A DNA stretch of 64,000 bases from positions 11,770,850 to 11,834,849 of the forward strand of contig NC_134029.1 in the NCBI RefSeq assembly GCF_964204645.1, in the 5' to 3' direction. This DNA is from Tubulanus polymorphus. Lineage: Eukaryota; Nemertea; Palaeonemertea; Tubulaniformes; Tubulanidae. Position 1 is the stretch's first letter. Each line of letters starts with the position of its first letter. Under the pieces are notes generated by a model. It searched no databases, was not told the DNA's origin, and was given only the letters and a program-made list of their open reading frames with translations. Position numbers and translations under genes: made by a program. Positions 1-64,000 of the stretch are shown here, piece after piece.

Positions 1-1196
1 GTTATGCAAGCCCTCTTGCATATAATCCTCAAATTCTCCGTCAGTTAACATGCAAATGTTGTGAAGTACAAAACAAATACTAATGAAGTTCATCATCCGT
101 TCCATGTCGCTCATATCTATATATTTCAAACGTCGGAATCGGCCTTTTGAAATACCAAAAGTATGTTCAACCCTCATGCGTGTTGAGCTATGTTTGAAAT
201 TGAAATTTTTCTGTATTCTGGTTAGATTGCCAGTATCTTTGAATGGGGTAATAAGGACACTGCCCAGAGAATACGCAGAATCTCCAAGTAAATGACTGTT
301 AAGAGGAAATATACTTTCTTGGTTATCAGTACTTTCGATTGCATGCCATAAGGGAGAATTTCGAAAAACACGAGAATCATGGGTTGATCCAGGCCAACCA
401 GTATAAACGTCAATAAATTGATAGTCACTATCACAGATAGCACATACGTTTATGGAATAAAACTTTTTTCGATTGATGTATGCTTCTGGACTCTTAACTG
501 GTGCCTTTATTGGTATGTGCGTGCCGTCCACAGCGCCTAAAACTTTCGGGAAACCTTGAAGTCATTCGAAACCCGCAAATATTTCTTTCGTACGTTCCAA
601 TGATGGCCACTTTATAACCTTTTGGCATGACATGTCTAACCACACAGGCAGATACCTTACCTGAAAAAAAAACAAAATACAACAAATGATTATTACATTA
701 CAATTATAAATTTTCCATCAAAACTAGTTTCAAACGACTCACCGATAATTTAATGCACGGATGCTTCACACACGCCAAACATGTCAGCAATATGCATGAG
801 TGTTGCCTGTGTTCCTGCATAATATAAGTAAACAAGTAGTTTTTCCACGGGTTTATTTCGTGTACCACTTTCGATGATGTACGGTCCAACATACTCCAAA
901 ACCCTATCAAATGTTTCACGAGTCATTCTAAAACGTAGCCTAAAGTCCTCTGGCAGATATCTACTTACTGTAACGTCACAGTAATTTGTAATCCGATTTA
1001 CAGTTCTCCTCTTTTTGTGTTTAACACTCTCAAAAACATTTATCAGAACACAAGCTGGGGTCGATGACGAACGTTTTAGAAGCGTATTTTGATAACGGTT
1101 TGAACGAATACTGCTATTGGTCACAGAACCAACAGAGGAAGACAATTCAGCTATCGACAAAACGCAGATGATTTTCTTCTCGCTATCATCGACCAT
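1..1196 (-). pseudogene. Harbinger/HARBI1-like DDE transposase, decayed, cut by window edge
   Basis: PIF/Harbinger nucleases cut and paste DNA transposons, and some are domesticated in animals. On the minus strand the first exon (about 742-1196) ends in a helix-turn-helix-like stretch (MLHIADMFGVCEASVH). A GTGAGT donor at about 741 and a TTTTCAG acceptor at about 662 bracket a short intron. The second exon shows the DDE signatures LGAVDGTHIPIKAP, LLGDSAYSL and RVEHTFGISKGRFRRLK, spread over about 540-120. I start at the Met at 1196 rather than 1304, because the extra upstream residues look unrelated. The copy looks dead: an in-frame TAA just before the donor, a frame change near 630 and an in-frame TGA near 566. 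Its 3' end lies beyond position 1. It could be a decayed transposon or a host HARBI1 paralogue. Confidence 0.75.
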
Positions 1197-1386
1197 TTTG
1201 AATACCCCACACAGTAAACCGTCGCATTTGTTCACACTACGGCAAACCGGTTTGTGACGTAATAAACCGAAATAAACCAGTTTGTGCAAACCGCTTTCAA
1301 ACAAATGCGCCTACGGTATCTTCACCCTTCAAGTGATTCGAACCCACAACGCTAAAGCTGTTCGCCGAACGCTAGAGCTGTTCGCT

Positions 1387-2286
1387 GGTGGAAGCGAGTT
1401 CGGGAGTGATACCGGACCCCTGGCAAGCGAGGATGTACACACGTGTCTGTTTAAAGAACATACCTTTAACCGCCCTTTGGTTTTTTTCTTTTCGGGTGAA
1501 ATATAGAATCCAGTCCGAGTCTGAGCTGATACCGTATCGAAATTACTTTAAGGTTCGAGCGCCAAAATGTACAGACAAAAGTACATTATTTCAGGCCAAG
1601 ACACTGAGGGATAGCGGGCCTTTTTTCGCGCGAGAAAACAAAACATTTTGGTTTTCTCGCGCGAGAATTCAAAACTTTTTGAATTCTCGCGCGAGAAACC
1701 CAAACTTTTTGAATTCTCGCGCGAGAAAACAAAAAAAGAGCCACTGTGAAAATTTTTTTGTCGTTGCTCTAGCCGTACAGAAAATTTATTTAGTATTGCC
1801 CGAATCAGCCACCATACAAAACAGATTTAGACAGTTGATCATTTCATACCTTGTACATGTTTTAAAATACAATGTATCTTTACTTGAAGTGAATGAAACT
1901 TATAAGTGGTTATGATACATCAGCAGCAGAAAAGCACTAGGCTAGTGCATGATGCTGTTTTTTTTTCTTATAAATAACATGTTCCATTCTTTAAATTGTT
2001 AAATCCGTTTCTTTAAATTGTTTAATCGATAACGAATGCACTGAGTGAGAACCTGACTGGTGTCAGTGAAAGTGGTATATCACTCGGTCACATGCGAGCT
2101 CCTTAGTACACGCAGTATTACGGAGCGCAACGCTAGGGACTGGGTGAAGTCCTGAAATGAATCATTCGGGTTGCATCTAAAATACTAAAATCAAAATCGG
2201 AACGAAAAACACCACAGGGCGGTTAGAGGTATGTTCTTTAGACAGACCCTATACACACGTTGATGCCAACACCGGCTTCCACTTCA
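1387..2286. repeat. Fold-back (inverted) repeat pair, about 0.9 kb
   Basis: The segment 1387-1484 recurs, imperfectly and inverted, at 2212-2286. Both arms contain AAAGAACATACCT followed by TAACCGCCCT, and both carry GTGGAAGC at their outer end. The spacer has no convincing gene. The 175-aa frame at 1388-1915 crosses the tandem palindromes and looks fortuitous. The structure resembles a fold-back or MITE-type element; I could not assign a family or a target duplication. Confidence 0.5.
1624..1737. repeat. Tandem 30-bp repeat built on the palindrome TTCTCGCGCGAGAA
   Basis: Three full copies of TTCTCGCGCGAGAA (1654-1667, 1684-1697, 1714-1727) and one partial copy (1624-1635) are spaced exactly 30 bp apart, separated by A/T-rich spacers of the type AAACTTTTTGAA. 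Each 14-mer is its own reverse complement. The GC-rich cores stand out from the AT-rich surroundings. Confidence 0.85.
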
Positions 2287-2649
2287 AAAGTTAAGAACAA
2301 AATATCAGAAATATTTGTGATCCGATTTACACCAAATAAACCTTTAAAGAAAGGTGTTTAGCATCGGATATAGTGCCGAAAATTCTAGATTGATACACTA
2401 CATAGTTTTTCAAGTGCGCATTTTTAGTGAAAACCAATTATGTTGATTGACAGCAGGCTCAGCTCCGCGCCTCATTTTATCGATGACATTAGGTGTAAAC
2501 AATAGCATTACCACGTGCGCAATGCAAACGGAAAACAGAATTTCTTTAAACAAACTTCTCTAATGGAATATCAATTTCTTTTCATAATTTGCCTTTTTTA
2601 TGTAATTTATAATTTATACATCAGACTTTGCTTCTTCGAACCTCAGTCC
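1738..2649. other. Intergenic DNA
   Basis: Apart from the right arm of the fold-back repeat (2212-2286) I see no gene, RNA or clear repeat. Poly-T/A tracts and AT-rich sequence lead into the polymerase fragment. Confidence 0.5.
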
Positions 2650-5240
2650 TCTTGTCTTTAATATGTAACTGTCGGTATCAAAATATAAGATTTATATATG
2701 CTTTTCTCCAAAATGAGGTTGTAATACGTTATAGTAAAATTCATACATTAATAATTTTGATATTTCTAAAACATAAATTGGTTTATTAAATTTCATACTT
2801 GTTCTCCTCATTTTAACTGCAGCTAAATTTTCATCAAATATTCTGTTACCTATGAACTTAGGATATGATTGTAAATGTCTTATCCTTTTACCATTACTAA
2901 CTAGCTCAATATCATTTCTATTTCTAATATTTTCACAAGTCTTACCATAGAATGCATTATTCATTAACTTGAAGATATCTTTCTCGAAATCAGTTTTAAC
3001 TTTAGTTCTCTGTTGGTATTAAAATGTATATATTTTTCTAACCATTTAGATTGACTGAATGAAATATATCTATGTACTTTTTTAGAATCATTCCTTGATT
3101 CAAATAGAATTTTAATATCCGATAATGTACTACATAATTATATTTATCTTCCTGAGTTACAATTTACTTTTCTGTATGAATATGATTTTCAGGTTTAATT
3201 CTTTTTGATAATTTGATAATTCTTCATGTGTTACAGTTTTATGTTCGGGACAGTATGCTAGATTTCTAGATTTAAATTTAATGTTTTCAGGGTATTCCAA
3301 GTCTACAACAAAAAAGTAACCAGTATCTGAATCATCTGCAATATCTAGAATTCTTTTCTTCCAATCAAATTTATCATTATTTTCATGTTGTAAAACTTCA
3401 GTTATTTCAAATACCCCATAAGGTTGAGGTTCCATCATTGCCCAACCATATAGATTATTTGCATCTATATATAATAACTTATATCCAGGGTTATCATTTA
3501 CATTGAAATATCTATCGCCTAATACACCTGAAACTCCTCCTCTTATAGATTTTTCAAATGATAATAATTGATCTATATTCGTTAATAAATCCATTTTTAT
3601 ATCTGTAAATTTTAAACCACAGTCCCAAGTTTTAAACCTGGACTAGAATAACAATGACATGGATCAATATTGAAATATTTTAGATTTACATCTCTAAACC
3701 TTTCAAATATATCAGTTAATAATAATACATCTGACTTTAGGTATAAATCTACTAATTGTCCATGATTTATTATATTGAAATGATTCCAAATATCCAATGT
3801 TCTATTATGAACTTCATCTTTAACATATTCATTTTTTAATTCATCATAGAATTGTTCGTTTAATAATTCAGTTATATTAAAATCATTATGATTTTTATAA
3901 CATGAATATGAAATTGCTCCTTTATATCTCATTAATTGAAAATCATCATTATTTGGATAGTGTTGTTTTAATATTTCTAATTCATCATCAACTAATGATT
4001 TTTATAAATTATCTAACGAACTACTTAAAAATCTATATGAATCTAAAAATCCTAGACACCCAAATTGGAAAGATATATAATTCTCAGATGTTTTAGCTAA
4101 CATTCTAAATTTATAAGTTGGTATTTTAGCAACACCTTTTGATCTATTTGAATTTAATCTTTCTATTTCATTATTGATTTCTTCTATTTTATGACATTAG
4201 TTGCTTGATGAATAAATGAGCATCATACCCTGATAAATTATGAAATATAACTGGAACAAAGTTTATTTTTTTTAGCTTGTAAGTTACAATTCTCATGTGC
4301 TGCACCTCTAAGCTTTCCATTCAAATGATCATGGTCTTTTTTATCTTTAAAATTAAATAGTTTTTCGCAATAATAACATTTATCTGATAAATCAAATTCT
4401 TCTTTATCTTCTTCTGTCATTATAATTTCTATATTTGTATTTAATAGTGTACTAAATTTGATTTAATATTCAATTAATAAGTCACAAAAATGATTGATAA
4501 CATTTTCATTTCTATAATTATAATATTCACTTTCAATTAGTTCTGGATAATCAGATTTAATATATGACCCGAAAGCTGCAGCTGATTGATGAATCTTTTT
4601 GATAGTATTTGTTATTAGAGGATCTGAATAATCAATTACATCATTTTCATTAGAATTCAATTTCTTTCTTTTATGATATATTTCTTTTCTATCTTGATCA
4701 GTTAATTCTTTGTTTAATGATTCAAAATCTCCATATATTACAAATGGTACTTTATTCTTGTAAACATTGAATTCTAATACTTTATCCTTTTCATTTGGTA
4801 AAATCATTTTACAATAATCATGGTTATCACATAATTGTTTATGATTTAATACTGTTTATGATTTAATGTACTTTCATTGCTGAATCTATGTAAACATTTT
4901 CTACGTAGATATTTTTTATTGTGATTATTTTCTGTTCTAAAAAATAAATCGATTTGTTTTATCCACATATAATGATTCTCAAAATATAGTATATCTATAA
5001 CATCATTTGAATCATAATCTTTTGATAGGTATAAAGGCTCTAATGTAAAATGTTTTATATTGTTACCTTTTGTTTTAGGTAATTTGATTAAATCGAATAC
5101 ATTTATTTTTAGATTATTATCTCTTTCTATTTTTGGGATATTTTTAATTCTAACTGGATAATTATCTATCTTATAATTATTTTCAAATTGTTTATAATTT
5201 GTTAATCTATAAGTATGTTGATTATAATCTTCAACTGCAT
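2650..5240 (-). pseudogene. POLB: Polinton DNA polymerase B fragment (copy A)
   Basis: This is a minus-strand remnant of a protein-primed type family B DNA polymerase, closely similar to the copy B gene at 32328-36308. Visible in order are an exonuclease motif (IYGDFESLNKE, near 4730), the conserved cysteine/histidine block (CYYCEKLF then DHDHLNGKLRGAAH, near 4300-4400), motif A (LLYIDANNLYGWAM, near 3450-3490), motif B (NNAFYGKT, near 2945-2965) and an uninterrupted motif C (YFDTDS, near 2660-2680). Homology stops at about 5240 on the amino-terminal side and about 2650 on the carboxy-terminal side, so both ends are missing. Several stops and frameshifts divide the frame. No terminal inverted repeat is attached. 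It is a solitary, truncated relic. Confidence 0.85.
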
Positions 5241-6369
5241 GTAAACCGAATAAAATTCGACTTTACAACGATTGCATTGCATGAATGGTTAGAACGCGAG
5301 GGCGGATATAGCCGAAACGGTTAGGTCGCGCAGGCGCATTACTTACGTCAAACGGCTTAGCTGCCTGATTATCATATAGCTTAAATTAGAACTCAAGCAC
5401 GAGGTATTACGAGCGACTGGGAGACAGAGAGGAATAGTCCTCGCTGTGTCCCAGTCCCAGCATCACAGTGATGTGGAAACTCGTTAGAATAACACTTAAT
5501 GTCCGTATATTTATACTAGAGGGGTCGATTGTCGATCGATAATACTTCTCGTGAAATAGGACGGATAATGCCCTATGATTAAGGCGATTAAGGATTAAGG
5601 AGGGGAGGGAAGACATCGGCGACAGTGCTAGTACCCGACTGGAACTCAGTCTCTGCGGATTCTCGTCTAACGGCTGACCGGTAGTTCCCAGTACGATGAT
5701 AATCCGTCTTCCAGAGGTGCCATTGGTTGTGATTTGTGTTCTCAGGTAATAATCTAGTGTCTTTTGAATTTAAAAAGAAAACATTGTCTGTACATTAAGA
5801 AATTATGTTCAGATATATCACTGAGCTGAACTACACGTCATTAGGCCTACTTAAGAATTTCACTCCATTTTGAAATGTTTGTTAATAACCTGTAATTGGT
5901 TGTGTTAATTATATCCCTTACATCCTTTGCATTTAAACCTCATTATCTCATATTTTCAGCTTACTGCGATCGATATCCCAGGTTCATTGTTAGAAATCTC
6001 AACTTCAAAGTACAGGAAGAATGACCTACAATTTTGGTTGAGATGTCGGGGTTTAAAATATAAGTCTGCAGACACCAGAGCTGTATTAATTTCAAGGTAG
6101 TTTTATAAATTCATTCAAAAAAACTTCCGATGTTTTTAAATGTTTTTAAATACTTTGAAGTATTCCATACAATTTAGATAATTCCAATTAAAAACCACAT
6201 GAAGACCAGTTTATTTCTTTCAGTTCAGTTAATTAAAAACAGATATTTCAATCTTGATGGCTATAGTAGAAATTTGAAATAAATTTCATTTCAGGGTTCG
6301 CTAATGTAGTCAGCGTCAGTAATTGACCCGGATCCTCACAAGACATATACATGTACAAGAGCAAAAATT
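5241..6369. other. Intergenic DNA
   Basis: I find no supportable gene here. Moderately GC-rich sequence at 5260-5760 differs in composition from the Polinton fragment to its left and looks like host or old repeat DNA. Positions 5760-6369 are AT-rich and unstructured. Confidence 0.4.
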
Positions 6370-7222
6370 ATGAAATGTCCAGTATGTACGGAAGCTGCAA
6401 CCAATTCTTCAGTTAACATCAAGGATGATCCGCAAGAAATTATTTTACAGGCACCGCAGAATGGTTGGACCAAAGATATTTTAGTTTCAAAGACATTTAC
6501 TTTTTTAAATATACGTGACCATGCCGTGAAATCAGGAAAAAGACTCAAAGGTGAACAATACATAGAAAAGCCCCAGACAAAGTTTTTTTATGAAAAACTA
6601 TGTACATAATGTGGCCAATGTTATGAAAAAGACACTGATTTGCTATTCGTTCGGGGTAAATGTTTTCGTTTCCAACGCATGAATGAAACCCCACATAATG
6701 TCTTGGTAGCTCTTTTCGGTGACGTAGTTCTAGTTGGTCATTGCAGTTGTGCAGCTGGAAGTGGTGGTTGCTGCAACCACATTGTTGATTTACTGGACCA
6801 TTGTAACAAAATGAAAATAGTCAAGTACCCAGAAATCGGTACATGTACTGACAACCCGCATGAATGGAACCGGCCAAGAACCGCTGGAATTTACCCAGAA
6901 CCAATTAGGAGTTATTCAGTTATCAGGCCTGAATATGGCTCCAAAAAGACTGGTATAAAATCAACACTATGATGCCAGGGCTGACTATTTGAAACACTCA
7001 CAGTTCAATGATACTTTAGACTTATTTCAAAATTTAAAGATAATAAAACCGTCTTTAGGCTTTTGTCAGATGTTCAATGAACATAGAGATATGATTGACA
7101 CGAAAATAGGTGTTCAAACCCCGGTCGGTAGTGTTCTAAGTTATCAACTTAGTATTTCTGAAGGAGATTGAAGGATGTTGTCAGTGATTTTTCTTCATAC
7201 TCAGATTCATCAGTTATTTTTG

Positions 7223-9030
7223 GGTGTTCGAACTTCGCTGAATCGCTGAATCGCTGAAACGCTGATTATTATATTAATTTCGCTGAATCATTGAATTTAT
7301 TCTTAAATACCCTGAATCTATGTAAATCTTACATATTCTAAATACAATTATTATTTGATCGATTTAATGAGAAATTTCGTTACATTTTCGAAAAAAATCT
7401 AGTTACACGGACTACGGTAACGGACGTAGTATTCTGCGGACTGTGGTAACGGCCTTCGGCGATGGTCACCGGTACTACTTATACCATAGAATAGAAACTG
7501 ATACAGGTACATGTACAACCGTGGCGTTCGAGCGGTGAGAACCATTTTCTCTGTGAAGAAAGGGCAAAAGTCGTATCGCCGATCGGTAGTGTTACATGTG
7601 ATAAATTCAACAGAGGAATTCCCATTAAAACAACAACTGTTTAATCGAAAATGATCACATATGATTCTGCGTGAGTTTTAACCTTACAGCTTTGTAGGGA
7701 TTCGCTCTGTGGACCCCCATTCGGCTTATTCACCTGAGAATATTACCACGCATAAATTTAATAACGGGTACTTCAAAAGTACGAAACTACGAAATTAAGA
7801 AATATGCAACGAAATTACGAAATGAAAAAATTTTGTAATTTTTTGCGCTAAAGCAGCAGATTCGTGGAGCTGGCTTCAACATGCGCACCCGGTCTAGTGT
7901 GGCAGGGTTCCGTGCCGCGACTGAATTTAGCGATGCCATCAGGGAGAATGATCTGCGCATGCTCATATACAACTGGAAGGTAGCGATTAATAAATTACGG
8001 GTTAGAGAACGAAGTGTGCCTTAAAATATATCCTGCAGTGTTTAGGCTAAAAAATTGATACCTCGTTTCTCCTCTGCTGAGGAGCTTAAAAGTCTGGATT
8101 TTGCAAGGGATGCGGATTCGAAAAGAAAATTCACGGCCGGAATTTTTTTCAAATTGCTCGTCACTACGCTGTTAAGCGGTAAAAAGATCGTAATGTAGTC
8201 CATGTGTAGGGCCTATCATTTCACTATGCTTTACCGCGTCTGAGTTTCGTGGAAATGGCGCAGCGTATTCATTATTTGTTTTTGAGAACATCCTACAAGT
8301 TTCTACTAATTGTAGACGTTCTTAAAACCCTCCAGTTTAAGAAAATAAATTCTTGAATATGGTACTTTCAAAAGATCATTTACATGCACCGCCGAGATTT
8401 TTACAGTCCTGTAGCGTTATAACGAGCTATGACCATAGTATGGGCGTGTGTTTGAAATGTGACCATTTCGTTTCGTATTTCGGTTCGTATTTAAGCACTA
8501 CTGGCAAAAAAATTTCCATTTCGTAATTTCGTAGTTTCGTAATTTCGCTCCATACTTCGTAATTTCGTTTCATATTTCGTAATTTCGTAGTTTCGTACTT
8601 TAGCAGGACCCTTTAATAACTCATACGTGTAGTACCAAGGCCGAACCAAATTTCCTAAACCTTCCAGCAAAAAAGACAGAAATACTAAAAAACCTATGAA
8701 TACAGGTACTTTATTTTGATAACATAAAATTTTATTTGACGTACCAGCAGATATAAAATTGTTGAATGCTGGATGTTATAAAAATAAACTTTCATTTTGG
8801 TCCTGGCGCGCGTCCGCAAAGCGTTTTCATCTTGCTCTAAAAGCGTACTATCGTCAAACATGGCACCACTTATATGATTTATTATTTATTATACATTGTT
8901 CGTTTTACAATTGCTTGAAAAAATCAGTAAAATTAAAAGAAATGATGATTAACATTAAATTCAGCGTTTCAGTAATTCAGCGGTTCAGCGATTCAGCGAT
9001 TCAGTGATTGAGCGAAGTTCGAACACCCGC
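7223..9030. mobile_element. 1.8-kb non-autonomous DNA transposon with 8-bp flanking repeat
   Basis: Inverted termini begin GGTGTTCGAACTTCGCTGAA at the left and end with the reverse complement plus three bases at the right (...GTTCGAACACCCGC). Subterminal tandem CGCTGAAT-type units lie inside both ends. The octamer TATTTTTG flanks the element on both sides (7215-7222 and 9031-9038), as expected for an 8-bp target duplication of the hAT type. No transposase is encoded. The element splits the SWIM/YqaJ gene and holds a second transposon (7766-8611). Confidence 0.75.
7766..8611. mobile_element. 0.85-kb transposon nested inside the 1.8-kb transposon
   Basis: Inverted termini GGGT...ACCC are followed inside by matching AAAGTACGAAACTACGAAAT-type tracts, with tandem TACGAAAT units at both ends. 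TTTAATAAC occurs on both sides (7757-7765 and 8612-8620), consistent with an 8-9-bp target duplication. There is no coding capacity. The plan (GGGT terminus plus short tandem subterminal units) is the same as that of the element that contains it, so they may share a transposase source. Confidence 0.75.
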
Positions 9031-10230
9031 TATTTTTGATCATTTTCCTACAATGCCTATAAGAATTTCACCCAGATTAAAATTTCCAAGGCAGCCAACA
9101 CTTTTGGAACAAGAATTCATCAATAATCTAAAAAAGGTATATAAGACCACATATAAATGGCTATTGATCCTGAAAACTTCAAAAATGTAGATTAAAATTT
9201 GTAAGAATTACGAACTTTTGAATGAGATGAGCAATAATTCAAGTTGAATTATCGGTAAGACGATATCAATGTTTATAACTTCACCAGCGCACATTGTTGC
9301 ATTAACTTAAGACATAAGTGATATCATAAAAAAGGTTATTATCAGTTGAGTTCATCGATATTTTCACTTTGTTTCTATCTTTATCCAATCCAGAGATATA
9401 AACGAAATAAAAATATTAAACGGGGGAAAAAAAGGGACGAAAAATTCAACAATGCGGACCCGGCGGGTACCCAAAAAAATGGCGCCTGGAAACTGTAAAA
9501 AGGCTTATTGTAAATTTCCAATAATCTGTTGAACTCGAGGAACTCACTCGAAAACAGAGATTTAGTTGTGATTGGTATTCAGCTCGTAAATATCGATTGA
9601 CAGCTAGTACATTTGGTACAATATTAAAAAGGAAAGCAAAGGTTACAGCCAAATTTGTAGAATCACTGCCAACATCAAATGATATTTCACATTTACCTGC
9701 TGTACGACACGGAATAGAGAATTTCGTTATCACTAACGCCATTTTTCTCGGGGTTGCCAATGACCACTAGATGGCGCTTAATAATCACCTAGTAAAAGAC
9801 GATTGAATCTTCATCTACGACTTAATGATCATTTGAGGTAAGTATCGAGCAACTGATTTATAATCAGTGTGTTATTATCATTCTTAGGGTGCTATAGACT
9901 TACCTTATCGCATCCGTAGGCCTGAGACAAGGCCATATTGATATATATTGAGTACCTAGGGAATTGTGGAAAGCTGGTACAAGTTTTTCCCTGTGGTATG
10001 ATAGTTAATCCCGCATTCCCATGGCTAGGTGCTTCTCCTGATTCTTTAGTTATTGCTGATGGTGCTGGATATGGGTTACTTGAGGTCAAGTGCCCATTTA
10101 AAGATATGTCCCCTCGAGAGGCTTGAGTGGACAGTTCATTCTGCTCAAAGCTAGTCAACGGGAAGCCACAACTAAAAAGAAATCATTATCATTATCATCA
10201 AATTCAGGGACAGTTAGGAATTAGTGGGTA

Positions 10231-10616
10231 AAATCACAAGGGATGAAACGCCAGGCCTCCGCTGTACTTAAATTTTCAGCCAGAAAGTTGGGACAGTAAC
10301 GTGACATTCCGATGACGTCATCGCATTTAAAACTTCAACATGAAAAACATGAAAAGTTAACATATTCACAGACCGATATCAATTGTCAGATTATGATTCA
10401 TATGAAATAAATAACTTATACAGAATTAATTATGATGAAATGTATAATTCATAGTCAAAAAATGCATTCGAATGTAAGTTATTCTCAAATAATTTTCGTA
10501 TCATAGTTTCCATCTTAGATGCTTCAGGTTCGCATTCAGTCAAATAAGAAGCGTCACGTGACTGTCCCAACTTTCTGGCTGGCACGACTTGAACTGCGTT
10601 TCATCCCTTGTGATTT
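10231..10616. mobile_element. MITE with long imperfect inverted repeats, probable TA target duplication
   Basis: AAATCACAAGGGATGAAACG at the left is mirrored by CGTTTCATCCCTTGTGATTT at the right, and TA flanks each end. Further in, CAGCCAGAAAGTTGGGACAG (10270s) is mirrored at 10562-10581. It is 386 bp long without coding capacity. A TA duplication would fit Tc1/mariner-type mobilisation, but that assignment is inference. Confidence 0.7.
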
Positions 10617-10736
10617 TATATAGTAAAGCGTGACGACCGTCTGATAATTATTCTTAACGACCAATTGTTTATCGAAACTTTATAGCGGATAAATAAACAA
10701 TATATAAACACAAGGTATTTCCGTGATATTTTGAAT

Positions 10737-11769
10737 TTATTCGCAGTTCATATTTAGCGCCATTCTCGCGAGATTATCAACAACCCGGAAATAAAATCCA
10801 AGCCCATCGCCAAACCCCTGTTTCAGCGATCGCACGTCTCGCTGCCAACGCAGCTTCACGCTTCGGCGGTCTTTCTCGCACAGTTTCAAATTTTCCCGTA
10901 GGTTTGCCGAAGAAGAAGTCTTTAGTCGCCATGACTTCTCAAGGATGTAATTTGCTAAGCGGGCGATTTGTGATCCCATTTGCGGTTTTAACCGTCGCAC
11001 TTCTCACAATATTATCGGAACCAGCATGCAACTCCGTGATGACTCCCAAGTTTCCACTTTAACCGTGGAACATTTTCACTTTTCCCATTTATAATAACAA
11101 CATCACCTTTGTGAGCATTAGCAAAGGGCTTTAGACCGGTAAGAGACCTTTCCCGCAAAGACACAAGATATTCGTTAGCCCATCGCTCTCTGAATTCCTT
11201 TATAACAGACGCGCACAACTTCGCCCGTTCCGACCCTGGAGAATCTCGACAGCCTCACTATAGCCTCTGTCCGTTAAAGGGATACCCGCAATACTCCCCA
11301 ACGCCTCACCACTCAATTGGCATTTCAGGTAGTTGAATTTGCAGACACTTGCGGCAACAAAAGAGTCCCAAAACGACTGCCATTCTAATACTGCACCAGA
11401 AAACTTCGGCAAAGTTTTTTTCGGCAAATGTACTTTTAAGCTGTCACTAGGTGCAGGATTTATAGGTTCAGTTGGCGGGGTTGGCTTATCTAAATGTTTT
11501 AATATAGTTTTCTCGTGTCTACGTGCAAGAATTCTCTGGCATGAAATCTCTGTTTTGGCCTCTTCAAAAAACTTTTGATGCTCAGTATCGTCGAGCTTTC
11601 CGTAAATTATTTCATTCAGGCCTTCAATTGTCTTAATGCGAGAACAAACTTCCATAAGAGTTTCGTGTTCCAATTCATACTCATCTTTAGCTAAATGTTC
11701 ATCAATTGCGGTAAAAGATACCTTTATAAGTCCTCTATGCGCGTTCCTACTTCGTCGGTCCTTATCCAT
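10737..11769 (-). pseudogene. Internally deleted BEL/Pao retrotransposon (gag start joined to pol tail)
   Basis: The frame from 11769 has a BEL/Pao gag beginning: a charged amino-terminal helix, then a DUF1759-like stretch with HLPKKTLPKFSGAVLEWQSF. At about 11225 this gives way to a sequence typical of the very end of BEL pol (RWANEYLVSLRER, then KGDVVIINGKSENVPRLKWK; DUF5641-like). Protease, reverse transcriptase, RNase H and most of the integrase are absent, so the copy is an internal-deletion derivative. A basic 87-aa frame follows at 10737-11000 and may be the tail or nearby DNA. No LTR was identified. The gag ATG lies only about 15 bp from the Polinton terminal palindrome that starts at 11784. 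Confidence 0.65.
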
Positions 11770-11783
11770 CGTGAGTCTCTATA

Positions 11784-12188
11784 AGTAATAGGGGTAATGG
11801 GCTTTCAGATCAAAGGTCGAACGGTCGAGCTCATTAAAAAACAAAACATTAAAAGTAATTTAAAACTATAATATATTTTCATAACCGTGTGTATTTTATA
11901 TTATAACTAAATATTTATTCTAAGATATCAATAATTTAAAAAGCATATTGTATTAAATCAATTGGTCGCTCCACTTCGCTACCGCTCCGCTCCGCGACCA
12001 ATTGATTTATTTACAATACACAAATTCATATAATCAAATATATTCAAATGATAATAATTATTCTATTATTCAACTGAAATACACACGGTTATGAAAATAT
12101 ATTATAGTTTTAAATTACTTTTAATATTTGTTTTTAATGAACTCGACCATTCAACCTTTAAACCTGAAAGCCAATTACCCCTATTACT
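11784..12188. repeat. Palindromic left terminus of Polinton copy B
   Basis: The unit starts AGTAATAGGGG and ends CCCCTATTACT. The two arms (11784-11958 and about 12005-12188) are inverted versions of each other, best matched over their outer about 100 bp. In the centre a stem (11959-11968 with 11994-12004, CAATTGGTCG pairing with CGACCAATTG) closes a GC-rich loop of about 25 nt. The inner arm continues into the Polinton body with CTTAAAATATT. The outer arm abuts unrelated BEL/Pao sequence exactly at AGTAAT. Confidence 0.75.
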
Positions 12189-12278
12189 CTTAAAATATTC
12201 ATGTAAATGAATAACATTTAAATTGACAGATTATTCAATATAAAAGTGTAAGCTCTTATAGAATAGATATATAAATAG

Positions 12279-12890
12279 TTATTTTATAAATTTATATTCA
12301 TATGGAAATTGTAGTCTCAGTAATAATTTTGAACCTTTATTATTCTTTAATTTATTCATATATTCATCATGTAATTCAGTAGGTATAATTTGATTTTCTT
12401 CCAATGATTGTTGCATAGATTTTTTATCTTTGTTATAAAATAAAGCTAAAAATCTTATATTCTCCCTAAAGTCTTTAACAATTGAATTATATTTTTGATT
12501 TAAAACCCATGTTGTTATCCCATAATGTCTCCCAGAGAAAGCTAAATAACATAACTCACTTTCTCTCACTTTTGAATCGTGTAAATTTGCGCAATCATCT
12601 ATAATGAATAATGTATTTGATCCTTTATAAGTATCAATTGCTATTTTAATACAATTATCTAAATTTTCTTTTTCTGTTTTAGGATCTAATATAATAAACT
12701 TTTTCATCTCAACTATATCTCTATTATATGTTTTATTCATTTCATAAGTGGGGCAGAATAATATTATATTATCAAAATGATTCTTATAAATAGTTTCTAA
12801 CAAATCTAATATGAAATGTGTTTTACCACAGTTTGTTACTCCAGTAACTAACATATTATGCGGTTCAAATATAAATAAATCTTTATTCAT
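12279..12890 (-). CDS. ATP: A32/FtsK-like genome packaging ATPase (copy B)
   Basis: The packaging ATPases of Polintons and large DNA viruses pump the genome into preformed capsids. The 203-aa protein has Walker A GVTNCGKTHF at residues 17-26 and Walker B TLFIIDDC at about 93-100, followed by a sensor-like region with LCYLAFSGRHYGITTW. The length is typical for the compact Polinton enzyme. The ATG overlaps the end of the integrase frame (12883-12890), so the two genes form a tight pair read leftward. AATAAATG at the start matches the element's start motif. The frame is open throughout, and this is one of the best preserved genes here. The copy C counterpart has lost its Walker A half. Confidence 0.88.
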   Translation of the reverse strand: MNKDLFIFEPHNMLVTGVTNCGKTHFILDLLETIYKNHFDNIILFCPTYEMNKTYNRDIVEMKKFIILDPKTEKENLDNCIKIAIDTYKGSNTLFIIDDCANLHDSKVRESELCYLAFSGRHYGITTWVLNQKYNSIVKDFRENIRFLALFYNKDKKSMQQSLEENQIIPTELHDEYMNKLKNNKGSKLLLRLQFPYEYKFIK

Positions 12891-13994
12891 TTATTCTTTT
12901 AATTTTACTAGATAAAATCCATTCATTAAATTTATCATCGTATCCTTTATATTTCACCAAAGAATATTTTTTTCCTTTAAGAGTTTTTGTTTTCAATACT
13001 TTTTCTATTATGTATTCTATTTCATCTGGATTTGGTAGAAGTGATAATTCTTGTTCATAGAAATAACCTAATATTTCTTCATCATTTAGATCTTCTAGTT
13101 TATAAACAAAAGGTTTAGTTAAAATTATCTTTTTAATCTTGAATATTTCTTCTGTAAAATTAGGGGTATAACCTTTATAAAATGTTTTTCTATATTTAGA
13201 TATTCTTACGTGTTGTCCAATTTTAAATTTGGTTCACCGAAATCATGTGTAACAAACGCTCCATATAAATTATTCCAAACTATTTCCGAATTATCTTCTT
13301 TTCTAGCTTGTATAGGTTTCATATTTATAGAACTATGTTTAGAATTATTATAACCTTTCACTGAATCATCTAACACATCGATATATTTATATGTTTCATT
13401 ATCAGTAAAATATTTCTACATTCTAGTTTTCAATGTTTTATTAAATCTTTCTATAATAGATGCTTTTTTATCTGAGTGTGTTGAAAAATATTCTACATCG
13501 TTATCAGATAATAGTTTTTAAAAATGTTTGTTATAAAATTCCTTACCTTCATCAAATTGTATCTTATCTGGAATAGCTTCTTTAAATATTGATTTAAAAG
13601 CATTTGTAACTTCTATTCCAGTTTTATTTTTGATTGGAATTGACCATGCGTATCTACTGAATATGTCTATAACATTCAGTATCCAGAAATATCCTTTGTT
13701 GTGTTCTTCTAAGTTCTTCATGTCAATTAAATCTGCTTGCCATTGTTGATCGATATATGAAACCATAACTTTTCTTGTTAAATAAGTTTTATCCATTTTC
13801 TTGTGGATTTGATATGTTGGTTGATTTTGTAACCATGATTTCAATTCACTATATTTTATATCACCGTGTGGGTGCCGCACGGCACCATTTTCATTATCAG
13901 ATTTAATTTTATTCCATAATTCTGAAATACTAGAATATGATACTTCACTTTCTGGGTTATAATATAAATCTCTTAAATATTGTTCTTTTTTCAT
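12883..13994 (-). pseudogene. INT: Retroviral-type integrase with chromodomain (copy B), broken
   Basis: Polinton integrases insert the element into host DNA using an RNase H-fold D,D,E core. D88 lies in QADLIDMK, D148 in KIQFDEGKEF, and the glutamate in IIERFN further on. The carboxy-terminal part carries a chromodomain-like stretch (YSLVKYKGYDDKFNEWI, 12905-12965), expected to read histone marks. Breaks: an in-frame TAA after residue 158, a TAG where copy C has a tryptophan (MWKYF), and a one-base frame loss near 13230. The AVRHPHGD segment (about 13865-13890) is encoded by a GC-rich palindrome absent from the copy C integrase. It is read leftward and overlaps the ATPase start. Confidence 0.85.
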
Positions 13995-14000
13995 CTTATT

Positions 14001-14369
14001 TTAATCCATTAATAATAATCTTGGTTTATTTTCAATGACTTTATCATTTGACTTATTTTCTGGTATGATAGGTTTATTGTCATTGGAATCATCTTTATCA
14101 TCAGATTTGAATTTTGATTTATATATTACACCGGATAATATAATAACTGTTACTAATCCAATTGTAATATATAATTTATAATTACTTCCAGCATTAGAAG
14201 AATCAGATGGATTATTATTTGAATCAATATCAGATAATCTCTGTGATTCATTTATATCAGTTAATTTCTTTTTCTTAGCTTGTTTTAATTCTGAAGATCT
14301 TTTACCCAATTCTCTTGCCCATATAATTTGTTTCTCGGATCTAGGCTTCTTCTTAACGCTATCACTCAT
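14001..14369 (-). CDS. Small single-pass membrane protein (copy B)
   Basis: A 122-aa protein of unknown function. A basic amino-terminus (VKKKPRSEKQIIWARELGKR) and an acidic/Ser/Asn-rich linker precede one membrane segment at about 66-83 (LYITIGLVTVIILSGVIY) and a charged tail. The basic start is shared with the copy C protein at 48217-48601 (VKKKPRSPKQIEWSRQLE), which also has one membrane segment, so the family is real. The start overlaps the end of the upstream 200-aa gene (14362-14369), indicating co-expression. A role as a minor virion membrane protein is inference. Confidence 0.7.
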   Translation of the reverse strand: MSDSVKKKPRSEKQIIWARELGKRSSELKQAKKKKLTDINESQRLSDIDSNNNPSDSSNAGSNYKLYITIGLVTVIILSGVIYKSKFKSDDKDDSNDNKPIIPENKSNDKVIENKPRLLLMD

Positions 14370-14964
14370 TTATTTTAGTTAATTTTTGTTCTGATTCATT
14401 TTCTGTTTCACTGTTTGGTTGTAGTACATCTGTTTCGTTCTTACCTGATTTATATTCCATAGGCTTGATGTTCGAAAATGTTATGACGCCAGTAGAAATT
14501 AATGTCATAACCGATCCTAATTGAAATGAAGCATAACCAACCCATTTTTGTAATTCAGTCATAACTAAGTAGTCATTTTTCAAATCACTATATAATTTAT
14601 TTTCATCATCAATTGGTATTAACTGGTTACATAACTGAGAATAACATTTGACAATACCATCTGAAATAGAATCATTTATTCTAGCTAATCTAGCTTCTTC
14701 ATAAATCTTAAAATATTTTATTACTTTATCGGGTTTCATAGCATCTAATTCTTGAAAAGTAATAATTCTATTTAAAAACTCCTTAGTTTTTCCACCGGCA
14801 ATCAATAGTTCTAGATGATGCTTAAAATATAAGTAGTATTCATAATCAATATTGTTATTAACTTGAATAGAATTAGAAACAACTGTATCTTTATTATCAC
14901 TAATACCCAAATCATCTAATGTTTTTTCAATATCAATACTATTCTTACTCGATTTCTTTGACAT
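14362..14964 (-). CDS. Conserved 200-aa Polinton protein of unknown function (copy B)
   Basis: Not recognised. The amino-terminus has IEKTLDDLGIS, conserved in copy C (IEKTLDDLGIT), followed by YEYYLYFKHHLELLIAGGK, also conserved. A mildly hydrophobic segment lies at about 142-165 (GYASFQLGSVMTLISTGVIT), followed by an acidic tail. The ATG sits in AATATAAATG, fitting the start motif of the element. Its stop overlaps the start of the membrane protein gene downstream, an arrangement kept in copy C. Confidence 0.7.
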   Translation of the reverse strand: MSKKSSKNSIDIEKTLDDLGISDNKDTVVSNSIQVNNNIDYEYYLYFKHHLELLIAGGKTKEFLNRIITFQELDAMKPDKVIKYFKIYEEARLARINDSISDGIVKCYSQLCNQLIPIDDENKLYSDLKNDYLVMTELQKWVGYASFQLGSVMTLISTGVITFSNIKPMEYKSGKNETDVLQPNSETENESEQKLTKINE

Positions 14965-14989
14965 TTATATTACAGAAATTTAATAAGAA

Positions 14990-16110
14990 AAATATAATAA
15001 GTATTCTTCAAATGATACTAGTATCTCTTTAGATTAATACTAGCTTAGTTAAAGGTAAAGAATTTTAGTATTAGTTATTGTTTTTTTAGTATTTTTTTAT
15101 TTGTGATATAAAGTATTCTTTTGAAAAGAAAATATTAAAAAAACAATAACTAATACTAGCTAGTTGAAGATATGTAATTTTAAATACTTTTTATTTAAAT
15201 TAGGATTTAGATTATCTCACTACTATTGTTTATCTATTAGGAGCAGTAATTATAACTGTCCAGATAAGTCATTTCGGATTCTTGATCTCATCTAAATCCT
15301 AAAACTGAAAATAAATTCAAAGAAACGACTGGTGGAAATACTATTTTATAAACACACATATATTTTATTCTACAATCATTATCGATTTCCACATTCCAAG
15401 CCGCTCCTGAGAGGAGCGGTAAGGTATGCGTGGAATGCAGGAATCAATAAAATACAATACAACATCTGTCACTGTGTGTCATTAACAACAGCTTAATGAC
15501 GCAATTGAAATTCCGGCAAACGTAATGCATTGAAAGCCTATACAGTATGGCTAAACTGCTACAGTCTCATGAGTTGAAATATCCATTATTTCTGATTCCA
15601 CATCCATCTATCTTCACTTTCTTGATTCAATAGCCTTCATTTTGTTATCTAAAAGATAAATATCTAACGTAGAATAAAACTAACTTGAAGTTGTAGTTGT
15701 AAAATATTAATTACAGCACTTAAACATAACCATTTGTGGAGCATCTTACCAGGATAAGTTTTACATGTTTAACGTTTCCCAACGCCTTAATAACAACAAA
15801 AACAGTACTTACATTTATAACTGTAAACTCCTAAAATTGTGTTTATAGAGAGAATATCCTATACGTTCCTATGCTTATGTGCTGCGCGTTTATAACTGCC
15901 AGTTATTCACTAGCTAAACACTGTCTGGTGCAACAGATGTTCCTTCCTTTGTAATATAATTGATTAATCCTGTTCAACTGAAATAGCACATTCGATCAAT
16001 ATTCAAATGAGATACACCCTATTCAACTGAATATAACGTGCGACAGATGCTTTTGTAAACAACCTAATACAATTACATACAGGCGGTTTGACATAGATCG
16101 AGAGTAACCG
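14990..16110. other. Non-coding region of Polinton B with inverted repeats
   Basis: About 1.1 kb without a gene. At 15030-15190, TTAGTATTAGTTATTG and its inverse CAATAACTAATACTAG flank an A/T core, with CTAGCTAGTTGAAG nearby. Positions 15200-15300 hold AGGATTTAGAT and its inverse ATCTAAATCCT around a block shared with copy C (15215-15285). A perfect GC-rich hairpin, CCGCTCCTGAGAGGAGCGG, lies at 15401-15419. The rest (15440-16110) shows nothing clear. The composition at 15440-16110 is less AT-rich than the flanking genes, so it may be inserted DNA. Confidence 0.6.
15215..15285. repeat. Non-coding block shared by Polinton copies B and C
   Basis: CTCACTAC, TTGTTTATCTA, GAGCA and then TGTCCAGATAAGTCATTTCG occur in the same order, inverted, at 48121-48188 in copy C. 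Retention in non-coding DNA between two divergent copies suggests function (promoter, origin or packaging signal) or a small mobile repeat; the sequence alone does not decide. Confidence 0.6.
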
Positions 16111-16123
16111 GTTTTCTAAGCGT

Positions 16124-16771
16124 TTAACATTCAACGTATTTTTCATTATGTGTTGAGTTCCATAATTCAACAAATGTCTTTGCTTTATCCAGTTGATCTA
16201 AATATAACTGTATATCTAGTTTATTAGATTTAATTATGTTTTCCTTCTTTTCTAAAGGTCTTTTCCAGCTCCATATTAGCTTCTTATTGTATTCATCATT
16301 CATGTCAAATTTAGAAATCGGCAACACATGATCAATATGAAAGTATTCACCATAATTATCTATATTCATTTTATCATCGAATTGAAATATAATCCATGAT
16401 TTGAGAAATTCATCAGAACAACCCAATAGATTAGATAGTGTTTCTGAATGTGTTTCTTTGTTGAATAATTGTGTTAATCTAGATCTTAAGCATTGTTTCA
16501 GTCTAAAATTAAGATCTGTTTGATATCTTTCTCTCATATATTCTGCCATATAATAATTATAATGTTCTATATTATCTTCTCGATATTGTTTGGTATATAG
16601 TTTAGTACAAGTTTTACAGCAATATTGAAAACCATCTTTGCTAATCTTACGCTTATTAAATTCTGTTATAGCTAATTTATCTAATTCACACTTAGAACAC
16701 TTCTTGTAGTATATGTTTATGACACCAGTGTTATTTGTAATATTTTTAGTTTGTGGTTGTTCTGGTTCCAT
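16124..16771 (-). CDS. HNH endonuclease with zinc-binding amino-terminus (copy B)
   Basis: A 215-aa protein. Cysteine pairs CSKC (25-28) and CKTC (52-55) suggest a zinc ribbon, and the HNH core is seen as FHIDHVLPISKF (144-155) with the late asparagine region RPLEKKENIIKSNK. Such enzymes nick or cut DNA with a metal ion; free-standing HNH genes are common in large DNA viruses and phages. Compared with the copy C protein (SWKNLRPLEKK), two residues (NL) are missing before RPL, which may harm the fold. The ATG lies in ATAATAAATG preceded by AAAAATATGT, the second start-motif class of this element. Whether it is a homing enzyme or has a replication role is unknown. Confidence 0.8.
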   Translation of the reverse strand: MEPEQPQTKNITNNTGVINIYYKKCSKCELDKLAITEFNKRKISKDGFQYCCKTCTKLYTKQYREDNIEHYNYYMAEYMRERYQTDLNFRLKQCLRSRLTQLFNKETHSETLSNLLGCSDEFLKSWIIFQFDDKMNIDNYGEYFHIDHVLPISKFDMNDEYNKKLIWSWKRPLEKKENIIKSNKLDIQLYLDQLDKAKTFVELWNSTHNEKYVEC

Positions 16772-17274
16772 TTATTATACATATTTTTTTACTAAATTGA
16801 TTTTAGAAGTTATTCATTTATATGTTATTCATGAATATATATGAATTATTTCAATAAAACTTTACTAACACTTTTAATGTTTAAAAATCTAACTCATACA
16901 AATATAAATATTGAAATATGTTTAAAATATACCTATGTATTAGATACCCTATTAGATACCATATTAGATACCCTAATACCTGATACCCTATTAGATACCT
17001 TAATTACTTAAAACCCCCTTTTTAAAAATAAATATTATTTATACAATTTTCAACCAATTTATTTTTATTTTTTCAACTAATATATGAATAAGTTTGAAAA
17101 TAATAAAGGTTATTTATTATTACTGAGGTTTCAATATAAATTTAAAAAAGAAATATAATTTAAGGTATTTTCAAATAATACGTATTAGATATGTATTAGA
17201 TATGTATTAAATACGTATTACATACCTTAATACTTAAAACCCCCTTTTTTATTTACTATTATTTTATACAATTT
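16772..17274. promoter_or_regulatory. Upstream region of HNH gene with block duplicated before POLB, plus minisatellites
   Basis: Positions 16795-16925 are near-identical to 36325-36440 upstream of the polymerase gene. Both contain AATTGATTTTAGAAGTT, ACTTTACTAACACTTTTAAT and AAAAATCTAACTCATACAAA. This is a good candidate for a duplicated promoter. TTAGATACC-type tandem units follow at 16935-17000, then ATTAGATATGT-type units at 17185-17225. AAAACCCCCTTTTT occurs twice (about 17010 and 17240). No gene is present. Confidence 0.65.
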
Positions 17275-18101
17275 TCAACCTTTATTACTTTTGAGTGTTA
17301 GATAATTACTTTCTGAATCACTTTCATCATCACTCTCCAATTCATCATCAGACCCTAACAATTTATTCAAATGCTCTACCGTATCTTCATAAATAATTGG
17401 TTTATTGATATACTTATTAGTCATCTCAACTATATCTTTATTTTCTGATTTAAGTTTCATAGAATCTTTAGTATCAATGCGCTTTCCTGTATTTTCATTA
17501 TTATCTTTATTAGTGTTTGCTCCTAATATTTCATTTACAATGTTTGATTCTAATTTAATAGCATCGATTAAATCTAATTCATCTTTATTAGGCGTTGCTA
17601 ATAATAAATCTTTATATAAATCGTTACCATTTACTTTTTGATTTGAAACAAACTTTGTAACATATCTAAATGGGTGTTCTATAAATTCTCTTAAACCAAC
17701 ACGTTTTATAACATTAGTAATATGTGAATTTGTATTCATATGATTATTCCAATTTGATGGAGCGTTTGAAAATTCACCTTTACAATAATCACAATAATTT
17801 CTATTTTCACTAACATTTAATATTATTGCATTATTAGATGTAGAAGGTATTACATTATTAGATGTAGAAGGTATTGCATTATTAGATGTAGAAGGTATTA
17901 CATTATTAGATGTAGAAGGTATTACATTATTATCAATTACATTACTTAAATTATCAACAACACCACTTTTATTATTATCGATTTCTATTAGTTTAGTTTT
18001 ATAAATTTTGAAAATAGGATCAAATATCAAAGCTATATTACAAGGTATTACATAATATAAACCATCATTATTTTCATGTGTATCGATGTATGGAATATGT
18101 T
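17275..18101 (-). pseudogene. C2H2-type zinc-finger protein gene, split by BEL/Pao insertion (5' end at 25276-25302)
   Basis: The open frame extends upstream of its first internal Met (18030) to the retrotransposon boundary at 18101. On the far side of the insertion, at 25276-25302, the same frame continues for nine codons up to an ATG preceded by a start-motif-like AAATATTTATTATATAA. The protein has a tandem repeat of NNVIPSTS-type octapeptides (four units, 17820-17930), one C2H2 finger (YCDYCKGEFSNAPSNW then NHMNTNSHI) and an acidic/Ser-rich tail. The repeat comes from a 24-bp DNA tandem. The function is unknown; DNA binding is inferred from the finger. The insertion lies near the amino-terminus, so no normal product is expected. 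Confidence 0.75.
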
Positions 18102-18690
18102 TGTAGCGGGCTTATTTTCCTAACCGTTTGGTTTTACTCTATTTTACTTTACGTCCGGTACTATGTCCGGTCCGGGACCGCAGTTTAGTGTGGAGTATAC
18201 GGGCGCGTGTTTAGAAAGTTCGTGACCTGCCCAATATATTAGTTTTACCCTCAGTTCTTGAGGCTTCACTGTCGGTGAGTGCATTCTCTATTGTTTGTTT
18301 AGGATGTATAGGCTATATTGACGTATGTTATTTCTGTGTAAATCTCCTGAGAGAGTTGTATCACTGGTTTTCGAGATTGGCACTCGCATGCCAGAGGCTG
18401 ATACCCTTAAGGTTATAGGACGTTTCCTGGTCTTACTAGACTTGATTATTCGTGAGTTGATTACTTAGTATTTTTCTTAGTGTGTTTTCATTTCTTGTCT
18501 TTTTAGTCAATCGTAGTTTACTGTTTGACGTCGGAGCTTGTGTGATGTCTATATGCAATGTAAAGAATGTGATCCGAGATTTGTACTCCTGAGTCTGAGA
18601 AGATTAAATAAACAAAAGCAGTAATAACACGCATATGACGGAAGCTAATTAGTGGTTTTATTAACTTAGTCAGAACTGAAGGATATTACA
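18102..18690 (+). repeat. 5' LTR of BEL/Pao element
   Basis: The LTR is 589 bp, TGTAGCGGGC to GGATATTACA. It matches the 3' LTR except for a few substitutions (for example CGGTACTATG versus CGGTACGTTG, and GATTAAATAA versus GATTAGATAA). Confidence 0.95.
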
Positions 18691-18713
18691 TTATTGACGA
18701 CAACGCCACCTAA

Positions 18714-21700
18714 GATGTCTGATACTGATGTATCAACAAAAGAACTGCAGAATGGATTGTCAGTGGAGGTGATGCCGATGGCTCAGAAACCGGTAAGATT
18801 GCCGACTTAAAGAAATCGGCCCTTGACGACCAGGATGATAGGCAGTCCATCCAGTCGTCCGTGAAAACACATGACTCTACCAAATCCAAGGCTAAGCTCG
18901 AAATAAAGCTCAAGGCACTGAAGAGACAACAAGAACTCGAGACGCGAAAGTTGCAGTTAGAGCAGGAGCAAGCCCAGCTTGACCTTCTCACCCAAATGGA
19001 ATTGGCAAGTTTAAGCGATGACGGAGATGAACGGGAAGTAAACCCGAAAGCTCCCCCATTTGAGCCAGATAAGTGCCATACACCTACGCCCCCAGGTTCG
19101 TCTACGTCGCAGGATGTCATCGCCATTGAAGGCCTGATCAACGAACTTAGAAAGCCCAAGGTGGACATCGCTAAGTTTGCCGGAGACCCGCTTCGGTATC
19201 CGAAATTCGTTCGGGAATTCACAGCGAAGGTCGTGAATTACACTAAATCTAATGCTGAGAATCTTAGTTATTTGGAGCAATATACCACCGGTGAGGCGAA
19301 CGAGGTGGTGTCGGGATTTACGTTCATGGATCCTGAGGCCGGTTACTTGGCAGCTATGACTGCGTTAAAGGAGAGATATGGTGACTCTGAGGTCATTGCG
19401 CATGCATTTATTGATAAAGCGCTTTCATGGCCCGCGATTAAACCAGACCGGCCTCGAGAATTAGATAAATTCGCGATGTTCCTTACTGAATGCAAATACG
19501 CCGTCGAGTCGCTGCAAGAAGTTAGAATTCTCGAGTACTCAGAAAATCTGAAAGGGTTAGTTTCAAAACTGCCGCGATTTCTACACGATCGATGGAGGAC
19601 GATGGTCTATTCGAACAAAGAGCGTGGTCGTTCGACAACATTTACTCAGTTAGTCGATTTCGTGCGTCGAGAGGCTCGTAAGAGTAACGACCCAGTGTAC
19701 GGTCACCAAGTATTAGATGGTGAACAAGGTAGCAAGTCTTTCGATAAGAGATACATGAAATACGATAAAGGCAAACGTGCCTATGCTACTTGTAGTACGA
19801 CGTCGGTCGGTGTCGGTAGCAGCAGCGACCCTCCCTCCCAGTGTAAACCTAAGTCCGGTTATGATAAACCATGTTTACATTGCGGTGATGAAAGGCATAA
19901 CCTACTAAATTGTGCGACGTTCGCTAACATGTCGGATTCCCAGAAAACGGAATCAATTAAGATCGCTAGACTCTGTTTCGGTTGTCTCCGTCCAAGACAC
20001 ATGAAAAAGTTCTGTAAACAACCGTTGAAATGTTTGAAATGCAATAGAAATCACGCAACGTTCATGCATTTCGAGAGACCTCTACCGCGAACAACGGCGT
20101 CTGATGAGAAAATTGGTCTATCCACGACTCGGGAGGAAACAACGAATGTAGCTTCGATAATCGGACACACCAACGATGGTTACGATTCGGGAGTTCTCGC
20201 GATTGTCCCGGTGAAAGTTGGGCTACCCAACAGCCCATACAAGGTCAGTACCTATGCGTTTTATGATGGAGGTAGTTCTGGAACACACGCAACAGAACTC
20301 ATAAAGCGAAAACTTGGAGCTACGGGACCGAAGGGCAAAATTAAATTCGACACGGTTTTCGCGCGTCATGAAGGGGATAGCTATAAAATCGGCACGCTAG
20401 TCGTCTCCGACTGGAATGAAAAAGACACGGTAAAACTGAGTAAAGTGTCTACAATGAAAGACATTCGCGTTTCAAGGTCATTTATCCCGCGTCAAGAAGA
20501 TATCGTGAAATGGCCGCACTTAGCAGACCTGGATATTCCTGACTTAGACATGGAGATCGGTCTCATTATAGGTTACAACAGTGTTGATGCATATCGGCCG
20601 ATAGAGTTGCGTCCTGGTTCCTCAGGAACACCGTTCGCTACCAAGACTAAACTTGGTTGGGTGGTTTGGGGCCTTATTAAGGACCCAGACCCACATTCGA
20701 GACCTATGTGTAACTTTATCGCTAGTTCCACGACTACGGAGAACCTAGAAAACTTAGTTGCTACGGCTATGAAATTCGACTTCCCCGAACGGCAATCCGA
20801 GGAGAAACAAGAAATGTCGGTCTTAGACAAACAGTTCATGAGTTCGATCGAAAGTTCGCTGAAGCTTAAGGACGGACACTACGAGATCGGGCTCCCACTC
20901 CGTGAAAACTGTAAATTACCGAACAATCGAAACATGGCGTTAAAGAGGCTGATGGGTGTCAAGTCGAAATTTCGAGCAGATGGAAATTACCATGATCAGT
21001 ATAAATTATTCGTGAGCGATATGATTAGGTTAGGCTACGCCGAAGTGGTTCCGGTCGAACTCAGCAATGACGAAAATGTGTGGTACTTGCCACACCACGG
21101 CGTGTACCACCCTCAAAAACCTAATAAGGTGCGCGTAGTATTCGACGCCTCAGCGAAATTTCAGGGGATTGCTTTGAATGATGTACTCTTGCAAGGCCCA
21201 GATGTCACGAATTCGTTGATTGGAGTTCTTTATCGCTTCCGCGAAGGCCAGGTGGCGCTAAAGGCCGACATCGAGAAGATGTTTTTTCAGGTACGTGTTC
21301 CCGAAAACGACCGAGATTTCTTGAGATTCTTGTGGTTCGAAGACGGTGATATAGAGAAAGGAATCGTTTGCTTGCGCATGAAAGTCCATATGTTTGGCGC
21401 CGTCAGTTCGCCAGCGTGTGCGAACATCGCCTTACAGCGTACGGCTACAGATAATGCGGCTAAATTCAGTACTGAAATCGTCAAGTCGATAGCTCGAAAC
21501 TTTTATGTCGATGATTTTCTTAAATGCCCATTCAAAATCGCCGAATCCGAAGAATTAGCCGTCAGTACACAAAACCTTTGTAGGAAAGGTGGATTCAATC
21601 TTACGAAATGGTCATCGAACAAGAGCACTGCGTTAAATAGTATTCCCCCAGATGATCGGGTTGATGAAACTAAACAAGAGGACTCAGTCTTAGGGATGAA

Positions 21701-24025
21701 ATGGTCCATTGTTGATGATACATTGTCATTCATTGTCAATATGAAGAACAATCCTACTACGCGGAGTGCTGTCAACAACTAGTGCGACGTATGATCCGAT
21801 AGGGTTTATCGCAATACTGCCGGTAAAGCTGCTATTGCAGCAGCTGACTTGTCGGAAAGCTGATTGGGATGAATGTTTAAATGACACAGAGTTGATCGAA
21901 TGGAAGAACTGGCTCACTGCGATGGAAAATGTTGACAAAGTCCGGGTAACCCGCATCTTGCGTCCGTCAGGTACTGTTAACAACGAAATTATATCATGCG
22001 AAATTCACTGTTTTTCGGATGCGAGCGAAGTCGGATATGGGTCGTCGTTGTATGCTCGACTCGAAGATAGCGATGGAAATGTCCAGTGTTCGTTGATTCT
22101 TGGTAAATCCAGGGTTGCTCCATTGAAGCGACTGTCGATTCCGCGGTTGGAGCTCACTGCAGCGGCCATGTCGGTCCGGCTGTGTAATATGATGCTGCAG
22201 GAGATCGACTTAGAAGTCACCGATATGGTTTTCTGGACTGATAGTTCCATAGTCCTATGATACATTAAAAATGAATCGAGTAGGTTTAACACATTCGTTG
22301 CGAACCGTGTCTCGTGTATTCAGCGGAGTTCAGATGTAGACAAATGGCGTCATGTTAGGTCCGCTGAAAATCCGGCTGATTTGGCATCGCGTGGCATGAC
22401 TCTCGATGAATCATGTTTGAATCGATGGCTTCATGGCCCCGAGTTTCTGAGTAAACCGAAATCGGAGTGGCCAGACACACGCGTAGGCAATAACGTTTCG
22501 CTCGACGGTGATCCAGAAGTGAAGCGTGTTACAACGATCAACACTACGTTGGCTGTAGATCTGCCGGAAGACGAGCATCCAGTTGACTGAATCCTTAGAC
22601 GTCGGTCGCAGTGGTCTCGTGTTAAACGTATATTGGCATGGGTCCAGCTAGCGGTGAAAAAGTTCAAGCGTCAGTCCTTAGATAAGTTCGAGCTCATAAC
22701 CGCTGATTTAATCGCAGCTGAACTATTGATTATTTCGCATGTTCAAAAGCAAGACTTTCCCGAAGTCTACCGTCGCTTGGAGGAAGGTCACGAGTTAAAA
22801 AAGTAGTGTAATCTTAGGAAGTTAAACAAAGATGAGGGTGTTATTAGGGTTGGTGGCCGTCTTAGTTATGCCAGTCTTGCTTATGATCAGAAACATCAAA
22901 TCTTGCTAACGAGCAGATCCAGATTAGCTACAATACTGATCGAAGACGCGCATCGTAAAGTTGGTCATCTAGGTTGCGAGAGTATTCTAGCGTACCTCAG
23001 GACACGATACTGGATGACTCATAAGCGTAAATCAATCAAAAGTTTCCGAGGGAAGTGTATCGTGTGTATCACTTCTCATAGTCCGCCTGGCAATCAGAAA
23101 ATGGCGGACTTACCGATCGAGCGTGTCACGCCAGACAAACCGGCATTCGCAAACTCCGGTGCGGACTATTTCGGGCCGATCGAAATTAAAAGCGGTCGAA
23201 GCGTGGTGAAAAGGTACGGCGTGATATTCACCTGTTTGGCTAGTCGCGCAATTCACCTCGAAGTAGCGTACTCGCTTGATAGCGACTCGTGTATAAATGA
23301 TACCAGGCGATTCATGGCAAGACGGGGAAATGTGAAATCGATAAGTGGCTGCTGATCGCGAATTGAAGGAATCCATTAAAGGCTGGAACGCCTCAGTTAT
23401 TCATGATTCATTGCTTCAGGATGGCGTCGATTGGTCCTTCAACCCCCCTGCTGGTTCGCACTTCGGGGGTGTGTGGGAAAGGCTAATCCGTTCCGTCCGC
23501 AGAGTGTTGAGATCGTTGATGAAGGAGCAAACGACACGCTTGGATGACGAGTCGTTTCACACGCTCCTATGCGAAGTGGAGAGTATTCTAAATAATCGGC
23601 CGATCACGAGAAACTCGTCAGACCCCGCGGACATGGAAGTTTTGACCCCGAACCACGTGCTGTTATATAAACCTGGTCTATGTTTACCTCCAGGTTTGTT
23701 CGTTAAGACGGACATGTTCGTAAAACGCAGGTGGCGCCAGATTCAGTATTTAGCGGACATTTTTTGGAAGCGCTGGATAGCAGAGTACATTCCTACATTG
23801 CAAGTACGTCAAAAGTGGCTAACTCAAAATCGAAATGTAGCTGTCGGAGATATAGTTTTGGTAGCAGACAGTACACCAAGAAACTCGTGGGCAATGGCTA
23901 AGGTCATTGAGGTGCTTCCGGACAAATATGGAGCAGTACGCGTAGTTCGGATTAAAACTAAAACAAATGAGTTGATCCGTCCCATAGACAAGTTGGTTTT
24001 ATTACTGGAGGTCGATGAGGAATAG
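18714..24025 (+). pseudogene. BEL/Pao gag-pol polyprotein, several stops and frameshifts
   Basis: The long open part (to 21782) has a charged coiled-coil start, a DUF1759-like gag region, three zinc knuckles (CLHCGDERHNLLNC, CFGCLRPRHMKKFC, CLKCNRNHATFMH), a DUF1758-type protease region (FYDGGSSGT, with the usual D-S/T-G altered), and reverse transcriptase with VRVVFDASAKF and NFYVDDFL (21504-21515). RNase H/A17-like sequence follows (21766-22260), then a zinc-binding integrase region and a core with SGADYFGPI and HFGGVWERLI, ending in a DUF5641-like tail. Breaks: a frameshift near 18767, a frameshift near 21776, stops at about 22258, 22588 and 22804, and a short deletion near 23345 that removes the segment expected to hold the second catalytic aspartate of the integrase. 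It cannot be autonomous as assembled. Confidence 0.9.
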
Positions 24026-24686
24026 TGTGTAAACCATCCATATTTAAGTTTTGATTGTTTAAATTTTTGACAGATGTATGTATGCCTAGTTGGTACAGTG
24101 GTATTGTATTATGTTCTTATTCCCTCACTCAGGGTGAGATGGTTTTGCCGTTAAGGTGTGTTCTAATCTGTGATGCTGCTGTATCCATTTAGTTTAGTAA
24201 TAGTGGTTCATTTTGCAGCAGTGGTGTATAATTGCTAGTTGTTATTTTCTACTGAGTAGTTTGCGTAAATTGTATAGGATACCATTCTTAAAAGGAGTGC
24301 GTTAGTAGTACTATCTTCCTGTATTAAGTTTTAGGTTCATTTATGAGGATGCGAACTCATATGTCATAAGGGATAAGTTGAACTCAAATATTTACGGGTC
24401 TGGTGTTCTTATTGTGTAGATGCGAAATTAACTTCAGGTTCACATGAGTTGAGTAATTTTTCGTAAGATCGAATATTCAGGTTAATTCTGTTTTAAGTCC
24501 AGTCGTGTGTGAGTTGCTCTGATGTATTTAATTTGCTTAGGTGCATATTATTTTGGTAGATGTATGCATACATTGTATATGTTATTCTGTTATAAACTTT
24601 TTGTAAAGAGTTTGCACTTTACCTCAGAGGCCCTTTTTTAGTATTGTAATGTGGTGGAGAAATTGCAATGCAATTTCGGGGGCCGG
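24026..24686. other. 3' untranslated region of BEL/Pao element
   Basis: About 660 bp between the end of pol and the 3' LTR, T-rich, without a frame. It ends in a short purine-rich stretch before the LTR that could prime plus-strand synthesis. Confidence 0.6.
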
Positions 24687-25275
24687 TGTAGCGGGCTTAT
24701 TTTCCTAACCGTTTGGTTTTACTCTATTTTACTTTACGTCCGGTACGTTGTCCGGTCCGGGACCGCAGTTTAGTGTGGAGTGTGCGGGCGCGTGTTTAGA
24801 AAGTTCGTGACCTGCCCAATATATTAGTTTTACCCTCAGTTCTTGAGGCTTCACTGTCGGTGAGTGCATTCTCTATTGTTAGTTTAGGATGTATAGGCTA
24901 TATTGACGTATGTTATTTCTGTGTAAATCTCCTGAGAGAGTTGTATCACTGGTTTTCGAGATTGGCACTCGCATGCCAGAGGCTGATACCCTTAAGGTTA
25001 TAGGACGTTTCCTGGTCTTACTAGACTTGATTATTCGTGAGTTGATTACTTAGTATTTTTCTTAGTGTGTTTTCATTTCTTGTCTTTTTAGTCAATCGTA
25101 GTTTACTGTTTGACGTCGGAGCTTGTGTGATGTCTATATGCAATGTAAAGAATGTGATCTGAGATTTGTACTCCTGAGTCTGAGAAGATTAGATAAACAA
25201 AAGCAGTAATAACACGCATATGACGGAAGCTAATTAGTGGTTTTATTAACTTAGTCAGAACTGAAGGATATTACA
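24687..25275 (+). repeat. 3' LTR of BEL/Pao element
   Basis: The LTR is 589 bp, near-identical to the 5' LTR, and is followed directly by the target duplication ATGTT. Confidence 0.95.
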
Positions 25276-25334
25276 ATGTTTATATACTTTACCTCCTTCC
25301 ATTTATATAATAAATATTTATTAAAGTTAAAATT

Positions 25335-26584
25335 TTAATTCATAACAATATCTAATTGTGAATTTACAATATTTAATTGCGCGTCAGATATAATATAAAT
25401 GTGCATTTTGAAATTTTTGATTCCTTTATTCTTTGTCATGAATAATTGTATTCCATCTTTAGTGTTCTGTAATTTTTTTCCAGAACCATGTAATGAATTA
25501 TCCTCTGTTGTTCTAAAATCTAACCATAATGCATATTTATTACCGGTATAATAATCAATTTGATTAATATTACAATTTTCAGATGATTTTACTTTTTCAT
25601 TCATAAAATGTTTTCTAATTTCTGGCCATTGATCAATCATTCTCATTCCTTGACAAAATATTTTATTTGCTATTCCTTCGATAGTTATTTCTACTTTTGT
25701 TATTTCAGGATTATAATAATTATCAACATTTATTGCGCCATTAGTATATGTTGCAATGGTAAAAAAAATATTAATATACCTTTAATAGATCTTCTTGGGA
25801 AGTTAATATTCTCATTAATAATTTCATCATTTGCATTAATAGTTACAGTTTTAAATTTATCAATATAATCATATAATAATGAAAATCCTTGATTGTATTG
25901 AGTTTGAATTATACTTGCAATATTTTCATCAGTTACTGTATCATATTCTAAACATATATTCGATAATTTATAACTCATATCTTTATTAACGCTAGATATT
26001 ACAATTTCATTTACAGGAGCAAATGTTATTTCGAATATAACGTCTTCTTGAATTGCGTATTTATATAAAGGTGCATTGTTATTTATCAATTCAAAGTCTA
26101 ATGGAATTTTATATTTGCTTCCATATATACTTTTTATCAATTTATCTACAGCATTAGTTAATATTGCATTATGCGCTTCTGATCTTAATTTATTTTGGTT
26201 TTCCGATTGAATGCCTTGAAATATCATATTATTTCTATTTTCTTTAGTTAACCATAAATCTTTATAATGCATAAATAAATTATAATCATCTAATGAGAAA
26301 ACTGTCTCTGGGCCAATCTTTATAGATAATTTTTTAATCAAATATCTTCCAACATTATCAACGACATAATTATTATCATTACCGATTACTTTTATATCGG
26401 CTGATAAATACATACTATTTGGAACATAAAAAGTATTTTGTGTTAATCTAGGAATTCTAACATATAAAGTTTCATCGGGATTAATATTTGAAGGATTATG
26501 AGTAATTATATGATGCGATCTTTCTGCTTTAATAGCATTAGATATTCTATGATTCTTAGAAGGATTGATATAACTCCCACTCAT
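25335..26584 (-). pseudogene. Putative major capsid protein (copy B), one frameshift
   Basis: About 415 aa in two frames (25730-26584 and 25335-25646) split by a frame change at an A-run near 25755. The homologue in copy C (53863-55111) is open at that point, so the frames belong together. Features typical, to my knowledge, of Polinton-type capsid proteins are a start rich in Asn/Ser (SYINPSKNHRISNAIKAERS), VGRYLIKKLSIKIG, HYKDLWLTKENRNNM, and near the end YALWLDFRTTEDNSLHGSG and a hydrophobic finish (ISDAQLNIV). A double jelly-roll fold is inference. It starts at TTAAATAAATG. It heads a collinear virion-gene block shared with copy C. It could instead be another virion jelly-roll protein. Confidence 0.6.
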
Positions 26585-26603
26585 TTATTTAACAAAAAAT
26601 AAA

Positions 26604-26819
26604 TTATTTATTTTTTATCATGTTTACTAATCCAAAAATAATAGCACTTAAAACTGTAATTAAAAATAAAATAATATGTTCAGCAGCAAAGTTAATAATA
26701 TTCCCAGCAGATTTCAATATAAAACCAACAATTGATGCAATAACTCCTGGCAATGCTGCAGCAGATTTTTTAGATAGTTCCCATATTATGCTCATTATTA
26801 TGCTAAATATTTTGCTCAT
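26604..26819 (-). CDS. Hydrophobic 71-aa segment, probably the tail of the upstream protein
   Basis: Two hydrophobic helices (ALPGVIASIVGFILKSAG and IILFLITVLSAIIFGLVNMI) end in a basic tail. Unlike its neighbours it lacks a TAAATG-type start motif (AAAGAAATG instead). In copy C the equivalent frame has no ATG and reads straight on from sequence matching the last residues of the 493-aa protein (SIQDKV). I therefore think the ancestral protein was one chain and that a frameshift at about 26832 separates the parts in B. It is membrane-active or membrane-anchoring by appearance. Confidence 0.6.
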   Translation of the reverse strand: MSKIFSIIMSIIWELSKKSAAALPGVIASIVGFILKSAGNIINFAAEHIILFLITVLSAIIFGLVNMIKNK

Positions 26820-26833
26820 TTCTTTAAACCATC

Positions 26834-28315
26834 CTAAACTTTATCTTGTATAGAATTATTATCATTCGGGGGTTTATCCGGTTTATTGGGAGTAGGTGTA
26901 GATTTCAAAGCATTTGATATTGCTAAACCAATTGTTGTAAATACCATAGTTACAGATGTTAGAATTGAAAGAATTGTTATACCTTCTAACTTAAATAATA
27001 ATCTTATTCTGTCTTTTAATGATATTTCAGAATTTGGTTTAATCAACAAATCTTTAAAAATAACTTTAAATTTTTTAATATGATTAAGATCATATGATTT
27101 TAATAATGTATCTCTTTCTTCTTTCTGTAATTCTATATTATATTCTGAATCATCTATTTTTTTTACTAAAGCTAACTTTCTGCTTTCAAAATCAGCTTCC
27201 TCTATTACTTGATGATCTCTTTTTAATTCTAATTGTTTTAATTTTTCATTTGCATTAGCTAATTCTTTTTCTAACATGGTTATTTTAGAAAATCTCATCT
27301 TAATATTAGCAATTTCACCAACTGATTCTTGCATACCTTTAATTTCTCTACGTGCTTTTTCAGGAAATTCTTTTAATTCATCATCAGTTAAATCAAGTAA
27401 TCCTTTTTCTAGTAAAGATAGTATTCGATTTATTCCAGTTTCAGTACCGGGTGTATCTAAAATACTATTCATCTCTTCGTCAAATGAATGAACTGCATCA
27501 AACATTTTATCATAATGTTTCACTAATTCTAATTGATTTGAATCATTATCAATTTGTTGAATATCTCTTCTCGATGTTTCGGGTGTTGAAGATCTTAATT
27601 TATCTAATCGATTTGCAAAATCTTCATCAGTTTCTGGATCAACATCATTAGGATTTAAATTTGGATTTTTAAATGGTGAATATTTGTTTATATCAATATT
27701 AGGAATTGGTTCTTCTTTATTTATTCTTTCGAGTGCATTCCATATAATTCTGAGAAATTCTCTACCACCTTTTGAACCTTCAATTGTAGATAATGCTCGC
27801 ATTCCAGGTTCAAAAATATTTTCTTGACCCATTCTAGATAATTGAATTGATACAATTTTGTTATTTAAATTAACATTATAATACCATGAATCATTTTTAA
27901 ATTCTAAATTATTCGTGAAATATGGGTCATCTTTAAAAATTTGTTCTACAACATCTTCAGTATCAATTTCATCTATAACAACTTTTGGTAATAATTCGTT
28001 AACAATTGTATCTGTTACTCTAGATTTCATTTTATATAATTCCATAAGTTTATCAGGATATTTTTCTTGTTGTTCTACTAATAGTTCCATGAATTCTTTT
28101 CTTTCTGTTCTAGTTGAAATTCTACCACTTTCAGGAGCTTGTAAATATTTAATTAATTTTTCACGTAATTCGGAATTACTTCCATCATAATCATCATCAT
28201 AATCATCATCTTCACCTAAATTAGTATTATATTCTGGCTCATTACCGTCATTGAAACTTGTTTCACCAGGTTCATCTAAAGGGTCCAATGGAAAACCTTC
28301 TCCACCTTCTGCCAT
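26834..28315 (-). CDS. 493-aa coiled-coil protein of Polinton virion block (copy B)
   Basis: Not recognised. It has an acidic, Gly/Asp-rich start (GEDDDYDDDYDGSN), a long helical middle with heptad-like charged stretches (about 300-400, ELANANEKLKQLELKRDH), and one membrane segment near the end (ITILSILTSVTMVFTTIGLA, about 453-472), then a proline-rich tail. The ATG lies in ATTATGTAAATG. The frame is intact for 1482 bp. It is deleted from copy C except for its last codons. A scaffold or internal virion protein is possible, from position between capsid and membrane protein genes; no domain proves it. Confidence 0.65.
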   Translation of the reverse strand: MAEGGEGFPLDPLDEPGETSFNDGNEPEYNTNLGEDDDYDDDYDGSNSELREKLIKYLQAPESGRISTRTERKEFMELLVEQQEKYPDKLMELYKMKSRVTDTIVNELLPKVVIDEIDTEDVVEQIFKDDPYFTNNLEFKNDSWYYNVNLNNKIVSIQLSRMGQENIFEPGMRALSTIEGSKGGREFLRIIWNALERINKEEPIPNIDINKYSPFKNPNLNPNDVDPETDEDFANRLDKLRSSTPETSRRDIQQIDNDSNQLELVKHYDKMFDAVHSFDEEMNSILDTPGTETGINRILSLLEKGLLDLTDDELKEFPEKARREIKGMQESVGEIANIKMRFSKITMLEKELANANEKLKQLELKRDHQVIEEADFESRKLALVKKIDDSEYNIELQKEERDTLLKSYDLNHIKKFKVIFKDLLIKPNSEISLKDRIRLLFKLEGITILSILTSVTMVFTTIGLAISNALKSTPTPNKPDKPPNDNNSIQDKV

Positions 28316-28330
28316 TTACATAATAGAAAA

Positions 28331-29656
28331 TTAAAATTTGAAATATAATATTCCTCCGATTACAATTCCTATACAAGTTATAGCTAATTTAGTATTTTCA
28401 TGGGATTTATTATCATCATTTAGTTTAATTATATCATGTTGAATATTATCAGTTCTAATATTTTCTGATGTATTATAATCTTTTATTTTAGAATCATTAT
28501 TTAATTTAATATTATTAGTTTTAGTTTCTGTTGATTGAATATGTTTTTTATTTTTTTCACCTTCCATTAATCTTGGAGCAGTGATAATCTTTTTATTTAT
28601 ATCATTTAATCCAAATGAATTATTTATTGTTGCAGTTTTAATTAGATTATTATAACCAATTATGTTTCCCATCTTTAATACTAAATCATTAGAAATAATT
28701 AATAGATTAGGGCCTATACAATAATTTAATCTAATATGTGATTTATCTAAATAATTTTGATATCTTACAATGTTTTCTGGAATCGATCTATTTTTATCAT
28801 TATGAATGGAATCTTCAAATAAAACTTTGAATTGTTTCTGCGCATCGAATGAAGTGTTATCATTTCCAATTATTGGGGATCTTGTTTCAACTTGCGCACC
28901 TAAAATACATATCAAATAAGTTCTAATAGATTGATTTATTCTTTGTATACCAGCTTTAGTAAAACCTTCACCATTTTCTAAAATGAAATTAACCCAACCA
29001 TTATTGTTTTGTTGTTGTATATTATTATAATATTTTGGTAATTCATTCCAATTTAGTGTTCTTATATCTGAATCTGTCATTATTTTTCCAAATTCTTTAG
29101 TATACAATATTCCTAATCCACCCATTGTTCCAATTTTTGCTCTAAAATCTTTATTTGAGTTAATATTAAATTCATAACATATTTTATAAAACTTAGAAAA
29201 ATTAATATTATTATTCAATTCTTTAAAATATTTTGAACCTGGTAAAGGACATTCTAATTCATCTAATATCAATTTTATTTGAAAATAAGTATGAAATCTA
29301 AAAAGTGATAACATCAATGGTAAACTTGGTTTGTTTAAATGATCATTCCAACTAATTCCACATCCTGTTGTTGCACAATAAACAGCAAAATTTAATTGGT
29401 TCTGCCAATACTTCATATTAGATTTTAATAACCATTGTTTTGCCTCATTTAAATTTTTGAAATTAATTGTATACACATGAAATATATTTTCCATCTTTAC
29501 ATGAAAATTATTACTTTCAGTAACATAAATATATAAATCAATTAATGAATTTAAAACTTCATTTCTATATGTAATATCTTTATTAAAATCTATTGCTGGG
29601 ATATTATATTTAATTGATTTATTATATTGGAAAGCTTTTGGAAAACTATCTGCCAT
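28331..29656 (-). CDS. 441-aa Polinton protein of unknown function (copy B)
   Basis: Intact frame, not assigned. Distinctive stretches are YWQNQLNFAVYCATTGCGIS (about 84-103), CPLPGSKYF, EGFTKAGIQRINQSIRTYLI and ICILGAQVETRSPIIGND, followed by an Asn/Lys-rich linker and a carboxy-terminal membrane anchor (LAITCIGIVIGGILYFKF). The tail anchor and the place within the capsid gene block suggest a virion or assembly protein. The start fits TATATAAATG after AATTTTTTAATT. In copy C only about the first 25 codons remain. It is not a recognisable protease, so the maturation protease of the element remains unidentified. Confidence 0.65.
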   Translation of the reverse strand: MADSFPKAFQYNKSIKYNIPAIDFNKDITYRNEVLNSLIDLYIYVTESNNFHVKMENIFHVYTINFKNLNEAKQWLLKSNMKYWQNQLNFAVYCATTGCGISWNDHLNKPSLPLMLSLFRFHTYFQIKLILDELECPLPGSKYFKELNNNINFSKFYKICYEFNINSNKDFRAKIGTMGGLGILYTKEFGKIMTDSDIRTLNWNELPKYYNNIQQQNNNGWVNFILENGEGFTKAGIQRINQSIRTYLICILGAQVETRSPIIGNDNTSFDAQKQFKVLFEDSIHNDKNRSIPENIVRYQNYLDKSHIRLNYCIGPNLLIISNDLVLKMGNIIGYNNLIKTATINNSFGLNDINKKIITAPRLMEGEKNKKHIQSTETKTNNIKLNNDSKIKDYNTSENIRTDNIQHDIIKLNDDNKSHENTKLAITCIGIVIGGILYFKF

Positions 29657-29672
29657 TTATATAATTAAAAAA

Positions 29673-30107
29673 TTAATAATTTATTAATTCTTTTAATAAT
29701 TTATCTTGTTCTTCAACTGTTATATGACCATTTAAACTTATTATATAATCTAGTGTGTTCTTTAATTTATTAATTTCTTTTATATTAGTTTTAATTTTTT
29801 CTTTATTACTTTTTATATTTAATTTTGAACTTATACCAGTTAAAACACTTGAACTTAATCCTAATACACCAATTGATATAGCTAAAGGCGTTAATGGACT
29901 GAATATTGCTAGAAATGTTATTACAGAACTAATTGTAACTGAACCACTTATAATCAAATAATATATAATTTTACTTTTTAAATATTTTTTCTTTTTTATC
30001 TTTAAATCATTTTCAAATTCTAATATTTGTTTTTCTAAATATGTTTTTAATTTAGTTTTATTTATATCATGAGGAATAATATCAATATTATCAACTTTAT
30101 CTTCCAT
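29673..30107 (-). CDS. 144-aa two-pass membrane protein (copy B)
   Basis: An amino-terminal Lys-rich helix (LEKQILEFENDLKIKKKKYL) leads into two adjacent membrane segments (IIYYLIISGSVTISSVITFL and FSPLTPLAISIGVLGLSSSV, about 48-92). A Lys/Asn-rich helical tail follows. The function is unknown. Copy C keeps the frame (55462-55899), with a lost start codon (ATA for ATG). The start motif is AATTTTTTTTT then GCTAAATAAATG. It is part of a run of four short genes with only 20-35 bp between them, read leftward. Confidence 0.7.
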   Translation of the reverse strand: MEDKVDNIDIIPHDINKTKLKTYLEKQILEFENDLKIKKKKYLKSKIIYYLIISGSVTISSVITFLAIFSPLTPLAISIGVLGLSSSVLTGISSKLNIKSNKEKIKTNIKEINKLKNTLDYIISLNGHITVEEQDKLLKELINY

Positions 30108-30128
30108 TTATTTAGCAAAAAAAAATTA

Positions 30129-30551
30129 CTAATTAGTAAACTTATAAGCAACAAATATAACAATAACAGTTCCGCCTAAAATCCAAATTATTTCATATTT
30201 CTTCTGTTCATTACTTGGGGTATAATAATCTGATAATTTAGGTTTGTATAGATGTAATTTTTCTTTATTGGATACTGCGTTATATAAACTCATTGCATCA
30301 TCGACTGATTGAAAATCTCTATGTGAAATCTTCTGATCATATAATTCCTTGTTAATATAATCCATATAGTTTTGTCGTTTTTCTCTATATTCTTCTGCTG
30401 CTTTATTGTATTTCTCTAATGCTAAGTTATGTCTTTTTTGTTCTGTTAATGATCCATTTTTATCAATATGTTTTATTAAATAACCACCACCAGTAAATGC
30501 TAAAGCGTTAACAATTGCCGATCCTATAATAGTTATAATTGCAGAAGCCAT
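30129..30551 (-). CDS. 140-aa membrane protein with central helix (copy B)
   Basis: Hydrophobic ends (SAIITIIGSAIVNALAFTGG at 2-21 and IIWILGGTVIVIFVAYKF at about 121-138) flank a soluble helical middle with EKYNKAAEEYREKRQNYMDY. The copy C homologue (56, 916-56338 region, starting 56338) is about 90% identical by eye and intact, so selection or recent divergence preserved it. The start motif is TAATTATTTTACTAAATAAATG-like. The two anchors with a helical bridge suggest a membrane-spanning virion component; this is inference. Confidence 0.72.
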   Translation of the reverse strand: MASAIITIIGSAIVNALAFTGGGYLIKHIDKNGSLTEQKRHNLALEKYNKAAEEYREKRQNYMDYINKELYDQKISHRDFQSVDDAMSLYNAVSNKEKLHLYKPKLSDYYTPSNEQKKYEIIWILGGTVIVIFVAYKFTN

Positions 30552-30575
30552 TTATTTAGTAAAATAATTACGCAT

Positions 30576-30797
30576 TTATATGGGAGTAATATATTTTTGT
30601 TTTTCCAAATAATCAATAGTTAAATTAGATAAAGTAACTGCTAATGTTAATTTAAAAATATCATTTATATCAAATCTATCAACATTAACACTTCCCATTT
30701 TTAATACCTTTTTTAATACCATTGAATAACCAACAGTTCCAACTGATAATAATGCTCCATTATATAATCCAGTTATTATCCACTTATTATCACTCAT
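30576..30797 (-). CDS. 73-aa small hydrophobic protein (copy B)
   Basis: A short protein with a Gly-rich hydrophobic start (WIITGLYNGALLSVGTVGYS) and a second hydrophobic stretch (IFKLTLAVTLSNLTIDYL). A counterpart exists in copy C (56366-56583) with one frameshift. The start motif is TAATTTTTTTT then GATAAATAAATG. Function unknown. Confidence 0.65.
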   Translation of the reverse strand: MSDNKWIITGLYNGALLSVGTVGYSMVLKKVLKMGSVNVDRFDINDIFKLTLAVTLSNLTIDYLEKQKYITPI

Positions 30798-30822
30798 TTA
30801 TTTATCAAAAAAAATTACTATC
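30798..30822 (-). promoter_or_regulatory. Example of shared start motif: T-run then TAAATAAATG
   Basis: Upstream of most copy B genes the minus strand reads TAATTTTTT (or a close variant), a few variable bases, then TAAATAAATG or TATATAAATG with the ATG as start codon. This is seen before the genes starting at 26584, 29656, 30107, 30551, 30797 and 31155, and in copy C before 47764 (plus), 56338 and 57706. A second form, AAAATATGTA then TAAATG, precedes 16771, 31927 and 32298. It resembles the logic of the late TAAATG promoters of cytoplasmic DNA viruses; function is inferred. Confidence 0.6.
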
Positions 30823-30831
30823 ATCAAAATA

Positions 30832-31155
30832 TTAAGTTATCTTATTTATGATTATTTCAACATTTATTTCATTACTAGTTTCATTTGTATATATTTCAAT
30901 TATTATTTTTTTAATATCATCGATGATAAAATCTTCATCTAATTCATAAAATCTTAAAGATTCTCTAATTAAATTAGTAATCTTTTCTACATTAAAAGTT
31001 ACTTTATCTATTGTTGTTTCATACTCAAATGTTGTTTCATTAGAATATGCAATATTTTTAATATGTGTAATTACATCATTAACGTTAAATTTCATTTCTT
31101 TCTCATGTTTAAAATCAAACCCAAAACATATACTCGGCCCAACAGTTATATTCAT
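30832..31155 (-). CDS. 107-aa conserved protein of unknown function (copy B)
   Basis: Starts MNITVGPSICFGFDFKHEKE, which is identical in copy C (56584-56940), and continues as an acidic alpha/beta-looking small protein without membrane segments. It was not recognised. The first nine or so residues are uncharged and conserved. Copy C is intact and 11 residues longer at the carboxy-terminus. It is tightly packed between the 73-aa gene and the penton-like gene. The start motif is TAATTTTTTCACTATATAAATG-like. Confidence 0.65.
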   Translation of the reverse strand: MNITVGPSICFGFDFKHEKEMKFNVNDVITHIKNIAYSNETTFEYETTIDKVTFNVEKITNLIRESLRFYELDEDFIIDDIKKIIIEIYTNETSNEINVEIIINKIT

Positions 31156-31171
31156 TTATATAGTGAAAAAA

Positions 31172-31927
31172 TTACTCTTTACATCTTATAACTAATTCAT
31201 AAATTACAGGGAAATTATTTAAATCAATTAAATAACCATTATGATTTCTTATTTCTAATTTAAAATTATTAAATTTAGGAATGCAAGGTTTAAAATCACA
31301 TTCTGTTAAATTATAATTTATTTGAGTTCCAAATTGTTTAACATTTTTTAGCGGTAAAATATTTAGTATACTAGAACTACAAATTGTTTCTTTAGTTGCT
31401 TCGAAAGTTTTTGTAGGCTCGATTAAATTGCAATAAATATAAAAGTGCGTTAATGGTATTATATTTGAGCTGCCTTCTGCGTTTCCAGTAACTGTAAGAG
31501 GTTTAATTCCTAACATTTTAGCCAGTGGTTTGTTTACCATAAATTTATGTTGTTCATTAGATATCTTTATTCTAATTTTATTAGTACTATCAATTTTATT
31601 AAATTTAATTTCAAATACAGAAGTGCCCCCGATTTTCAACCGAGCTCTTCTATTAATTTCCTGCGCTAATGATTCTAAATTATATAATCCTGGTTTTAAA
31701 AATATATGAAACCATTTATCTTTATTTCTCATATAAATCATAAACCCTCTATGTTCAAAAGTTTTATCCGAAATATTATAAAAAGAATTACATAAACTTA
31801 TATTTACTAATTTTAAATCTACACAATTCTTGAATTCTCTATCTAATTGAACTAGTAAATTATGTGATTTATAATCTGTAAGTCTTCTAGAATCAACAAA
31901 TATTCTGTATTCGTTTAATTCTACCAT
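31172..31927 (-). CDS. Putative penton-like minor capsid protein (copy B)
   Basis: 251 aa, beta-rich, with no membrane segment. Recognisable blocks are LKLVNISLCNSFYNIS, WFHIFLKPGLYNLESLAQEI, ILNILPLKNVKQFGTQINYN and a final HNGYLIDLNNFPVIYEL. This pattern (FYNI near the start, PG-YNLE, PLKNVKQFG, then hydrophobic V-YEL) matches what I know of the single jelly-roll minor capsid or penton proteins of Polintons and relatives. The assignment is from memory and has not been tested by search. The copy C homologue has a frameshift near 57340. The start is in the AAAATATGTA...TAAATG class, shared with the 117-aa and HNH genes. Confidence 0.55.
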   Translation of the reverse strand: MVELNEYRIFVDSRRLTDYKSHNLLVQLDREFKNCVDLKLVNISLCNSFYNISDKTFEHRGFMIYMRNKDKWFHIFLKPGLYNLESLAQEINRRARLKIGGTSVFEIKFNKIDSTNKIRIKISNEQHKFMVNKPLAKMLGIKPLTVTGNAEGSSNIIPLTHFYIYCNLIEPTKTFEATKETICSSSILNILPLKNVKQFGTQINYNLTECDFKPCIPKFNNFKLEIRNHNGYLIDLNNFPVIYELVIRCKE

Positions 31928-31944
31928 TTATTTTACATATTTTC

Positions 31945-32298
31945 TTATTCGAAATCTATTTCATGATGCCCTTTTTCATTCTTACCTTTGTATACGAAAT
32001 AGAAATCTCCAGAACATAATTCTTCTAAGTCTTCACTTGATAATCTATGAAATCTATCCGGTAAATATGTTCTGAATTTATGTGTATTTCCTTTTAATCC
32101 TTCATATTCTAAGTGTATAACTAATTTATCTCCATAGTTATTAGTAACTGTAACAATATCTGTAATTAGATATTTCTTATGGATTGTTAATTCTGTTAAC
32201 TTTTTGAATTTATAATCTACAGATTTTACATTTGTGATATCTTTAATTCTATCTAGAAATGATTTGTTGTTCTCACTGTGTGTTTGTTTACTCTCCAT
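31945..32298 (-). CDS. 117-aa conserved protein, possible nucleic-acid-binding small domain (copy B)
   Basis: Short soluble protein. The central block (YLITDIVTVTNNYGDKLVIH ... FRTYLPDRFHRLSSEDLEEL) is alternating hydrophobic and looks like a small beta-barrel. The copy C relative is at 47764-48090 (TKYGEKVSA ... FKVFLPDKWVALSTEELKDL). An OB-fold-like, single-strand-binding role next to the polymerase is a guess from shape and position only. It lies 30 bp downstream of nothing but the polymerase tail on the low side, and its start motif is of the AAAATATGTA type. Confidence 0.6.
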   Translation of the reverse strand: MESKQTHSENNKSFLDRIKDITNVKSVDYKFKKLTELTIHKKYLITDIVTVTNNYGDKLVIHLEYEGLKGNTHKFRTYLPDRFHRLSSEDLEELCSGDFYFVYKGKNEKGHHEIDFE

Positions 32299-32327
32299 TT
32301 ATAATACATATTTTTATTAAAATTTGA

Positions 32328-35300
32328 TTAACACGTTAGAATTCTTTTCATTATCTCGTTCTCTTTTGTTTCTTCTCTTTTAAATTTTAAGTATTCATCT
32401 AAATTACAACCATAAGCAACTGTATGAATTCCATCATCCAGAATATATCTTTTATCATCAAATGGGTTTAGACTAATCTTTTCAATTTCTTCAATAAACA
32501 TTTCATGATCTTCAGATCCTAAACATCTCATCTTATGTTTTCTAACTTCTTCATTGAATATACAATTGATGTAATCTTTGAAATGAATATTCTTTTCTAC
32601 TACACTTTTGGTTATTCCTTTTAACTTTTTAGCTTCATGTTCTTTAGTTTTATATGAATACATTTTAGATCTAATACCAATGAACTCTATCATTTCTTCA
32701 CCACCTAATTCATCTTTGAATTTACCAGGAACTTTTTTATTATCATTGCTAAACAATTCATGATTTTTAGGATAGTTAGTGAAATCAAAATGATGTTTTA
32801 ATGTTTTCAAATCATCTGTTATGTTATCAGTTTTTATCTTTAATATGTAAGAATCTGTATCAAAATATAGTATTTCTATATGTTTTTCTCCAAAAAGTGG
32901 TTGTAATACATTATAATAGAATTCATACATTAGTAATTTTGATAATTCTAAAACTGATGCGCCAACATAGATTGGTTTATTAAATTTCATTGATGTTCTT
33001 CTCATCTTAACTGCAGCTAAATTTTCATCAAATATTCTGTTACCATTGAACTTAGGATATTTTTGTAAATGTCTAATTCTTTTACCATTACTAACTAACT
33101 CAATATCATTTCTATTTCTAATATTTTCACAAGTCTTACCATAGAATGCATTATTCATTAACTTGAAGAAATCTTTTTCGAAATCAGTTTTAGCTTCAGT
33201 TCTCTGTTTGGTGTTAAAATCTATATATTTTTCTAACCACTTAGATTGGCTGAATGAAATATATCTATGTACTTTTTTTAGAACCATTCCTTGTTTTAGA
33301 TAAAACTTTAACATTCTATAATGTACTACATAATTATATTTATCTTCTTGAGTTACCATTAACTTTTCTGTATGAATATGATTTTCGGGTTTAATTCTTT
33401 TTTGGTAATTTGATAATTCTTCATGAGTTACAGTTTTATGTTCGGGACAGTAAGCTAGATTTCTAGATTTAAATTTAATATGTTCAGGATATTCCAAGTC
33501 TACAACAAAGAAGTAACCAGTATCTGAATCATCTGCAATATCTAGGATTCTTTTCTTCCAATCAAATTTATCATTATTTTCATTCTGTAAAACTTCACTT
33601 ATTTCAAATACTCCATAAGGTTGTGGTTCCATCATTGCCCAACCATATAGATTATTTGCATCTATATATAATAACTTATATCCAGGGTTATCATTTACAT
33701 TGAAATATCTATCCCCTAATACACCTGAAACTCCTCCTCTTATAGATTTTTCAAATAATGATAATTGATCTATATTTGTTAACAAATCCATTTTTATATC
33801 TGTAAATTTTAATCCACAATCCCATGTTAATCCTGGTGATGAATAATTATGACAAGGATCAATATTAAAATATTTTAGGTTTACATCTCTAAACCTTTCG
33901 AATATATCAGTTAATAATAATACATCTGATTTTAAATATAAATCTACTAATTGTCCATGATTTTCTATTTTGAAGTGATTCCAAATATTCAATGTTCTAT
34001 TATATACTTCATCTTTAACATATTCATTTTTTAATTCATCATAGAATTGTTCTTTCAATAATTCAGTTATGTTAAAATCATTATGTGATTTATAGAAAGA
34101 ATATGGAATTGCTCCTTTATATCTCATTAATTTAAAATCATCATTATTTGGATAGTGTTGTTTTAATATTTTTAATTCATCATCAACTAATGATTTTGAT
34201 AAGTTATCTAATGAACTATTTAAAAATCTATATGAATCTATAAATCTTAGACACCCAAATTGGAATGATATATAATTCTCAGATGTTTTAGCTAACATTC
34301 TTAATTTATAAGTTGTTATCTTTTGGTCTATTTGAATTTAATCGTTCTATTTCATTATTGATTTCTTCTATTTTATGACATAACTGTTTGATGAATAAAT
34401 GAGCATCATATCCTGATAAATTATGAAATATTACTGGTACAAAATTAATTTTCTTAGCTTGTAAGTTACAATTCTCATGTGCGGCGCCTCTAAACTTTCC
34501 GTTCAAATGATCATGGTCTCTTACTTTTTTATCTTTATAATTAAATATCTTTTCACAATAATAACATTTATCTGCAAACGCAAATGCTTCTTTATCTTCT
34601 TCTGTCATTATAATTTCTATATTTGTATTCAATAATTTACTAAATCTTATTTCATATTCAATTAATAAGTCACAAAAATGATTGATAACATTTTCATTTC
34701 TGTAATTATAATATTCACTTTCAATTAGTTCTGGATAATCAGATTTTATATATAACCCGAAAGCAGCAGCTGATTGATGAATCTTTTTAATAGTATTTGT
34801 TATTGGTGGTTCATCTGAAAAATCATTTTCATTAGGATTTAATTTCTTTCTTTTATAATATATTTCTTTTCTATCTTGATCAGTTAGTTCTTTATTCAAT
34901 GATTCAAAATCTCCATATATTACAAATGGTACTTTATTTTTGTAATCATATTTTTTGAATTCTAATATTTTATCTTTTTCATTTGGTAAAACTAATTTAC
35001 AATAATCATGATTTTCACATAATTGTTTATGATTTAATAATGTACTTTCATTACTGAATCTATGTAAACATTTTCTACAAAGATATATTTTATGGTGATC
35101 ACTTTCTGATTTAAAAAATAAATCGATTTGTTTAATCCACATATAATGATTCTCATAATATAGTATATCTATAACATCGTTTGAATCATAATCTTTTGAT
35201 AGATATAAAGGTTCTAATGTATAATGTTTTATATTGTTACCTTTTGTATTTGGTAATTTGATTAAATCAAATACATTTATCTTTATATTATTATCTCTTT

Positions 35301-36308
35301 CTATTTTTGGGATGTTTTTAATTATAACAGGATACTTATCTATCATATAATTATTTTCAAATGGTTTATAATGAGTTAATCTACAAATATTATAAGTTGC
35401 AGGATGTAAACAACTTATTATAGCCCATAGAAAACATTTATCATCTTCATTTTGTACATTTATAACAGCATTAGTTTTAAATGGTAGTTTAATATAACCC
35501 GATGCTTCAATATCTGGTTCTTTATAATATGATACATTATTTTCATCAATTGGTTTTGATTTAGTTAACTTATTATATTTTGTGTTATAAACATGTTAAG
35601 TCATAAATATTATTTCATCAAATATTAAACCAGATCCATCAAAACATTTCTCTTCTATTTTAGTTTTTACTTCATTATAACATTTATCTAATTTATCATC
35701 TATATGTTGTTTTGAAATAATATGTTGTGAATGAGAATTTATATTATATATTGGTTTATCTTCAGATTTTATAAACTTTACTTTAACTGATATACTAATT
35801 TTAGGATATTCAACATCTGTAATTATTTTCATTATTTCTTTCATATTTTCTAAATGTTTTTTATTTTCTTCTAATGTTTTTCCTTTATGAAATTTAAACT
35901 CGGTAGATCTTTTTTATCTAATGAATTAATATAATTTCTTACATGTTCCATGTATGGTCTTTTATTGTTTAATTTATTTTTTATGCTTTTAATTGTCTTC
36001 TGTTTCTTATCATTATCTTTATCAAAATAATCTTCACCTAAAATATCATTATTCTTATTTCTAATATGACTTTTAGATTTTAAATGTTCTTTATAATATC
36101 TTTTATCACTGAATGATTGATAACATGTATCACATTTGTATGTTTCTTTTTCATTCTTTAATTCATCTAATTTAGTTTCTAATATATCATCTTCATATTC
36201 TAATTTCAATTTATTCTGTAAATGTGTTTTAGTTTTATTGTGTCTTGCTTTTTGGGATTTATCTATATTGATATTACATGTTGGACATTAGTACTTATTT
36301 GCTTCCAT
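32328..36308 (-). pseudogene. POLB: Protein-primed type DNA polymerase B with amino-terminal zinc fingers (copy B)
   Basis: The enzyme replicates the linear element. From 36308: a short finger-like CPTC...H start, a C2H2 finger (CDTCYQSFSDKRYYKEH), then AVINVQNEDDKCFLWAIIS, the 3'-5' exonuclease motif IYGDFESLNKE (about 34905), a Cys/His block (CYYCEKIF, RDHDHLNGKFRGAAH), motif A LLYIDANNLYGWAM (about 33650), motif B LMNNAFYGKT (about 33150) and motif C YFDTDS (32851-32868, uninterrupted). Breaks: in-frame TAA at codon 7, a frame change near 35890, in-frame TAA near 35597 and a frame change near 34300. The polymerase half (32328-34298, 656 aa) is open. Upstream of the gene is the block duplicated from the HNH gene. 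Confidence 0.88.
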
Positions 36309-36324
36309 TTTAATACTAAATTTT

Positions 36325-36440
36325 TTTTTTAAATTGATTTTAGAAGTTCAATGATTTATATCATGTACTATTTCAATCACACTTTACTAACACTTTTAAT
36401 GTTTAAAAATCTAACTCATACAAATATGAATATTGAAATA
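36325..36440 (-). promoter_or_regulatory. Candidate POLB promoter block, duplicated before the HNH gene
   Basis: It shares AATTGATTTTAGAAGTT, CTTTACTAACACTTTTAAT and AAAAATCTAACTCATACAAA with 16795-16925. In both places the block ends about 20-45 bp before the ATG. The motif AACTTCTAAAATCAATTT (read on the coding strand) also precedes the plus-strand HNH ATG of copy C (about 45510-45528). Confidence 0.6.
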
Positions 36441-36454
36441 ATGTTGTAAATATA

Positions 36455-36703
36455 TACTTTTATATTGAATAATCTGTCAATTTAAATGTTATTCATTTAC
36501 ATGAATATTTTAAGAGTAATAGGGGTAATGGGCTTTCAGGTTAAAGGTTGAATGGTCGAGTTCATTAAAAACAAATATTAAAAGTAATTTAAAACTATAA
36601 TATATTCTCATAACCGTGTGTATTTCAGTTGAATAATAGAATAATTATTATTATTCGAATATATTTGATTATATGAATTTGTGTATTGTAAATAAATCAA
36701 TAG
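36455..36703. repeat. Right terminal inverted repeat of Polinton copy B
   Basis: It is inverted relative to 12001-12248 and about 95% identical by eye. It includes CTTAAAATATT/AATATTTTAAG at the body side, AGTAATAGGGG (36515) and ATAACCGTGTGTATTTCAG. It stops at about 36703, the position equivalent to the centre of the left palindrome. Confidence 0.85.
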
Positions 36704-36763
36704 CCTACAATTGGAATTATTTGTTTGTTCTGAAAACTGCGAATATGTCGATATGCACCTGAA

Positions 36764-36833
36764 GATGACTTGTTTTAATACTATTAGTATTAAAACAATT
36801 GTTTTAATACTATTAGTATTAAAACAAGTCATC
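36764..36833. repeat. 70-bp perfect palindrome
   Basis: GATGACTTGTTTTAATAC at the left reads as its exact reverse complement at the right, and the centre is ACAATTGT. Each half contains a nested smaller palindrome (TAATACTATTAGTATTA). It lies just outside the Polinton right end and would form a cruciform in single-stranded or supercoiled DNA. Confidence 0.9.
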
Positions 36834-36969
36834 TTGATAACTTAGTCTAAGTTATTTTACTGGTGTCATTATTATGTTATTGTAGCTCACTTTTCAACAG
36901 TCTATCATTTGTACAGGAAATCTTAAAATAGTTATAAAATAATCTAATTTCAACAGTTTTAATATTTAA

Positions 36970-39354
36970 ACAAGAGGCCCATGGGCCTTGAAGCATTGGT
37001 AGATTATGCTGTGGTATTAAGTGGTTATAATGTTTTACATCTGCCGGCAAATCTTCTATGACGATATTGATTGGGAGGACCACAGACTTAAAGGTCTATT
37101 TGTCTAGTACCATTTTATTAGGCCAGCCGTAGGCTGAGCCTATTACTATACAAATGGAGCGAATTTAAATGACATGGTTTCCACACAAAAGGCTCTTTTG
37201 CTTGCCAAGTGAGGGCATATTCGAACAAATCACGTATTTAAGCGTAATCCATTCTCGGAATCGTAGCGAGCAGAATTTCGAAATAGGGTCTCATAAAAAT
37301 GTTTTCTGCATTTTTCACGAAAGTTAAATCGGGAAAATTTCAATTTTTATCAGCCAATCAGGAAGTTGTGTCTTCCCTGTGATTGGTTTATCTGAAAATA
37401 TCAGCAGCTGTTCACGTGAATTATCGCGATTTCATTACTGGCGCTTTTGCGCATGACGTCATGTATCAACACGCGACAATACTTCCGCGTTCGCTACGTG
37501 TTCGCTGATTGGCCCATTTACTGGGAAATTCCACAGAAGCCTAATGTGGTTTGTTACAAGCGCTGTGATTGGCCCGACCCGATTCTGGCATGGCTTTAGC
37601 TTAGTGGGTTCGAATCCCTTGACGGGTGAAAATGATGGATCCTATCAATATCTATTGAAACAAATAAGTTTCCCGGTTGGGCAGCCGCGGATATCTACCG
37701 GAAGTGTTCCGGTTCGATATTTCGAGGTTTCGAGGAATTTTGGAGTGATATTGAAATCCGGTAAATACCAGCGGTAGATTGTGAAAACCCATTGCATGAT
37801 ATTTGTATTACTTAATCAACGAAAAGCGTCGGGGCCGCGCCAGGAGTTTTCGTGATTCAAGTAGCGCAATAGCCTACTTCTTCGTGTTCGTCCACCTCAA
37901 TTTTCATTCCGCCGATCTCTGACACGGCTCTGTCCCCGTCGGCGCTGTGATTGCACTTTCGTACCACCAACATTTTTTATTTCTATATCAGGGAGGTCTG
38001 GAGAATAAAAGAGTCAAAATTTGGATATCACATAGGCCTGATTTCATCGAATAAGTCGACCATGGTCGTTACGTTTCCGTACTTATTACCACCTAAAACC
38101 GTCTGAACAATTTTGTCACAACCAACATTTCGTTTACAGATATCAGGGTTCACGTGAACCCGCGGTCGTCTACTGTTTTACTTCCGGGTTTTATTTTAAG
38201 ATTTAAAATTGTATTTCAAGATCGATTTCTATGAAATCTTTAGTTGATCTGGTGTTAGGGAGGAATTTTTATTTGCTCTACAGAAAATTCATCCTTGACA
38301 ATTGCGCAAGGTTCGCGAAAAAAATGGTTTTACCAAATCGGGTGTATGACCTTGATATGCTAATTAGCCATGTGCCCGAATTGCAAATTCAATCAAATTT
38401 TATTCTGCCAAAAAAACGTTAAATACAATTCGCTTTCCGAGAGTTAATGGTATGCTGCATGGAACAAAGTTGTTTTGAGATGGGTCTTGAAGCTATTGAG
38501 GTCGAGAGATAACCATCTAGATAGTTCGTGAGAGTTCCAAAGTTTTGAAGAGGCTTCAAGGTAATGTCTTGATATTTGGTATATACGTGTATCTACCCTA
38601 GACACATCTTCAGGCCAAAAACTGGCCCTGTCAGATTCAAGATGGCCGACTGGCAGCCATTGTTGTTCGCCAAAATCAGCACTTTTTACACATTTTTGAA
38701 GTTTTCGAGGGAAATTTTGAAGACACTTTTATCAATAACCTTGATCATTCGTATATATTTGTTTCCCCCGAGGGCCCATCGGCATGAGAAAAATTGGATC
38801 GATCGGACTCAAGATGGCTGTCCTGTGACCTTTTTTGTTCCCAAAAATGTCAATTTTGGCCTGAATTCTGAGTACTGTAGCTTTCTAATGGTGTGCCATG
38901 TTTCATTGCAATTTGTAATGGGTATTCTTTGGAAAGGGATCTTTTATATCCGAGAGGGTATTTTTGACCAGGCAATTATGACGCACTTGGCGGCCATCTT
39001 GGAGTCATCAGTACTCATTCGTAGGTGGAAAAAAGTTTTTCCACATCATAATTGATACTTAAGCATATTTTGCAACTATAATCAATTGGAAAGTTGTAGC
39101 TCATGTTCTATGATCGAGGTGAGTTTCAAGCTCATTGGTTTTTGTATATGGCCACCAGGGGCGTTGAACAATACAATAACTTAGTATTTCTATATTACAT
39201 TCATTCCTGCTGTCTGTGTTAACACACGATTTTACTATGTAAATGATATTGAGCAGGGAGTGTATATTGATAAATATAACCCACAGATTACATCATTTAT
39301 AAAAAGCAAATCTGACAGGCTGGCCATTGTGCCCCTTGGGGCTCTTGTTCCTGA
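36970..39354. mobile_element. Repeat element with imperfect AACAAGAG...CTCTTGTT ends
   Basis: The left end AACAAGAGGCCCATGGGCC is matched by the inverse of the right end GTGCCCCTTGGGGCTCTTGT. The right part (38560-39200) is clearly related to 44310-45370, sharing ACACATCTTCAGGCCAAAA-like and AAGATGGCCGACTGGCAGCC stretches and a CACCAGGGGCGTTGAA unit. No transposase is seen. The 160-aa frame at 38576-39055 runs through this repeat and I do not trust it. The left part (37100-38500) is probably unrelated host DNA or another insertion. Confidence 0.5.
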
Positions 39355-41040
39355 AAATGAATTTATTTTCTGCCGAACGATTTAGCCTAGGCTATTTGTA
39401 CTGTTAAACCTCATTAATGCGATTCTGTTAAAAAGACGAAACTAGTTTATTCTGATGCTTTCCATCATGTCCCAGCCAAGATATTTATATCAATCAAGAT
39501 TTGGATACAAGAACCCATTTTTACGCATGAACTGTTAGGCCCCACTGAATAATGAAAACAAAAACAGAACGATTTTTCTGAATGCAATTGCAAGACCATC
39601 TGATCTTAGACTAGAGCTCCAAGCTCTGTTGCATGTACGCATGCAAAACGTCGCAGAGAGCGATGCCGGCGTTGGTGTCACTGAGGCCGGCTGATGATTG
39701 TTTGTTTGTCTTTTTTGTTTGTTTGGCTTTATGTACGTCGTTTGGATCTTGGTTTCCCAAGACTATTCCTATTGGATTGTTCATTTAACCTCAAACCCAC
39801 TTGTCACTCAGCATTGATAGTGGATTCTTCAACAGCATCACGCCTTATCTCACTGAGCTACCGAGGCCGCTCGATTCAATTCCAAAAAAAACTACAGCAG
39901 CGGCAAATTACCATCGCAATATTGCAATTTACGACAAACAACGCGTAAATTCAATCACTGTTATTTAACGCATGGAAAAGATAATAAAAGGTATTTTTTC
40001 CCGCCCGGCGCGCATTACAAAGCGAATCTCTGCCGAGTGCGTAAGAGGGTGCTAGCGCCTTATGAGTGCGCAGCAGGCGGGTAGGGCGTCCTAAAGTGAA
40101 AACTTATATTAGGATAGAGCCGAATCGAATTTTACAATGTCAGTCAACTAATTGATGATACAACATGGTTGTTCTCGGCGTACTTAACAATGATATTTTC
40201 CTCCAATAAACAACTCTGGTAAAATTGAATAAAATGATCTATCTTTATCGGTGATATCGTATCATGGTGGTAGCCTACCGTTTACCGTTTGATGTTTCGT
40301 GTCATCATGAAATGGTTTTAACTTTAGTAAAGGTGTTCCCGCACGATCACATACGGGTTTCAGTCACGAGTAGGCTGCCGTTCCACTGCTCTAGAAATAC
40401 GTACTCTGACGCTGAGAATTAATCCCAAATAATCCCATGGATACTGATAGTTGGAATAACAGTGATATCCAAACACTGTGATATTTATAAACCGGAGGTA
40501 CATAATTTTATGTTTTTCTATTCAGAAGAGGCTGTTACCCATTCTTTACTGCCAATGTCAATACGGACATATCGCTACGCGATTGTTTAACCCGCTCTCA
40601 TCTACCAGATAATGAACGAGAAAAATGCGATCGAATAACTCGCTATTTTCGATCCATTTTACTCGCATTGGCATGACGTCATAGACGTCAACCAATTCTA
40701 AAAATCTTTAATTAATACCATGACACATTAGGACCGAGTTCTAGGCTTCATAAGTTTATATTTTTTGCCACATCAGCTATCAGCAGAACACATAGAGATA
40801 TAGAAAAAGATTATTAACTGGGAACAGTCTGAGGAACCAGGGGCCAATGTTGGTCATATCATGGATTTTTAATTTCCTTTATATAGAATTAAGGCCTATG
40901 TAATTCTAAATTGATCACAAAATTTTTACAGCCATACAGTAGCACCAGTGTATAAATTGAATGAAAATTACTATAGAAAGATAACCACACTCAAACGTGG
41001 TGAACGGATAATGAGATAAAATCCCACTATTTACAGATTA
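39355..41040. other. Intergenic DNA, host-like
   Basis: No gene is supportable. A tRNA-like A-box sequence (minus strand, TAGCTCAGTGAG near 39850-39865) hints at an old SINE, but no full tRNA fold or clean tail was found. The rest shows nothing I can name. Confidence 0.4.
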
Positions 41041-41087
41041 AAAGAATTAAAAACAAGAATTTATTTATTAAATATTAAATATTTAAA

Positions 41088-41134
41088 AGACACGACGTTT
41101 CGATCTCACCCTAGAGATCATCGTCAGGTGTGAG
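41088..41134 (-). ncRNA. Hammerhead-ribozyme-like motif at the Penelope 3' end
   Basis: On the minus strand CTGACGA (41121-41127) is followed by GATCTC/GAGATC, which can pair as stem II, then GAAAC and GTC. The next GTGT can pair with ACAC just before CTGACGA as stem I. One extra T between the CTGACGA core and stem II departs from the textbook core. Hammerhead motifs are an established companion of Penelope-like elements. Confidence 0.5.
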
Positions 41135-41208
41135 AAATAGACTAAAAACAGGGGTATATATACAGAGGAGGACAGGTTAATTGAGTAAATTGATGAGTGA
41201 GTAAATAA

Positions 41209-42300
41209 TTAGTGTTTGGCAAGGCATGAAGTAATATACTTAGAAAGAAGGGAATTATGTGGAGAAAAGACATTATTTAAATTGGTACTAATATCTGAGT
41301 GACGAGTAATTAGGGCAGACTCAACTATGTGGCGTTTAGTGTAATTGCTGGAAGTATAAATAATTTCGGCTGTATCAAAATTAAAACGATGACCAGTGTT
41401 CCAAACGTGATTGGCTACGCCACTAGCCGGTTTTTGATTTATTATATCCTTTTTGTGTTCCGAAATTCGAGTTTTTAAATCACGACCAGTTTCTCCAAAG
41501 TAAATTTTATCACAGCCAAAACAAGGAATTTTGGAAACTCCGCAGTCCAAGGGTTTAGATTGATTGTTTTTAACCAAAGTCTTACTAATTTTGTTTTCAT
41601 AGGTGAAAATGATTTGTTTATCCAATAAAGGGAGAGAGTGACGTAACTTTTCCAAAACAGGTACATACGGAACTACAATGAACTCTGAAATGTGTTTTTT
41701 ATTTTCTGGAGGTTTAGAATTGAAGAAAGTACGTTTAGCCTTAGAAATAGCGATTTTCAAAATGTGATCAGGGTAAGCCAATTTTCTAAGAGAGTTGGAT
41801 ATATGGTCAAATTCAGCCGAAAGGAAGGTTTCATCGCAGATCCGCAGTGCACGGAGAAAGAGGCCTTGAGCGAGACCTATTTTGATTGATTTGGCAGTAA
41901 ACGAAAAGAAGTGAAGGTATGCCTCGGCGTTGATAGGTTTACGGTAGACTGAGAAAATCAAATGAGAAAATTTATTGTGAATTAGAACATCTAAAAAAGG
42001 AATTTGGTCATTTTGTTCCCATTCAAAAGTGAATTTCAAAGATGGATATTGGGAGTTGATGAAGTCGATAAAAGAGGTAAGATCAAAATTATCAGAAACT
42101 AAGCTCAGAATGTCATCAACATATCTAATCCAAAAGTTAGGTTTAGAGCCAGCGTACTTAGGGAGAATTTCGGATTCAAAGTGTTCAAGGAAAGATTAGC
42201 AAAAATCGGGGACAATGGGTTACCCATAGCGAAACCGAAAATTTGTTCATAGAATTTGTCTTCGAATTGGAAATATAAATTGGTAGTACAGAGTTCCAAA
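41209..42300 (-). pseudogene. Penelope-like RT / GIY-YIG endonuclease, truncated and frameshifted
   Basis: The frame at 42105-42299 has FGFAMGNPLSPIFANL (RT palm region). After a frame change near 42180 the sequence reads through the catalytic IRYVDDILS (about 42110-42135) into the 276-aa frame at 41209-42039. That frame shows the Penelope signature PFLDVLIHNKFSHLIFSVYR and a long linker, then IPCFGCDKIYFGETGRDLKT and RISEHKKDI, the GIY-YIG nuclease core with the cysteine pair upstream. The family uses the nuclease to nick target DNA and the RT to copy itself in. The amino-terminal RT motifs are absent. The copy is dead by truncation. Confidence 0.85.
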
Positions 42301-42310
42301 GGTTCAAGTA

Positions 42311-43716
42311 CCTACTCTCATCATGAAGACATAATATACTGATACACCGGTCACAATCCTCTCCTTAATCGTTGAATATAAAAACGTAAAGATCGGTCCC
42401 TGGCGAGAGAACGTGTCCGTGCACAAACCCAAATAATTAAACTAAAATGCCGAAATTCTGATTGAATATAATAATAATAAAATAGATTTTATTTACCTTG
42501 ATGATAGTAATATCTCCAGATAGTACACAGTCCAATTCCTAACTCTAAATTCCTATTGTACTCTACTGTTGGTAACCCGTCTTAATTCTGGTATTTCCAC
42601 CCAAATCTCAAGTATCTTAACGAGCGTCCCCGGGTAAGTCTGCTTTCTCAAGACTGCGGGCCTCTTTTATGGAAAGGATCGGCATTCCTAGAATGCCGAC
42701 TCTCCCGTTCGACTTTTGGCAAGGAGCAGCAACCTAGCTGTCATGGCGGTTTTGGACATGTAGAATTAGCCTTAATGATTTGCTAATCTAAAATTATTTG
42801 AGAAACTGATTTGCCAAAGTAACTTTTCTTTCCAACCCTCCTGTCATAACGCGCTTTGATTTACTCACTCCCTACTCATCATCGTTGAAAGAGCAGCTAT
42901 TCTCTACGAGTTACCAACAGACATGTACACCAACAGAAACCTTAGAGAGCTAGTATTGATATTTGCCACAATTAAACTTCCATAAAACTTAAGCGATTAT
43001 AAAGGTCCTGTCCTTAATTAACATCCAGGATACTTAATTTTAGATATATTTTCAAAACTTAGTTTTCACCTAGATTATGGAACAAACTCATCGTTTCTTT
43101 TTCCAATCAACAATAGTAAACTTTCGATTCAGAAATACAATGTAATTAATTATCAAATCTAAAATCATTCTATACTTATTATACCAATTTTCATTTATAA
43201 TTTTACTAACTCTATAATACTACAGGATAAAGCAAAACAACCATGTCTTCCTATACTTCCGGTTCTTCCTTTTATAGAAAGTAGTCGGGAGTATCAAGAA
43301 GTAACAGCGAGATCCCTGCACAAACCACACTATCAAAGCACCTCATCGTTCCGACCCAACCAATTACAGTTCCGTCTATCCTTAAGTTTTTAAAAATAAT
43401 TCTGAATGTTTGCCAGATATCGACGCACAAGAACCGAGGAAGAATTATTTTTACCCCTGGCTGATTTATTGTCAGCGCTGGTAGATCAAAGCATCAAACA
43501 ACAACTTGCACACATCGTTTGCTGTCTGATACCCATAAAGAAACCACCAACGTAAACAAAAACCATCATTACAAACATTTTTTAGTTACTACGGAATCTT
43601 GCTGCGGATCAATACACTGGAAGAATTAATTTTTATGACTGTACTCATGTGGTCGCCATTGTGATGTACTCATGCAGATAAATTTCAATTCATATTGACA
43701 ACAATATCGTTCCATG
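42311..43716. other. Intergenic DNA, host-like
   Basis: AT-rich, no frame or repeat I can support. The sequence upstream of the truncated Penelope copy is presumably its target site. Confidence 0.4.
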
Positions 43717-44133
43717 TCACTTTGGATTAAGTCGTCCCCCTGTGATATTTTCAGCCAGAATATGTGGTACTTTACAAGTGCCTTTACGAGATGCAAATAG
43801 TCCAGGATCTGATGTAGCGCATCGCCTCTTACTACCAGGAGGGCGACCAGCTTTAATAAGTGCCCTCCCCTTCGTCTGTATCAGTCTTCGCCGACAGAAA
43901 CCACTCGAGTTCACTCTAATCCTCTTCCCAGAAAACACAGCTCCACGGGTGATACTTGTCCGTTTTTTGCCTTTGGATGTAAATATTGTTGTAGTCTTGC
44001 CAAAACTCTGGAAATGTGATGCAAGTTTTGAAGAGCCACATGGATTACCGCTCACAGAATTTCTGTACACACCCCAAAAATTTTCAAATCCAGATAGAAG
44101 TCCCGGTTCTCTGGTGGATAGACGAATTTTCAT
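43717..44133 (-). other. Unassigned open frame (138 aa minus; also open on plus strand)
   Basis: The minus frame is basic (KGKKRTSITRGAVFSGKRIR, AGRPPGSKRR) and ends ...GGRLNPK; the opposite strand is open for 133 aa over the same bases. There is no domain, no start motif of the Polinton type, and less AT-rich composition than the elements around it. It might be an exon of a host gene; equally it may be chance. It ends at the Polinton C palindrome (44142). Confidence 0.2.
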
Positions 44134-44213
44134 TATACACTAGTAATAGGGTTTTAGTTGTTCTATACCAAAGGTCGAAGGGTCGAGCTCGTAAAAAATA
44201 AGAATAAATTCGA

Positions 44214-45424
44214 GCGTGTAGCCCACTTGGGACTTTAGTCCCAGCGGGCGTCTGCGTTCACTTTTCGTCCGTCCGTCCGTTCGTCCGTCCGTAGACGGAA
44301 CCCAGTTATTTTGGGAAGTTTTGAAGACGCTTCAATGTAATGTCTTGATATTTGGGTTACACATGTATCTACCCTTGACACATCTTCAGCCCAAAAACTG
44401 GCCCTGTCAGAATCAAGATGGCCGACTGGCAGCCATTGTTGTTCGCCTAAATCAGCACTTTTACACATTTTTGAACTTTTTGATATATGTGAATCCCCCC
44501 AGGGCCCATCAGCATAACAAAAATTAGGTCGATCGGACTCAAGATGGCCGTCCTATGACCTTTTTAGTGCCCAAAAATGTTAATTTTGGCCTGAATTCCG
44601 AGTCCTGTAGCTTCCTACAGGTTTGCCATTTCTCATTGCGATTTGTGATGGGTATTCTTTGGAAAGGGATGTTTTATACCTGAGACTTTTTTCATCAGCC
44701 AATTATGACGCAATTGGCGGCCATCTTGGTGTCACCAGTACTCATTCATAAGTGGGAAAAAGTTTTTCCACATTATATTGATACCTAAGCGTATTTTGCT
44801 ACCACAATCAATTAGAAAGTTGTAGCTCATAATGTGTTCTATAACTGTGGTGAGTTTCAAGGTAATTGGATTTATCATATGGCCACCAGGGGGCGTTGAA
44901 TAATACAATATCTTCGCATTTCTTTATTATATTCGTACTATGCATATTTTGTAACCACAATCAATTGGAAAGTTGTAGCTCATGACATCATCTATGATTG
45001 TTGCGAGTTTTAAGGACATTAGTTATTCTATATGGTCACCAGGGGGCGTTGAATAGTAGAATAACTTAGTATTTCCTTATTATATTGGTACCTAGGCATA
45101 TTTTGTTACCATGATCAATTGCAAAGTTGTGGTTCATGACATGATCTATGATTGTGGTGAGTTTCGAGGTCATTAGGTTTCGAATATGGTCACCAGGGGG
45201 CGTTGAATAGTAGAATAACTTAGTATTTCCATATTAAATTGGTAACGAGGCATATTTTGTTATCACAATCAATTACAAAATCGTAGCTGATGACATGTTC
45301 TATGATTGTGGTGAGTTTCAAGGTCATTGGTTTTTGTATATGGTCACCAGGGGGCGTTGAATATTGAAATTGTTAGATTGTTGAGCATTTGGAACCACTT
45401 CCCAAGTGGGCATGGTGTCCCTGG
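44214..45424. mobile_element. Repeat element with GCCCACTTGGGA ends and internal 154-bp tandem array
   Basis: The ends carry AGCCCACTTGGGACTT (left) and the inverse CCCAAGTGGGCATGG (right). The first half is related to 38560-39100. The second half is a tandem array with period 153-154 bp, each unit including a CACCAGGGGGCGTTGAAT core. No coding capacity. It sits between the arms of the Polinton C terminal palindrome. Confidence 0.65.
44881..45362 (+). repeat. 154-bp tandem repeat, each unit with a CTCF-like core
   Basis: GGYCACCAGGGGGCGTTGAAT occurs at 44881-44901, 45034-45054, 45188-45208 and 45342-45362, exactly 153-154 bp apart. A variant lies at 39150-39170. CCACCAGGGGGCG is very close to the conserved animal CTCF core. 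The rest of the unit (TTGTAGCTCATGA, GTGAGTTTCAAGG) also repeats. Confidence 0.8.
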
Positions 45425-45557
45425 ACCCCTAGTTTTTATTTTTTACTCACTCGACCACTCAACCTTAATTGTTATAGAACAACTAAAACCCTATTACTCT
45501 TAAAATATTAATCTAATAACTTCTAAAATCAATTTTAATAAAAAATTTGATATCAAA

Positions 45558-46190
45558 ATGGAGACAGAACAATCACAAACTATCAATATTACAAATAGTG
45601 TTGTTAATATTTATCATAAGAAATGTGAATTGAATAAGCCATTTACAGAATATTTCACACAAAAAACTAAGAAAGATGGTTTAAGAAATAATTGTAAAAC
45701 ATGTTGGAAACAGAATAATAAAACATATTTTACAAATCACCCAGATTATATGACAGAATATATGAGAGAATGGAGAAATAATAATCCTGAACATTATAAT
45801 GATTACAGTAATAATTATCGAAAAGAAAGATATCAAACAGATCTTAATTCTAAATTGAAGCAATGCTTAAGTTCTAGATTAACACAATTATTCAACAAAG
45901 AAACGCATTCAGCAACACTATCTTATTTGTTGGGTTGTACATATGAATTCTTAAAATCATGGATAGTATATCAATTCGACGATAAAATGAATATAGATAA
46001 TTATGGTGAATACTTCCAGATTGATCATGTGTTGCCGATTTCTAAATTTAAAGTGAGTGATGAACACAATCAGAAGCTAATCTGGAGCTGGAAAAACTTA
46101 AGACCTTTAGAAAAGAAGGAAAATATAATTAAATCTGATAAACTAGATTTACAGTTATATTTAGATCAACTATATTTACAATCCGTATGA
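45558..46190 (+). CDS. HNH endonuclease (copy C), tail replaced
   Basis: The 210-aa relative of the copy B enzyme at 16124-16771. Zinc cysteines (KKCELNKPFTEY region and CKTC) and the HNH core FQIDHVLPISKF are present. The complete KNLRPLEKKENIIKSDK asparagine block, damaged in B, is kept here. The last about 20 residues (after LDQL) are replaced by unrelated codons where an insertion begins near 46173. It lies next to the left terminus and is read rightward, the opposite orientation to the copy B gene. AACTTCTAAAATCAATTT precedes the ATG, the same element as before POLB and HNH in B. Confidence 0.8.
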   Translation: METEQSQTINITNSVVNIYHKKCELNKPFTEYFTQKTKKDGLRNNCKTCWKQNNKTYFTNHPDYMTEYMREWRNNNPEHYNDYSNNYRKERYQTDLNSKLKQCLSSRLTQLFNKETHSATLSYLLGCTYEFLKSWIVYQFDDKMNIDNYGEYFQIDHVLPISKFKVSDEHNQKLIWSWKNLRPLEKKENIIKSDKLDLQLYLDQLYLQSV

Positions 46191-47700
46191 TATCGTTCAG
46201 CTCACTGAGATCTACAAATACTCCGCGTGTTTTTTCACGAATCATCGTTACAAAAGCACTGTCGGGCCGTAAATATCGAAAATTTAGCCCCATTCAATGG
46301 GGCGACATGTTTTTCGAGTCGTCATCCCGAAATCAACCTGCAGGCCGATTGTCACTTCGATTATCAATTCAAGTATAAATGAACTAATTGATTGCCGCAG
46401 ATTTCACATTCAGCCGCGGTCTTCAAACAGTAATTTTAACAATAGCCAATTTTCCTCATCAAATCATATTACCGATACACTGGAAATTTACTACTTTAGA
46501 TTTTAAAAGCACTTTCGAGCCGTAAACATCGACGAATCGGCGTGTGTCACTACATCGTCGTTCCGGAGATCAGCCGCGAGTTTCTCCTCATCATGAGAAT
46601 CAATTTGAGTACAAATTAATTTGTTACTACCAGTGATTTGGCTGCGGGTTTCAAGGAGTTAGTTTAACAATACCTATTTTTCTTTACCAAATTAACCGTG
46701 TATTTACTGAGATAAATCTTTAGTGTTCCGGGGGGCCGTAGGCCTAAACTAAACACGCCGAAGAGATATAGCGGAGAAAAGCTGTTATGTCGGCGAGGTA
46801 TCAAAATAAAAGAATATATTACTTTATTCGGCCGCGGGCTTCAACCTCTATATCAATACCATCAATTATCTATACTTCCTACAGTACATACCGATCATTG
46901 TCAAATGCACAAGGTATTTACCAAATACCAGTATATAACACACTCCTATCCGTAGGTTGGACTCACACTTGACATTCGGAGTAAGCGTTCGCTGTGGGGG
47001 AAAGGAGATCGTTCGCTGTGTCGCTTGAAGTGTTTATCGAGTTTTACGCGACCTTAAGGCTTTAGGCCTACCGGTACTGACATTTACTGTCCCAAACAAA
47101 CACAGTATAAATGTTGCGGTTATTAACGGACTCATTGGATTGAACTTCAAAACAAAATTTACGATATTTAGGAGGGTTGTTATTCAATAGGCCTACGACA
47201 AATCAGTCCGGATGTTAGGCCTACGCGTATACATAGGCCTACATAGGCTAGTAGCCTCTACTAGGTTAAAGCTAAGTTCACTGTATAGGAGGAACCAGAT
47301 TTATTAAAATGCATGTTAATTAGTGATTAACTGGTTCTGGACTTGCAACGATCAATCACAATTATCTATTTTATTGGCAAAAATCAAGATTTTTTTTTGA
47401 AAATTTCGTCTGAGCAGACAGCTTTATAAGCCAGACTTTTCATTTGAGTTTTTTCATCATAAATGAAACTGGTATTTCATTAATTCCTAATGAGTTAAGG
47501 CGGGCGTAGGTCGGCTTTGCAACGGCTTGTGACTCACTGCGACGCCATTCACTGCGACCGCCAGCGACGATTGTGTCACAACGACTCATCGACCTACGCT
47601 CCTTTGCGACGGGTTGCGGCTGTCAGCAACGCCAGTCACAAGGAGTCACACGTGTTCTACTTTCTGCGTCGCGACACGAGTAATTGGAATAGTGGGCTTT
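46173..47700. other. Insertion of non-Polinton DNA in copy C, with degenerate 240-bp repeat
   Basis: Less AT-rich than its flanks, with many TAGGCCTA-type words near 47060-47240. Two degenerate repeats begin AAAAGCACT and GCCGTAAA, at about 46252 and 46507. No coding region is supportable; the short frames at 46187-46506 and 47517-47744 lie in repeats or GC-rich chance sequence. The right boundary is near 47700, just before the start motif of the next Polinton gene. Confidence 0.5.
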
Positions 47701-47763
47701 CAAACCAGATTACGAGAGTACGAGACACCTCTCATCACCACTAGTAATTTTTTTCACTAATAA

Positions 47764-48090
47764 ATGGGAGATAGAAAAGCATTCTTAGCAACAATAAATA
47801 ACAGAATAAAACCAGCAAAAAAACAATTTGAAATAAAAAAGTTAGTAGATGTTACCAAAGAAATTGAACATAAAATATTGAGCTTAGAAAAGATAGAAAC
47901 TAAATATGGGGAGAAAGTATCAGCGAATTTAAGTTACTGTAATGTTAGTACATCGCGAAAATTTAAAGTATTTTTACCTGATAAATGGGTTGCATTGAGT
48001 ACAGAGGAATTAAAAGATTTAGAAGGATTTAAAATAATCTATCATGGAAAAATGAAGACGGTCATCATGATTTAGAAATTGTTGATTAAA
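47764..48090 (+). pseudogene. 117-aa family protein (copy C), frameshift near the end
   Basis: The relative of 31945-32298, sharing TKYGEKVSA, FKVFLPDKWVAL and STEELKDL with the B protein. A one-base frame change near 48050 (GGAAAAATG) ends the frame early; the expected tail HHDLEIVD is in the next frame and stops at about 48090. The start motif AATTTTTTTCACTAATAAATG-like lies directly before the ATG. Here the gene is on the plus strand beside HNH, whereas in B it precedes POLB, so it has moved. Confidence 0.65.
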
Positions 48091-48120
48091 AAAATAAATT
48101 GATAATAAAAATAATGAGTA

Positions 48121-48204
48121 TCTAGAATCCGAAATGACTTATCTGGACAATTCAATTGCTCCGCGTAGATAAACAAAAGTAGTGAGATGGTGCCGTACGG
48201 CACC
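48121..48204. repeat. Shared non-coding block and GC-rich hairpin (copy C)
   Basis: 48121-48188 is the inverse of the copy B block at 15215-15285 (GAATCCGAAATGACTTATCT). Directly beside it is the palindrome GGTGCCGTACGGCACC (48189-48204), whose near-twin GGTGCCGCACGGCACC lies inside the copy B integrase (13871-13886), with similar flanking bases on both sides. Confidence 0.7.
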
Positions 48205-48216
48205 CACATGGTGATA

Positions 48217-48601
48217 TTCAATTATTTTTTTGCTTCTTTTTCTAAAATATTAATCCATTTTTTTATTGTCCATTTTGGAATTTCAGAAGTATTTTGAATT
48301 TTAATAGCAGTAGTTTCAGAATTATTAATATCATAAATTTTATTTGATTTCTTATACCAACTACACCCAATCAAAATGAATACAATTACAAATCCAGTTG
48401 CAAAATATAGATATTCATCAAATATTCTATTATTAGAAGGAGTAGAAATAACAATATTTTCACCATTTTTTTAACATTTTTATTACTTATTTTTTCTTTT
48501 ACAGCTTTTTTATATTCTTGTGATTTAATTTCTAATTGCCGAGACCATTCAATTTGTTTCGGACTTCTCGGTTTTTTCTTCACTTCTTCCACCTTGCTCA
48601 T
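48217..48601 (-). pseudogene. Small single-pass membrane protein (copy C), one frameshift
   Basis: The relative of 14001-14369. It has the same basic start (VKKKPRSPKQIEWSRQ), then a frame change at an A/T run near 48472. The next frame carries the membrane segment (LYFATGFVIVFILIGCSWY) and a Lys-rich tail ending at about 48217. Its start overlaps the end of the neighbouring 200-aa family gene, as in B. The frameshift is in a homopolymer and could be an assembly error. Confidence 0.65.
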
Positions 48602-49090
48602 TTATTGTAGAAAAATATATTTCAATATTTGAAAATGTTATAACTCCAGTTGATAATAATGTCGTAAATCCACCTAATTGAAATGATAAATATCCAATCC
48701 ATTTATTTAATTCAGTCATAACTAAATAATCATTTTTTAAATCGGAATATAATCTATTTTCATCTTCAATTGGTAGTATATATTTAAATAATTTACTATA
48801 ACCTTTTACTACATTTTCTGATATCGCGTCATTAATTCTAGCTGTTCTCGCAGTTTCATTAATCTTAAATGATCTAATAATTTCATCTGATTTTTACATT
48901 TCCCAGATGCTATTAATATTTCTAATTGATGTTTGCAGTAAAGATAATATTCATAATTATTATTTGTTGTAACATAATTTAAAGCACCATCATCTGGAGT
49001 TAATTTTGTTTCTGTTATTCCTAAATCATCTAAAGTTTTTTCAATTGGAACATCACTATTTCTAGATTTTATTTTCTTTTCACCTCCCAT
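48553..49090 (-). pseudogene. 200-aa family protein (copy C), frameshifted
   Basis: The relative of 14362-14964. IEKTLDDLGIT and YEYYLYCKHQLEILIASGK are in the first frame (48809-49090). A frame change near 48890 leads to the rest, with the hydrophobic segment YLSFQLGGFTTLLSTGVITF. The stop overlaps the membrane protein gene by about 45 bp, more than in B. Function unknown. Confidence 0.65.
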
Positions 49091-49099
49091 TTATATAAC

Positions 49100-49385
49100 A
49101 AACAAATTAGTTGTGTTGTTGCAACTAGAATTCAACTAGAATATAACTAGAATTCAACTAGATTAACAAGCTAGTTGAAATATTGTTGTTTTTATTTATT
49201 TCTTGTGGAATTTTATTTGATTTTTGCTACTAACAACTAGAATTCAACTAGAATGTAACTAAAAATATACTAGATTAACAAGCTAGTTGAAATATTGTTG
49301 TTATTTATTTATTTTTTTGTTTCAACTGCCAATAACAAAAATTTACTAGAATGTAACTAAAATATACTAGATTAACAAGCTAGAT
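49100..49385. repeat. Tandem repeats of about 105 bp with CTAG words (copy C)
   Basis: Three units contain AACTAGAATTCAACTAGAAT-type sequence, then CTAGATTAACAAGCTAGTTG and AAATATTGTTGTT. The last unit is less regular. The copy B non-coding region at 15030-15190 has similar words (ACTAGCTAGTTG, TTAGTTATTG) next to the same 200-aa gene. An origin, packaging site or promoter array is possible; the sequence does not say which. Confidence 0.75.
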
Positions 49386-49389
49386 GAAT

Positions 49390-49730
49390 TTAAATAAATT
49401 CATATTTAAATGGGTGTTGTGATCGAAATAGTAATTTTGATCGTTTATTATTTTTCAATTTATCCATATATTCGTTATGTAAATCATGTGGAATAATATC
49501 ATTTTCCTCAAGTGCATTTTTCATCGATTTCCTATCTTTATTGTGGAATAAAACTAAAAATCTAATGTTTTCTCTAAAATCTTTAACAATTGAATTATAT
49601 TTTTGATTTAAAACCCATGTTGTTATCCCAAAATGTCTCCCAGAGAAAGCTAAATAGCATAACTCACTTTCTATCACTTTTGAATCATGTAAATTTGCAC
49701 AATCATCTATGATAAAGAATGTATTAGATC

Positions 49731-49734
<4 letters not shown>
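49390..49734 (-). pseudogene. ATP: Packaging ATPase (copy C), amino-terminal half deleted
   Basis: The carboxy-terminal half is near-identical to copy B (LCYLAFSGRHFGITTW; Walker B region just upstream, near 49710-49730). Homology ends at 49734 at a (TA)n run. Beyond the run the integrase tail resumes, so about 320 bp present in B, including the Walker A motif and the gene start, is missing. It cannot bind ATP normally. Confidence 0.85.

Positions 49735-49797
<63 letters not shown>
49735..49797. repeat. (TA)n microsatellite replacing the ATPase start
   Basis: About 63 bp of pure TA repeat at the deletion junction between the ATPase and integrase remnants. Confidence 0.95.
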
Positions 49798-49801
<4 letters not shown>

Positions 49802-50505
49802 ATTTTTTTCTTTTAATAGTTTTTGTTTTTAATACTTTTTCAATTTTATATTCTTGTTCTAGATTTTCAGTAGTTAAACTCAATTCTTCTTCATAAAAAT
49901 ACCCATCAACATCTTCACCATCTAAATCTTCTAATTTATAGACATATGGTTTTTTGTTATAACCTTTTTTATTTTATATATTTCCCTAGTAAAATTTCGA
50001 TCGTATCCTTTGTCAAATATCTTTTTATACTTGGAAATTCTAACATTTTGACCAACTTTAAATTTAGGTTCACCAAAATCATCTACAAGAAATGCCCCAT
50101 ACAAGTTATTCCAAACAATTTCAGCATTTTCAGGTTTTCTAGCATCAATAGGTTTCATTCCAATAGAAGAATGATAAGAATTATTATAACCTTCTATCAA
50201 TTTTGGTAAAACATCAATCCATTTAAAAGTATTATTTGCTGTAAAATATTTCCACATTCTTGTTCTTAATGTTCTATTAAATCGTTCAACAACTGCTGCT
50301 TTTTTATCCGATTTTGTTGAAAAATATTTAATATTATGATTATGTAAGAGTTCATGAACAAGTGAATTATCAAATTCTTTTCCATCATCAAATTGTATTT
50401 TTTCTGGTTTTAGTTTATCATCCGAAAGTAATTTTCTTAAAACATTTGATGTTTGTACAGCATCTTTTCTATAAAGTGGGAAGCTCCATACATAACGACT
50501 AAAAA

Positions 50506-53484
50506 TGAAAGGCTGAATCCAAGAACATGTCTATCGCACTTTTGAGCCCAAACGTCTACTTTTACTTAGTAGCCACTTGAGAACAATAAGCAATTAACGA
50601 TATCAGCTACTTTTCCAGTAGTATACATTTCAAAACAGTCACTCTGAAATAGTATTCCTTTCAATTCGGTTGGTTTTCTATAGTAACTGTTTCGAAGAGT
50701 CTACTATTGAAAAGTGACCATTTTAAAACATCTGGTTTCGATAGTGCACACTAGCAGTAGAGGTGACTGTAAAACCACCCGTCTGTCAACAGTGACTTTG
50801 TGATAGTAACTCTTACCGTAGCAGCTACTCTCAAAACACATCGTTTCTAAAAGTCAACTATTGAATAGTGACCATTTGAGATCACTTGCCAGATTCTCTG
50901 TTATAAATACACTGTAGCAACATATGCTTCAGATTTGCAGTGATACGTGACAATATAAACATACTGAAAACTCTACTCATGCTATAGTTTGGGGTATAAT
51001 TCTATTTTGAGTGACTCAGTTAAGATCTGAAGATATTGTAGATACTCTGTGAGGATGTGAAATGTGACGATCGATTCCCAACTCTTACCAATAAAAGTCG
51101 AAATTGGAGTTAAATTTGTTTCCAAATTGTCAATAGTTATGTAGTGTTAAAATAAATCGAAATTTCCTTCTTTTCATGGCAATATGATTTAATGCCGACA
51201 AATGCAGCTATTTTCAAGCATGGGTCTGCATTTATTTTTGGTATATTCTTAGATTAAAAGCGCAATCATAGATTCAGGCTATAACCTCTCATTATTGAAA
51301 TGGTGGTTTATTTTCAATGGGGGCCTGGATGTCTCTGCATCTTAAGATGTGCATTTCGGAGTGTTCGAATTTCCCTGAAATCATTGATCTTTTTTTAAAC
51401 AAAATATGCCATATCCGTGTGGATTTTAAACATTCTAAAGAAATCATCTAAATTGAGCCCATATTTGATCAAATCTTTTAAAAGAAACTTTGTATGGTAT
51501 TCAAGATTTCATTTGGATTACGGTAACGGCCTTTGGTGATCGTCACCGGGGTCATGAATGAAGAAATCCCGTAATAGAATTTTAAATATGATAAAATTTG
51601 TTAAAGGTGAAACCGCAACGTTTCGACTGTTGACTAACAGCAATCATCAGGTAGAACGTAGACATTTCTAGTGATAAGGGCTTTTAGTCAGATGGCTGTC
51701 AGTCAACAGCCGAAACGTTGTGGTTCAACTTTAATCAATTTCATGATACAAAATTCTGTTGCGGAATTTCTTCATTTATCTACAGTTAACACGGTTTAGA
51801 GTACTTTATTCGACTTCTTCGGGTCCTGTAGCCGTTAAGATCTAAAATTATTTACTTTTCGGCACAGAAGGGATATACAACCGTGTTGCTCCCTATGAGA
51901 GGGATTCCCTCTATATCTGCACCTTAAACCGGTACCTTTGTTGGTTCTAGCCCGCATTCGCTTCCAAATTCAAGTATTGGTAACGTTGGTTTACGATAAT
52001 TTGAGAAAAAGAGTTTAGTTGGAGGAAACTGATGATTATCTTATAATTCAGCCATTCATTGGTTCATCGATTCAGAAAAATAAAATAAAGTCTCATAGAG
52101 ATATTGCGGTGCTAAGTTTATTACTATTAAGAGGTAATTACTTTTGGTTCGTAGTCTTTTGGTGGTTAGTGCAGTTAGTTCATTCGTTCATCAATCACTG
52201 TCTAGTTAGCCTGTGTAATTGACCTGCTGACCGATAGCTGCTGCTGGGTTTTTGATAACCTATATAAACAATTTACTCAACTAAGTAGGAAAGTATGTGA
52301 AACTGAAATTACAGCCTCATTTCTTTCACTTCTTAAGCCAAACGAAGTATTCTCTATCAAATGAAATTGCTGATTTCAAAATTACGTGAACATCTCAACA
52401 CTCAACTCTTATACGCTAATCCTTTGATCTTTTATAATAAGTTGGTAATTTCATTTCAACCAAACCGTATAACTACGAAACAAGATTTTGATTAGGGTAT
52501 CACTTCTAGCAAGCGATAAAACGATTCAATATTCATCAATGAACAAGCAGAGAACAGCGTGACAAAGTGAACATCACATGGATTACTTAAAAATCGTTTG
52601 TATCGAAATAAACAATAAATTCAAGGTTAATTCTAAGTATTTTAGATACATTTTTTTCATAATTAATTTTATGAACATATGATTTTATTTGTATATTCCT
52701 CTCTCATATACCCTCAAAAACAAATTAAGCCTAAAAGACAAATTTATTTCTTGTCTTTCTTTTCTACAAAATCAAAGATTTATAATCGAAAATGTAAAAC
52801 AAAAATCTTAAAATTCTAAAGATTCTAGGACTGGCACTATATTTTAGTATTAATGGATTCAATCAATGATGATGATATATGAATCAATAGTTTTCCTATT
52901 GGATATTGCCATTTTGTTGAGCGTAATATAATTTAGGGGATTCTTGGCAACTCAAAAACTTTGATTTTCTATTCACAGAACTGTATTCAAAGCATACAGA
53001 GTTCTGTATATAAAGCATATGGGGTTTAATAGTACCTTTGAACCTGTCACGTATCACTGCAAATCTTTAACAGCTGCTGCTATTTTGAACAGGAAATTAC
53101 CTTGCCATCTCAAAATGGTCACTTTTCAATAGTTGACTTTTAGAAACGATGTGTTTTGAGAGTAGCTGCTGCGGTAAGAGTTACTATCACAAAGTCACTG
53201 TTTACAGGCGGGTGGTTTTACAGTGACCTCTACTGCTAGTGTGTACTATCGAAACCAGATGTTTTAAACTGTTCACTTTTCAATAGTGGACTCTTCGAAA
53301 CAGTTACTATAGAAAACCAACCGAATTGAATGGAATACTATTTCAGAGTGACTGTTTTGAAATGTATACTACTGGAAAAGTAGCCGATATCGTTAATTGC
53401 TTATTGTTCTCAAGTGGCTACTAAGTAAAAGTAGACGTTTGGGCTCAAAAGTGCGATAGGCATGTTCTTGGATTCAGCCTTTCA
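50506..53484. mobile_element. 3-kb non-autonomous transposon with about 450-bp inverted repeats
   Basis: The ends TGAAAGGCTGAATCC...GGATTCAGCCTTTCA begin long inverted repeats, roughly 50506-50960 and 53040-53484, about 90% identical by eye. They contain repeated AGTGACCATTTT-type subunits. The target duplication is at most 2-3 bp and is hidden in an A-run. There is no frame above about 70 aa, so no transposase. Composition is AT-rich but without Polinton genes. The middle (51780-53040) shows nothing recognisable. Confidence 0.8.
51560..51778. repeat. Palindromic repeat with GAAACG/CTGATGA words
   Basis: AAGAAATCCCGTAATAGAAT at the left is mirrored by ATTCTGTTGCGGAATTTCTT at the right. Inside, CAACGTTTCGACTGTTGACT is mirrored by AGTCAACAGCCGAAACGTTG. 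The minus strand reads CTGATGA ... GAAAC around an AACAG/CTGTT stem, reminiscent of a decayed hammerhead fold, but stem I pairing is poor. It is probably a small element inside the 3-kb transposon. Confidence 0.5.
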
Positions 53485-53862
53485 AATATCAATCATATTC
53501 AATATCCACCAATAATCATCATCATCTTTCTTAACATTTTTCATATCAATTAAATCTCCTTGCCACTGTTGATCTACATAACTTACCATAGTTTTACGAG
53601 TTTTATATTTTCTAACAATTTTTTTATGTGTTGTATATGTTGGCTGTTCTAACATAAAATCATTTATATCTTTATATTTAACTAAATTTTGTGGGATTAT
53701 CTTATCTAATTTATCTTGTTTTACTTGACGCCATATATTTTTGGTAGAAGAATAAGCAACCGAACTCTCAGGGTTGTAATATAAATTTCTTAAATATTGT
53801 TCTTTAGTATTAGGAGTTTTTTTACCACCCATTTATATATCGTTAATTTTAACTTAATATTT

Positions 53863-55111
53863 CTAATATTGAATACTATCTAATTGAGAATTTATAATAT
53901 TTAATTGCGCGTCAGATATAAAATAATTGTGCATTTTGAAATTTTTGATTCCTTTCTTCTTTTTCATGAATAATTGTATCCCATCTTTAGTATTCTGCAG
54001 CTTTTTTTCCAGAACCATGTAATGAATTATCCTCTGTTGTTCTTAAATCTAACCATAGTGCATATTTATTACCGGTATAATAATCAATTTGATTAATATT
54101 ACAATTTTCAGATGATTTTATTTTTTCATTCATAAAATGTTTTCTAATTTCTGGCCATTGATCTATCATTCTCATTCCTAGACAAAATATTTTATTTGCT
54201 ATACCTTCAATTGGTTTTTCTACTTTTGATATTTCAGGATTATAATAATCATCAACATTTATTGCGCCATTAGAATATGTTGCAATGGTAAAAAATATCA
54301 ATGCGCCGTTTATAGATCTTCTTGGGAAGTTAATATTCTCATTAATTACTTCATCATTTGCATTAATAGTTACAGTTTTAAATTTATCAATATAATCATA
54401 TAATAATGAAAATCCTTGATTGTATTGAGTTTGAATCATGCTAGCAATATGTTCATCAGTTACTGAATCATATTCTAAACATATATTCGATAATTTATAA
54501 CCCATATCTTTAACAACGCTAGATAAAACAATTTCATTAACGGGAGCAAATGTTATTTCGAATATAATATCTTCTTGAATTGCGTATTTATATAAAGGTG
54601 CATTATTATTTATCAATTCAAAATCTAATGGAATTTTATGTTTGCTTCCATAAATCTTTTTGATCAAATTATCTGCGGTACGAGTTACTATTGCGTCATT
54701 AGCTCCTGATCTTAATTTATTTTGGTTTTCTGATAGGATGATTTGAAATATAATATTATTTCTATTTTCTTTAGTTAACCATAAATCTTTGTAATGCATA
54801 AATAAATTATAATCATCTAATGAGAAAACTGTTTCCGGGCCAATCTTTTTAGTTAATTTTTTAATCAAATATCTTCCAACATTATCAACAACATAATTAT
54901 TATTATTACCATTTACATTTATATCAGCCGATAAATAAATACTATTTGGAACATAAAAAGTATTTTGATTTAATCTCGGGATTCTTACATATAAAGTTTC
55001 ATCAGGATTAATATTAGAAGGATTATGAGTAATTATATGATGAGATCTTTCTGCTTTAATAGCATTAGATATTCTTGAATTCTTAGAAGGATTGATATAA
55101 CTCCCACTCAT
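53863..55111 (-). pseudogene. Putative major capsid protein (copy C), frameshift near the end
   Basis: The relative of 25335-26584, open for 374 aa. The last about 40 residues follow in another frame after an A-run near 54003. The first 40 residues match copy B almost exactly (SYINPSKNSRISNAIKAERS). Additional conserved blocks are VGRYLIKKL, HYKDLWLTKENRNN, NINFPRRSINGALIFF and YALWLDLRTTEDNSLHGSG. Only homopolymer frameshifts, in different places, disrupt B and C. Capsid role as for copy B, by family resemblance. Start TTAAATAAATG, as in B. Confidence 0.6.
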
Positions 55112-55131
55112 TTATTTAACAAAAAAATTAA

Positions 55132-55345
55132 TTATTTATTTTGTATCATATTCACTAACCCAAAAATAATTGCACTTACAACTGTAATTAAAAATAAAAT
55201 AACATGTTCAGCAGCAAAGTTAAGAATATTCCCAGCAGATTTTAAAACAAAACCCACAATCGATGCAATAACACCAGGTAAAGCTGCAGCAGATTTTTTA
55301 GATAGTTCCCATAAATATTTTGCTAATTTTTTTAAACCATCCTTA
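55132..55345 (-). pseudogene. Hydrophobic tail segment without start codon (copy C)
   Basis: Equivalent to 26604-26819 (ELSKKSAAALPGVIASIVGF is identical in its core). There is no ATG. Upstream the frame runs into codons matching the end of the 493-aa protein of copy B, so it reads as the carboxy-terminus of that larger protein. Confidence 0.65.
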
Positions 55346-55445
55346 ACTTTATCTTGTATAGAATTATTATATTTTTATTAAAATCTATTGCAGGAATATT
55401 ATATTTAATTGATTTATTATATTGGAAAGCTTTTGGAAACCCCAT
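55346..55445 (-). pseudogene. Deletion scar: remains of the 441-aa and 493-aa genes
   Basis: About 25 starting codons of the 441-aa gene (FPKAFQYNKSIKYNIPAIDF) are joined near 55370 to the final codons of the 493-aa gene. About 2.8 kb present in copy B (26850-29590) is missing. Confidence 0.75.
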
Positions 55446-55461
55446 TTATATAATTAAAAAA

Positions 55462-55899
55462 TTAATAATTTATTAATTCTTTTAATAATTTATCTTGTTC
55501 TTCAACTGTAATATTACCATTTAAACTTATTATATAATCTAGTGTATTTTTTAATTTATTAATTTCTTTTATATTAGATTTAATTTTTTCTTTATTACTT
55601 TTTATATTTAATTTTGAACTCATACCAGTTAAAACACTTGATGATAATCCTAGCACGCCAATTGATATAGCTAAAGGTGTTAATGGACTGAATATTGCTA
55701 AAAATGTTATTACAGAACTAATTGTAACTGAACCACTGATAATAAAATAATATATAATTTTACTTTTTAAATATTTTTTCTTTTTTATCTTTAAGTCACT
55801 TTCAAATTCTAATATTTGTTTTTCTAAATATTTTTTTGATTTAGTTTTATTTATATCATGAGGAATAATATCAATATTATCAACTTTATCATCTATTTA
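55462..55899 (-). pseudogene. 144-aa two-pass membrane protein (copy C), start codon lost
   Basis: The frame is open and matches copy B (29673-30107) over its length, including FSPLTPLAISIGVLGLSSSV and KLNIKSNKEKIK. The ATG is ATA here (AATAGATGATAAAG). The next Met is far inside, so an intact product is unlikely unless another start is used. Confidence 0.7.
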
Positions 55900-55915
55900 T
55901 TTAGAAAAGAAATTA

Positions 55916-56338
55916 CTAATTAGTAAATTTATATGCTACAAATAAAACAATAACAGTTCCACCTAAAATCCATATTATTTCATATTCCTGTTGTTCTTTA
56001 CTTGGTGTATAATAATCTGATAATTTAGATTTGTATAGATGTAATTTTTCTTTATTGGTTACCGCGTTATATAAACTCATTGCATCATCGACTGATTGAA
56101 AATCTCTATGTGAAATCTTCTGATCATATAATTCTTTGTTAATATAATCCATGTAATTTTGTCTCTTTTCTCTATATTCTTCTGCTGCTTTATTGTATTT
56201 CTCTAATGCTAAGTTATGTCTTTTTTGTTCTGATAATGAACCACTTTTATCAATATGCTTAAATAAATAACCACCACATGTAAATGCTAAAGCGTTAACA
56301 ATTGCCGATCCTATAATAGTTATAATTGCAGAAGCCAT
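55916..56338 (-). CDS. 140-aa membrane protein with central helix (copy C)
   Basis: An intact homologue of 30129-30551 and one of the few undamaged genes of copy C. There are hydrophobic stretches at both ends (AIITIIGSAIVNALAFTCGG and IIWILGGTVIVLFVAYKF) and the helical middle KYNKAAEEYREKRQNYMDY is unchanged. Differences from B are mostly conservative. The start motif ACTAAATAAATG matches B. Function unknown; virion membrane component is inference from the neighbours. Confidence 0.72.
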   Translation of the reverse strand: MASAIITIIGSAIVNALAFTCGGYLFKHIDKSGSLSEQKRHNLALEKYNKAAEEYREKRQNYMDYINKELYDQKISHRDFQSVDDAMSLYNAVTNKEKLHLYKSKLSDYYTPSKEQQEYEIIWILGGTVIVLFVAYKFTN

Positions 56339-56365
56339 TTATTTAGTAAAATAATTACGCATTTA

Positions 56366-56583
56366 TATAGGAAGAATATATTTTTGTTTTTCCAAATAAT
56401 CAATTGTTAAATTAGATAAAGTAACTGCTAACGTTAATTTTAAAATATCATTTATATCAAATCTATCAACATTAACACTTCCCATTTTAAATACTTTTTT
56501 AATACCATTGTATAACCAACAGTTCCCACTGATAATAATGCTCCATTATATAAACCAGTTATTATCCACTTATTATCACTCAT
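56366..56583 (-). pseudogene. 73-aa small hydrophobic protein (copy C), frameshifted
   Basis: The counterpart of 30576-30797. WIITGLYNGALL at the start and LAVTLSNLTIDYLEKQKY at the end are in different frames, with a one-base change near 56505. The start motif GATAAATAAATG is intact. Confidence 0.6.
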
Positions 56584-56940
56584 TTATTTATCAAAACAAT
56601 TACTATCTTCAAAATATGTATTTATCTTAGTTATAATTATTTCAACATTTATAGAATCATTAGTTTCATTTTCATATATTTCAGTTATTATTCTTTTAAT
56701 ATCATCAATGGTAAAATCTTCATCTAATTCATAAAATCTTAAAGATTCTCTAATTAAATTAGTAATCTTTTCTACATTTAAAGTTTCTTTATCTATTGTT
56801 TTTTCAAACTCAAATGTTGTTTCATTAGAAAATGCAATATTTTTAATATGTGTAATTACATCAGTAATGTTAAATTTCATTTCTTTCTCATGTTTAAAAT
56901 CAAATCCAAAACATATACTCGGTCCTACTGTTATATTCAT
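56584..56940 (-). CDS. 118-aa conserved protein of unknown function (copy C)
   Basis: An intact homologue of 30832-31155, with the first 20 residues identical (MNITVGPSICFGFDFKHEKE). It is acidic, soluble and 11 residues longer than in B (TYFEDSNCFDK at the end), because B stops earlier. The start is TATAAATATG, slightly altered from the usual motif. Confidence 0.65.
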   Translation of the reverse strand: MNITVGPSICFGFDFKHEKEMKFNITDVITHIKNIAFSNETTFEFEKTIDKETLNVEKITNLIRESLRFYELDEDFTIDDIKRIITEIYENETNDSINVEIIITKINTYFEDSNCFDK

Positions 56941-56958
56941 ATTTATATAGTGAAAAAA

Positions 56959-57706
56959 TTACTCTTTACATCTTATAATTAATTCATAAATTACAGGAAA
57001 ATTATTTAAATCAATTAAATATCCATCATGATTTCTAAGTTCTAATCTAAAATTATTAAAATGAGGAATGCATGGTTTGAAATCACATTCTATTAAATTA
57101 TAATTTATTTGAGTTCCAAATTGTTTAACATTTTTAGTGGTAAAATATTTAGTATACTAGAACTACAAATTGTTTCTTTAGTTGCTTCGAATGTTTTTGT
57201 AGGATCGATTAAATTGCAATAAATATATAAGTGTGTAAAAGGTATTATATTTGAGATGCCTTCTGCGCTTCCAGTAACTGTAAGCGGTTTAATTCCTAAC
57301 ATTTTAGCCATTGGTTTGTTTACCATAAATTTATGTTGTTCATCTTTATTCTTATCATATTAGTACTATCAATTTTATTAAATTTAATTTCAAATACAGA
57401 AGTGCCCCCGATTTTCAACCGAGCTCTTCTATTAATTTCCTGCGCTAATGATTCTAAATTATATAATCCTGGTTTTAAAAATAGATGAAACCATTTATCT
57501 TTATTTCTCATATAAATCATAAACCCTCTATGTTCAAAAGTTTTATCCGATATATTACAAAAAGAATTACATAAACTTACATTTACTAATTTTAAATCAA
57601 CACAATTCTTAAATTCTCTATCTAATTGTACTAGTAAATTATGTGATTTAGAATTTAACAGTTTTCTAGAATCAACAAATATTCTATATTCTTTTACTTC
57701 ACCCAT
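56959..57706 (-). pseudogene. Putative penton-like minor capsid protein (copy C), frameshifted
   Basis: The relative of 31172-31927. The amino-terminal frame 57320-57706 has LKLVNVSLCNSFCNIS and WFHLFLKPGLYNLESL. A frame change near 57345 and another near 57137 (end of ILNILPLK) separate the rest. Same tentative capsid assignment as copy B. It shares a 69-bp intergenic region with the divergent zinc-finger gene. Confidence 0.55.
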
Positions 57707-57775
57707 TTATTTATAGCACAAAAAAATTACCTCTCATCACTAAAAATTAATTTTAATAGAATTTTTCCTTAATAA
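57707..57775. promoter_or_regulatory. Divergent start-motif region between penton-like and zinc-finger genes
   Basis: On the minus strand AATTTTTTTGTGC leads to TATAAATAAATG. On the plus strand TTAATTTTAATAGAA and TTTTTCC lead to TTAATAAATG. Both genes therefore carry the T-run plus AATAAATG motif, one on each strand, within 69 bp. Confidence 0.6.
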
Positions 57776-58996
57776 ATGGATGAGAAGATACCATGTGAAA
57801 TTTGTGGTGAACTTCTAAGAAAAAGTAATATGGCTCGACATATGAAAAAAACATGATAAAAATTATAAACCCCCTAAAATAAACTGCCCAAATTGTAATA
57901 AATTATTCTCAAGAAATTATGTTAAAAAACATTCAGAGAAGTGTAAAATTAATGACACAACGGTTAATGTTGATAGTAACGAAAGTAATAGTAATTCTGT
58001 TGAAGTTGAATCTGAAATTATTTGGAAAAGACCTTTCTTATTCTATGATGAGGATAATATAAAAGATTATTTCTGTGAGCCTTGTCGAATAAAATATAGA
58101 CCTGAAAAATATAGATGATTGGGAGAATAATCAATTTCGTAAAGCACATATAGATAAAATTTCTAATAAATTTGAAACTGAATTCAATGAAAGAAAAAAT
58201 AAAATATGAGAAAACGTTGCCAGATAATGAAGAAACACTTAAAAAGTTGGAAAAACAATATAATGAATTAGTTAGAAAAACATATTATTGTAAATATTGT
58301 AAATTGATTAATACAACAAGTAATTCAAATCTACATAATAGGACAATAAAACATAAAGAAAACGTAAGAAAATACCAAGAGCTTAATGAAGATCTATTAC
58401 CAAGAAATGATAGAAAAAAATGCCCACAATGTATTTATGGGCACTTAAGACAAGAAGGTCCTGTGATATTTTGTAATGAATGTGGATGGCAAAGGAATTT
58501 ATGGGGTGATGAAAAAACTAGAGATATTCTTATAGAACCAAAATCAAAATATCTAGATGAAATTTTTAAGATATTTGCTATGGAAGATCATACACCAGAA
58601 TATAAGCAATGGCTTGAAAAAATGAAAATGATAGAAAATAAAAATGGTGAAATAACGAAAAAAGATATCATAAAAACAATTATTCCATCAACATTGAAAA
58701 TGTATTTATATCTATTATTTAACGATTATCATAAAAAACCTAAATTAACAGAAGAAGATATGGAAAATATAAAAGAAACATTCAAAAAAATATTAAGATA
58801 TTATGTGGATAATAGAATAACAGATTTAATTAATTATGAATTCTTTATAAATAAGATTGTTAATTTTTTAAACATCGATATTATAATTCCATTTGATGAA
58901 TTAACAAACAAAAAGAAACAAAGAGAGCGAGATGAAATGTGGTACAATATAGAACTTTATTTAAATGAGAAAAATGAAATGGAAGAACCTAAATAA
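57776..58996 (+). pseudogene. Multi-zinc-finger protein gene, present only in copy C
   Basis: It has no homologue in copy B. The first short frame has CEICGELLRKSNMARHMKK (C2H2-type). After a frame change near 57850 come CPNCNKLFSRNYVKKHSEKC and a CEPC pair. After another change near 58110-58170 the 274-aa frame (58172-58996) shows CKYCKLINTTSNSNLHNRTI and a zinc-ribbon pair CPQC ... CNEC, then Lys-rich helices. About four zinc-binding sites suggest nucleic-acid binding. The breaks are in A-runs and may partly be assembly errors. It is read away from the penton-like gene and toward POLB. Confidence 0.6.
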
Positions 58997-59055
58997 TTAA
59001 ATAAAAATGAAGAAACCAGTAGTGATTTCGAGTATGATGATATTGATATTATGTT

Positions 59056-62000
59056 TTAATAACCATAAGGTAATGTTTTTATTCCATCACCCAAAATATA
59101 TCTTTTATCACCGAATGGATTTAAACTAGTTTTTTCAACTTCATTAATGTACATCTTGTGATCTTCTGATCTTAAACAATTCATTTTATGTTTCATTACA
59201 AATGAGTTATATAAACACTTTATATAATCTTGAAATTCTATATGTTTATCAACCACATGTTTTGTTATTCCATTTAACTTTTTAGCTTCATGATCTTTTG
59301 TTCTATAACTATACATTTTACTTCTTATCCCAACAAATTCAATCATTTCATCGCCCCCTAATTCATCTTTAAACTTGCCAGGAATCTTTTTACTATCGTT
59401 GCTAAATAGTTCATGATCTTTGGGATAATTGCTAAAATCAAAATGATGTTTTGATGTTTTTAAGTCTTTTGTTATGTCATTTGTCTTGATGTTTAGTATG
59501 TACGCATCAGTATTCCGGGCGATTAATGGAAATCCACAGTTAAATGTGCCATATTCAGTTGACAAATCATAAACATAATCTGATGGGTTATATATTTCGA
59601 ATAAATCTTTAAATTCTTCAGTTATTTCTTTTTCTGTATGCCTTAGATTAAAACAATTTGGCATAGATTTAATCAATCCAATATTCATATTAAAACCTAA
59701 TGAATTACATAAAGGATTCAATCCTGATATACCAACTTTTCCTTTTTGTACAAATGTTATTACTGGAGAACTCGTAAATTTTTTAGCACCATCAGCTGCG
59801 TAGAATCCAATGAAGAACCATTTTCTTAAATTATCTTTTGCATTTAATACATAATCTGGAACTATCTTTTCTTTTTTTGGAAGTATAACTTTTAACTATT
59901 GCATGAATATAGAATTCGTCATTATATTTTATAGCAAAATCTTTAGGGTTATTCACGAGTATTCTATAAACTGCTGATGATTTCACAACATCCATGATTC
60001 TAAATGTTTTATGTGAATAAACTTCTTCACAGTATTTCTTTATTCTTTCTAATAATTTCAAATCTTGATTACATAAATACCAACAATATTTATTGCCACT
60101 TACATAATTATACACACCTGCTGAACCATCACCCATGAAAAATCCTTTAATAAAATATTCTTTTTCTTCTAATGTTTCAGGTTCTATATTATAAGTATTA
60201 TCAATTATTTCATCAAATGACATATGATCCATTCTTTGGAAAAATCTTTTATGTAATAATTCATCTCCAATTTTTATATCAGTTGGTTTTATTTCATCAC
60301 CATTTCGTTTAATTAAACTATGATCTTCTGTAACATCTACAAACCCTAATTTAGTTCTAACTCTATAAATCTTTTTATTTGTTTTATGCCTAATTATATT
60401 CTTTAATTTTTTCCATCCATTTCTTGTCCAAACATCCATTAATCCATTTAATTGTATTAACTCTTTTTTACCATATAAAATATAAGATTTATTTTGTTTT
60501 GGAATTATTTCTGAAATTCTTCTTATCAATATTTTATCATTACATTTTAATAATTTTGGGGTGTCAGCTGTTACAGAATCAAAATATAAGATTACTATAT
60601 GTTTTTCCCTAAAAAGTGGTTGTAAAACATTATAATAAAATCATACATTAATAATTTTGATATTTCTAAAACAGTTGAACCAATGAATATAGGTTTATTA
60701 AATTTCATTGACGTTCTTTTTAATTTTACCGCGGTTAAATAATCTTCAAATCTTTTATTTCCTAAATGTCTAGGACTTGATTGTAAATGTCCTAATCGTT
60801 CAGAATTATCTACTAATTCAATATCATTTCTATTTCTAATATTTTCACATGTTTAACCATAAAAACTATTATTCATTAATTTGAAGAAATCTTTTTCAAA
60901 ATCTGTTTTTGATATGGTTCTCTGTTGAGTATTAAAATCTACATATTTTTCTAACCACTTCGATTGATTAAATTCAATATATCTATGTACTTTATTTGAT
61001 TTCATTCCTTGTTTTAGATAAAATTTTAACATTCTATAATGAACAATATAATTATATTTATCATTTTGTGTTAATATCAATTTTTTTGTAAAAACATGAT
61101 CTTTTGATTTTATTTTCTTCTGGTATTCACTTAAATAATTATCACCTACGGTTAAATGTTCTGGGCAATATGGTAAATTTCTTGTTTTAAACTTTATGTC
61201 ATCAGGATATTCTAAATCAAAAACAAAGAAATAACCAATCGGTGCTTCATCTTCTAAACTCATAATTGCGCTTTCCCAATTAGTTTTATCATCATTTTCA
61301 ACTTCTGTTAATATAAACTTTTTGTATGGTTGAGGTTGCATCATTGCCCAACCATATAAATTATTGGCGTCATTATATAATAATTTGTATTCATCATTTG
61401 CTTTAAAATACCTATCTCCCATAACACCACTAATTCCACCTCTAATTGATTTTTCAAATAATAAAACCATGTCTGGTTCTTTTAATAAATCTAATTCTAC
61501 ATTTGTATATTTCAAACCACATTGCCAAGTTAAACCAGGACTTGAATAACAATAACAGGGATCAACATTAAAATGATTCAAATTAACTTCTCTAAATTTT
61601 TCAAATATATCAGCCAATATCATAACATCTGATTTTAAGTATAAATCTACTAATTAACCATGATTTTTTATCTTAAAGTGATTCCAAATATTTAATGTTC
61701 TATTAAACACTTCATCTTTCACATACTCCTCTTTTAATTGATCATAAAATTGTTCTTTCAATAATTCTGTTACATTAAAATCATCATGTGTTTTATAAAA
61801 TGAATAAGGAATTGCGCCTTTATATCTCAATAATTTAAAATCTTGGTCATTTGGATAATATTGTCGAGTTATTATAAAATCATTATCAACTAAACGTTTT
61901 GCTAAATTATCTAATAAACTTGCTAGAAATCTATAAGAATCTAAAAATCTAATGCAACCAAATTGAAATAAAATATACTTTTCGGATGTCTTAGCTAATA

Positions 62001-64000
62001 GTTTAAAATCTTATTTTCTTACATTTGTACCATTCATAGCATTATATTCTTCTATTTCTTGATTAATTGCGCCCAATTTTCCCGATAATTGTTTTATAAA
62101 TAGATGGGTATCATAGCCCGATAAATTATGAAATAATTTTGGTACGAAATTAACTTTCTTAGCTTGTAAATTACAATCTTCATGAGCAGCTCCACGATAT
62201 TTTGAATTTAAATGATCATGATCTCTAACTTTTTCATCAAATGAATAAAAACGTTTTTCACAATAACAACAATGAATTGCATAATTAAAATCAATTTCAT
62301 CTTCTTTTGTCATAACTATTCTTTTATTTTTGTTTAATAATTTTGCAAAATCACTTTCTATTTCAATTATTTTGTTACAAAAATCATTAAACTCCATCTT
62401 CACCTCTAAGAGAAATATATTGACTTTCATATAATTCAGGATAATTTGATTTTATGTAAATTCCATAAGCAGCAGCTCTTTGATGAACTTTTTTAATTGT
62501 GTTTATAATTGGTGGATCTTGAATTATGTCTTCATTTAATTCATTTCCTTTATCCATTGATTTTAAAAATTGCTTTTTATTGTATATTTCTTTTCTATAT
62601 TGATCAGTTAATTCTTTATTCAACGATTCAAAATCCCCATAAATTACAAATGGAACAATATTTTTAAATTTATGATTAGTAAATTTCAACTTACAATCTT
62701 TTTTTGTTGGCATTATCAATTTACAAAAAATCTTTATTATCACATAATTCTTTATGTTTTAATAATGTATTCTCAGTCATAAATTTAGATAAACATTTTC
62801 TAAATAGATAAATTTTATGATGATGATCACTTTCTGTTCTAAAGAATAAATCAATTTGTTTTAACCACATATAATGTTCATTTTCATCTTTTTTGTAATG
62901 TAACAAATCTATAGCATTTTCATCATCATCATATTCTGTTAGATATAAAGCTTCTAATGTATAATCTTTAATATTTACACCTTTTGTCTTTGGTAATTGC
63001 ATTAATTCAAATACATTTATTTTTAAATTATTAACTTTTTCTATTTTAGGAATCATCTTTATAGTTACTGGATATTGATCAATTTTATATAATGTTTCAC
63101 ATTTCCGGTAATTTGTTATTCTAAATCTATGCGTAATATTTTCTGTTGGGTGTAAGCAACTAATAATTGACCATAGCAAACATGTATTATCTTCATTTTG
63201 AACATTTATTACTGCTTTTGTTGTAAATGGTAATTTGATATAACTTGATGCTTTAATATCCTTTTCTGTTGTAAAGTTTGAATCATTTTTAAACATTGTT
63301 TTACTTTTTGATGTTTTATTCATTTTTGTATTATAAACATTTAAATCTAAAAATATAATTTCATTCAATGTTAAACCAGAACCCTCAAAATATCTTTCTT
63401 CAATATGACGTTTAAATTCTTAAAATATTTTTTCTAACTTTTCGTTTATTTGTGTTTTTGAAATTATTTCTTCAGAGAGTGTTTGAATATTATAATCCAT
63501 TTTCTCTTCTGACTTTAAAAAACTTACTTTCCCAGAGATACTTATACAGAGATATTAATTAACATCTGTTATCAAATCTAGTATTTTTCCATTATTTCAT
63601 TAAATTTACTATAATCTTTTATTGTTGTACCTTTAAAAAATCTAAATATAATGGCTGCAGGACCAATTTTACTATGTAATGTTTCTAAAATTTCAATTGT
63701 ATCTTTTATTTCTAGTGAATCGATATAATTTCTAACATTTTCCATGTAAGGTTTATTTGAAATGGATTTAGTTTTTGAAGTTGGTTTTTTTACTTGTTGA
63801 GGTTTATCATCGAAATAATCTATTCCTAAAACATTATTACTCAAATTTTGATGGTGTTTTTGTGATTTGATATGTCTTTTATAATTCCTTTTTACTATAA
63901 ATTCATTACAAACTTCACATTTTATTTCATCCACATTCATATCATCTAATCGTTCTTTTCTTTCATTGGAATTTTCTGAAGTTTCAAAATCTATAACATT
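59056..64000 (-). pseudogene. POLB: Protein-primed type DNA polymerase B with intein (copy C), cut by window edge
   Basis: Same architecture as copy B: finger (CEVCNEFIVKRNYKRH, about 63895), AVINVQNEDNTCLLWSIIS, IYGDFESLNKE (about 62620), Cys/His block (CYCEKRF, RDHDHLNSKYRGAAH), motif A (YNDANNLYGWAM, about 61345-61380), motif B LMNNSFYG (about 60855-60880), and motif C split by an intein at 59512-60577. After the intein the residues read TDAY, with Ala for the usual Ser. Breaks include TAA in motif B's downstream helix (60856), TAA near 61656, and frame changes near 60630 and 62400 and before 63400. The start is beyond the window: the frame is open to 64000. Confidence 0.88.
59512..60577 (-). 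other. Intein with LAGLIDADG homing endonuclease in the DNA polymerase
   Basis: Inteins excise themselves from a host protein and often carry a homing nuclease. It starts with Ser1 (SVTADTPKLLK, block A) directly after YFD of motif C. Block B is VTEDHSLI (T83, H86), preceded by KKIYRVRTKLGFVDVTE. The nuclease motifs are YFIKGFFMGDGS (about 141-152) and FFIGFYAADGAKK (about 250-260). Block F is VYDLSTEYGTFNCG, and the end is LIARN followed by extein Thr (TDAY). The size of about 355 aa is typical. The penultimate residue is Arg rather than the usual His. One frame change in an A-run near 59870 breaks the frame as assembled. The insertion position is the well-known polymerase motif C site (YGD|TDS). 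Confidence 0.87.

Follow-up and report, generated by a model that had tools for sequence, protein, structure and literature searches.

Inteins inside family B DNA polymerases are known from archaea and giant viruses. An example is the polymerase of Mimivirus, for which the account in PMC549080 gives the position YGD/TDS (the slash marks the insertion point) as the pol-c allele. Inteins have also been described from invertebrate iridoviruses, which are DNA viruses of invertebrates (Bigot 2013, as cited in PMC5784728). Metazoan genomes are said to be without inteins both in a survey of eukaryotic inteins (PMC5784728) and in a review (PMC8529194), and in the passages concerned both sources base a drug-target argument on this absence. 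The nearest earlier hint of inteins in Polinton polymerases is a statement in a 2024 preprint (PMC11071308, citing Jeong 2023, msad274) that the Polinton polymerases (pPolBs) hold diverse homing endonuclease domains, which suggests intein invasions. The word intein is absent from the main text of PMC10328495 and PMC4642659. We found no description of an intein in an animal Polinton in the titles and abstract openings listed, a search outside of which most subscription journals lie and which is therefore no proof that such an intein is unpublished.

Here we report on an insert in a stretch of 64,000 nucleotides from the nemertean Tubulanus polymorphus (the window; 11770850-11834849 on contig C5). 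Its insertion point YxD/TDS is that of the archaeal and giant-virus pol-c inteins, and like these it has a Ser at position 1, a terminal Asn, a Thr at position +1 and a LAGLIDADG endonuclease between the splicing blocks. The host differs, being a Polinton polymerase (PF03175 type) of a transposable element with very many chromosomal copies. Like the inserts of PMC11071308 the insert bears an endonuclease and lies in a Polinton polymerase; we add an analysis of the splicing domain, the site, the copy number and the phylogeny, which are absent from the text consulted of that preprint. Inteins of this allele occupy this site also in the pPolB-type proteins P0002, P0003, P0004, P0010 and P0011 (42-64% identical), which belong to other Polinton-type lineages, P0004 having a very different polymerase. 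Taken together, we consider it very likely that a complete pol-c intein, equipped with a LAGLIDADG homing endonuclease of two repeats and predicted to splice, is fixed or nearly fixed in a multiplied animal Polinton family and has moved between Polinton lineages. The architecture, the fold of the N-half, the site, the copy number, the open frames, the constraint and the discordant histories of intein and polymerase all speak for this reading.

The intein and its Polinton

On the minus strand, positions 60577-59512 and their flanks read HIVILYFD / SVTADTPKLLK ... VTEDHSL ... GFFMGDG ... GFYAADG ... VYDLSTEYGTFNCGFPLIARN / TDAYILN. The junctions are YFD/SVTADTP at the start and FPLIARN/TDAY at the end. 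The parts of the interrupted polymerase, which belongs to a Polinton termed copy C, are as follows.

59512..60577, minus strand: intein, 1066 nt (355 codons and a net one-base frameshift), with Ser1, TEDH (block B), two LAGLIDADG-type motifs, VYDL..GTFN and a terminal Asn
59867..60577, minus strand: N-half of the intein, read in one frame and comprising the Hint N-part with blocks A and B and the first of the LAGLIDADG repeats, 92% to residues 1-237 of the L009 intein
59512..59877, minus strand: C-half of the intein, read in another frame and comprising the second of the LAGLIDADG repeats (GFYAADG) and the F/G blocks for splicing with Asn last, 79% to residues 235-355 of the L009 intein
60578..64000, minus strand: copy C pPolB N-extein, broken and running past the window edge (tblastn with the L009 N-extein)
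60578-60640, 60637-62388, 62390-62734, 62727-63587 and 63584-64000, minus strand: pieces of this N-extein
59059..59511, minus strand: copy C pPolB C-extein, first residues TDAY, 91% to the L009 C-extein

A sequence-only reading of the window had proposed an intein of about 355 codons with Ser1, a TxxH block, two LAGLIDADG motifs, VYDL..GTF and a terminal Asn inside motif C of a DNA polymerase. The architecture holds, with exact ends at 60577 and 59512, and so does the site, YFD/intein/TDAY. The length is that of the intein in all ten long-frame copies that we fetched from the genome (355 residues), the window copy being frameshifted at 1066 nt. The window copy of the polymerase is degenerate because its intein is read in one frame for residues 1-237 and in another for residues 235-355, the frame changing near 59870, and because breaks affect its N-extein too. 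On the opposite strand (58172-58996, plus) an open reading frame with a U1-type zinc finger (4.6e-6) adjoins the copy C polymerase, and a related open reading frame also adjoins the polymerase at locus L002.

Hint-type inteins are defined by the blocks A, B, F and G, a nucleophile at position 1, Thr..His in block B, a terminal Asn and Ser, Thr or Cys at position +1. The insert has S1, TEDH, N355 and T+1, and its two LAGLIDADG repeats with their acidic residues predict a homing endonuclease. Across 56 aligned copies from the genome, broken ones included, Ser1 and the Thr and His of block B are present in all 56, the two LAGLIDADG Asp in 54 and 51 and the terminal Asn and the +1 Thr in 52 each. 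At the position following TD in motif C (window 59503-59505), 28 of the 56 copies have Ala and 24 have Ser.

In profile searches the N-half of the window intein was matched by Intein_splicing (2e-5) and LAGLIDADG_3 (0.0071), both under the curated cut-offs, and in the PDB by PI-PkoII (1.6e-4). The unbroken intein of locus L009 was over the cut-offs of intein_Nterm (TIGR01445, 1.1e-7) and LAGLIDADG_3 (3.2e-6) and under that of Intein_splicing (5.5e-7). The latter profile (PF14890) stayed under its curated cut-off in all three own copies tested, namely the window, L002 and L009, of which L002 and L009 are one genomic place. Thus, the profile search suggested by the sequence-only reading returns a Hint-type as well as a LAGLIDADG match. 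The same two domains are indicated by an AlphaFold2 model built from the first 237 intein residues of the window copy (pLDDT 79.6, pTM 0.56). When Foldseek's top chains were re-aligned, residues 1-115 of the model matched solved inteins, as predicted for a Hint fold, and residues 134-225 matched the LAGLIDADG enzyme I-DmoI. The model aligns over 197 residues with PI-PkoII (2cw7, rmsd 7.5 A) and over 204 residues with PI-PfuI (1dq3, rmsd 8.8 A), the large deviations being as would be expected of two domains able to shift.

In the protein database 282 relatives of the intein were found, and the best among the 120 listed is 64% identical over the full length. Phage records gave two weak partial matches, with 37% and 45% identity over 42% and 31% of the N-half. 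In the alignment of the 120 listed relatives the intein starts with a Ser right after an Asp in 113, and TDS, TDG or TDN lies at most 14 residues from the intein end in 117; both ends are found as D/S and N/TD[SGN] in 110. The insertion at YxD/TDS and the grouping with other inteins of that site identify the pol-c allele. The insert is thereby confirmed as an intein of LAGLIDADG type that occupies the pol-c site in the polymerase of a Polinton.

The window holds two further Polinton copies, A and B, and remnants of other copy C genes.

2677..5256, minus strand: fragment of the copy A pPolB, B-type, with an uninterrupted motif C and a truncation soon after it
12001..36701, minus strand: copy B Polinton, a natural intein-free comparison with inverted repeats at both ends and a nested BEL/Pao-type element (18102-24986)
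32328..34319, minus strand: copy B pPolB, intein-free, YFDTDSYILK across the site at 32858/32859, 74% to the L009 N-extein
49393..49731, minus strand: copy C packaging ATPase (A32 type), fragment, 81% to the copy B ATPase
53455..53805 and 50366-50506, minus strand: copy C rve integrase in two fragments, 50% and 45% to the copy B rve open reading frame
54290..55111, minus strand: copy C capsid-like gene, remnant, 89% to the copy B open reading frame 25733-26584
56962..57706, minus strand: copy C gene, function unassigned, remnant, about 90% to the copy B open reading frame 31175-31927

The inverted repeats at the ends of copy B are 97.6% identical over 250 nt. The element encodes a PF03175 polymerase (9.1e-14), an A32-type ATPase (Pox_A32, 1.6e-11), an rve integrase (1.3e-7, 32.3 bits against a cut-off of 32.6) and an endonuclease VII-like gene; the capsid match is weak (Capsid_N, E 0.013, open reading frame 25733-26584). 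Since copy C keeps remnants of the same genes, its right end lying beyond the window, the Polinton setting given by the sequence-only reading is borne out. So is the nesting of a selfish protein element in a virus-like transposon in an animal chromosome, as the intein lies in a Polinton pPolB with many chromosomal copies.

Three smaller features of the window were seen alongside. Inverted repeats of 97% complementarity (50506-50877 and 53113-53484) lie between the two copy C integrase fragments, with 2.2 kb separating them; a transposon has probably inserted here at a later time. The BEL/Pao-type retroelement in copy B (18102-24986) has LTR-like repeats that are 98% alike and matches to DUF1759, RVT_1 and DUF5641. 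Four tandem units, each of about 154 nt, occupy 44785-45399.

Copies in the genome

We searched the genome (268 Mb, 77 contigs) with the N-half of the intein and found at least 150 scored places (of 497 candidates) which, the window's own excepted, are 85-93% identical. Many of the matches sit in open frames of 1,100-1,690 amino acids. The ten long-frame copies that were fetched all read through the intein in frame, with a polymerase of 1686-1690 amino acids, and uninterrupted relatives exist. The inteins of L014 and L018 start with SITADTP. Beyond what the sequence-only reading had claimed, the window copy is a broken member of an intein family which is large, recently active and open-framed elsewhere in the genome.

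A query with 120 residues of the N-extein yielded at least 150 scored places (of 1,263 candidates) for the family of copy C. From these, 40 copies were picked by eye for having no intein among the listed intein N-half matches. In all 40 the intein sequence follows directly after the N-extein, often broken. The intein is therefore fixed, or nearly so, in Polinton family C.

For the 45 pairs of the ten long-frame copies, a sample chosen for open frames only, dN/dS is 0.061 in the N-extein (400 codons preceding the insertion), 0.230 in the intein itself and 0.149 in the C-extein (145 codons following it). Within the intein-bearing family the intein has a dN of 0.044 versus 0.010 for the N-extein and so evolves about four times faster. 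The nearest neighbor is less than 1% away in 10 of 49 copies and the closest pair is 0.21% apart; therefore the intein-bearing copies have spread recently.

The copies in the genome are mosaics. In 49 copies (seven of the 56 were dropped as truncated or poorly aligned) the distances of neighboring segments correlate and those of the N and C ends do not (L009-L018, L035-L074). The Polinton copies thus recombine at the scale of a few hundred bases, and trees of single copies therefore mean little. Conflicts between intein and N-extein distances, and synonymous blocks beside the insertion, had raised co-conversion by homing as a candidate; general recombination accounts for them instead, the breaks being also inside the intein. 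From the segment correlations over these 49 mosaic copies no homing signature, that is, movement as a unit, could be read within the genome.

By eye, copies seem clustered mid-contig on several large contigs (C1-C12, e.g., at 10-19 Mb). As to the source of the assembly's contigs, the odorant receptor profile PF02949 gave three matches over the cut-off, all on one 27 Mb contig which also holds intein copies, and none of 14 control genomes was matched. Together with the BEL/Pao-type retroelement, these matches to a family counted as insect-restricted had suggested an animal and probably an insect source. Two other insect families, PF01395 and PF00379, gave no match in the genome, a null that does not show absence. 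A search with the odorant receptor yielded no relative at E <= 1e-10 among 937 candidates, and COX1 did not turn up in the assembly.

Intein and polymerase histories

An intein tree was calculated from 102 sequences, that is, 98 of the 120 listed relatives and four own copies; relatives were left out when an end could not be placed or when the length was out of range. The nine Polinton-type inteins form one clade (100/99). The corresponding N-extein tree (39 of 124 proteins and two own copies) scatters the intein-bearing Polintons. Here the own family adjoins the intein-free P0001 and P0122-P0124, P0002 sits among the intein-free P0125, P0126 and P0128-P0130, P0003 adjoins P0133/P0134 (N-extein 94%, C-extein 89-90%, no intein), and P0010/P0011 adjoin P0236. 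At least four changes are needed to place the intein-bearing proteins on the polymerase tree without P0004 and five with it. A single polymerase clade of the intein-bearing proteins is rejected with p-AU 4.9e-60, the long-branch P0004 being left out. Because the Polinton inteins are one clade while their polymerases are not, the simplest reading of these trees is that the intein would have moved horizontally between Polinton lineages.

Could the insert instead have been inherited vertically in Polintons and lost many times, with no horizontal movement? The single clade of Polinton inteins would fit, and so would the identities outside P0004, which are roughly alike for intein and exteins (e.g., own copies and P0010, 47% in the intein versus 51% and 52% in the exteins). 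The trees are in conflict with it: the own family and P0002 are neighbors by intein, and as an extein group they are rejected with p-AU 5.8e-99. Further, P0004 has N-exteins only 21-25% identical to the other Polinton-type proteins whereas the inteins are 42-49% identical (against L009: N-extein 21%, C-extein 32%, intein 49%). The search of related Polintons for the same insertion, as proposed by the sequence-only reading, did find it, in two of the best 120 (of 3,475) polymerase relatives; 99 are uninterrupted and 19 unscored, and many clean losses would have been needed. We therefore regard purely vertical inheritance as unlikely and keep to movement between lineages.

Large DNA viruses are the donor that the sequence-only reading had raised. 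PF00136 polymerases make up 107 of the 120 listed intein relatives, one of which carries the name DNA polymerase delta (Chloropicon primus). PF00136 is the polymerase type of giant viruses and most of the non-Polinton relatives sit there. Together with the common ends of 110 of the 120 relatives and the pol-c intein that PMC549080 reports for Mimivirus, this could favor a giant virus as the direct and recent source of the intein in this family of Polintons. In the best tree, a group of 14 members with a similar C-terminal ending is moreover sister to the Polinton inteins. The intein tree tells against it: the nine Polinton-type inteins group with each other (100/99) before any PF00136 sequence, so that Polintons seem to have acquired the intein before this family arose, and the support of the sister group is 48/11. 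In viral contigs, the intein query gave three loci and the PF00136 alignment 49, and the N-extein query had no match. The neighbors at four of these 52 loci (L019, L075, L076 and L079), comprising an SNF2 helicase, a tail-collar domain, TROVE, WD40, an M16 peptidase and a transporter, did not separate giant virus from phage. A direct and recent giant-virus origin thus appears rather improbable. Related inteins are also found in PF00204 proteins (gyrase/topoisomerase B type; P0085, P0101, P0103, P0110 and P0114), at a site xD/TDG which resembles the polymerase site.

Splicing and mobility

In family B polymerases both Asp of motif C are catalytic. Therefore the insert should keep the polymerase off until it is removed, and an intein-interrupted polymerase should be inactive until the intein leaves. 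Given the strong constraint on the exteins and the moderate constraint on the intein, the open-frame polymerase, whose motif C is divided by the insert, most likely undergoes splicing in animal cells.

We suggest that the system could work in the following way. Translation of the polymerase would yield a single chain of about 1,690 residues, with the Asp residues of motif C held apart by the intein (YFD/TDS). The chain would be inactive until the intein, acting through Ser1, its terminal Asn and the Thr at +1, excises and joins the halves. Transposition of the host Polinton would set the copy number of the intein. Its arrival in family C would have been a horizontal movement between Polinton lineages, for which the most likely route may be cleavage of the conserved YxDTDS-coding site by the endonuclease of the intein. 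Splicing, endonuclease activity and homing as the route are what we infer here.

A less active part for the insert is conceivable, namely that of a dead, passive relic in elements that multiply by means of the intein-free family B polymerases. The genome is rich in family B copies, many intein-bearing copies, the window's among them, are broken, and the dN/dS of the intein is well over that of the N-extein (0.23 versus 0.06). However, the splicing residues are nearly invariant in the 56 copies, the strong constraint on the exteins beside the intein in open-frame copies would be needless for a helper-fed family, and the close pairs show a recent spread of intein-bearing copies. We find this relic very doubtful. 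That the 1,065 nt are removed at the RNA level, as an intron which happens to be open, is highly improbable in view of a length that is a multiple of three, the open frame in ten of ten long-frame copies, the constraint at the protein level, the intein motifs and the Hint fold.

The predicted splicing intein could do more. The stronger claim, that animal chromosomes harbor a working and still mobile intein which splices a Polinton polymerase at some hundreds of sites and homes between distant polymerase families, is one towards which we lean only slightly. If true, the published rule of no inteins in metazoans would end, and Polintons would be a means by which inteins spread among eukaryotes and the viruses of these. 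An abundant element of an animal genome in which an intein is fixed or nearly so is in any case the setting that PMC5784728 and PMC8529194, in the statements cited above, exclude. One selfish element, the intein, sits here within another, and the outer one sets its copy number. With intein-bearing and intein-free Polintons in one genome, there is a natural test of the homing, resistance and cost of an intein in an animal, and also of Polintons as possible intein carriers between viruses and hosts.

The intein-free side is represented by family B. A 161-residue piece of copy B across the site matched at least 150 scored places (of 1,705 candidates), all unbroken across the site and, copy B itself excepted, 94-98% identical; the query is itself uninterrupted, so that an intein-bearing B copy could not rank among these matches. 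With the B-type N-extein alone, 86 of the 150 matches listed (of 1,262 candidates) are uninterrupted by coordinates and 64 are without a call either way, and by eye none of the 150 lies beside a listed intein. We had considered family B to be wholly intein-free and narrow this to many uninterrupted copies, at least 150 in this genome. Compared with the intein site, family B has 1-6 mismatches per 30 nt upstream and 8-9 per 30 nt downstream. That B is largely uninterrupted in spite of similar flanks may reflect a dead endonuclease, resistance by the downstream differences or a recent arrival of the intein. Copy A had at one point looked as if cut at the homing site, its match stopping at the insertion point; this is an effect of the query, and the sequence continues with YFDTDSYILK before being lost.
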